36,098 bases of DNA from contig NZ_QGDU01000033.1 of NCBI RefSeq assembly GCF_003149045.1, forward strand, positions 1 to 36,098. The letters run 5' to 3'. A program made the translations under genes and the position numbers. This document shows positions 1 to 36,098 of this stretch, in pieces. Under the pieces are notes generated by a model. That model saw only the letters and a list, made by a program, of their open reading frames with translations, was not told the origin of the DNA and ran no database searches. Source of the stretch: Fibrobacter sp. UWR4. GTDB taxonomy: Bacteria > Fibrobacterota > Fibrobacteria > Fibrobacterales > Fibrobacteraceae. Each line of letters opens with the position of its first letter. The first letter of the stretch is position 1.

Positions 1-147
1 GAAGCAATGCTTGAAGAGGAACGCGATGAAGCGGCCGCTGCCAAGACTAAGGAACTTGCCAAGGCGTTGCGTGATCAGGGGAAACTTACTTTGGCAGAAA
101 TTGCTTCTGTTTCTGGCCTTACTCCCGAAGAAATCAAGGCCCTGTAA
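1..147 (+). CDS. C-terminal end of a probable Rpn/PD-(D/E)XK nuclease-transposase family protein (partial)
   Basis: The window opens inside a reading frame in phase with base 1 that ends at TAA 145-147, giving 48 residues. The segment is a charged Glu/Ala/Lys helix followed by a short helix-turn-helix-like tail (LAEIASVSGLTPEEIKAL). Tails of this type close many Rpn-family recombination-promoting nuclease/putative transposase proteins, which carry Glu/Arg-rich helices before a 'SGLS-EEI' end. The catalytic domain lies outside the window, so the assignment rests on the tail alone. It could be any protein with this kind of C-terminal HTH. Confidence 0.5.
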   Translation, partial: EAMLEEERDEAAAAKTKELAKALRDQGKLTLAEIASVSGLTPEEIKAL

Positions 148-344
148 AAGAGGCGCAGTCTCGCATTTGCGTCAAGAGCAGTTCCGCCCTGCTTTTGCGT
201 TAGGCCCCGCAGCTTTCTAATAGCAACTAAACATTCTTTTCCCAGCAATACAACTTGGCTTGACATAGCCTGGCCAGGAACCGCATTCATAAAACAGATT
301 TTAAATAGTGTCTTTGCAGCAGGCGAAGGCGCGTATGTTTTGAC

Positions 345-373
345 TTGACACAGCCGGCCTTTGTAGTTACATT
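345..373 (+). promoter_or_regulatory. Sigma-70-type promoter for the thioesterase-rarA pair
   Basis: A perfect -35 box TTGACA (345-350) is separated by 17 bases from a -10-like TACATT (368-373). The expected start of transcription is near 380, about 40 bases before the thioesterase ATG at 423. The rest of the 148-422 gap shows only a second, poorer TTGACA at 260-265 with no good -10 box, and no gene. Confidence 0.6.
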
Positions 374-422
374 TTGAGCAGTAGAATTCTCCGCGGCGGC
401 CTACCTGGCCAAAGGATCATCC

Positions 423-836
423 ATGGAAACTTGCAGCTACGAATACACCGCACGAATCGAGGTGCGTTACGCCGAAACCGACCAGATGGGCATTGTGCAC
501 CACTCTGTTTACGCCGTCTGGTTTGAGCAGGCCCGTACCGAATTTTTCCGCACTGCTGGCGCAAGCTACGCCGACATGGAAGCCGAAGGTTTCGCCTGCC
601 CCGTGCTGGAGCTGGGCGTACAGTACAAGGCCCCCACCCATTACGGCGAATTCGTGGATATCAAGACCACCTTGATCAAGGAGGACAAGCTCCGTTACCG
701 TTTCAAGTACGAGCTTTCTGTAGAGGGCAAGCTCTGCACCATAGGCACCACGCTGCATTGCTTCACCAAGAACGGCAGGCCCACCAGGGACTTGCCCGAA
801 AAGATCGCCGTGTTCTTCCCCGCCGACGCAAAGTAG
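423..836 (+). CDS. Acyl-CoA thioesterase, YbgC/4HBT hotdog family
   Basis: This 137-residue protein has the length and N-terminal signature of YbgC/FadM-type single-hotdog thioesterases. The motif VRYAETDQMGIVHHSVYAVW (about residues 14-33) contains the catalytic-type Asp20 and the His-His-x-x-Tyr segment. Such enzymes hydrolyse acyl-CoA thioesters in the cytoplasm; in proteobacteria YbgC sits with Tol-Pal, which is not seen here. An AAGGA-like ribosome site lies a few bases before the ATG and a good promoter upstream. It is followed after 16 bases by rarA on the same strand, so the two are probably co-transcribed. The substrate cannot be told from sequence. Confidence 0.88.
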   Translation: METCSYEYTARIEVRYAETDQMGIVHHSVYAVWFEQARTEFFRTAGASYADMEAEGFACPVLELGVQYKAPTHYGEFVDIKTTLIKEDKLRYRFKYELSVEGKLCTIGTTLHCFTKNGRPTRDLPEKIAVFFPADAK

Positions 837-852
837 TCGCAGGAGCCGCGCC

Positions 853-2172
853 ATGGACCAGCCCTTAGCAGAACGTTTACGCCCCCAGAACCTGGATGAA
901 TTCCTGGGCCAGAACAAGATTCTCGGCGCACAGAGTCTCTTGCGCATGAGTCTGGAAAACGACACTGTCCCCAGCATGATTTTCTGGGGTCCTCCGGGAT
1001 GCGGCAAGACTAGCCTCGCCCACGTCATCAGGCAGAAGACCAAGAAATCCTTCGTGGCACTTTCTGCAGTGGCAAGTGGCGTCAAGGAGGTAAAGGAAGT
1101 CCTTGCAGAAGCCCGCAAGATGAAGGGTATTTTCCGCGACACCATCCTGTTCATCGACGAAATTCACCGCTTTAACAAGAGCCAGCAGGACGCATTGTTA
1201 GGCGCCGTGGAAGACGGAACCGTAACGCTTATCGGCGCCACCACGGAAAACCCTGGGTTCGAAGTGAACGGAGCTTTGCTCTCCCGCTGCCAGCTGATTT
1301 TATTCGCCCCACTCTCCAAGGAAGACCTGCGTCGCTTGATTTTTAGCGCCTTGAAGGAACATCCCCGCGGCCTCCAGCTGAAGGATGTGGAAGTGGACGA
1401 AGCCGTCGTCGATAAACTGATTGCCCAGTCCGAAGGGGATGCCCGATTCCTGCTGAATCAGCTGGAATGGATCGGCGGAAACCTGGGCGGCCGCAAGGTC
1501 ATTGACGAAAAACTTCTGGAAGAATTCCAGTACAAGAAGCCTTTGCGTTACGACAAGAGCGGCGAAGAACATTACAACCTGATTTCTGCACTACACAAGT
1601 CCATCCGCGGTTCCGACCCGGACGCCGCAATTTACTGGCTGCACCGCATGCTTCAAGGCGGCGAGGACCCGCGTTACCTATTGCGTCGCATGATCCGCAT
1701 GAGCATGGAAGACGTGGGTCTGGCAGATCCTAACGCCCTGCTGCTGGCAACAAGCGCCCGAGAGGCTTATGACTTTCTTGGAAATCCCGAGGGATTGATC
1801 GCCCTGGATCAATTGGCAGTCTACCTGGCTCTCGCCCCCAAGAGCAACAGTCTTGAAATTGCAGGCTTTGCGGCGGATGATGTGATCCGCCAAACGGGAA
1901 CGCTTCCTGTCCCGCGAGCATTCCGCAATTCCGTTACTCGCGTTGGAAAACAGCTGGGATACGGCAAGGGATACGAATACGATCATGATAGCCCGGGCGG
2001 GTATTCCGCACAGGAACATCTGCCTAAACAACTTGAAGGATTGGAACTGTACCATCCGAAACAGATTGGCAAGGAAAAGCTTTTCGCCGAACGTCTGGAG
2101 CAGTTAAAGTCCATCCGTAATCAAAAACTCGGGAAGAACGAACCTGCAGCGTCCTCTTCGGACGAAGCCTAG
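853..2172 (+). CDS. rarA: Replication-associated recombination protein A (RarA/MgsA), AAA+ ATPase
   Basis: The 439-residue protein matches RarA in length and motif order. It begins PLAERLRPQNLDEFLGQ, has Walker A GPPGCGKT at 46-53, Walker B with DEIH at 102-105 and a sensor-1 region GATTENP near 129-135. The C-terminal half carries the family's clamp-loader-like helical and tetramerisation region. RarA acts at stalled replication forks. AGGAG at 843-847 precedes the ATG with short spacing. The stop codon overlaps the stop codon of the convergent M48 protease gene in a shared CTAG. Confidence 0.96.
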   Translation: MDQPLAERLRPQNLDEFLGQNKILGAQSLLRMSLENDTVPSMIFWGPPGCGKTSLAHVIRQKTKKSFVALSAVASGVKEVKEVLAEARKMKGIFRDTILFIDEIHRFNKSQQDALLGAVEDGTVTLIGATTENPGFEVNGALLSRCQLILFAPLSKEDLRRLIFSALKEHPRGLQLKDVEVDEAVVDKLIAQSEGDARFLLNQLEWIGGNLGGRKVIDEKLLEEFQYKKPLRYDKSGEEHYNLISALHKSIRGSDPDAAIYWLHRMLQGGEDPRYLLRRMIRMSMEDVGLADPNALLLATSAREAYDFLGNPEGLIALDQLAVYLALAPKSNSLEIAGFAADDVIRQTGTLPVPRAFRNSVTRVGKQLGYGKGYEYDHDSPGGYSAQEHLPKQLEGLELYHPKQIGKEKLFAERLEQLKSIRNQKLGKNEPAASSSDEA

Positions 2173-3239
2173 AACTGTTCCAGAAGTTTGATTCTGTCAG
2201 GCGTGTCGGGGTGGGTCCAGAAAATGGAATCCACCTTTTTCACTAGACCATGAAGCATGCCGTTATTATCCTCTTCGTCGGGATGGATAATGTAGAGCTG
2301 AGCCACATCATTACGCTTCACATTTGCCAGGCCAGGGAATCTGGAAACCTTCTGGAGGGCTCGGGCCAACGGCAACGGATCTGCACAAAGTTCTGCAGCA
2401 CCTGCATCCGCCACATATTCGCGGGAGCGAGAAATTGCCAGACGGTTGATGTAGCTGAAGAAGTAAGCGATAGAGGTAATGACCACACCAACCAGGGCAA
2501 TGAGCGCAATCAGGATGATGCCGCCTCCCCCATTCTTCTTGCTACGCCGGGATGATCGCCCCGCACTTCGCAAGCTCCCCTTCAGGATCTCAATGAAGAT
2601 AGTCTGCAAGATGGAAATCAATCCCACGAACACGATGCACACCACCATGAGACGGGTGTCGCGATTCTTGATGTGAGTAAGTTCGTGCGCCACTACTGCG
2701 GAAAGCTCATCGTTATCCAAGGTGTCAATGATTCCCGTGGTCAAGGTAATGGTAAAACTATTGATGTCAATGCCGCTGGCGAAGGCGTTCAGGCCCGGAT
2801 CTTCCACAATGTTGATCTGGGGCATCTCGATACCACCTGCAATGCAGAGATTTTCAACGATGTTGTAAACGCGAACGTTTTCCTTGCGTTCCAGCGGTCG
2901 GGCATGAGTCACATGACGGATCAGGGAAACATTGAAGAGGTAGGCGAACAGGAACCACACCGCAACAACGCCGATGGTCCAGGGCAATGCTTTCAGGAAA
3001 GCGAACCATACCACAGGCCAGTGAATTCCGTAACCACGGGATTCCGCACAGACGCCACCAACGGTTACATCCTTGCTTACCAGGGAATCCGGAATGTAGG
3101 AGCAGAAAACGCCCACATAGTCCAACACCAGAATGAAGGACAGGACCATAGCCAGAATAATGACGGGATACATACACAACAGGATCGCGGTGTTCCTGTT
3201 GTTCCGCCAAATCTGGGTTTGCATCCCTACGTATTTCAT
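2169..3239 (-). CDS. M48-family membrane zinc metalloprotease (HtpX-like)
   Basis: A 356-residue membrane protein with the zinc site HELTH at 185-189 and the third-ligand segment SREYVADAGA (Glu274), the arrangement of M48 peptidases such as HtpX. Hydrophobic segments lie near residues 18-45, 82-105, 198-220 and 240-265, so the catalytic domain should face the cytoplasm, where HtpX degrades damaged membrane proteins. A basic and glycine-rich linker (about 221-240) precedes the last helices. The ATG at 3239 has a weak ribosome site; Met6 is an alternative. It follows lemA with an 83-base gap, and the M48-LemA pairing is common, suggesting joint envelope-stress function. Its 3' end overlaps the end of rarA. 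Confidence 0.9.
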   Translation of the reverse strand: MKYVGMQTQIWRNNRNTAILLCMYPVIILAMVLSFILVLDYVGVFCSYIPDSLVSKDVTVGGVCAESRGYGIHWPVVWFAFLKALPWTIGVVAVWFLFAYLFNVSLIRHVTHARPLERKENVRVYNIVENLCIAGGIEMPQINIVEDPGLNAFASGIDINSFTITLTTGIIDTLDNDELSAVVAHELTHIKNRDTRLMVVCIVFVGLISILQTIFIEILKGSLRSAGRSSRRSKKNGGGGIILIALIALVGVVITSIAYFFSYINRLAISRSREYVADAGAAELCADPLPLARALQKVSRFPGLANVKRNDVAQLYIIHPDEEDNNGMLHGLVKKVDSIFWTHPDTPDRIKLLEQF

Positions 3240-3248
3240 GATACAGTT

Positions 3249-3269
3249 GTTAGTGGCTAGTGGTTAGTA
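3249..3269. repeat. Three imperfect tandem heptamers (GYTAGTR)
   Basis: GTTAGTG, GCTAGTG and GTTAGTA lie head to tail in the gap between the M48 protease start and the lemA stop. This is a short microsatellite-like repeat with no evident function, close to where the protease ribosome site would be expected. Confidence 0.55.
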
Positions 3270-3322
3270 GACAGGGATTCGGGAACGTTCTGCCCCCGAT
3301 ACCCCTAATCACAGCTTACTTT

Positions 3323-3880
3323 TTAGAACTTAACTTCGGGAGCCTTGTTCAGGGATTCGCGGCTTTCAGTAGCCTCGTACATGGCAGCGCGACGGAAGTT
3401 GAACATACCGGCAATAATGTTGTTGGGGAAAATTTCGCAAGCGTTGTTGAATTCCTTGGTAGCGGAATTGAAGAAACGGCGAGATGCGGCCAACTTGTTT
3501 TCGATGTCGGAAAGTTCGGTCTGAAGCTGGAGGAAGTTGGTGTTAGCCTTCAGTTCCGGGTAGGCTTCCAGGGACACGCGGAGGCCGGCAAGAGCGCTGG
3601 ACATAGCCTTGTCTGCTGCAACCTTTTCATCTACGGTCTGGGCACCCATGCCAGCGGCGCGGGCGGCGGTGATCTTTTCCAGGGTTTCCTTTTCGTGGGT
3701 GGCATAACCCTTCACGGTAGAAACCAGCTGGGGAACCAAGTCAAAACGCTGCTTCAGCTGAACGTCGATGTTTGCGAAAGCGTTTTCGCGGTTGTTGCGG
3801 AGCTTCACCAGCTTGTTGTAGGTGGTGATCAGCAAGAGGACGATGATGACGACGACGGCAATGATAATTCCAGCGACCAT
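3323..3880 (-). CDS. lemA: LemA family protein
   Basis: The 185-residue protein starts at ATG 3880, chosen over an in-frame upstream start at 3967 because GGAG sits 7-8 bases before it and the protein then begins directly with its membrane anchor (MVAGIIIAVVVIIVLLL). LemA features follow: YNKLVKLRNNRENAFANIDV, then LKQRFDLVPQLVSTVKGYATHE, and a coiled helical bundle with a typical QLQTELSDIENKLAASRRFFN segment. LemA proteins are anchored by the N-terminal helix. They are commonly encoded beside M48 or HtpX-type proteases, as here (the M48 gene follows on the same strand). The biochemical role of the family is not established. Confidence 0.93.
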   Translation of the reverse strand: MVAGIIIAVVVIIVLLLITTYNKLVKLRNNRENAFANIDVQLKQRFDLVPQLVSTVKGYATHEKETLEKITAARAAGMGAQTVDEKVAADKAMSSALAGLRVSLEAYPELKANTNFLQLQTELSDIENKLAASRRFFNSATKEFNNACEIFPNNIIAGMFNFRRAAMYEATESRESLNKAPEVKF

Positions 3881-3968
3881 AAGATTCTCCTTGAAATTGT
3901 TTTTACTTTGTAAATGTACTATAAAAAAGTGATCCGGGATGATGTGTATCCAGATACGCCCGACCAAT

Positions 3969-5045
3969 TTACCCTAATTCGTCCTTCAGGAATTTTTCCA
4001 ATGTATCCTTTTGGGGTAAGGCCAGCATGTAAGTGGAAACGAACAGCTTGTTGTCCATTCCGGCCAAAGCATACTCCACCATTTTCTTGCCTTTCTTTGT
4101 GCAAAGGAGGATCCCCACGGGAGGATTGTCCCCTTCGTTCATCTCGTTTTCCTTGTAGTAGGAGACGTATGCATTCAGCTGCCCCAGGTCGCCATGGTTG
4201 AAGGAATCATCCTTCAGTTCGACAATCACATTGCAGTGCAAAACCCTGTTGTAAAAAACAAGATCTACAAAGTAATATTCATCATCGATAACGATACGCT
4301 TTTGACGAGCCTCAAAGCAGAAACCCTTGCCCATTTCCAAAAGGAATTCCTGCAGGTGATCCATGATGGCTCCTTCAAGCTCACTTTCGTTGAAAGGCCT
4401 TGCAGGCAAATTCAAGAATTCAAAAGTGAAAGGTTCCTTGATACCATAACCTAGGGGAGTTTCACTCACTGTCTGCTGAAGCAGTTTTTTAGGGTCCTGG
4501 CTGATACCCGCCCTAAAGAACAGGTTTGTCGCGATCTGCCTACGAAGTTCCTTGACACTCCAGCAGCACTTGATACATTCCGTTTCGTAGAAAAAGCGCG
4601 CAAAGGAATCTTCGACCGTCATGATTTCACGAATATGGGAGAAGGAAAGATTTTCAATGATTCGATTCACTGGTGTTTCGAATTCGTGCGACGGCGTCGC
4701 ACTTTTTCCAGCAAGATAATCCTTAATTTTGGGATATTTTAAATAAAAGGCTCTCGAAATTTTAAACAGAGTCTCGTTCATCCCTCTTGTATTCAACCGA
4801 GCTTCAATATTTTTCAGCAATTTTTCACCATACTTCGCACGATCAAGGCCTTTCTGCTCGTATTCAACGATATAGTATCCTATCAAATAATTGCGGATGG
4901 TGGCAAGCTTGTTTACTGCCTTCACCGAAGCTGTGTAAGCGTTCTTGTGAATCTGTTCCAGGGAACTTGCCAAGCCCTCGAAAGTCTGGGGGTTGGAATT
5001 TTGCCAATCGTTGGGCAACTTGAAATCCTGAATTTGACTGGACAT
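3969..5045 (-). CDS. YhcG-type PD-(D/E)XK nuclease domain protein (DUF1016)
   Basis: The 358-residue protein has the two-part layout of the YhcG/DUF1016 family: an N-terminal helical domain (about 25-185) and a C-terminal PD-(D/E)XK nuclease-like domain. The probable active-site residues are Asp261 (YYFVDLVFYN), then Glu276 and Lys278 (VIVELK), followed by GQLNAYVSYY (about 288-297). Family members are widespread accessory genes, often near restriction or mobile DNA; their substrate is not firmly known. Residues 101-122 are encoded by a 63-bp segment that recurs downstream as a remnant. An AGGAG ribosome site precedes the ATG but can be paired by an upstream sequence (see the leader). It stands alone and has its own putative promoter. 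Confidence 0.9.
   Translation of the reverse strand: MSSQIQDFKLPNDWQNSNPQTFEGLASSLEQIHKNAYTASVKAVNKLATIRNYLIGYYIVEYEQKGLDRAKYGEKLLKNIEARLNTRGMNETLFKISRAFYLKYPKIKDYLAGKSATPSHEFETPVNRIIENLSFSHIREIMTVEDSFARFFYETECIKCCWSVKELRRQIATNLFFRAGISQDPKKLLQQTVSETPLGYGIKEPFTFEFLNLPARPFNESELEGAIMDHLQEFLLEMGKGFCFEARQKRIVIDDEYYFVDLVFYNRVLHCNVIVELKDDSFNHGDLGQLNAYVSYYKENEMNEGDNPPVGILLCTKKGKKMVEYALAGMDNKLFVSTYMLALPQKDTLEKFLKDELG
4681..4743. repeat. 63-bp segment of the nuclease gene, repeated at 6441-6503
   Basis: Bases 4681-4743 and 6441-6503 agree at 61 of 63 positions and lie in the same orientation. Both contain the perfect hairpin GTGCGACGGCGTCGCAC (8-bp arms around one base; 4686-4702 and 6446-6462) followed on the plus strand by TTTTT. 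In the intact gene this segment codes residues 101-122 of the nuclease; the second copy is part of a gene remnant. Confidence 0.9.
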
Positions 5046-5101
5046 AGTATCTCCTTTGGAAAGAAAAAAGACATCTGTTTTTCAGATGCCTTGGAGATAC
5101 C
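5046..5101 (-). promoter_or_regulatory. Structured leader that can sequester the nuclease ribosome binding site
   Basis: Read on the minus strand, GTATCTCC (5100-5093) is an exact complement of GGAGATAC (5054-5047), which contains the ribosome site of the YhcG-type gene. Between them lies a second hairpin, CATCTG-AAAAA-CAGATG (5088-5072), followed by a T-rich run resembling an intrinsic terminator. The RNA could therefore form a terminator-like hairpin enclosed in a stem that hides the ribosome site. Regulation by either route is inferred; the complementarity is seen directly. Confidence 0.5.
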
Positions 5102-5120
5102 TTTTCGAACCTCGGGCAGA

Positions 5121-5155
5121 ATTATAGCTTATACATAAATACTGGCAAGGGTCAA
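5121..5155 (-). promoter_or_regulatory. Putative promoter for the YhcG-type gene
   Basis: On the minus strand TTGACC (5155-5150) is followed after 16 bases by TATAAG (5133-5128); a perfect TATAAT lies at 5126-5121 but is 23 bases from the -35 box. Transcripts from either would carry the structured leader. Confidence 0.45.
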
Positions 5156-5332
5156 AATGTAATTTGTTTGTAAAAGAAGATTCCGAATCAATTCCGGGAT
5201 GATAAGTCTCCAGAACATGCCGGAAGATCTTCCAAAGAGTCATAAGACTAGATAATGACTTCTTTCTTGGGACCACTAGTTTCAACCTTCTTATGTAAGA
5301 TTTAATTTAAGCTGGTTTGTTTCTAAAGGGAT
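5156..5332. other. Intergenic stretch without a recognisable gene
   Basis: The gap between the YhcG-type gene start (5045) and the next gene end (5359) exceeds 300 bases. Besides the leader, promoter and weak terminator listed separately I see nothing here. A 67-codon minus-strand frame at 5082-5285 overlaps the leader, has no ribosome site and no familiar motif, so it is not called. Confidence 0.5.
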
Positions 5333-5358
5333 AAAAAAACGGAAGTACCATCCGCATT
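5333..5358 (-). terminator. Weak intrinsic terminator after the AgmX-like lipoprotein gene
   Basis: On the minus strand CGGA (5354-5351) and TCCG (5343-5340) form a short stem followed by seven T residues, directly after the stop codon at 5359-5361. The stem is only 4 bp, so the call is tentative. Confidence 0.4.
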
Positions 5359-6330
5359 TTACTTATAGCTGGTATAGAGCGGGAATTCAACTTTCTTTAA
5401 ACCCGTCAGCGGGAACACCCAACGTCTCATGGAGTTTTCCACTTCCTTCAGGTAATCGTCATAGATTTTCTGGAAGCCGCTTTCCATATTGGGCGCTTCC
5501 GCAAATCGCGCCTTTACGCTATATACGGCACCGCCCTGATTCAATGTCATGGAAATCAGCAGATCCTCGGGCAACACATCCTCGGGATATTCTTTAGGAA
5601 ATTTCTTGGCATACTTATTCCGCAGATGGCGAATGCCAGGAGTCCGCTGTGCAAGAACTTTTCGAATTTTCACCTTGATGGAATCATCCACCGCAGGCGT
5701 CGTTTTCATATCGGATAAGGCAGTCGTCCGTATAACGGATTTACAAATCGCCACTTGACCTCCAACCAGAGGCTGAGAATCCGGAAGACTTTTTACGCGA
5801 TCGAACAAGTCATCGCCTGTTTTTTTGCGGGAAGTGTCGGGCGCATAAATCGCCCCGCTAATCATTACGCCCTTCTTGTCCAGAAACTCCTTGAGAGCAT
5901 AGGGCGCCTGTTCATTCCAAAAGAGGATTTCCTCTTTCAATTTGTCACCGCGGTAGAAATTTATGCGAAGGTTGTCATCCCCACACAATTCGCGATGTAT
6001 ACATGTTCGACGATGAATTTTATGACCGTGTTTGACGCGGTCAAATTTCCGTTCCATACAAGCCTTAATGGAATCCTTTTCCTCCTGAGAAATGATATGA
6101 GCCAACTGGTCAATATCCGCGGAATCTTTTGAACTAAACACAACGGCCTTATACCACAGGACTTCCACCCGATCAGGCCCAATGGCAGGCATTTTTGAAG
6201 CCGCCAGAAGTGCCGCATCCCTAGAAGGCGCCTTGTCCGTTTCGTCGAAACCATCCGAACTGCACGAAGCAAACAGCGAAAACAAAAGCGCGCTGCAAAA
6301 AACCAGAAACCTAACCCAAAAATTCTTCAT
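5359..6330 (-). CDS. Lipoprotein with an AgmX/PglI-like (TonB-C-like) C-terminal domain
   Basis: The start at 6330 gives a 323-residue protein with an N-terminal lipoprotein signal (hydrophobic stretch, lipobox LFASC, Cys23); a longer frame to 6396 would bury this signal behind 22 extra residues. The middle is not recognisable. The last ~100 residues resemble the AgmX/PglI C-terminal domain: IRKVLAQRTPGIRHLRNKYA, a strand-rich stretch with a glycine turn (NQGGAVYSVKA), then MRRWVFPLTGLKKVEFPLY, matching the family's 'RxWRFP...VxxPF' ending. Such domains occur in envelope proteins of gliding and Fibrobacter-like bacteria. The gene lies alone between a YhcG-type gene and the remnant of a second copy. 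The function is unknown. Confidence 0.7.
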   Translation of the reverse strand: MKNFWVRFLVFCSALLFSLFASCSSDGFDETDKAPSRDAALLAASKMPAIGPDRVEVLWYKAVVFSSKDSADIDQLAHIISQEEKDSIKACMERKFDRVKHGHKIHRRTCIHRELCGDDNLRINFYRGDKLKEEILFWNEQAPYALKEFLDKKGVMISGAIYAPDTSRKKTGDDLFDRVKSLPDSQPLVGGQVAICKSVIRTTALSDMKTTPAVDDSIKVKIRKVLAQRTPGIRHLRNKYAKKFPKEYPEDVLPEDLLISMTLNQGGAVYSVKARFAEAPNMESGFQKIYDDYLKEVENSMRRWVFPLTGLKKVEFPLYTSYK

Positions 6331-6433
6331 GTGTTTTAAAATAACAATGGGGAACAAAAACAACAAGTAAAGATTTATTTCTGCATATAATTTCAATCCT
6401 CCAATGCCCCGCCATCCAAATGCACTGAATAGC

Positions 6434-6503
6434 TTACCCTAACTCGTGCGACGGCGTCGCACTTTTTCCAGCAAGACAATCCTTAATTTTGGGATATTTT
6501 AAA
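6434..6503 (-). pseudogene. Internally deleted remnant of a second YhcG-type nuclease gene
   Basis: Bases 6441-6503 match the interior of the intact nuclease gene (4681-4743, 61/63), and the adjoining 6434-6440 (TTACCCT) match that gene's last seven bases at 3969-3975. Both source sites carry AATTCGT (3976-3982 and 4681-4687), so a deletion of about 705 bases between these 7-bp repeats would give exactly this product. The remaining frame still reads KYPKIKDCLAGKSATPSHE and ends LG-stop like the intact protein. It shares its upstream edge with the yggS stop codon. Confidence 0.75.
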
Positions 6504-7260
6504 CAGGATCGTTGACAGGCTTGCTGTAGTCCCGTTCGCCGAAGAGGGCGGTGCCCACGCGGATCATGGTGGAGCCTTCTTCGATGGCAACTTCCAGGTC
6601 GCCAGTCATGCCCATGGAAAGCTGGTCGAAGTTTGCGAATACGCCGCCCTTGGCCAAGTACTTCTGCTGGAGATTGCGGAGGAAGGCAAAGCATTCGCGG
6701 GAATCTTCTGCAACGCCAGTGTTCTTGCCAATGGTCATGAGACCGCGGAATTTCAAGTGCGGGAAATTGCGGCCTTCCAATGCCGCCAAAAATTCATCCG
6801 CGCGGGCGATATCTAACCCGCTCTTGGTTTCTTCTTCACCGGCATTCACCTGGAAGAGAATTTCGAGAGTCTTACCATTGTCGCCGGGAAGTGCCGCGCA
6901 AACCTTTTCCAGTTTTTCAACGGCTTCCATGCTGGCAATGGAATGAATGCAATCTGCAACGATGGCGGCCTTCTTCAGTTTGTTGCTCTGCACCGGGCCA
7001 ATGACATGGCACTGCACCGGGCTTCCGTCGAGAGCCATGCGACGTTCGCTGAACTTGGATTCCGCTTCCTGCACGCGGTTTTCACCAAAGACCTTTGCGC
7101 CCAGGGCAATTGCATTTTCTACCGCTTCTGCCGGGTGAAACTTGCTCACCCAAACCAAAAGCACAGATTCACGGGAACGGCCAGCCTTTTCGCAGGCAGC
7201 GGCAATTCTCGTTTCCAATTTGGCCAGCTGGCCACCCATTTCTTCAAGAGTAAATTCCAT
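6499..7260 (-). CDS. yggS: YggS-family pyridoxal-phosphate homeostasis protein
   Basis: The 253-residue protein (start at 7260, not the in-frame 7302, because the family begins just before its first helix) has the YggS signature. LVWVSKFHP carries the PLP-binding lysine (Lys40), followed by FGENRVQEAE, HVIGPVQSNKL, FQVNAGEEETKSG, LRGLMTIG-like GLMTIGKN, LSMGMTGDLEVAIEEGSTMIRVG and FGERDY. These proteins bind PLP in a TIM barrel and balance vitamin B6 and amino-acid pools. The normal C-terminus is followed by a short SKPVNDPV tail whose stop codon (6499-6501) lies inside the nuclease-gene remnant, so the 3' end has been rearranged. It diverges from the transglycosylase gene 48 bases away. Confidence 0.93.
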   Translation of the reverse strand: MEFTLEEMGGQLAKLETRIAAACEKAGRSRESVLLVWVSKFHPAEAVENAIALGAKVFGENRVQEAESKFSERRMALDGSPVQCHVIGPVQSNKLKKAAIVADCIHSIASMEAVEKLEKVCAALPGDNGKTLEILFQVNAGEEETKSGLDIARADEFLAALEGRNFPHLKFRGLMTIGKNTGVAEDSRECFAFLRNLQQKYLAKGGVFANFDQLSMGMTGDLEVAIEEGSTMIRVGTALFGERDYSKPVNDPV

Positions 7261-7308
7261 ACCCGAAATATAACTTTTTATATATTGTTCCAAGAAAGGC
7301 ATAAAATT

Positions 7309-7935
7309 TTGAAGAAATTATTACTGGTCATATTCGCGATTCTATTCCTATGCGGGGGCGTTCTCCCCGCAGTGGAAGACTATCTGGATGAAGTCGCAAA
7401 CAGCAAAGTGGTCCTCACCTTTTTTGGCAAGAAGGATTCCCCCGAAAAGTTAAAAAAGTTCATTACCTCGGTGAATCAGAAATTAAGCGATGCAGACGTG
7501 AGCCGTTTTGCTACCTATATCCTGACTTATTCAAAACAATACGACGTGGATTACAAATTGGTGGCCGCCGTCATTGCCCAGGAAAGCAAATTCAAGTTCA
7601 ACGCCAAAAGTCGCGTGGGGGCGTTAGGGCTTATGCAGGTCATGCCCACCACCGGAAAAAACGTGGCCCAGAAACTGAAGCTTCCCCACTACAACCTATT
7701 GGATGCGAAAGACAATATCCAGATCGGGGTCAAGTTCATTTCCATGCTACACAAGGAATACCACGGCGACATCAACCTGATGCTAGCCCACTATAACGGC
7801 GGTTACAGACAGGCGGAGCTGTACAAGACCTTCCGTTATTTTGAACTCTTGCGCTTGATCGCAATGAAGTACGAAACCTTTGACTACGTCAAAAAAGTCA
7901 AGGCCAATTACCGAAAGATTAATCGAGAGATTTAA
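7309..7935 (+). CDS. Lytic transglycosylase, SLT/GH23-type domain
   Basis: Starting at TTG 7309 (AAAGG about 9 bases before), the 208-residue protein has an N-terminal hydrophobic segment for export (about 3-20). The SLT domain follows: VAAVIAQESKF with the catalytic Glu92, GLMQVMPTT (107-115) and AHYNGG (160-165). Such enzymes cleave peptidoglycan glycan strands in the periplasm with anhydro-muropeptide formation; this one resembles the catalytic part of Slt or MltC-like proteins. Its last 27 codons are repeated at 10982-11063 with synonymous changes, so the gene's present end may have been supplied by inserted DNA. An upstream ATG-type extension would run antisense through yggS and is rejected. 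Confidence 0.92.
   Translation: MKKLLLVIFAILFLCGGVLPAVEDYLDEVANSKVVLTFFGKKDSPEKLKKFITSVNQKLSDADVSRFATYILTYSKQYDVDYKLVAAVIAQESKFKFNAKSRVGALGLMQVMPTTGKNVAQKLKLPHYNLLDAKDNIQIGVKFISMLHKEYHGDINLMLAHYNGGYRQAELYKTFRYFELLRLIAMKYETFDYVKKVKANYRKINREI
7854..7935 (+). repeat. Direct repeat copy A: 3' end of the transglycosylase gene
   Basis: This 82-bp segment matches 10982-11063 at 73 of 82 positions. Seven of nine differences are synonymous third-position changes, one changes the last residue Ile to Phe and one changes TAA to TAG. Copy A is joined to the intact gene. Confidence 0.92.
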
Positions 7936-7945
7936 ACGTCACGAA

Positions 7946-8428
7946 TTATTCGCAAGTCACCGCTAATTTCAACCAGGCAGAATCAAGCGTCAATCTTTTC
8001 AAACTTACACCATCAGCAATTGTATAGTCCATTTCATCACCAGCCTTTTCTGATCGAGGATCAAACTCGCCATTCTCCACAGGTCCCGTAAATGTCAAAC
8101 ATTTTAACGGTGTAGTTTTGAATTCAAGTTCAGCTTCAACATTTGCTTCAGAAAAACGCTCCAAAAGCCGTTCAATAAAAAGAGGCGTAGACTCTATCAA
8201 AGAATCACTAAATTGAAAAGACTTTCCCGAACCAACATATACCTGTAGGGAATCTTCAACTTGAGGATAACCCCATCTAAATTTTACCTCAACATCAACG
8301 TCTAATGAATTAACAATCTCACCGAGTTTACATACGTTTTCCCAAACATCAGCTTGAGCAACAGAATCTTTTGAACAAGATACAAATACACAAAAGATTA
8401 CAAGGTAAATAAAAAGACGCTTAATCAT
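7946..8428 (-). CDS. Small lipoprotein of unknown function
   Basis: A 160-residue protein with a clear lipoprotein signal (lipobox VFVSC, Cys18) and AAAGGA before its ATG. The mature part is acidic and shows no familiar motif; two pairs of strands around a charged centre seem likely but no fold can be named. It lies 14 bases after the larger HEVAH lipoprotein gene on the same strand and ends 10 bases from the transglycosylase stop, so it is probably the second gene of that operon. DNA here is much richer in A and T than the flanks, in keeping with acquisition. Confidence 0.75.
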   Translation of the reverse strand: MIKRLFIYLVIFCVFVSCSKDSVAQADVWENVCKLGEIVNSLDVDVEVKFRWGYPQVEDSLQVYVGSGKSFQFSDSLIESTPLFIERLLERFSEANVEAELEFKTTPLKCLTFTGPVENGEFDPRSEKAGDEMDYTIADGVSLKRLTLDSAWLKLAVTCE

Positions 8429-8442
8429 TAGTCAATCCTTTT

Positions 8443-10128
8443 TTATTTCAATTTCCAATAATCAAACAACATATTTAAATTATCTTCGGTATAAGATCGC
8501 CCGTCTACTCCCGATTTTAAATTTTTCAAAATATAGTTTTTCACTTCAGGCAAAGTCTTAGAGACTAAAAACGCCTTTTCTACATCTGTAATTTTGAATC
8601 CAGACACCTTATCTATATTAGACTTATAACCGTCAGCAGATTTTGTATTTACATCTATTAAATCCTGACCAATCCCAACATATGCGGAGGAATAACTTAC
8701 TCCACAAGTGGATTTTAAATCCCCAGAACAATATCTGTTATTCGTAAAATACCATTCAATTCCTCTGGTAAACGCATCCCTATAATTTTCTTTTTCATCA
8801 TTAAATAACGAACTCTTTTGATTTGAATACAACGAAAAATGAGCAACTTCGTGAATAGTAGACCGATATATGCCATCAGATTGTCTATCATCGGTTGCCA
8901 ACATCATAATTCTATCATCAAACATTGTAGAAGAACTTAATATGTAAAACCCCCATACCCCATCCTTATACTGATATCCGGCATCACTCATCGCTTTTTT
9001 AAAATCGGACTTATTCTTATAATACACTTCTATATCCAAACTTTGATTACCAGCAGTATTACTTCGCGGTTTTTTCAATCCAAATCGATTGCCATACCAA
9101 TATTGATATGCAGCGGTCCAGACCGCACACCACCTGGCCTCTTTTCCTGTAAATGTTTCATTCCAGTCGGAGTGCTTATTATTCTTTTCAATCTCAAGAT
9201 CTTCACCATAAATTGAGTGTCCATCTTCAAGCAAAAATTCATCAGAGTCAAAATTAGCTTCATAATCAATGTCAAAACTCCACTTTTCTGGAATTGAAAA
9301 ATGACCATTCACATCAGTATGAGCTTCGCGCCAATAGTATGAATAACCACCCGTTACACGAACACCCACCAATGGTTGCTCCCCAAGGTAATCATCCACA
9401 AATTTTAGTGTTCCACCTAATTTCTTCGCACTGCTAAATAGAGACCACGCAAGCTTAGGTTTTTCACCGACATTTAGTTCAGTTGCAGATGATTTAAGAC
9501 GTTCTGCAAGATTTCCTGTCATCTCCAATGAATTCCATTCAACCTCATGTAAGGATACTCCAAGTTCATCTAGTTTGGAGGAAGCCTTCTTTGCAAGACC
9601 CTTCATAGCATTACCATCATCCAACACATCATCTGGTTCTACAAGAAAAAGTTCCTTGATAATCTCATACCTCGTTGGTCCAAACTTATAATCAACTGGA
9701 ACCGTGGCAAATAAGGGTACAATAGAATCAGGCAGCGAAAGGTCCTTGTAAACAACAGGCTTCTTAATAGGCTTATAGTCTAGGGGATGCTTAAACAATA
9801 CAAGGGATGAATCATATTGTTTTAATTCATACGCCCCCTTCTTTCCATCCGCAAGAAACCTTATATACAGGTAATTCGGCTCAAAAGACAAACCGCTTAC
9901 ATCAGCCGAATCTTCCGCACTATGACACTTTGCCAGGGCCGTCTTACGTAGAGCCTCACTCATATTTTCTACGGTATAGGGGTCTTGGGCAGGATTGCTA
10001 ACTACAGCAGAAGTAATGACATTAACGAAAGGTGCGACCTCCTCAGAAACGGGAATTTGAGGATTGGACATCTCAGAACAGGCGCAGAGCATCAAAGATG
10101 CCACACCAAGGCAGAATATATTTTTCAA
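8443..10128 (-). CDS. Large lipoprotein with a HEVAH metalloprotease-like motif
   Basis: This 561-residue protein starts at TTG 10128; AGGAGG at 10134-10139 fixes the start. The signal peptide ends in LCAC (lipid-modified Cys17). Residues about 236-282 (TLKFVDDY...PLVGVRVTGG...HTDVNGHFSIPEKW) resemble a carboxypeptidase-regulatory-like beta sandwich. Residues 424-430 read TIHEVAH, a zinc HExxH motif, and Glu458 in RGIEWYF could be the third ligand. A surface or periplasmic metallopeptidase is the likeliest reading, but the family is not recognised and the motif could be non-catalytic. AT-rich DNA, its own promoter and direct repeats at both ends of the block point to acquired DNA. Confidence 0.75.
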   Translation of the reverse strand: MKNIFCLGVASLMLCACSEMSNPQIPVSEEVAPFVNVITSAVVSNPAQDPYTVENMSEALRKTALAKCHSAEDSADVSGLSFEPNYLYIRFLADGKKGAYELKQYDSSLVLFKHPLDYKPIKKPVVYKDLSLPDSIVPLFATVPVDYKFGPTRYEIIKELFLVEPDDVLDDGNAMKGLAKKASSKLDELGVSLHEVEWNSLEMTGNLAERLKSSATELNVGEKPKLAWSLFSSAKKLGGTLKFVDDYLGEQPLVGVRVTGGYSYYWREAHTDVNGHFSIPEKWSFDIDYEANFDSDEFLLEDGHSIYGEDLEIEKNNKHSDWNETFTGKEARWCAVWTAAYQYWYGNRFGLKKPRSNTAGNQSLDIEVYYKNKSDFKKAMSDAGYQYKDGVWGFYILSSSTMFDDRIMMLATDDRQSDGIYRSTIHEVAHFSLYSNQKSSLFNDEKENYRDAFTRGIEWYFTNNRYCSGDLKSTCGVSYSSAYVGIGQDLIDVNTKSADGYKSNIDKVSGFKITDVEKAFLVSKTLPEVKNYILKNLKSGVDGRSYTEDNLNMLFDYWKLK

Positions 10129-10190
10129 CGGATCCTCCTAACGGACCACAATGTTTCCTTGTACAAACTATTTCGAACAAAGCATCGTCC

Positions 10191-10219
10191 AATATAAAAA
10201 AAGTAAATTTCAACGTCAA
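10191..10219 (-). promoter_or_regulatory. Promoter for the two-lipoprotein operon
   Basis: On the minus strand TTGACG (10219-10214), a 17-base spacer and TATATT (10196-10191) form a near-consensus promoter about 60 bases upstream of the TTG start at 10128. Confidence 0.65.
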
Positions 10220-10258
10220 TACAAAATCAATCATCCTTCTTACCCCACATCCCAAAAA

Positions 10259-10283
10259 GACCCGCAGATTTTTTCCGCGGGTC
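10259..10283. terminator. Intrinsic terminator, usable in both directions
   Basis: GACCCGC (10259-10265) and GCGGGTC (10277-10283) form a perfect 7-bp stem around an 11-base loop. A-rich bases precede it and T-rich bases follow, so minus-strand transcripts leave through TTTTT and plus-strand ones through CTTTAATTTTTT. It would isolate the lipoprotein operon from the transposase remnant. Confidence 0.65.
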
Positions 10284-10299
10284 CTTTAATTTTTTGGCT

Positions 10300-10360
10300 T
10301 AAGTGTCAAAAGGATACCTGAAAAAGGGTATCCTTTGCTTTAAGTGTCATTTGGATACCT
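10300..10360. repeat. Paired 20-bp direct repeats plus hairpin, possible IS end
   Basis: TAAGTGTCAAAAGGATACCT (10300-10319) and TAAGTGTCATTTGGATACCT (10341-10360) differ at three central positions. Between them AAAGGATACC (309-318 of this thousand) pairs with GGTATCCTTT (10327-10336) to form a 10-bp hairpin. They lie just beyond the stop codon of the transposase remnant, the place of an insertion-sequence terminal repeat; two copies could mean nested ends. The other end of the element is missing, so this cannot be confirmed here. Confidence 0.5.
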
Positions 10361-10378
10361 AAATCCGCTTCAATCCCT

Positions 10379-10984
10379 TTATCCGTCTGCGTTCAGACGA
10401 GAAAAATGTTCCAAAATCATGGTCTTGCGACTATTCTTGGATATGCCCTTGTGAAGGCGTAAGATGGACTTCAAATCTGTAAACATAGATTCGATTCCAT
10501 TGTTCGTGTTTGGGACACCTGACCCATACATTTCCTCGAAGGTCCATAGAAAACGCATGTTTCTTTTTATGCTGAGATAGGCGCTTCGAAGGTTCTTATG
10601 CGTGTAGCGCATTTTTCCGTCGGTGTACAAAGCCCGTTCCTTTAGGAAAGCCGTCCACTTACTTTCCCATTCGCCAAACAGTCCTTCAAAGGAAGCCCGG
10701 TCTGTGTGGACCATGAAGTAGGTCAGCTCAAGAAGTTCTCTTGATGCAGGCAGTTTTGGCCTGCTAGTCAACCAATGCTTGACGGTCTTTATCTGATGAA
10801 ATTGGCAGTACTGAAACGGATACCTGGATAGCCGCTCTCTCAGGCCCCGTAAGCCATCGCTGACGATGCACACAATTTCAAAGCCGTTCTTTTCCAGCCA
10901 TTCAACGCCTTCAACATAGTCTTCAACGCGCTCCTTTCTGTTTATGAATTTTGACCAGACAACATGTCCCTTGATTGAATCCTT
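10379..10984 (-). pseudogene. Transposase remnant, IS256/MULE-like DDE type, N-terminus missing
   Basis: The frame is open from the stop at 10379 back to about 10984, about 200 residues, and then runs into unrelated sequence. It reads KDSIKGHVVWSKFINRKERV, then CIVSDGLRGL with the second catalytic Asp, CQFHQIK and finally NTNNGIESMFTDLK with the catalytic Glu, as in DDE transposases of the IS256/IS1249-like or MULE groups. The first catalytic Asp and everything before it are missing, so it is inactive. The cut is exactly at the start of the stranded transglycosylase 3' end. Exact IS family is uncertain. Confidence 0.8.
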
Positions 10985-11063
10985 GATCGCAATGAAGTAC
11001 GAAACCTTTGACTACGTAAAAAAAGTCAAGGCCAATTACCGGAAAATCAACCGGGAATTTTAG
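10982..11063 (+). pseudogene. Stranded 3' end of a lytic transglycosylase gene (direct repeat copy B)
   Basis: This segment encodes LIAMKYETFDYVKKVKANYRKINREF-stop, nearly the same 27 residues as the end of the gene at 7309-7935, but has no upstream coding region. Its left edge abuts the truncated transposase, with at most a few bases of shared sequence. It ends three bases from the stop codon of the convergent membrane-protein gene. Because its differences from copy A are almost all synonymous, both copies evolved under protein-level selection before separation. Confidence 0.9.
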
Positions 11064-11066
11064 CGT

Positions 11067-12059
11067 TTAATGGGAAAATGCTATAAAATAAATGCCTACA
11101 GAACTTAAAACAATAGAAAACAAATAGCCAAACCACGAAACTATTGAAATTGCCTTTGTTTTAGGATTTTCATAACAGCCGTTATAAAGACATACCGTTG
11201 TCATAAAAATTTGGAAGAGCAACGGTACAATAGTAGCAAGTTGAATCAAAAAAAAGAATCCTAACGAGATTGCACACAAAACGCCTTCTATTAACAACCA
11301 TGGCGCAAAAGGAGCCAAGGCAATAAGGATTACGTTTCTTTTCGTCTTAATCCCCTTTAAGCAACTCAGATATATAAAAGCAAGGGGTATAGCCAACATC
11401 AACGGCATGTACAATTTCGCCATGAATTCCCCAATGAGGTTGAAACTATCTAAGTTCTCGTATCCATAAGCCTCATTGACTGTCTTTTCCTGCATATACC
11501 ACAAATAAGGCCATGACCCCATCAGCATAGTGACAATCATGCAAATGATGATTCCGATCTTGTTCACCTTGAAGGGTGGTTTCGCTTCGTACACGTTATC
11601 TTGAATGGACTCAAATTGAGGAACAAACTCTATGGTTTCTTTCGTTAACTTCTCTCGTTTAAAACAGAAGTAAATAATCAACATTATTTCAAGAAATACC
11701 GGAAGGCCTAAGGACACGAAGGTCACATCACACAGTAATACACTGCGAAGAAGATCGGTACACAAGCAGCAAGGAACAACATATAAAGGAATACTCACCA
11801 CAAAAGGAATGGCTGGTTTCAAAGCCAGTTTAAACGATTGTGTAAAATTCTCAATTCCTTTCAGCGCTTTCCAATAAGAAAAAGAAAATGGAACACCGAC
11901 AGCCATCGGAAGAACCGCAAACCAGCAGAAAGGACTTAATTGTACATAATGCATTTCGTGCAACAGGGCGCACAATGGGAATAACAGAACTACCATTGCT
12001 TCCGCAATACAAATTCCCAAAATGATTTTCTTCCAGAGAGGTACTTTCAGCGTTTCCAT
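11067..12059 (-). CDS. Multi-pass membrane protein of unknown function
   Basis: A 330-residue protein with about eight hydrophobic segments (near residues 10-32, 40-60, 84-100, 112-133, 170-190, 213-232, 243-275 and 300-325) and a charged cytoplasmic-like stretch at about 134-165. No active-site or family motif is recognisable. The coding DNA is AT-rich, and it follows directly behind the lon terminator, so its promoter is not obvious; ATTAGG precedes the ATG. It faces the stranded transglycosylase end, which suggests it was the original convergent neighbour of that gene. Confidence 0.7.
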   Translation of the reverse strand: METLKVPLWKKIILGICIAEAMVVLLFPLCALLHEMHYVQLSPFCWFAVLPMAVGVPFSFSYWKALKGIENFTQSFKLALKPAIPFVVSIPLYVVPCCLCTDLLRSVLLCDVTFVSLGLPVFLEIMLIIYFCFKREKLTKETIEFVPQFESIQDNVYEAKPPFKVNKIGIIICMIVTMLMGSWPYLWYMQEKTVNEAYGYENLDSFNLIGEFMAKLYMPLMLAIPLAFIYLSCLKGIKTKRNVILIALAPFAPWLLIEGVLCAISLGFFFLIQLATIVPLLFQIFMTTVCLYNGCYENPKTKAISIVSWFGYLFSIVLSSVGIYFIAFSH

Positions 12060-12076
12060 CCTAATCCCTAATTTAC

Positions 12077-12107
12077 AAAAAAGGACCCGCGGTTTTTATT
12101 CCGCGGG
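12077..12107 (-). terminator. Intrinsic terminator after lon
   Basis: On the minus strand CCCGCGG (12107-12101) and CCGCGGG (12092-12086) form a perfect 7-bp stem with an 8-base loop, followed after three bases by TTTTTT (12082-12077). It lies about 76 bases past the lon stop codon and ends the tig-clpP-clpX-lon transcript. Confidence 0.7.
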
Positions 12108-12132
12108 ACCTAATATAATTAATGCACTAGAT

Positions 12133-12173
12133 CCTTCGACTTCGCTCAGAGCTTGCCCTGAGTTCGCCGAAGG
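12133..12173. repeat. REP-like palindromic element (the type often mistranslated as LRACPEFAEG)
   Basis: CCTTCG (12133-12138) pairs with CGAAGG (12168-12173), and CTCAG (12145-12149) with CTGAG (12158-12162), giving an imperfect hairpin. The surrounding TCCTTCGACTTCGCTCAG wording is a repeat found between genes in many bacterial genomes and explains a spurious plus-strand reading frame here. It lies between the lon stop and its terminator. Confidence 0.7.
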
Positions 12174-12182
12174 GATGACACG

Positions 12183-14645
12183 CTACTTTTTCCTAGCAGG
12201 TTTTGCCGGAGCCTTTTTCACGGGTTTCTTCGCTGTAACCTTCTCGGACTTTTCGGATTCTTCGTCCTCATCGTCTTCCTTTATACTAGCGCTTGAGCCT
12301 GCGGCAGCAGGCGAAACCTTCACTCCCCTAAAAAGGATCTTGATGATTTCGTCGATGTGCTTGTGGGTGAAGATCTTCAGGCCCTTCTTTGCAGGTGCCG
12401 GGAGTTCGTCCACATCCTTCTGGTTCTGGGCCGGGAGGCGCAAGGTCTTTACACCAGCCTGGAGAGCAGCCAGAGCCTTTTCGTTGAGGCCACCGATAGC
12501 CAGGCAGTTGCCCGTAAGGCTTACTTCGCCAGTGAAGGCAATGTCTGTGGGAATGGGATGGCGGGTGAATGCAGAAAGCAGGCACAGCGTGAGGGCGATA
12601 CCGGCGGAAGGACCGTCCTTGGGAACAGCGCCTTCGGGTACGTGAATGTGAATGTCGGTCTTCTTCACGATGGCAGGGTCAATGCCAAAGCGCTGCAGAC
12701 GTTCGCGAACCAGGGAAAGCGCAATCTGGGCGGATTCCTTCATGACGTCGCCCAGCTTACCCGTCATAATGAGGGCGCCCTTGCCGGAGAGTAGCATGCA
12801 TTCGATGGGAAGGATTTCTCCGCCCACACTTGTCCAGGCAAGGCCCGTCACGATGCCCGGGCGGCCAGTTTCAGGCAGGGTGCTACCGATAAAGCGGGGA
12901 GCGCCCAGGTATTCCTGCAAAGTCTTTTCGGTCAGATCCTTCTGGAACTTCTTGCCCATGACCATGTCTTTCGCGCGATGGCGAACCACGTTTTCCAAGG
13001 TACGTTCCAGTTCACGGACGCCAGCTTCGCGGGTCCAGTCGCGGATTACCTTACGGACAATTTCGTCGGAGAAGGCAATGTCTTCGCCCAGCTTCACGCC
13101 GGTGCGTTCACAAATGCGGGGCACCAGATAGTTGGAAGCGATCTTTTCCTTTTCGTGGGGATAGTAGCCCGGCAGGCGCACCATTTCCAGACGGTCGTGG
13201 AGAGCTTCGGGAATCTGGTTTTCGTTATTGGCGGTAGCGATGAACAGCACGCGGGACAGGTCCAGACCCACTTCCATGAAGTGGTCCGTAAAGTCGTGAT
13301 TCTGTTCCGGGTCCAAGACCTCCAGCATGGCGCTGGCGGGATCTCCACGGAAGTCGCTTGCCATCTTGTCGATTTCATCCAGAAGGATAATGGGGTTCAT
13401 GCACTTGGCGCGCTTCAGGGCGTGAATGAAACGGCCCGGCATGGCACCGATGTAAGTACGGCGATGACCGCGAATTTCGGCTTCGTCACGAACGCCACCC
13501 AAGGTGATGCGGACGAAATTGCGCTGCATGGCCTTGGCGATGGATTCCACCAGAGTGGTCTTGCCAACGCCCGGAGGACCAACCAGGCAAAGGATGGGAG
13601 CGCGACGTTCCGTGCCCGTAAGCTTCAGAACGGCGATGTATTCCATAATGCGATCCTTCACCTTGTCCAGACCAAAATGCTTTGCGTCCAGCTCGGCCTT
13701 CACCTTCTTCATGCTGAGAACGGTGTCGGTGTACACATTGTACGGGAGCGTGAGGAACCAGTCCAGATAGTTGCGGCTTACGGCGTATTCCGGCGACGTG
13801 GGCTGCATCATGCGCATGCGGGAAATTTCTTCTTCCAGCTTTTCCTGGATGGCGGGAGCGAACTTCTTTTCCTTGATCTTCTTTAAAAGCTGGTCCGGTT
13901 CGGACTGGCCGTTTTCGCCATCCAGTTCATCCTGGAGCTGGCGGATCTGTTCGGAAATGAACCATTCCTTCTGCTGCTGGGCCATCTTCTGGCGGACATT
14001 CTGCTGGACCTTCACCATCAAGGTGTCGTTGTTTGCGGCCATCTGCATCACCTGCAAAAGGCGATTCGCCAGATCATTAATGTTCCCAATTTCCAGAAGA
14101 GTCTGACGTTCATCCAGGGAAACCTGAAGGAACGGAATCATGCCATAGAATGCATTCAGGTGGCTATCCATGGTAAAGAGGGCGTCCACCATGCCATCCG
14201 CGATGTTGCGGTGCATGGAGTATTCCTTAAACTGGTTCAGTACCAGTTCAAAATTTTCACAGCGGTCGGCTAGCTGAATCCTGGGATTACGTTCAGAAAC
14301 GGTAACCTGCAAAAAGCCCTTTTCCTGGACGATGGAGCGGAGATCCACTACGGATTCACCTTCCAGAACCACCTTTACGCAACCATTGGGGAAAGGCGTC
14401 ACGTTGCTGACGCGGGCAAGGACACCCACGGAATAGAGATCCAGCATGGGGTTCGCAATTTCTTCCAGCTCGATATTTTTCTGAGCGGAAAGAATAATTT
14501 CGTTACCGTGGGCTTCGGCGTATTCCAATGCCTTCAGGGAAATTTCCCTACCTACCAGAATACGGCGGGTGGTCAGCGGAAATACAATAGCGTCCCTCAG
14601 AGGGAGCAACGGGTATGTCTTATTCACGTCAAGAGCCAAAATCAT
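12183..14645 (-). CDS. lon: ATP-dependent protease Lon
   Basis: The 820-residue protein has the full LonA layout: an N-terminal substrate-recognition domain (about 8-205), a coiled linker (210-245), an AAA+ module with Walker A GPPGVGKT at 356-363 and Walker B LLDEID at 421-426, and the protease domain with catalytic Ser680 (GPSAG) and Lys723 (NEKALAA). Lon degrades misfolded and regulatory proteins in the cytoplasm. Residues about 788-820 form an acidic stretch and then a Lys/Ala/Pro-rich tail not part of the core enzyme. GGAG lies 7 bases before the ATG. It is 43 bases downstream of clpX, in the same orientation, probably one operon. Confidence 0.97.
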   Translation of the reverse strand: MILALDVNKTYPLLPLRDAIVFPLTTRRILVGREISLKALEYAEAHGNEIILSAQKNIELEEIANPMLDLYSVGVLARVSNVTPFPNGCVKVVLEGESVVDLRSIVQEKGFLQVTVSERNPRIQLADRCENFELVLNQFKEYSMHRNIADGMVDALFTMDSHLNAFYGMIPFLQVSLDERQTLLEIGNINDLANRLLQVMQMAANNDTLMVKVQQNVRQKMAQQQKEWFISEQIRQLQDELDGENGQSEPDQLLKKIKEKKFAPAIQEKLEEEISRMRMMQPTSPEYAVSRNYLDWFLTLPYNVYTDTVLSMKKVKAELDAKHFGLDKVKDRIMEYIAVLKLTGTERRAPILCLVGPPGVGKTTLVESIAKAMQRNFVRITLGGVRDEAEIRGHRRTYIGAMPGRFIHALKRAKCMNPIILLDEIDKMASDFRGDPASAMLEVLDPEQNHDFTDHFMEVGLDLSRVLFIATANNENQIPEALHDRLEMVRLPGYYPHEKEKIASNYLVPRICERTGVKLGEDIAFSDEIVRKVIRDWTREAGVRELERTLENVVRHRAKDMVMGKKFQKDLTEKTLQEYLGAPRFIGSTLPETGRPGIVTGLAWTSVGGEILPIECMLLSGKGALIMTGKLGDVMKESAQIALSLVRERLQRFGIDPAIVKKTDIHIHVPEGAVPKDGPSAGIALTLCLLSAFTRHPIPTDIAFTGEVSLTGNCLAIGGLNEKALAALQAGVKTLRLPAQNQKDVDELPAPAKKGLKIFTHKHIDEIIKILFRGVKVSPAAAGSSASIKEDDEDEESEKSEKVTAKKPVKKAPAKPARKK

Positions 14646-14688
14646 TTCTCCAATAGCCCGCTAGCCTTTCCAGCGAGCCAAATCGAAA

Positions 14689-15975
14689 TTAGGAAGCCTT
14701 CTTGCGGCCCTTTTTCGGGGCGGCAGCTACAGCGGTTGCCGGTTTAAGTCCTTCACGGACCATTTCGGCAGTAATGGAAAGAGTCTTGGTGTCAGAACCA
14801 GGAACAGTGAACATGAATCTCTGGAGAGCCTTTTCCAATACGGAACGAAGGCCGCGGGCACCCGTCTTTCGAGCCATGGTCTCGCGAACAATTTCCTTCA
14901 GGGCATCGTCAGTAAATTCCAGTTCCACTCCATCCATTTCAAACAGTCTCTTGTACTGCTTCACAAGAGCGTTCTTGGGCTGGGTCAGAATATTCAAAAG
15001 TGCTGCTTCGTCCAGTTCCTCGAGGGCCACTGCAATAGGCAAGCGGCCGACGATTTCGGGAATAAGACCGAACTGGATCAGATCATCCGGTTCCATCACC
15101 TTGAACAGCTCGCTCAGGGAATTTTCTTCGGAACTACGGATGTCAGCGCCAAAACCCATGCCGCCCTGATTTACACGGCGGGCAATGATCTTGTCCAGAG
15201 TTTCAAAGGCGCCACCGCAAATGAACAGGATATTGCGGGTATTCACCTGCACCAGGGGCTGTTCAGGATGCTTACGGCCACCCTTGGGAGGCACTGCAGC
15301 GACAGTACCTTCAAGAAGCTTCAGCAAGCCCTGCTGAACACCTTCACCACTCACGTCGCGGGTAATGGAAGGGTTGGCAGTCTTGCGGGCAATCTTATCA
15401 ATTTCGTCAATGAAGATGATGCCACGTTCAGCACGGGCAACATCGTAATCGGCAGCCTGCAACAGGCGCACGATAATGCTATCCACGTCTTCACCCACAT
15501 AGCCTGCTTCCGTAAGGACGGTTGCGTCGGCAATGGTAAAAGGCACATCCAGGAAACGGGCCATGGTCTGGGCAAGCAAAGTCTTGCCGGAACCGGTGGG
15601 ACCCACCAACAGCAGGTTGGACTTGTCCACTTCCACATCGTTCTTGGAATTGTGAGTTTGTTTGTAACGAAGGCGCTTGTAATGGTTGTAAACCGCTACA
15701 GAAAGAGCCATCTTGGCCTGGTCCTGTCCGATGACGAATTCGTCCAGGTGGTCCTTGATCTGGCTGGGAAGGGGCAGAGGCTTGGAAGCAACTTCTGCTG
15801 CAGCCTCTTCCTGTACTCTACGGGAACGATCCTCTTCGATGATGCGATGGCACATGGACACGCAGTCGCTGCAAATATGCACGCCTGCACCAGTGATCAT
15901 CTTCTCGACTTGCTCTGCCGGCTTGCCACAGAAACTGCAAGACACGGTGGGGTGGTTCTTCCCGCTACGATACAT
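14689..15975 (-). CDS. clpX: ATP-dependent Clp protease ATP-binding subunit ClpX
   Basis: A 428-residue AAA+ unfoldase. The zinc-binding domain has Cys13, Cys16, Cys35 and Cys38; Walker A GPTGSGKT is at 125-132; Walker B reads [11 protein letters not shown] and the sensor-2 region GARGLRS is near the end. ClpX recognises tagged substrates and feeds them into ClpP. The protein ends in an Ala/Lys-rich tail (PKKGRKKAS). Its ATG overlaps the clpP stop in TAATG, a sign of translational coupling that fits equimolar assembly. Confidence 0.97.
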
Positions 15976-16565
15976 TAAATTCCCTCTTTACGCGGCACAA
16001 AAATTTCATCGATGACGCCAAATTCCTTGGCTTCTTCGGGGCTCATGTAGAAGTCGCGGTCGGTCTTTGTACGGACTTCTTCAATAGACTTGCCAGAATG
16101 CTTGGCAACGATTTCGGCCAGGGTATCCTTGGTGCGGACAATTTCCTTGGCGGTAATCTGGATGTCGGTAGACTGACCGGTTGCAGCGCCAGACGGCTGG
16201 TGCAGCATGATGCGGGAATGCGGCAGAGCATAACGCTTGCCCTTGGTTCCTGCAGCAAGGAGCACGGCAGCCATCGAAGCGCAACTACCGATACAGATGG
16301 TAGCGATGTTCGGGCGAACATGCTGCATGGTATCGTAAATGGCCAGACCTGCCGACACGTAACCACCCGGGCTGTTGATATACAGCGTGATATCCTTCTC
16401 CGGATTCTCGTATTCAAGGAAGATCAGCTGGGCCATGACGTTATTGGCCACTTCATCATTGATGGGAGTTCCCAAGAAGATGATGCGTTCCTTGAGGAGG
16501 CGGGAGTAGATGTCGTAGGCGCGTTCACCGCGTCCGGTGGTCTCGATGACGGTAGGAATGATCAT
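15975..16565 (-). CDS. clpP: ATP-dependent Clp protease proteolytic subunit ClpP
   Basis: The 196-residue serine peptidase has the catalytic triad at Ser97 (GSCASMAA), His122 (MLHQPSG) and Asp171 (TDRDFYMS), the same numbering as the Escherichia coli mature enzyme. [16 protein letters not shown] (65-80) is the handle and oxyanion-side region. Fourteen ClpP subunits form the chamber that degrades proteins unfolded by ClpX. It lies 14 bases after tig and overlaps clpX by one base. Confidence 0.97.
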
Positions 16566-16579
16566 TATGAGTTTACCTC

Positions 16580-17839
16580 TTACTTAGTTTCTTCAGCGGC
16601 AGCGCGAATGCCAACGATGAAGTCTGCAGCCATCTGGATGCGGAGTTCGTCGCGCATAGCATTGATGCGGCCGGACTGACGGAAGTGGGCCTTCAGGGAT
16701 TCGAAGTCCACATGGTATGCGTTAGCCATAGCCTGGAGACGTTCGTCAACCATAGCCTGGGTCGGCTTGATCTTTTCGGCAGTAGCGATGAAGTCGAGAA
16801 TGCGATGCTTCTTGATTTCACGGACAGCTTCCGGAGAGAGAGCCTTAATCTGTTCTTCGGTGGGTTCGATAACGTCCTTTTCGTTCTGGACGTTACGGTT
16901 GATGGACCAGCGGATCAGGTCGCTGATACGAGCCTGAGGCACTTCGAACGGGTTAGCTTCGATGATCTTATCGATAGCTTCGTTCACAGCCTTGTTCTTG
17001 ACAGCGTCCTTCTTCTGGTTTTCGATGCCATCAGCAAGATTCTTCTTCAGGTCTTCCACATCCTTGACGCCAACCTGTTCGAAGAAAGCTTCGTCCATGG
17101 TGGGAGGAACGATGGCGCGAACGTCGGTAACTTCGACCTTGAACTGGGCAGTCTTACCGCGATAGCGTTCGTCCTTGTGGTCTTCCGGATACTGGAAGTT
17201 GATTTCCTTGGTTTCGCCAGCCTTAGCGTCGACGAGACCTGCGTCGAATCCCGGAGAAGCGGATTCACCGAGGAGAGAACGGAATTCCTTGTTTTCCGGA
17301 AGGTCCTGCTTTTCGCCGTCGATAATGACTTCGATGTAGTTACCCACAACGACGTCACCCTTTGCAGCGGCACGGTCCACATGTTCGTCCTTGCTCCACA
17401 TCTGCATGAGACGGTTGTATTCAGCGTCGATTTCTTCCTGGCTTACAGCAACAGCCGGAACGGTGATACCGGTGTCGGCATAGCCCTTGATATCGATTTC
17501 CGGATCCATTTCGACTTCAACCTTCAGAGTGATGTCTGCGGTCTTGTCGTCGTTGAAGTCAACAACCTTCATCTGGCCAACGGGAATGATGTTTGCCTTC
17601 TTCAGTTCTTCCTGGACGATCTTGTTGATGGTTTCATCAACAACTTCGTGACGGATGGATTCACCAAACTGCTTCAGGATCATTGCCTTGGGAACCATGC
17701 CCTGGCGGAAACCCTTCAGGGTAACCTGCTTCTTGTACTGGTTCACCTTCTTTTCGAAGGGAGCAGTCAGGTCAGCCTGCGGAATGGAAATTTCGAGGGT
17801 GCGCAGAGTGGCGCTAGTTTCTTTGATTTCAACGCTCAT
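16580..17839 (-). CDS. tig: Trigger factor, ribosome-associated chaperone
   Basis: A 419-residue protein with the three trigger-factor domains. The N-terminal ribosome-binding domain carries the signature loop [12 protein letters not shown] (about residues 43-54), where most homologues have GFRKGKVP. An FKBP-type peptidyl-prolyl isomerase domain (about 155-240) starts at [10 protein letters not shown] and the C-terminal domain (about 260-415) is the SurA-like helical cradle. It binds nascent chains at the exit tunnel. GGAG precedes the ATG. It heads the tig-clpP-clpX-lon group and sits 40 bases downstream of a tRNA-Leu gene on the same strand. Confidence 0.95.
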
Positions 17840-17879
17840 TATGAACTCCGATAATCGATTTAATTAGATGTTAAAAACA

Positions 17880-17959
17880 TGCGAGGGGTGGGAGTCGAAC
17901 CCACACACCGAGGTACCAGATCCTAAGTCTGGCGCGTCTGCCAATTCCGCCACTCTCGC
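17880..17959 (-). tRNA. tRNA-Leu (anticodon UAG)
   Basis: The minus strand folds as a class II tRNA. The acceptor strands are GCGAGAG and CCCTCGC with one A-C mismatch at the sixth pair. The anticodon stem CCAGA/TCTGG encloses loop CTTAGGA with anticodon TAG, an 11-base variable arm (TACCTCGGTGT) follows, and the T arm is GTGGG-TTCGACT-CCCAC. The discriminator is A, as required for leucine. CCA is not encoded. It reads CUA and probably other CUN codons. Confidence 0.93.
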
Positions 17960-18026
17960 GATTTTGCACCCAAAGATACAAAATGCGGAAGACATTTGGA
18001 ATTTAATCATCTAATTTTACCCACCG

Positions 18027-19259
18027 TTGCAAGCGTTAAAGAACATACGAATCGGAATTTTTATTTCACTGGTGAACATCCTCATCCAGGGAGTTTCCGT
18101 CCTCGTCCAGAATATTATCGCTAATAATTTGGGAATTGTAAACTTCGGATACTTCGGAATTTTACAAAGTGACTATACCATCTTCTGCGCACTGGCGGAT
18201 TTCGGCATGGCAACCCTGATTTTGGCCTTTTTTGGGAAGCGGGCAACCCAGGGCAGGTTATTCATAAACGTTCTCCAGTTACGACTTTCCATGACCGCGA
18301 TGGCAGCCCTGGTAATGGTCGCTTTCGCCTTTATCTGCAGGTGGGACAGTCCCGTATTCTACGGAGAGCTTATCCTTGCCCTAGGATTACTTTTCCAGCA
18401 CGCCTTCTTTGACTGGTACTTCATCTGCGGCAACTTCTGGAAGAAACTCCTGATCTCGAAAGTTCTTCACACCATCTCCTACACCACCATCATGGGAATC
18501 GCCCTCTGGTATTTCCACTTCGATTCCATCCCGGCAATCGCAGGCGCCATGGTGGTAGCGGCTCTCCCCGCATTCGGATTTGGCGTAGGCCAGGCATTTA
18601 CCGCGAAGGTCCTGCGCATAGGAATTCATACCCGTAGGTTCTTCGCGCTGATGTTCAAGTCCGCATGTCCCTACGCCCTTTCAAGCCTTGCAAGCTTCGC
18701 CTATCTGCCGGTAGGTCTCTATACCGTGGCAAGTTTCGCTCCCGAATCTTTCCTCGGCTCCTACAATTTTGCACACAAACTAATCATCCTTGCCTCGGGG
18801 CTCATGGTCCACTTCATTTCCAGCAGCCTCATTACCCTGCACCAGACGGACAGCAAGACCCTGCACCTGAGGGACCAGGCCGTCTTCACCCTGTTCATCA
18901 CCGCAGTTTCCAGCCCCTTCTGGCTGTTCCCGCAGTTCACCCTGAAGCTGATCTTCTTCGGAGCCCCCTGGACCGCCGAAGTACTTGAAACCAGCTGTTT
19001 CTGCCTAAGGATCCTGGCGATGTCCCTCATCCTGCAGGCCACCCGCATGGGGATGATCTCCACCATGCTCAAGGAAAAGCGGACCTGGACCTACGGCATC
19101 ATGATTACCGCAGGTGGCGTCGTGAACATAGCAGCATGTCTCATTGGAGCGCAACTGCTCTCCAATCGTTACATCCCCCTGCTGACCTTGACCGGTGATT
19201 TACTGCTGAGCCTGCAGCTGGCCGTCTACTTTATCAAGAACAGGCGCTTCGGCTGGTAA
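18027..19259 (+). CDS. Wzx-like polysaccharide flippase (MOP superfamily)
   Basis: A 410-residue, strongly hydrophobic protein with about 12 membrane helices and the N-terminal pattern of oligosaccharide flippases (a first helix ISLVNILIQGVSVLVQNIIA followed by LGIVNFGYFGI). Such proteins move lipid-linked repeat units across the inner membrane. The frame opens after a stop at 18012-18014 and the only early start is TTG 18027, with no clear ribosome site, so the start is uncertain. It is convergent with the wzy-like gene, whose final codons overlap its own by 60 bases, and together with the wza- and wzz-like genes it forms a Wzy-dependent assembly set. Confidence 0.85.
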   Translation: MQALKNIRIGIFISLVNILIQGVSVLVQNIIANNLGIVNFGYFGILQSDYTIFCALADFGMATLILAFFGKRATQGRLFINVLQLRLSMTAMAALVMVAFAFICRWDSPVFYGELILALGLLFQHAFFDWYFICGNFWKKLLISKVLHTISYTTIMGIALWYFHFDSIPAIAGAMVVAALPAFGFGVGQAFTAKVLRIGIHTRRFFALMFKSACPYALSSLASFAYLPVGLYTVASFAPESFLGSYNFAHKLIILASGLMVHFISSSLITLHQTDSKTLHLRDQAVFTLFITAVSSPFWLFPQFTLKLIFFGAPWTAEVLETSCFCLRILAMSLILQATRMGMISTMLKEKRTWTYGIMITAGGVVNIAACLIGAQLLSNRYIPLLTLTGDLLLSLQLAVYFIKNRRFGW

Positions 19260-20558
19260 CTTTCCCGGTTCCCCAGGATCCTTCCTCAGGCGGCCGCGAC
19301 CAGCGCATATGGTAGTGGCAATGCAGATATACAGGCACCAGATGCAATAAAGTCCCTGCTTGTAGCCTGCCGTAAAGAACCACCATCCCACGAAATAGAT
19401 AAACAGCGTATAAAGCGCAATCTGCCGGGGACTGAACCTCCCGCACAGTCGCAAGTGCAGCAAGGTGAGGGCCATGCCGCACAATAGCGGGAACAGGCAG
19501 CAGCCCACCAGATGGAAATCCTTGTACACTTCCCACAGGTAGTTCACCGTGTTGAAGCCGTACACCTTCTGGATCCTTTCATTGAAGGCATCGTCCCAAC
19601 GGAAACTGTTCCTGAAACTTCCGCTCACACGGGCATACTCAAACACGCCGGCAAAGAAATCGATTCCATAGGTATGGGGATGTACTTCATTGTCATTGGA
19701 CGGATTTACCGCATAATCCAGGTTCCAGTAATTGTTGGCCACGTACATGTAGGGCAACTTCATCACGGCATCCATGGCCTTGCCCTTGATATCGCTTCCG
19801 CCATATTGGGAACGCAGGCTACTGATGGCCACAAAACTTCCAATGGCAAGAACCAACGCCAGGGAAATGATGACCGGCGAAATACGCTTGTACAGAAAGT
19901 TGGACATGATGATCAGGAAGCCCAGGTTGCAGAACAGGGATGTACGGTTCGGGTAGGCCATCAAGTTCATGAGAATGGTAAATACCACCATGAACTTCGA
20001 GATATTGCAAACAAGTCGATTATCGTTAAACTTCTTGAAAGCGGCAACACCAAAGAGCAGGACCGCAAGAGGACCGCTACTCAAAAGGATTGCATAATAA
20101 CCATAATCCACATCCTTGCTCATCCAGTCCGCAGGATGGTCCGTAAACACGATCAGGTTGCCCGTCTTCTGAACCACGCCAAAGACGCCCACCATGAACA
20201 GCAAGAATGCCACAAAGGAAAACACAAGATGAATGTTCCAGTTGTAGTCCCTGGGCGGCGTGGGAGCCGCCAAATCGCAGCTCATCCTCTTTGAACGGGC
20301 ATACTGGGTCACCAGGAAGCATCCGCCGCAGAAGGACACCAGACCCAGAATCCAGACCATCCAGGTCTTGGCGTGAAAGTCCGTCATGGCAGGGTCAAGG
20401 CGCAAAAACGCAATCCCCAGGGTCAAAAACTGGGTAAAGCAGTAAATGGATATAGGGCTAAAGAAGTCGCGTTTCAGCCAGGCCACACGGACAAGGCAGA
20501 ACAGCGTGACAACAACAGAGACTGCAGTTTCCGGATAGTCCATTATCCAGGAAAACAT
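19200..20558 (-). CDS. Wzy-like oligosaccharide repeat-unit polymerase
   Basis: The 452-residue protein has about ten to eleven membrane helices and a large hydrophilic loop (about 270-345: residues such as YVANNYWNLDYAVNPS, HTYGIDFF and FNTVNYL), typical of O-antigen/capsule repeat-unit polymerases. Conserved-like features of this diverse family are weak, so the call rests on topology and on neighbours. The final 18-20 residues (PAEAPVLDKVDGQLQAQQ) are read antisense to the end of the flippase gene, suggesting an original stop further upstream was lost. It lies 3 bases from the wzz-like gene. Confidence 0.82.
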   Translation of the reverse strand: MFSWIMDYPETAVSVVVTLFCLVRVAWLKRDFFSPISIYCFTQFLTLGIAFLRLDPAMTDFHAKTWMVWILGLVSFCGGCFLVTQYARSKRMSCDLAAPTPPRDYNWNIHLVFSFVAFLLFMVGVFGVVQKTGNLIVFTDHPADWMSKDVDYGYYAILLSSGPLAVLLFGVAAFKKFNDNRLVCNISKFMVVFTILMNLMAYPNRTSLFCNLGFLIIMSNFLYKRISPVIISLALVLAIGSFVAISSLRSQYGGSDIKGKAMDAVMKLPYMYVANNYWNLDYAVNPSNDNEVHPHTYGIDFFAGVFEYARVSGSFRNSFRWDDAFNERIQKVYGFNTVNYLWEVYKDFHLVGCCLFPLLCGMALTLLHLRLCGRFSPRQIALYTLFIYFVGWWFFTAGYKQGLYCIWCLYICIATTICAGRGRLRKDPGEPGKLPAEAPVLDKVDGQLQAQQ

Positions 20559-20561
20559 AAA

Positions 20562-21767
20562 CTATCCCTTCTTTCTGGAGAAATGAGCCTTGAAGGCAGC
20601 CCACTGCCTAGCAGTCTCGGAACCGCGATTTTCCTCGTCGTCCAGGAATCCCAGGATGTTGCAGACAATGGTTGCGACAATGAACGATACCAGGAAGGCG
20701 AACATCAGCGACACCCCACGGAGAGGATAAATCTTCTTGTCGTTTTCCCAAGGCGGTTCCAGCACATGAAGATTGGTCAGCATCTTCGCTTCTTCCATAC
20801 GCATCTGCTCGCTCTGCTGGCGAAGCAGCTTGTACATGGCTTCCTGCACGCGAATTTCAGATTCACGACGGACGTATTCGGCGCCAAGTTCCGGAGACTT
20901 CTTCAGGGAAACAAGACCCAGGTCCTTGTGCTTTCCGTTAACGGCGCTATTCAATGCGGAATTTACACCCTTGTAGCGCTTATTCAATTCATCATAGCGT
21001 CTGCTACCATCACCGCGGTCAGCCTTTTCAAAGGCCAATTCCATGGATACTTCCTCACGCTTGCTCTGCAGGGAGCTCAAGTACTTGAGGGTAGATTCCA
21101 GCTGGACTTCCGGATCGTAAATGTTGTTCTCTTCCTGGAACTTCACGAAGTCATTGATGAGGGAATCCAGAACATGTACGCAGGAATCCAGACGGGACTG
21201 GAAGTACATACGGGACTGCCTTGCCTGGGAAGTCTTGAAGGCATTGAAGGCGGAGTCCGTCTTTTCCAGGATAAAGGAGACCATCTTTGCAGCCAGCTTG
21301 TAGTCCTCATCCTCCATGGAGACCGCAAACATGTCCTCCTTGTTCACTTCCACGCCAAAACGCTTGCGGAACATTTTCAGGAGGTCGGCATGGAAGTCGC
21401 CATCGAACTCGTAATGTTCCGCCAGGTTAAATTCCTTGATGACCTGGTTATGCAGTTCCCAGGAATTGATGATAGTCCACACGGCATTCGCGTCATCATC
21501 GGCAGAACCAAGTCCCAGGAGGGAGCTGACACTACCAGACGCACCGCCCAGCATGGAGCTAAGGCCACTAAGCGTATTCTGGGATGCGGCCGGAGGAGTC
21601 ACCACCGCGGTAGCGGCATACATAGGCTTGATTACCCACATGACCAGCACAAAAGTAACGATAGTCGGTAACCACAAAATGAAGAACCACAGCTTGAAAC
21701 GCTTCAAGCAGTTGTTCATCACGCGAAGGATGATTTCGATAAAGCCAGCGGAAGCCTGGGTATTCAT
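20562..21767 (-). CDS. Wzz/GumC-type chain-length determinant (polysaccharide co-polymerase)
   Basis: A 401-residue protein with a membrane helix near residues 26-46, a long periplasmic part with predicted coiled coils (about 190-335), and a second helix near 350-375 preceded by a proline-rich segment (LEPPWENDKKIYPLRGVSL). That is the Wzz/GumC architecture. No tyrosine-kinase domain follows, so it is the kinase-free type. Such proteins set the length of chains made by Wzy. Residues about 61-88 form a Gly/Ser-rich stretch. It is 5 bases downstream of the exporter gene, in the same transcript. Confidence 0.85.
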   Translation of the reverse strand: MNTQASAGFIEIILRVMNNCLKRFKLWFFILWLPTIVTFVLVMWVIKPMYAATAVVTPPAASQNTLSGLSSMLGGASGSVSSLLGLGSADDDANAVWTIINSWELHNQVIKEFNLAEHYEFDGDFHADLLKMFRKRFGVEVNKEDMFAVSMEDEDYKLAAKMVSFILEKTDSAFNAFKTSQARQSRMYFQSRLDSCVHVLDSLINDFVKFQEENNIYDPEVQLESTLKYLSSLQSKREEVSMELAFEKADRGDGSRRYDELNKRYKGVNSALNSAVNGKHKDLGLVSLKKSPELGAEYVRRESEIRVQEAMYKLLRQQSEQMRMEEAKMLTNLHVLEPPWENDKKIYPLRGVSLMFAFLVSFIVATIVCNILGFLDDEENRGSETARQWAAFKAHFSRKKG

Positions 21768-21772
21768 AAATT

Positions 21773-22939
21773 CTACTTGTAGTTAACGTAAATGATGAAG
21801 GCAGAGGAGAGCACTGTCAGGAGTGATGCAAGGAACAAGGTGAAGTCCTTGAAAGACTCGTAATGGCTCTTTGGAATTTCGATGTAGTCACCAGGCATCA
21901 CCTGGTCCGTAGCCACATTCACGGAAATAGCTTCCGGCTCGGTACCACGCCAGATCCGAATCTGGCTCCAGGAGCCCGAAATGGTATTCAGCCCAGCGGC
22001 AGCCACGTAGTCAAGCACCCTCCAGGAAGGATCGTAAGGGTAACGGCCCAGGAAGTTCACGGCGCCGCCCACATACACCAGCATTTCCTGCACGGAGAAT
22101 TCCACTTCGGTATTTGGGGTCACTACAGTGTTGCCCATTTCGGTGACGGAAATCCAGCGAGGGGCCTTGCCCGGTTCACGAACGCAGGCAGCCTTATAGC
22201 CGAAACTATGAAGTCTGGCTCCGCCAGCCAATTCAAAATATTCCTGAAGGGTCCTTCCTTCCTTGTAGGCCACGCTAGTCTTGTAGCCCGGGAAAATCAT
22301 TGCCACGTTGTCCCCAAGACCTACGTAGGGAACATAAATCTTGTCGCCCTGCTCCAGCATGATATCATCATCGAAGTTCCCGTCGATGGACATGGCGCTA
22401 TAGTTGATATGGAGAGTGTCCTTACCGCGGATCACCTGCACGTCTTCCGTGTTGGCGCGGGTAACGGTACCGCCCATCTGGCGGATAAAATAGCTGAGAC
22501 GAGTCTGGGGATCCACCAGATGCTGGCCAATCTGACCCACGGCACCCATGGCATTCACCTTGAACTTCTTAAGGGCAGCAAGCTGTACATAGCAATACTC
22601 GCGCTTGTAACGCTTGGCGGCCAAGTCAATAATCAGCTCCTTGGCTTCCGCAAGAGTCTTGCCACCTACATTCACCACCCCACATTCCTCGATGGCCACC
22701 GTTCCGTCGGGAGCCACCTGGACAGTAAGGTAACTGGTCTCAAGCATCACATCCAGGAAATCACCAGGACCTAGCAAATAACTGGAATCCACAGCCACTT
22801 CCGCAGAGGCGGGAGTCAGGGCAATACTGCTGCGAGATGAAGGTCCGGAAGCCTTCACGGAAGAAAGGCTACCGAAGGATGACTCGGCAGCAGATACGCC
22901 CGCACACAACAAAAGAAGAACAGCGATCAAACGTTGCAT
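21773..22939 (-). CDS. Wza-type polysaccharide export protein
   Basis: With ATG 22939 the protein has 388 residues and a signal peptide (MQRLIAVLLLLCAGVSA); an upstream in-frame start at 23026 lacks support. A Poly_export domain begins at YLLGPGDFLDVML and continues through VAPDGTVAIEECG and KTLAEAKELI, followed by SLBB-like beta-grasp segments (ALKKFKVNAMGAVG, MLVYVGGAVNFLGRYPY). A hydrophobic helix near the C-terminus (FLASLLTVLSSAFIIYV) may span the membrane as in Wza. It would form the outer-membrane channel for the polymer made by the neighbouring Wzy and Wzz. It heads the operon. No lipobox cysteine is seen at the usual place, unlike classical Wza. Confidence 0.87.
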   Translation of the reverse strand: MQRLIAVLLLLCAGVSAAESSFGSLSSVKASGPSSRSSIALTPASAEVAVDSSYLLGPGDFLDVMLETSYLTVQVAPDGTVAIEECGVVNVGGKTLAEAKELIIDLAAKRYKREYCYVQLAALKKFKVNAMGAVGQIGQHLVDPQTRLSYFIRQMGGTVTRANTEDVQVIRGKDTLHINYSAMSIDGNFDDDIMLEQGDKIYVPYVGLGDNVAMIFPGYKTSVAYKEGRTLQEYFELAGGARLHSFGYKAACVREPGKAPRWISVTEMGNTVVTPNTEVEFSVQEMLVYVGGAVNFLGRYPYDPSWRVLDYVAAAGLNTISGSWSQIRIWRGTEPEAISVNVATDQVMPGDYIEIPKSHYESFKDFTLFLASLLTVLSSAFIIYVNYK

Positions 22940-22980
22940 CAAAAAACCGTATATCGATATAAATGTCAGAATAAAATACA

Positions 22981-23015
22981 AAAAAAACGAGTCGGTGATT
23001 TGAATCGCTCGTTTT
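22981..23015 (-). terminator. Second hairpin with T run, upstream of the export operon
   Basis: AAAACGAG (23015-23008) and CTCGTTTT (22991-22984) form a perfect 8-bp stem around a 16-base loop on the minus strand, followed by further T residues. It lies between the rplQ terminator and the export gene. It could be a back-up terminator or an attenuator in the leader of the polysaccharide operon. Confidence 0.5.
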
Positions 23016-23033
23016 ACATGAACCAATCGGGGT

Positions 23034-23067
23034 AAAAAAAGTCCGGCCTTGCGACCGGACTTTTTTT
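23034..23067. terminator. Strong symmetric intrinsic terminator after rplQ
   Basis: GTCCGG (23041-23046) and CCGGAC (23055-23060) with an 8-base loop are flanked by seven A and seven T residues, which extend the stem and act as a U tract on either strand. It lies 19 bases past the rplQ stop and closes the ribosomal-protein super-operon. Confidence 0.88.
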
Positions 23068-23085
23068 AGCTTTTTACGCTATGGA

Positions 23086-23550
23086 TTAGTTGTTGCTTTC
23101 GCCTTCAACCATGTTAACGGTTTCGGGCTTGGCAGCGTCAGCAGCCTTCTTGGTCTTCACAACGATTTCGTCTTCGACGAGACCGATGAGAGCCATTTCA
23201 GCAGCGTCACCAGCGCGGTTCGGGCCGAGCTTCAGGATACGGGTATAACCACCGTTACGGGAAGCATAGCGCGGGCCGATAGTGTTGAACAAATCCTGGA
23301 GAACCTTCGGGTCCATCACGAAGCGAGCAGCTTCACGACGTGCAGAAAGGTCACCCTTCTTTGCATAGGTAATCATGCGTTCCACACAGCTACGAACGAG
23401 CTTAGCCTTGTGGAGAGTGGTGCGCACGTAGCGGTCGCCCTGTTCGGCTTCCATACCCTTTCCAAGAATGGAGGTGGTAAGAGCGCGGAGGATGGCACGC
23501 TTGTGCTGGGCGTTAACGCCGAGTTTCTTGTTTTTTACACCGTGTCTCAT
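23086..23550 (-). CDS. rplQ: 50S ribosomal protein L17
   Basis: The first ~120 residues are typical L17 (MRHGVKNKKLGVNAQHKRAILRALTT...), placed near the tunnel exit of the large subunit. The 154-residue protein has about 30 extra C-terminal residues ending KPETVNMVEGESNN, an acidic tail beyond the family core. It begins two bases after the rpoA stop and is the last gene before the terminator. Confidence 0.97.
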   Translation of the reverse strand: MRHGVKNKKLGVNAQHKRAILRALTTSILGKGMEAEQGDRYVRTTLHKAKLVRSCVERMITYAKKGDLSARREAARFVMDPKVLQDLFNTIGPRYASRNGGYTRILKLGPNRAGDAAEMALIGLVEDEIVVKTKKAADAAKPETVNMVEGESNN

Positions 23551-23552
23551 TT

Positions 23553-24527
23553 TTAATCCTTCAAGTAGTCATCGACGTCCATGCCAAAGCTGAGGCCCAT
23601 GGAGGTCAATACTTCGTTAAGTTCAACCAAGGACTTACGACCGAAGTTCTTGTATTTGAGCATATCGTTTTCCTTGTTGCGCACAAGTTCGCCAACGGTA
23701 TGGATGTTTGCCATACGGAGGCAGTTGCTGGAGCGAACGGAAAGTTCCAGATCGTCCACGCGGGTGCGCAGGAGCTGAGCGATACGCTGACGTTCTTCAT
23801 CCATTTCAAGTTCTTCAGGAGATTCCAGATCGCCTTCGAAGTTGATGAAGATTTCCAGGTGATCGACGAGGAGCTTTGCAGCATATGCCAAAGCGTCTTC
23901 GGGATCGATGGAACCATCAGTAGTAATCTCGAGTTCCAGACGGTTATAGTCCGTCTTCTGGCCAACGCGGGTATCGCTGATGTGCATTGCCACTTTCTGC
24001 ACCGGATTGAAGTTGGCGTCCATGGCGATCACGCCGATAGGAGCGTCCTTATCCTTCAATTCGTCAGCAGTGACATAGCCGCGGCCGCTGGAAATCTTAA
24101 CTTCCAAAGACAGCGAAGCGTTACCGTTCAATGTTGCGATATGAACATCCGGAGTGAGAACTGCAACGTTCGGATTGTCCATGAAGTGCTTAGCCGTGAC
24201 TTCGCCGTCGCCGGACATGTCCAGGCGAAGGGTTTCGTCGTGGTCAGACAGGAGCTTGACGCGGATGCTCTTGAGATTAAGGATAATATCGGTGACATCT
24301 TCCTTAACACCCGGGATCGTCGAAAATTCCTTGTCAACGCCTTCGATTTTCACGGAGACAATAGCCGCACCCTGCAGAGAGGAAAGGAGCGTACGACGGA
24401 GAGCGTTACCGAGGGTGATACCCCAGCCACGTTCCAATGCTTCTACTACGAACTTAGCGTAGCGTCCGTCTTCGCCGGTTTCCACTTTCTGGAAGCTGCG
24501 CGGCATCTGAAGTGATTTCCACATCAT
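23553..24527 (-). CDS. rpoA: DNA-directed RNA polymerase subunit alpha
   Basis: A 324-residue alpha subunit. The N-terminal assembly domain has GWGITLGNALRRTLLSSLQG (near 34-53) and the C-terminal DNA-binding domain begins around 245 with LRTRVDDLELSVRSSNCLRM and ends with GRKSLVELNEVLTSMG. The alpha dimer nucleates core polymerase and its CTD contacts UP elements and activators. AGAGGT lies 8 bases before the first of two adjacent ATGs. It follows rpsK directly; rpsD, which usually lies between them, is absent. Confidence 0.97.
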   Translation of the reverse strand: MMWKSLQMPRSFQKVETGEDGRYAKFVVEALERGWGITLGNALRRTLLSSLQGAAIVSVKIEGVDKEFSTIPGVKEDVTDIILNLKSIRVKLLSDHDETLRLDMSGDGEVTAKHFMDNPNVAVLTPDVHIATLNGNASLSLEVKISSGRGYVTADELKDKDAPIGVIAMDANFNPVQKVAMHISDTRVGQKTDYNRLELEITTDGSIDPEDALAYAAKLLVDHLEIFINFEGDLESPEELEMDEERQRIAQLLRTRVDDLELSVRSSNCLRMANIHTVGELVRNKENDMLKYKNFGRKSLVELNEVLTSMGLSFGMDVDDYLKD

Positions 24528-24545
24528 TGGCGATACCTCTTTAAA

Positions 24546-24980
24546 TTAGACTCTTCTCTTCTTTTTAGGACGGCAACCGTTGTGAGGAACGCCCGTCACG
24601 TCTCGAATAGAGAGAACTTCGAGGCCCGCATTCTTAATAGCACGGACGGCGGATTCACGACCACCACCTGCGCCCTTAACGCGGACATCAACCTTACGCA
24701 TACCGAGGTCGAATGCCTTGTGGGCAGCAACTTCAGCAGCGAGCTGTGCAGCAAACGGAGTGCTCTTGCGAGAGCCCTTGAAACCGGAGTTACCGGGAGA
24801 GCCCCAAGCTACAACGTTACCGCGAGCATCGGTAATAGAGACGATAGTGTTGTTGAAGGAAGCGAAAACGCAAGCGATGCCCTGGAGGTCAACGCGACGC
24901 TTGCCCTTCTTGATCTTGACTTCTTCAGCAGCCGGAGCTTCAACAGCGGCAGCAGTTTCATTAATTACTTCTTCAGCCAC
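24546..24980 (-). CDS. rpsK: 30S ribosomal protein S11
   Basis: The 144-residue protein starts at GTG 24980 with GGAG upstream. Residues about 25-144 are the conserved core ([18 protein letters not shown]... ending [17 protein letters not shown]), which builds the platform of the small subunit. The first ~20 residues are an Ala/Glu-rich extension not found in the shorter enterobacterial protein. Located between rpsM and rpoA. Confidence 0.97.
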
Positions 24981-24991
24981 GATAAAACTCC

Positions 24992-25360
24992 TTACTTCTT
25001 CTTGTTAGCCACAGTCTTCTTCGGACCCTTACGAGTACGAGCATTGGTGCGGGAACGCTGACCGCGGACCGGGAGGCCCTTGCGGTGGCGGATACCACGG
25101 TAGCAACCAATATCCTGCAGACGCTTAATGTTCAGGGTAACTTCTGCGCGGAGCTGACCTTCCACAGAGTATTCATCTTCGAGAAGATGACGGATCTTAC
25201 CTTGTTCTTCTTCGGTCAGATCGTCACACTTCTTATTCTTATCGATGTTCAGCTGTTCGCAAACCTTGTTAGCGGTGAACAGACCGACACCATAGATTGC
25301 CGTCAGACCGTATTCAACGGTCTTGTTTCTCGGTAAATCGACACCAGCGATACGTGCCAT
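24992..25360 (-). CDS. rpsM: 30S ribosomal protein S13
   Basis: The 122-residue protein begins [20 protein letters not shown] and ends with the basic tail [23 protein letters not shown] that contacts P-site tRNA in the head of the small subunit. Length and order (rpmJ before, rpsK after) are canonical. Confidence 0.97.
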
Positions 25361-25369
25361 ACGATCTCC

Positions 25370-25486
25370 TTATCCCTGCTTCTGCTTGTGACGGGGGTTC
25401 TTGGAACAGATGATGCGCAATACACCCTTACGACGGATGATCTTGCAGTTTTCACATCTGGGTTTGATGGAGGCTTTGATTTTCAT
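25370..25486 (-). CDS. rpmJ: 50S ribosomal protein L36
   Basis: A 38-residue protein, [20 protein letters not shown] followed by [18 protein letters not shown]. The zinc ligands C-x2-C-x12-C-x4-H (Cys11, Cys14, Cys27, His32) are all present, so this is the zinc-binding form. The gene is short and sits in the normal place between infA and rpsM, with a 9-base gap to rpsM. Confidence 0.96.
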
Positions 25487-25513
25487 AGGTTTGACCTTCT
25501 TTGAAAATACCTA

Positions 25514-25732
25514 TTACTTGTAACGGTATGTGATTCTTCCACGATTGAGGTCGTAGGGAGAAATCTCAACCAACACTTTGTCGTCGGGCAAAATTCGAAT
25601 GAAATGCCGACGCATTTTTCCGGAAACATGAGCAAGGATTTCGTGACCATTTCCGAGCTGGACACGGAAGAAAGCGTTGGGGAGAGCTTCCAACACAACA
25701 CCTTCTACTTGAATGCCTTCTTCTTTAGCCAC
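25514..25732 (-). CDS. infA: Translation initiation factor IF-1
   Basis: A 72-residue OB-fold protein ([20 protein letters not shown]... [20 protein letters not shown]... GRITYRYK) that binds the A site of the 30S subunit during initiation. It starts at GTG and shares one base with the secY stop (TAGTG), so its translation is probably coupled to secY. No map or adk gene lies between the two. Confidence 0.97.
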
Positions 25733-27099
25733 TAACTTGCCATCCTGCCGCGAATACGGCCATGCTTCAGGAAACCTTCATAGTTCTTGGTATGCAGTTG
25801 AGCTTCGAGCTGGCGAAGAGTATCAAGAGCAACACCTACCACGATTAACACCGAGGTACCCCCAATATAGAAACTCATATCGAGAGAGTCTTTCAAATGA
25901 AGGGGCGCAACGGCAATAAATGCCAAATAAAGCGCACCAGTCAGAGAAATTCGGGTCAAAACATGGTCAATATACTCTGCAGTCTGCTTGCCCGGACGTA
26001 CTCCCGGAATAAATCCACCAGACCTCTTCAGATTTTCAGCAATATCATTCGGGTTGTACTGAATTGCCGTGTAGAAGAAGGTGAAGAAAATAATCAGGAG
26101 AGCGAACACGACACTGTAAAGTGCGTGGCCAGGAATAAGCATGATTGCAAAGGACTGCATAGCAGAAACATTCGGGAACCAGGAGGCGATCATGGCCGGA
26201 ATGAACATAATGCAGCTTGCAAAAATTACAGGGATCACATTAGCAGTATTCACCTTGAAGGGCAAATAACTGGCCTGACCACCCATAACCTTGCTTCCAA
26301 CCGTCCTACGAGGACTTTGGAGCGGAATGCGACGGTTCGCCTGTTCCATGAAAACGATGAAGCCAATAATAGCGAGCACGATAGCGAGAATGATAGCCTC
26401 GTTAAACAGTGCATGGCCCTTAATGCCTTCCTTAAACATTTCCACTTCGGAAAGGACAGCCCTCGGGAGGCCGCCGACGATACCGGCGAAGATGATTAGA
26501 GAGATACCATTACCCACACCATGCGAAGTAATCTGTTCGCCCAGGTACATCACAAAGATCGTACCGGCAGTGAAGGTCAGGGTAGCTAACAAACGGAAAC
26601 CAAGGATGCCGGACCCAGAGGTGAAGTCGTCCGCTAAGACGGACACGTTGGATGCGACAGCCGTGGAAACCTTAAGGCTGGATAGCCAAACTGAAATACC
26701 CCATCCCTGCAGCGCAGCCAAGGCAACGGTGAAGTAACGGGTGTACTGGTTCAGCTTAGCGCGCCCTTCCTGTCCTTCCTTCTGCAAGGCCTGGATCGCA
26801 GGAATAACGGAGCCCATCAACTGAATGATGATGCTCGCGCTAATGTAGGGCATGATACCCAGGGCAAATACAGTCGCCTTCGCGAAAGCACCACCCGTGA
26901 AGGAGTCGTACAAGCCGAACAAGTTGTTCGAATTACGGAAGTACTCAGCCAGAACAGCAGAGTTCACTCCGGGGATGGTGATGTGAGCACCAACGCGATA
27001 AATGATAAGAAAACCAAGCGTAAAAAGGAGCTTTTTACGCAGGTCTTCTATCTTGAAGGCATTGACGAACGCATCAATAGCTTTCTTGAGAGCTTCCAT
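25732..27099 (-). CDS. secY: Protein translocase subunit SecY
   Basis: A 455-residue membrane protein with ten expected helices and SecY landmarks: [20 protein letters not shown] at the start, [18 protein letters not shown] near residues 73-90 (plug and helix 2 region), and a cytosolic loop with [18 protein letters not shown]. It forms the protein-conducting channel with SecE and SecG. The ATG overlaps the rplO stop (TAATG) and its stop overlaps infA, as in a compact spc operon. Confidence 0.97.
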
Positions 27100-27536
27100 T
27101 AGATGATCTCGACTTTACCGCCAGCAGCTTCAATGGCAGCCTTTGCCTTTTCGCTGATAGCGTCTACCTTGACATTGATAGCCTTGTCAATGGTACCAAA
27201 AGCGAGGACCTTGACCGGCTGTTCGACGTTACGGATGAAGCCCTGATCGAACAGAGACTGAGCATCGAAGTCCACAACGCTGCAAGAAGCGAGCTTCTTG
27301 AGGTTCACGATCTGGAATTCGACACCAGCGTGCTTGAAACCACGCTTCGGGATACGACGGTGGATAGGCATCTGGCCGCCTTCAAAAGCGACGCGACCGG
27401 CCTTAGCACTCTTACGAGCACCTGCACCCTTCTGACCACGGCCAGCAGTGGTGCCCCAACCAGAACCCGGACCACGGCCGATACGCTTGCGCTTAACGAC
27501 CTTGGCCTTGCCAGGATTGAGAGTATTGAGTTCCAT
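27099..27536 (-). CDS. rplO: 50S ribosomal protein L15
   Basis: The 145-residue protein starts MELNTLNPGKAKVVKRKRIG with the Gly-rich extended region GRGPGSGWGTTAGRGQKGAG and a globular C-terminus. It assembles late into the large subunit core. Its stop overlaps secY. Length is standard. Confidence 0.97.
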   Translation of the reverse strand: MELNTLNPGKAKVVKRKRIGRGPGSGWGTTAGRGQKGAGARKSAKAGRVAFEGGQMPIHRRIPKRGFKHAGVEFQIVNLKKLASCSVVDFDAQSLFDQGFIRNVEQPVKVLAFGTIDKAINVKVDAISEKAKAAIEAAGGKVEII

Positions 27537-27537
27537 C

Positions 27538-27717
27538 TTAGATCTCCTCGACCTTAACCATGTCAGCCACGGCGTTGATCATGCCCTGGATGCTGGGGGT
27601 CAAATTGTGTTCAACAGTCTGTCCGATCTTGCGGAGACCCAGAGCTGCAACGTTTGCACGATGCATCGGGAGGCGACGGACGATACCCTTGATCAAAGTA
27701 ATACGAACTTTCTTCAT
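27538..27717 (-). CDS. rpmD: 50S ribosomal protein L30
   Basis: A 59-residue protein beginning MKKVRITLIKGIVRRLPMHR and ending NAVADMVKVEEI, with the compact ferredoxin-like L30 fold expected. It sits one base upstream of rplO and eleven downstream of rpsE, as usual for the spc operon. Confidence 0.96.
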   Translation of the reverse strand: MKKVRITLIKGIVRRLPMHRANVAALGLRKIGQTVEHNLTPSIQGMINAVADMVKVEEI

Positions 27718-27728
27718 TGTATTACCCC

Positions 27729-28211
27729 TTAGGCGTTAGCACCGCGCAGAACTGCGCAGTCCTGTTTATTCTTCTGGGAAACAAGGCCTTCAATGCAAGC
27801 GCTGACGACAGTGCTCGGATTGGAAGAACCGTGAATCTTGGTGAGGATGTTGCGCACACCGGCGAGTTCGAGAACTGCACGAGCAGCAGCACCAGCGATA
27901 ACACCAGTACCCGGAGCAGCCGGCATCAGGAGGATGCGAGTTGCACCGCTCTTGACTTCGATGTCATGAGGAATGGTGCCGTCCAGGAGCTGGACTTCAA
28001 CGATGTTGCGGTGAGCAGCTTCGGTACCCTTACGGATAGCTTCGGAAACTTCCTTAGCCTTGCCGAGGCCTACGCCGACCTTGCCGTTCTTGTTGCCGAT
28101 GACAACGAGAGCGGAGAAGGACATACGACGACCACCCTTAACAGTCTTAGCGCAACGGTTGATGTGTACAACCTTGTCTTCAAATTCAGAAACTTGAGCT
28201 TCGCGTTCCAA
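27729..28211 (-). CDS. rpsE: 30S ribosomal protein S5
   Basis: The 160-residue protein has the double-stranded RNA-binding N-domain ([40 protein letters not shown]) and the C-terminal half with [20 protein letters not shown]5 lines the mRNA entry side and influences decoding accuracy. Located between rplR and rpmD. Confidence 0.97.
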
Positions 28212-28225
28212 AGTGTACCTCTCAA

Positions 28226-28597
28226 TTAGAACTTCAAGCCGCCTTCACGAGCACCTTCTGCAAGGGCCTGAACGCGACCATGATAGATGTAACCGCCGCG
28301 GTCAAAGACCACGGATTCAATGCCCTTGGACTTTGCGACTTCAGCAATCAAGAGACCGAGCTGCTTGCTCTGTTCAGACTTCGTCATTTCACCAAACTTG
28401 CCCTGGAAATCCTTGGAAGTAGTGGAGAGCTGAGCGATAGACTTGTTGTTTGCGTCATCGATAATCTGGGCGACCATGTGAGACAAGGAACGGCGAACAG
28501 CCAAACGAGGGCATTCTGCAGTTCCGACGACAGACTTACGTACGCGAGCGTGGCGTGCGATTCTGGACTGGATTCTTTTCTTAGCAATTGCAGTCAT
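28226..28597 (-). CDS. rplR: 50S ribosomal protein L18
   Basis: A 123-residue protein with a basic N-terminus (MTAIAKKRIQSRIARHARVR) and the 5S-rRNA-binding core ending FDRGGYIYHGRVQALAEGAR and GGLKF. It binds 5S rRNA with L5. The gap to rplF is 9 bases. Confidence 0.97.
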   Translation of the reverse strand: MTAIAKKRIQSRIARHARVRKSVVGTAECPRLAVRRSLSHMVAQIIDDANNKSIAQLSTTSKDFQGKFGEMTKSEQSKQLGLLIAEVAKSKGIESVVFDRGGYIYHGRVQALAEGAREGGLKF

Positions 28598-28606
28598 AGT
28601 TTACCC

Positions 28607-29146
28607 TTATTTACCTGTCTTCTTACCCTGCTTGCGACGGACAATTTCGCCAGCGTACTTAATGCCCTTGCCCTTATACGGTTCAGGACGACGGTACTTG
28701 CGAATTTCTGCTGCAGCCTGGCCGACCTTCTGCTTGTCGATACCCTTGATGGAAATCTTCAGAGGATCAACAGCCTTCAGTTCAACGCCTTCCGGTGCCT
28801 GGTAGATAACCGGGTGAGAGAAACCGAGAACGAGGTTCAGGTCCTTACCCTTCTGTTCTACACGGTAGCCAACGCCAACGATTTCGAGAATTTTTTCGAA
28901 ACCCTTGGTCACGCCTTCGACCATGTTGGCAACGAGAGCGCGAGTGGTGCCGTGGATAGCACGGGAGAACTTCTGATCGTCAGGACGGGTGAAGGACAGC
29001 TGGTTGTTTTCGAACTTGATGGTGATCAGTTCGTGAACGTCAGCTTCGAGCTTGCCGAGAGGACCTTCGACCTTGATGTTCTGACCATTGATGGCAACCT
29101 TTACGTTTGCCGGAACGTTGATAATAGCTTTACCGATACGGGACAT
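28607..29146 (-). CDS. rplF: 50S ribosomal protein L6
   Basis: The ATG at 29146 is preferred to an upstream TTG because L6 starts MSRIGKAIINVP. The 179-residue protein has the two repeated L6 domains and ends in the RNA-binding segment YKGKGIKYAGEIVRRKQGKK. It lies near the sarcin-ricin loop and the factor-binding site. It begins three bases after rpsH ends. Confidence 0.97.
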   Translation of the reverse strand: MSRIGKAIINVPANVKVAINGQNIKVEGPLGKLEADVHELITIKFENNQLSFTRPDDQKFSRAIHGTTRALVANMVEGVTKGFEKILEIVGVGYRVEQKGKDLNLVLGFSHPVIYQAPEGVELKAVDPLKISIKGIDKQKVGQAAAEIRKYRRPEPYKGKGIKYAGEIVRRKQGKKTGK

Positions 29147-29148
29147 CT

Positions 29149-29544
29149 TTACCAAACCTTTGCGATGACTTCGCCGCCCACATTTTCCTTGCGAGCTTCG
29201 TGGTCAGTCATGACGCCTTTAGAGGTGGAGATGATAGCAAAGCCGAGGCCGTTACGAACGCGAGGAAGCTTAGCAGAGTCAACGTAGTGACGAAGACCCG
29301 GCGTAGACACGCGCTGGATGCCCTGGATTGCAGATTCGCCATTGGTGTAGCGGAGGAGGACCTTCAGGATACCCTGCTTGCCATCTTCAACTACGACGAA
29401 CTTCTTAATGAAACCTTTTTCCTGCAGCACGCGTGCGATTTCGCGCTTCAGGTTGCTGGCGGGAATGTCCACCACGGGGAGCTTTGCCGTAGAGGCATTG
29501 CGGATACGGGTGAGCATATCGGCGATAGGATCTGTCATTGCCAT
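29149..29544 (-). CDS. rpsH: 30S ribosomal protein S8
   Basis: A 131-residue protein starting [19 protein letters not shown] at ATG 29544; a longer frame upstream runs antisense-like through the S14 gene and is not real. The C-terminus [23 protein letters not shown] is the rRNA helix 21-binding region. In other bacteria S8 represses the spc operon by binding its mRNA; no such site was examined here. Confidence 0.97.
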
Positions 29545-29557
29545 GAGTATACTCTCC

Positions 29558-29743
29558 TTACCAAGAAGACTTAGTGATACCGGGGATTTCGCCGGCGAGT
29601 GCCATTTCGCGGAAGCAAATACGGCAAAGGCCAAAGCGGCGCATAAAGGCGTGCGGCCTACCGCAACGCTTGCAACGGTTGTACCCACGAACGGTATACT
29701 TCGGAGTACGCTTGCATTTTTCAATCATTCTTTTGCTTGCCAT
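29558..29743 (-). CDS. rpsN: 30S ribosomal protein S14, zinc-binding type
   Basis: The 61-residue protein is the short type Z form: zinc ligands at Cys24, Cys27, Cys40 and Cys43 (RCKRCG and LCRICF). It sits in the head of the small subunit. Located 9 bases after rplE and 13 before rpsH. Confidence 0.97.
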
Positions 29744-29752
29744 GGTATTACC

Positions 29753-30292
29753 TTACTTACGGAAGGGGAGTCCAAGTTCTTCAAGCAGGGCACGGCCTTC
29801 GTCGTCGGTCTTTGCAGAGGTGACGAAAGAGATGTCCATACCGAAAGTGCGAGAGATCTTGTCGATATCGATTTCGACGAAGATGGTCTGTTCCTTAATG
29901 CCCAGGGTAAAGTTACCCATGCCATCGAAGCCACGACGTGCGAGACCACGGAAGTCACGAACACGGGGAAGGTCGATGTTGATAAAGCGGAACAGGAAGT
30001 CCCACATGTTATCGCCATGGAGGGTTACCTTAGCACCGATACCGATACCTTCACGAAGGTGGAAGTTAGCGATAGCCTTCTTAGCATTGGTAACGACAGC
30101 CTTCTGACCAGAGATAGCGGTCAGAGTGTCAGCAGCTTCGTCGAGAATCTTACGGTTCTGGGAAGCAGCGCCCACGCCCATGTTGATCACGATCTTCTGA
30201 AGGCGGGGAATTTCCATCACGTTCTTGTAAGCAAACTTCTGCTGCAAGGCCGGGACGACTTTTTCGAGATAAAATTGCTTCATCTGGTTCAT
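29753..30292 (-). CDS. rplE: 50S ribosomal protein L5
   Basis: The 179-residue protein has IPRLQKIVINMGVGAASQNR and GLARRGFDGMGNFTLGIKEQ, the 5S rRNA- and tRNA-contacting parts of L5. Two near ATGs (residues 1 and 4) could start it. It starts two bases after the rplX stop and is typical in length. Confidence 0.97.
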   Translation of the reverse strand: MNQMKQFYLEKVVPALQQKFAYKNVMEIPRLQKIVINMGVGAASQNRKILDEAADTLTAISGQKAVVTNAKKAIANFHLREGIGIGAKVTLHGDNMWDFLFRFINIDLPRVRDFRGLARRGFDGMGNFTLGIKEQTIFVEIDIDKISRTFGMDISFVTSAKTDDEGRALLEELGLPFRK

Positions 30293-30294
30293 AG

Positions 30295-30594
30295 TTATAC
30301 CGCCTTACCGGTTTTGACGCTCACGCGAACAGCCTTCTTACCAGCTTCGCGAACGATGCGGGTACGAACGGGAGTGTTGCCTTCGAGAAGCATCACGTTG
30401 GAAATGTCGATCGGCAGTTCCTTTTCGATGATGCCACCAGTCTGGTTAGTCTGGCTCGGCTTTTCATGACGCTTGCAGACGTTAACGCCGCTAACGGTCA
30501 CCTTGCCGCCCTTGACACTGATCACGGTGCCGGTCTTGCCCTTGTTGGCACCGGAAATCACCTTGACGTTATCATTCTTCTTGATGTTAGCCAT
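30295..30594 (-). CDS. rplX: 50S ribosomal protein L24
   Basis: A 99-residue protein with the KOW motif ([20 protein letters not shown]) that starts assembly of the large subunit near the tunnel exit. Its ATG overlaps the rplN stop as TAATG. Confidence 0.97.
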
Positions 30595-30962
30595 TAGAGA
30601 ACCTCAGGTGCGAGGGAGATGATCTTCATGTATTTCTTGTCGCGGAGCTCACGAGCCACCGGTCCAAAAATACGGGTTCCACGCGGTTCACCTTCCTTAT
30701 TGATGAGAACCACTGCATTGTCGGAGAAACGGATAAGCGTTCCATCCGGACGTGCGATTTCCTTACGGGTGCGGACGACTACTGCGTCTGCCACGGAACC
30801 CTTCTTCACCTTGCTCTGGGGGATAGCGTCCTTAACGGCTACCTTGATGACATCACCGATGCTAGCATAGCGACGGTTTGTGCCACCCAAAACACGGATG
30901 CAGGCGACTTCCTTGGCACCACTGTTATCGGCCACGACGAGTCTGGTTTCTTCTTGAATCAT
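30594..30962 (-). CDS. rplN: 50S ribosomal protein L14
   Basis: The 122-residue protein begins [20 protein letters not shown] and carries the [20 protein letters not shown] and [20 protein letters not shown] signatures, ending [17 protein letters not shown]. It sits at the subunit interface near L3 and L19. Spaced 21 bases from rpsQ. Confidence 0.97.
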
Positions 30963-30983
30963 ATTCGCCTTACTCCAAAAAGA

Positions 30984-31238
30984 TTATTTCTTCTTTTCCA
31001 CAATGCGAACCAGGCGCCAGCGCTTGGTTGCAGAGAGGGGACGAGTTTCCATGATTTCTACCAGGTCGCCTTCTTCGGCTTCATTCTTTTCATCGTGAGC
31101 CTTGAGCTTCTTGGTAGTGGTCATGATTTTGTTGTACATCGGGTGACGCTTGCGGTTTTCAACCACAACCGTGATGGTCTTATCCATCTTGTCAGAGGAG
31201 ACTACACCCTGCTTAACCTTACGAAGGTTTCTATCCAT
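30984..31238 (-). CDS. rpsQ: 30S ribosomal protein S17
   Basis: An 84-residue OB-fold protein: [20 protein letters not shown], then [19 protein letters not shown] and a basic end [12 protein letters not shown] primary binder of 16S rRNA. Located 18 bases after rpmC. Confidence 0.97.
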
Positions 31239-31256
31239 TTCCTGCTCCTGCCCGGC

Positions 31257-31448
31257 TTATGCCTTGGCCTTTTCGGTGAGGATGGTCTTGATACGGGCGA
31301 TGTCCTTGCGGGTTGCCTGAATCAAAGAGGGTTTTTCCAAGCTACCGAGCTTTGCAGCCATACGGTAGTTGAACAGATCGAGATTCAACTGGGCCAGCTT
31401 TTCCTTGAGCTGGTCAACGCCCAGTTCCTTTAATTCACGTGCCTTCAT
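31257..31448 (-). CDS. rpmC: 50S ribosomal protein L29
   Basis: The 63-residue protein starts [20 protein letters not shown] at ATG 31448, where it overlaps the rplP stop (TAATG); a longer start at 31478 would run into rplP and is rejected. It has the two-helix L29 fold near the tunnel exit, where signal-recognition particle and trigger factor dock. Confidence 0.96.
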   Translation of the reverse strand: MKARELKELGVDQLKEKLAQLNLDLFNYRMAAKLGSLEKPSLIQATRKDIARIKTILTEKAKA

Positions 31449-31861
31449 TAGATCTCCGATTCTTCGATGATTTTGCACTTGAGGGGGAGCTTCTGAGCTG
31501 CCACATGGAGAGCTTCCAGTGCCAGTTCGCGTTCAACACCACCCATTTCGAAAATGATGCGACCCGGGAGGATGACGGCTGCCCAGAATTCGACAGCACC
31601 CTTACCCTTACCCATACGAGCTTCTGCAGGATGGCGGGTAATCGGCTTGTCGGGGAAGACGCGGATCCAAACGCGGCCACCGCGCTTGATCTTACGAGTC
31701 ATGGCGATACGAGCAGCTTCAATCTGACGAGCAGTGAGCCAGCACTTTTCAAGAGCCTGAATGCCGAATTCGCCGAAGGCGATGGAGTTGCCGCGAGAGG
31801 CGACGCCCTTCATGCGGCCTTTCATCTGCTTACGATGTAATGTTCTTTTAGGACTCAGCAT
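31448..31861 (-). CDS. rplP: 50S ribosomal protein L16
   Basis: The 137-residue protein starts [20 protein letters not shown] and has the conserved [20 protein letters not shown] and [20 protein letters not shown] segments. It helps position the acceptor end of A-site tRNA. Spaced 3 bases after rpsC. Confidence 0.97.
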
Positions 31862-31864
31862 ATA

Positions 31865-32524
31865 TTACTTCTCTCTCTTGTTATCGGACATGACGTCCTT
31901 ACCAATCTTTTCGCCGTGCATGATCCACACCTTGATACCGATAGCACCGTAAACGGTCTTAGCGATAGCAGTTGCGTAATCAATGTCTGCACGAAGAGTG
32001 TGCAGAGGCACGCGGCCTTCAGCATACTTTTCAACGCGAGCGATTTCAGCACCACCGAGACGGCCACCGCACTGAATCTTGATACCTTCCACACCAGCGC
32101 GCATAGCGTTCTGGATGGCGCGCTTCATAGCGCGACGGAAGGAAATACGCTTTTCGAGCTGACGAGCGATGTTTTCGGCAACGAGCTTGGAGTCGGCGTC
32201 GGGACGCTTGATTTCCTGGACGTTAATATAGATTTCTTTTCCGGTGAGGAACTGGAGTTCGCCCTTCAACTTCTCCAATTCTTCGCCCTTACGACCGATA
32301 ACGATACCCGGGCGAGCGGTAAAGAGGTTAACATTCACCTTCTTGACGGTACGTTCGATGCCAACCTTGGACAGGGAAGCATGTTCGAAGCGCTTCATCA
32401 AGTAGCGACGGAGCACGATGTCTTCATAAAGAAGATCGGCAAACTTGTCTTCGGCATACCACTTGGATTCCCAGCCGCGGATAACGCCAAGACGAAGACC
32501 ATTCGGATGAGTTTTCTGACCCAT
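31865..32524 (-). CDS. rpsC: 30S ribosomal protein S3
   Basis: A 219-residue protein with [20 protein letters not shown] at the N-terminus, a type-2 KH domain with [14 protein letters not shown] (about 73-86) and the conserved [20 protein letters not shown]. It lines the mRNA entry channel. Length is standard. Confidence 0.97.
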
Positions 32525-32529
32525 TGTAA

Positions 32530-32877
32530 TTACTCCTTGTTGGCCACAACGACTGTGATGTGAGAGAGCGGCTTTTCGATACGGAAAGCACGGCCCTGAG
32601 AACGCGGATGGATGCGCTTCATGATGGTTGCACCGTCAGCAGTAATGGTCTTGATGACCAGTTCTTCGACAGCAACAGCACCGGCAGCCTTCTGCTTGAA
32701 GTTAGCAACAGCGGACTTCAGAGCATTTTCTACCAGGGGAGCGCCCTTGGTCTGCGTGTGGAGGATGGAAAGCATTGCGAATGCTTCTGCAACGGACTTA
32801 CCGCGAACCAGGTCGACAACGCGACGCAGCTTGCGAACACCGTAGCGTACGTTTTTCACTTTAGCGACAGCTTGCAT
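32530..32877 (-). CDS. rplV: 50S ribosomal protein L22
   Basis: A 115-residue protein with [20 protein letters not shown] and the long hairpin region that reaches into the exit tunnel ([20 protein letters not shown]). Its ATG overlaps the rpsS stop as TAATG. Confidence 0.97.
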
Positions 32878-33158
32878 TATTTCTTGCCTCCAGCAGCTTC
32901 AGTCTTACGGTGGCCCTTGAAAGTACGGGTCAGGGAGAATTCACCGAGCTTGTGACCGACCATGTTTTCGGTTACATAGACAGGGATGAACTGCTTGCCG
33001 TTATAGACGGAGAAAGTGAGACCAACCATATCGGGGATGATGGTGGAACGACGAGACCAGGTCTTGATGGCCTGCTTCTTGTCGGAACCAGCCATTGCCT
33101 GAGCTTTGACGAGAACGTGGGAATCCACGAACGCACCTTTCTTAAGGGATCTGGACAT
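32877..33158 (-). CDS. rpsS: 30S ribosomal protein S19
   Basis: The 93-residue protein has [39 protein letters not shown] and [17 protein letters not shown], the features that contact the head and the A-site finger. Overlaps rplV by one base. Confidence 0.97.
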
Positions 33159-33161
33159 GAA

Positions 33162-33989
33162 TTAGGCCCTCTTCTGACGACGACGTACGATGAAACGATC
33201 GGTACGCTTATTGTTACGAGTTTTTGCACCCTTAGAGTTCTTGCCCCAAGGAGAGCAGGGATGACGACCACCAGAGGTACGACCTTCACCACCACCAAGC
33301 GGATGGTCAACCGGGTTCATAACGACACCGCGGACAGAAGGACGCTTACCGAGCCAGCGAGAACGGCCAGCAGAACCGGAAGATTCATTCATGTGATCGA
33401 TATTGGAAACCTGACCAACGGTAGCGAGGCAGTCTTCCGGGATGTAGCGAACTTCGCCACTCGGGAGACGGACCTGACACAGCTTGCCATCCTTAGCAAC
33501 CAGTTCTGCACCGGCACCAGCGGAACGAGCAATCTGGGCACCCTTGCCCGGCTTCATTTCGATGTTGTGGATAATGGTGTTCAGCGGAATTTCGCGGAGG
33601 GGAAGAGCGTTACCCAGGCGGAATGCGGCACCTTCACCAGCATTCAGCACATCGCCAACCTTGATGTCGGCCGGAGCGATGATGTAAGCGCGCTTGCCAT
33701 CTTCGTACTTGACGAGAGCGATACGTGCGGAACGATTCGGATCGTATTCAACAGTTTCGACGGTGCAGGAAGCGGTGTTCTTGCGCTTGAAGTCGATGAT
33801 ACGATACAGTTTCTTGTGACCACCACCGCGACGGCGGGAGGTGATTTCACCGGCGTTGTTACGGCCAGAGCTGCGCTTGATACCTTCGGTAAGCGGCTTG
33901 TACGGCTTTTCAGCAGTGATTTCCTTGCGGTCACCAATCTGCTTGTAACGAAGCGTCGGGGTAAGCGGGCGATAAGACTTCAGACCCAT
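33162..33989 (-). CDS. rplB: 50S ribosomal protein L2
   Basis: A 275-residue protein with the RNA-binding OB and SH3-like domains and the conserved C-terminal region [20 protein letters not shown], whose histidine lies near the peptidyl-transferase centre. L2 is needed for subunit joining. It lies between rplW and rpsS with 2-3-base gaps. Confidence 0.97.
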
Positions 33990-33991
33990 GA

Positions 33992-34297
33992 TTATACTCC
34001 TTCGAACTCAGCGATGGACTGACCGGCCTTCAAAGTGATGTAGGCCTTCTTCCAGTTGGACTTCTTGCCAGCAACCATGCCCATACGGACACGCTTCATC
34101 TTACCACGGTTGATCAAGGTATTGACGGAGTCAACAGAAACGTTGAAACGCTTTTCAATAGCTTCCTTGATTTCGGTCTTGGTGGCAGACTTGGCAACCT
34201 TGAACACGTACTTCTTTGCACCCTTAGAAGCAGCCATAACCTTGGCGGCATCTTCGGTGATGTGCGGAGCAACGAGAATTTCGTGAATTTCAGCCAT
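33992..34297 (-). CDS. rplW: 50S ribosomal protein L23
   Basis: A 101-residue protein: [40 protein letters not shown] and the hairpin [20 protein letters not shown]. It forms the docking site for trigger factor, whose gene lies 16 kb away in this window. Its ATG overlaps the rplD stop as TAATG. Confidence 0.97.
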
Positions 34298-34920
34298 TAG
34301 CGGCCTCCTTCAAGTTCTGCGAGAGCAGCCTGAGAGATAACAACGTTGTTTGCACGAACGATATCGTAGGTGTTGACGTCAGCAACGCGAGCGCAACGGC
34401 ACCAAGGGATATTGTTGGAAGACAGGTAGAGGTTAGCGTCCTTGTCGCTCACGATGAAGAGAGCGTTACGCTGTTCCAGACCAGCCTTTGCGAGGACGGA
34501 AAGGAGATCCTTGGTCTTGGGAGCTGCGAAGCTGAGAGCTTCGAACACCATCACCTTGCCTTCTGCAGCCTTAGCGGACAGAGCAGAGTGGAAAGCGATC
34601 TTCTTGACCTTCTTGTTCACCTTTTCGAAGTAGTCATGAGACTTAGGACCGTGAGCCTTAGCACCACGAACCCAAACTGCAGAGGTGTTCTGACCAGAAC
34701 GTGCACGACCAGTACCCTTCTGCTTCCAAGGCTTCTGACCACCACCGCTAACAGCGGACTTGTTCTTGGTCTGAGCAGTGCCCTGACGGTTGTTGTTCAG
34801 GATAGCCTTGATGTGCAAGTACATGCAAACCTTGTTGACTTCTTCCTCGAACATTGCCGGAAGCTGGATTTCATTCTTGTAGTCGCCAGTAGCGGCGAAG
34901 AGCTTTGCATTAGTAGCCAT
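34297..34920 (-). CDS. rplD: 50S ribosomal protein L4
   Basis: A 207-residue protein with the tunnel-reaching loop KPWKQKGTGRARSGQNTSAV. The following RGAKAHGPKSHDYFEKVNKK differs mildly from the usual GGGxxFGPxPRDY wording. In some bacteria L4 also controls the S10 operon; no leader is visible because the operon start lies outside. Overlaps both rplC and rplW by TAATG. Confidence 0.97.
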   Translation of the reverse strand: MATNAKLFAATGDYKNEIQLPAMFEEEVNKVCMYLHIKAILNNNRQGTAQTKNKSAVSGGGQKPWKQKGTGRARSGQNTSAVWVRGAKAHGPKSHDYFEKVNKKVKKIAFHSALSAKAAEGKVMVFEALSFAAPKTKDLLSVLAKAGLEQRNALFIVSDKDANLYLSSNNIPWCRCARVADVNTYDIVRANNVVISQAALAELEGGR

Positions 34921-35537
34921 TAGTCTTTCCTCACCACGATAATGCTGTTCTTTGCACCGGGGACTGCGCCGCGGACGAAGATCAGGTTGCGGTCGCCATC
35001 AACCTTAACGACCTGGAGGTGCTTAACGGTAACCTTCTTGTTACCGAACTGGCCAGCCATGCGCTTACCCGGGAAAACACGACCCGGATAGGAGTTAGCG
35101 GAAGTACCACCCGGTTCACGCATATTGTGAGTACCGTGGGAACGAGGACCGCTGTGGAAGTTGTGGCGCTTGATGGTACCAGAGAAGCCGTGACCCTTGG
35201 AGATACCGGAAACGTTGACAACCTTAGCGTCAGCGAAATCGGCAGCACCGAATTCCTTGCCAACCGGCCAGGATTCGAGATCAGCGACATCAAATTCAGC
35301 GAGGTGTTCACGAACAGCAACGTCAGCCTTCTTAAAGTGGCCGATTTCTGCCTTATTGGCACGCTGTTCCTTCTTGAGACCAAAGCCGATCTGGACAGCA
35401 GTATAGCCGTCCTTCTCTTCTGTCTTGTGGGAAACAACCACGCACGGACCGGCTTCGAGAACCGTTACAGGAACGCATTCGCCCTGTTCCGTGAATACTT
35501 GGGTCATTCCCAATTTCTTTGCGAGAATACCGTTCAT
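34920..35537 (-). CDS. rplC: 50S ribosomal protein L3
   Basis: The 205-residue protein begins MNGILAKKLGMTQVFTEQGE and contains RHNFHSGPRSHGTHNMREPG and RMAGQFGNKKVTVKHLQVVK; the glutamine of the last motif is the methylated residue in enterobacteria. L3 starts assembly near the peptidyl-transferase centre. Five bases follow rpsJ. Confidence 0.97.
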   Translation of the reverse strand: MNGILAKKLGMTQVFTEQGECVPVTVLEAGPCVVVSHKTEEKDGYTAVQIGFGLKKEQRANKAEIGHFKKADVAVREHLAEFDVADLESWPVGKEFGAADFADAKVVNVSGISKGHGFSGTIKRHNFHSGPRSHGTHNMREPGGTSANSYPGRVFPGKRMAGQFGNKKVTVKHLQVVKVDGDRNLIFVRGAVPGAKNSIIVVRKD

Positions 35538-35542
35538 TGTTA

Positions 35543-35851
35543 TTAAACCTTAATTTCGACTTCAACGCCTGCGGGCAAGTCAAGTTTCATGAGGGAATCT
35601 ACAGTCTGCGGAGTAGCATCAAGGATGTCGATAAGACGCTTGTGCGTACGGGATTCGAACTGTTCACGAGAAGTCTTGTTAATATGCGGAGAGCGGAGCA
35701 CCGTATACTTCTGGATCTTCGTCGGGAGAGGGATGGGGCCAGCAATGCGGGCACCAGTGTTCTTAGCTGTATTCACGATGTCTTGAGCAGAGCGGTCGAT
35801 CATGCGATGATCAAAGCTCTTCAAGCGAATACGAATGCGTTCACCAGCCAT
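35543..35851 (-). CDS. rpsJ: 30S ribosomal protein S10
   Basis: A 102-residue protein: [40 protein letters not shown] and [20 protein letters not shown]. It contributes to the small-subunit head and, with NusB, to transcription antitermination. It lies only 10 bases after tuf, so the S10 operon is probably read through from the tuf transcript. Confidence 0.97.
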
Positions 35852-35861
35852 TGTAAATTCC

Positions 35862-36098
35862 TTACTTGATGATTTCGGTTACAGAACCAGCACCAACGGT
35901 ACGGCCACCTTCGCGGATTGCGAAGCGGAGCTGCTTTTCCATTGCGATCGGGGCAATGAGAGTGGTGTGGATGGTCACGGTGTCACCCGGGGTCACCATT
36001 TCGACACCTTCCGGCAGCTGGATGGTACCAGTAACGTCGGTGGTGCGGAAGTAGAACTGGGGACGATAGCCGTTCATGAACGGAGTATGGCGGCCACC
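35862..36098 (-). CDS. tuf: Elongation factor Tu, C-terminal part (partial)
   Basis: The last 78 residues of EF-Tu, in phase with the window edge: [20 protein letters not shown] followed by [19 protein letters not shown] and ending [13 protein letters not shown]-stop. This is domain 3 with the tRNA T-stem and Ts contacts. The rest, including the GTPase domain, lies beyond the window. Its position directly before rpsJ joins the str and S10 gene groups. Confidence 0.97.

Follow-up and report, generated by a model that had tools for sequence, protein, structure and literature searches.

How did the end of a single gene come to stand on both sides of a block of other genes? This question is raised by a locus of the gut bacterium Fibrobacter sp. 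UWR4, in which the last 82 bp of a lytic transglycosylase gene (SLT domain; here, the SLT gene) are found at its own end and again beyond two lipoprotein genes and a transposase fragment. The window, i.e., the whole stretch of 36,098 nt analyzed from contig NZ_QGDU01000033.1, was compared with 80 Fibrobacter genomes; positions are window coordinates, and G and L numbers are labels of the compared genomes and loci. The features relevant to this question are as follows.

7309 to 7935, plus strand: intact SLT gene with a TTG start (PF01464, E 4e-26), probably a recipient gene with a donor-type 3′ tail
7854 to 7867, plus strand: CTTGATCGCAATGA, a 14-bp word of the SLT gene and putative recipient-side partner of the right-hand joint
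7854 to 7935, plus strand: repeat copy A, in use; from the site table and the G036 alignment, 7854 to 7889 appear recipient type and the donor-type tail to start at or before 7917
7936 to 10981, no strand: putative imported block, with two differences from G036 (at 9277 and 10119)
7946 to 8428, minus strand: small lipoprotein gene lp160 (160 aa; lipobox FVSC)
8443 to 10128, minus strand: lp561, encoding a 561-aa lipoprotein with an HExxH motif, a putative zinc metallopeptidase (lipobox LCAC)
10191 to 10219, minus strand: candidate promoter of the lipoprotein operon (TTGACG-17-TATATT), from a consensus scan only
10288 to 10295, no strand: AATTTTTT, left copy of the 8-bp target duplication flanking the insertion sequence (IS); the right copy is present in G036 only
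10296 to 10995, minus strand: IS256-family (variant Zn-binding) element, NF048019, truncated and missing its right end, with a transposase fragment at 10379 to 10981
10982 to 10995, no strand: putative 14-bp microhomology joint, at which transposase and SLT sequences coincide
10982 to 11063, plus strand: repeat copy B, probably the stranded native SLT 3′ end (REF-TAG); the remainder of the gene is missing
11067 to 12059, minus strand: membrane-protein gene, convergent neighbor, with relatives in the yggS-lon interval of other genomes

Two gene ends of different type

The repeat described in the initial annotation (7854 to 7935 and 10982 to 11063; 73 of 82 bases identical) was confirmed by a mechanical repeat search, in which the longest direct repeat for the region, by a wide margin, was that of 7854 to 7934 and 10982 to 11062 at 90% identity, followed by one of 35 bp at 74%. 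A genome search detected no third copy in the window's genome. On recount, the nine differences were exactly as described: seven synonymous third positions, an ATT/TTT change (Ile/Phe) and a TAA/TAG change of the stop codon. Their distribution was uneven, with 0 of 36 positions differing in 7854 to 7889 versus 9 of 46 in 7890 to 7935 (Fisher p = 0.004). Over the first 36 bp the two copies are identical to one another, and all other genomes differ by at least 6 bases. As the 82-bp segments are too short for a tree, their history was read from site patterns.

Copy A ends in REI and TAA, as in G036, and copy B ends in REF and TAG, with Phe being the usual final residue. An REI-TAA tail was otherwise found only in G036, which is also the only other carrier of the block, in agreement with the proposal that the block brought a homologous gene end with it. 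The bases shared with G036 are 7917 G, 7923 T, 7929 G, 7930 A and the TAA codon, and positions 7927 to 7935 are identical in the two genomes; differences from G036 remain at 7890, 7908, 7914, 7920 and 7926, within the last 46 bp of the gene. The REF end of copy B is also present in the block-free genomes G025, G011, G024 and G009, its Phe codon is common to block-free relatives, and the best match of copy B, as of the SLT body, is G025. These matches bear out the suggestion that copy B is the stranded native end. Every base of copy B is present either in a functional relative or in copy A, and hence copy B has not decayed. Read in this way, the site patterns indicate that both copies probably start with 36 bp of recipient sequence and that the donor-like part of copy A comprises only its last 22 to 46 bp.

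SLT orthologues were detected in 8 other Fibrobacter genomes (64 to 92% amino acid identity). The stop codon of the membrane-protein gene lies 3 bp past that of copy B, 8 other genomes have relatives of this gene in the yggS-lon interval, and pieces of one separate the IS from lon in G036; the view of this gene as the old convergent neighbor thus held. An empty site with an SLT end like copy B, followed directly by the membrane-protein gene, had also been predicted. The block-free relatives with an SLT gene ending in REF (n = 4) agreed with the first part of this prediction but not with the second, as in these genomes the SLT gene runs directly into lon. Neither of the contrary observations named in advance, two full SLT genes or an empty site ending like copy A, was encountered among the genomes compared. 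A 41-bp terminator match was noted between 10254 to 10294 and the SLT-lon gap of G077 but was not used as evidence, as similar hairpins recur in these genomes.

A near-identical block in another species

Positions 7927 to 10995 are 99.93% identical to the same place in G036, which belongs to another species (2 differences in 3,069 bp), whereas the SLT bodies are 84.1% identical (Fisher p ~1e-70). This disparity points to a recent transfer of the block and upholds the earlier description of it as foreign. The arrangement in G036 is intact, consisting of SLT, lp160, lp561 and the IS with its 8-bp target duplication and no copy B, indicating that the form in the window is derived. Base composition was less informative. 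The block is AT-rich, as had been reported (39.5% GC, with 37% for lp160 and 38% for lp561, versus 54% for lon and 50% for the window), but the native membrane-protein gene outside the block is equally AT-rich (38% GC), and GC content was therefore set aside as a weak sign of foreignness.

Neither lipoprotein gene had a family match in Pfam or NCBIfam. The lp561 family occurs mainly in Fibrobacter, and residues H426, E427 and H430 were invariant in an alignment of eight sequences; the AlphaFold model (pLDDT 44) was too low in confidence for a fold search. A weak relative of lp160 adjoins an lp561 relative in G013. Carriage of the block by a plasmid or phage was considered and rejected, as the only plasmid relative of lp561 was distant (25%, Chryseobacterium), lp561 had no match in phages and lp160 had none in plasmids. 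The scan total for the candidate promoter was no higher than in shuffles.

The transposase fragment scored 226.6 bits against NF048019 (cutoff, 150), compared to 318.4 for a full relative, and its minus-strand frame is open to 10981, so that the reported truncation exactly at copy B was correct. Both IS ends are present in G036 and L133 to L135, and terminal inverted repeats with an 8-bp target duplication were seen in G036, L133 and L135; the window copy has no right end, and no further copy of the IS was detected in the window's genome. The G036 copy itself already lacks a large portion of the N-terminal Zn-binding/HTH region. While the fragment and its full relatives are members of this IS256-type group, with ends of the form GGCT...GTGTCA...GGATACC and 8-bp target duplications, the role of the element differs here. 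Transposition was rejected as the cause of the repeat, since the IS is truncated and its target duplication is a separate 8-bp sequence; the element would have supplied only the microhomology.

The right-hand joint and a probable order of events

After CTTGATCGCAATGA, G036 continues with CGCC as transposase sequence and the window with AGTACG as SLT sequence, and the sequences flanking the 14-bp word at 10982 to 10995 are unrelated on either side. The SLT gene of the window, copy B and the G036-type IS all contain the word, which was absent from the other SLT and IS loci examined. Two of its bases, 7861 G and 7863 A, occur in no other SLT gene, which argues that the partner in the joint was the recipient's own gene. 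A 14-bp overlap at a random joint has a probability of ~5e-8.

These observations support the earlier account, with a refinement of the junctions: judged from sequence comparison, the locus probably results from a recent, integrase-free horizontal insertion of ~3 kb that also replaced the tail of the SLT gene, with homologous entry, microhomology exit and a short duplication. The recipient would have carried one SLT gene, its native 3′ end (the present copy B) being 3 bp away from the convergent membrane-protein gene. The incoming DNA, from another Fibrobacter, would have contained an SLT 3′ end, the two lipoprotein genes and the IS256-type element. On the left side, recombination within the last ~80 bp of the SLT gene would have preserved the recipient's own body while adding the last 22 to 46 bp of the donor; on the right side, the donor transposase gene would have become joined to the recipient SLT gene at the chance 14-bp identity. 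As the left crossover (about 7868 to 7914) is downstream of this joint (7854 to 7867), 82 bp of SLT sequence would flank the block at each end and the IS would lose its right end. We infer one event rather than two, in which one end entered by homologous strand invasion and the other was joined through annealing at the microhomology or a template switch to a sister copy.

The main competitor to this single insertion is a two-step history, for which there is a real, if lesser, chance. Another strain of the species would first have gained an intact-IS block through ordinary homologous recombination, with crossovers inside the SLT end and then in the membrane-protein gene or lon, and DNA of that strain would then have recombined with a block-free strain, the transposase/SLT microhomology joint arising second. 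Two events are needed, but the identity of the copies in 7854 to 7889 is explained without a sister chromosome, as both strains share the SLT body, and the intact-IS arrangement exists at the same locus in G036. Closure of a linear fragment on itself via the 14-bp word, followed by single-crossover integration of the circle in the SLT end, predicts the anatomy observed, in which a short stretch of the target gene is directly repeated on either side of the insertion. This course of events is nevertheless unlikely: the SLT part of the circle would be donor derived, so that the donor SLT gene must contain CTTGATCGCAATGA, which is absent in G036 and the other seven relatives, whereas the recipient gene has the word with its two private bases.

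Other explanations fared worse. Misassembly of contigs from two co-assembled species might be suspected in a draft genome of 93 contigs, but is very improbable given a completeness of 99.99%, a contamination of 0.12%, a copy A tail that differs from that of G036 and a shared word of only 14 bp at the right joint; such an overlap is too short for the usual assembler join. The functional gene end and the displaced end at the far border would fit a site-specific element that targets and restores the SLT 3′ end, with A and B as attL and attR. This is extremely doubtful, as the block consists only of two lipoprotein genes and an IS256-type fragment with no integrase, its right border lies inside the transposase gene rather than at an element end, and G036 has a single SLT end at the same site and hence no att-type repeat. 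Equally hard to credit is an old local duplication of the SLT end followed by divergence and insertion of genes in between: it accounts for two homologous copies at one locus, but the differences occur only in the 3′ part and correspond to two separate lineages, copy B is undecayed, and the block is near-identical to that of another species, where it adjoins a single SLT end.

The five differences between copy A and G036 in the last 46 bp of the SLT gene are too many in view of 2 changes in 3 kb. G036 was rejected as the direct donor on this basis, unless copy A has a further recombination history. The immediate donor would be a genome with an SLT gene ending in CGAAAGATTAATCGAGAGATTTAAACGTCACG and an intact IS. 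The DNA may have entered through natural transformation or some comparable route. The window's genome encodes a ComEC-type protein, which does not show competence; to our knowledge, natural transformation has not been shown in Fibrobacter so far, and a literature search on the subject found nothing specific.

Relation to known modes of DNA import

Some genomic islands integrate at the 3′ end of a gene and restore that end. The locus resembles these islands in that incoming DNA renews the gene end and displaces the old end to the far border but differs in having no integrase and no att pair in the other carrier, G036. The closest parallel is homology-facilitated illegitimate recombination (HFIR), a process known from Streptococcus pneumoniae, Acinetobacter baylyi, Pseudomonas stutzeri and, on rare occasions, from E. 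coli, in which recipient DNA of a size similar to the insert is usually, though not universally, deleted and the microhomology is usually 3 to 10 bp (PMC3240628). Uptake of linear DNA and dependence on RecA also belong to its description. As in HFIR, one incoming end would have been joined by homology, inside the SLT 3′ end (copy A being of recipient type to 7889 and donor type at 7917 to 7935), and the other by a short microhomology, the 14-bp shared word at 10982 to 10995 forming the illegitimate junction, with no integrase. The locus differs in its duplication of 82 bp, the lack of visible recipient loss and a microhomology of 14 rather than 3 to 10 bp. With no deletion visible, it was classed as working like HFIR and not as a typical HFIR product. 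In E. coli conjugation, single-crossover integration of circularized linear DNA generates target duplications of 109 to 950 bp (PMC3240628). An insertion between short direct repeats of the target gene is common to both cases, but the joint there lies within the donor molecule, while the SLT side of the joint here has recipient-specific bases.

The locus is thus a natural example of a known, error-prone type of DNA import and not a new kind of element or system. The integrase-free entry is well resolved, with a near-identical block elsewhere, junctions placed within a few dozen bases and a recognizable recipient side of the 14-bp microhomology. Such imports are known mostly from laboratory transformation. 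The findings suggest DNA import and recombination between Fibrobacter species, and the REI end of copy A illustrates that a neighboring insertion can change the C-terminal residues of a gene product as a by-product. More speculatively, the yggS-lon interval of Fibrobacter might be an integrase-free exchange site for the repeated swapping of surface-lipoprotein cargo, with entry via homology in the SLT gene or its neighbors and exit via microhomologies; duplicated or replaced gene ends would then be recurring scars of a genus-wide import route.

Origin of the block

The locus, on contig C33 of a draft genome of 3.6 Mb, comprises the following features.

7309-7935 (+): lytic transglycosylase gene (SLT), whose end (7854-7935) is copy A of the repeat
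7936-10981: block with lp160 (small lipoprotein), lp561 and a truncated IS256-type element
8443-10128 (-): lp561, a 561-aa lipoprotein
up to 10981 (-): transposase fragment
10982-11063: copy B of the repeat
11067-12059 (-): membrane gene, convergent with copy B

The 82-bp repeat described in the initial annotation was present, with no further copy in the genome, and the nine differences between its copies were as claimed (seven are synonymous at third positions, one gives Ile/Phe and one TAA/TAG). The transposase fragment was likewise open up to 10981 and followed by copy B. Among 80 Fibrobacter genomes, the window's own included, the block was detected elsewhere only in genome G036. Two positions (9277 and 10119) differed between the window and G036 across 7927-10995, whereas the SLT bodies exhibited 84.1% identity (Fisher p ~1e-70 for the contrast). 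This comparison bore out the proposed foreignness of the block and indicated recent acquisition. The closest named matches of the window SLT were from Fibrobacter MAGs of horse faeces (88-92% protein identity), which assigns the window to a species of Fibrobacter.

The gene order in G036 is SLT, lp160, lp561, IS256-type element, pieces of a membrane-gene relative and lon, with the relative spanning a contig break (C-terminal piece on C38; middle piece and lon on C29). As the IS of G036 retains its two ends, flanked by an 8-bp target duplication (AATTTTTT), and copy B is absent from this genome, sequence comparison demonstrates that the window form is derived from a G036-like form. The transposase was assigned to the variant Zn-binding type of the IS256 family. 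The G036 copy (L043:397-1320) may need help to move, since its transposase is without much of the N-terminal Zn-binding/HTH part found in loci L133 and L134. A genome search found no further copies of this IS in the window's own genome.

The two joints

Copies A and B were identical over 7854-7889, where all other SLT genes differed at at least six sites; differences between the copies numbered 0/36 in this segment versus 9/46 in 7890-7935 (p = 0.004). Within the latter, copy A had 7917 G, 7923 T, 7929 G, 7930 A and the TAA stop in common with G036, while the Phe codon of copy B was common to block-free relatives, substantiating the suggestion that copy B is a stranded native end. These patterns place the left crossover inside the SLT end, at about 7868-7914, and indicate that only the last 22-46 bp of SLT are donor derived. 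Five sites still differ between copy A and G036 in the last 46 bp, which makes a third lineage carrying the same block the probable donor. The presence of CGAAAGATTAATCG in both genome G077 and copy A indicates that A-like tails occur in the genus. The stops of copy B and the membrane gene (11061-11069) are 3 bp apart, so that the native SLT and its neighbour would have been convergent with hardly any room for a terminator.

The right joint was compared with its two parental sequences.

G036, all transposase: ...TTGAATC CTTGATCGCAATGA CGCCAAAATTCC...
Window, transposase then SLT: ...TTGAATC CTTGATCGCAATGA AGTACGAAACC...
SLT at copy A: ...CTCTTGCG CTTGATCGCAATGA AGTACGAAACC...

The unrelated transposase and SLT genes overlap by exactly 14 bp, CTTGATCGCAATGA, and the joint falls within this word; the probability of an equal overlap at a random joint is ~5e-8. 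Among 140 loci, the word was found only in the window SLT, copy B and the G036-type IS. Two of its bases, 7861 G and 7863 A, were private to the SLT of the window genome (nine SLT genes compared), indicating that the SLT side was the recipient's. On this sequence evidence, the right joint is a 14-bp microhomology of the transposase with the recipient SLT.

Route of entry

Recombination through homology at one junction and through microhomology at the second would account for this structure. The pattern is that of homology-facilitated illegitimate recombination, in which homology on one side is combined with microhomology of 3-10 bp on the other, usually with deletion (PMC3240628); the window differs in having 14 bp and a short duplication. 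The duplication would arise because the microhomology joint lay upstream of the homologous crossover, possibly through a sister chromosome or template switch. Single-crossover integration of circularised DNA, which in E. coli generated duplications of 109-950 bp (PMC3240628), matches the anatomy of the locus and predicts a short duplication, but is at odds with the private bases that the joint carries on its SLT side. Another possibility is a two-step route via another strain of the same species. The number of events, the uptake route and the donor are inferred rather than demonstrated; a ComEC-type protein is encoded in the genome, which is not proof of competence. The initial observation was confirmed and its interpretation supported with corrections, the locus being a neat natural case of a known process and not a new system.

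Surrounding interval and cargo

An empty site with a B-like SLT followed by the membrane gene had been predicted. The REF ending of copy B was found in four block-free relatives (G025, G011, G024 and G009), while G077 ended in REL, and G036, like copy A, in REI. The membrane gene was absent from all five block-free SLT genomes, and the exact site was not found. Four of these have the order yggS, SLT, lon, with yggS-to-lon gaps of 678-794 bp; G011 has SLT and lon, with yggS on another contig. Eight genomes, none of which has this SLT gene, carry a membrane-gene relative in the yggS-lon interval; together with the pieces that G036 has between its IS and lon, these make the membrane gene a plausible old neighbour in this interval. 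Across 55 Fibrobacter genomes, yggS-lon spacing ranged from 3 bp to 6.5 kb (window: 6499-14645). Genome G007 carries yggS twice, next to lon and, on a different contig, next to a membrane-gene relative (L137, C11:1-8000). In G078 (L139), SLT has lost its normal stop, with RDEV... as its end, and lon does not follow it but lies on another contig. The lon side of the window (12316-23707) exhibited ~90% identity to G036 and G011, versus about 82-88% to all relatives for the yggS-SLT side (6499-7935), and the flanks hence appear to be of differing ancestry.

The lp160 and lp561 genes have the same direction, with a weak promoter-like site upstream. The lp561 protein, which has an invariant HExxH and may be a surface metallopeptidase, is a member of a multi-copy Fibrobacter family, with G036 having three copies; no described profile was found for this family in Pfam or NCBIfam. 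A distant relative (25%) is located on a Chryseobacterium plasmid. Fragments related to lp561 (67% and 44% identity) were also detected in the window's own genome (L138, C22:23000-31000), apparently representing a decayed copy.
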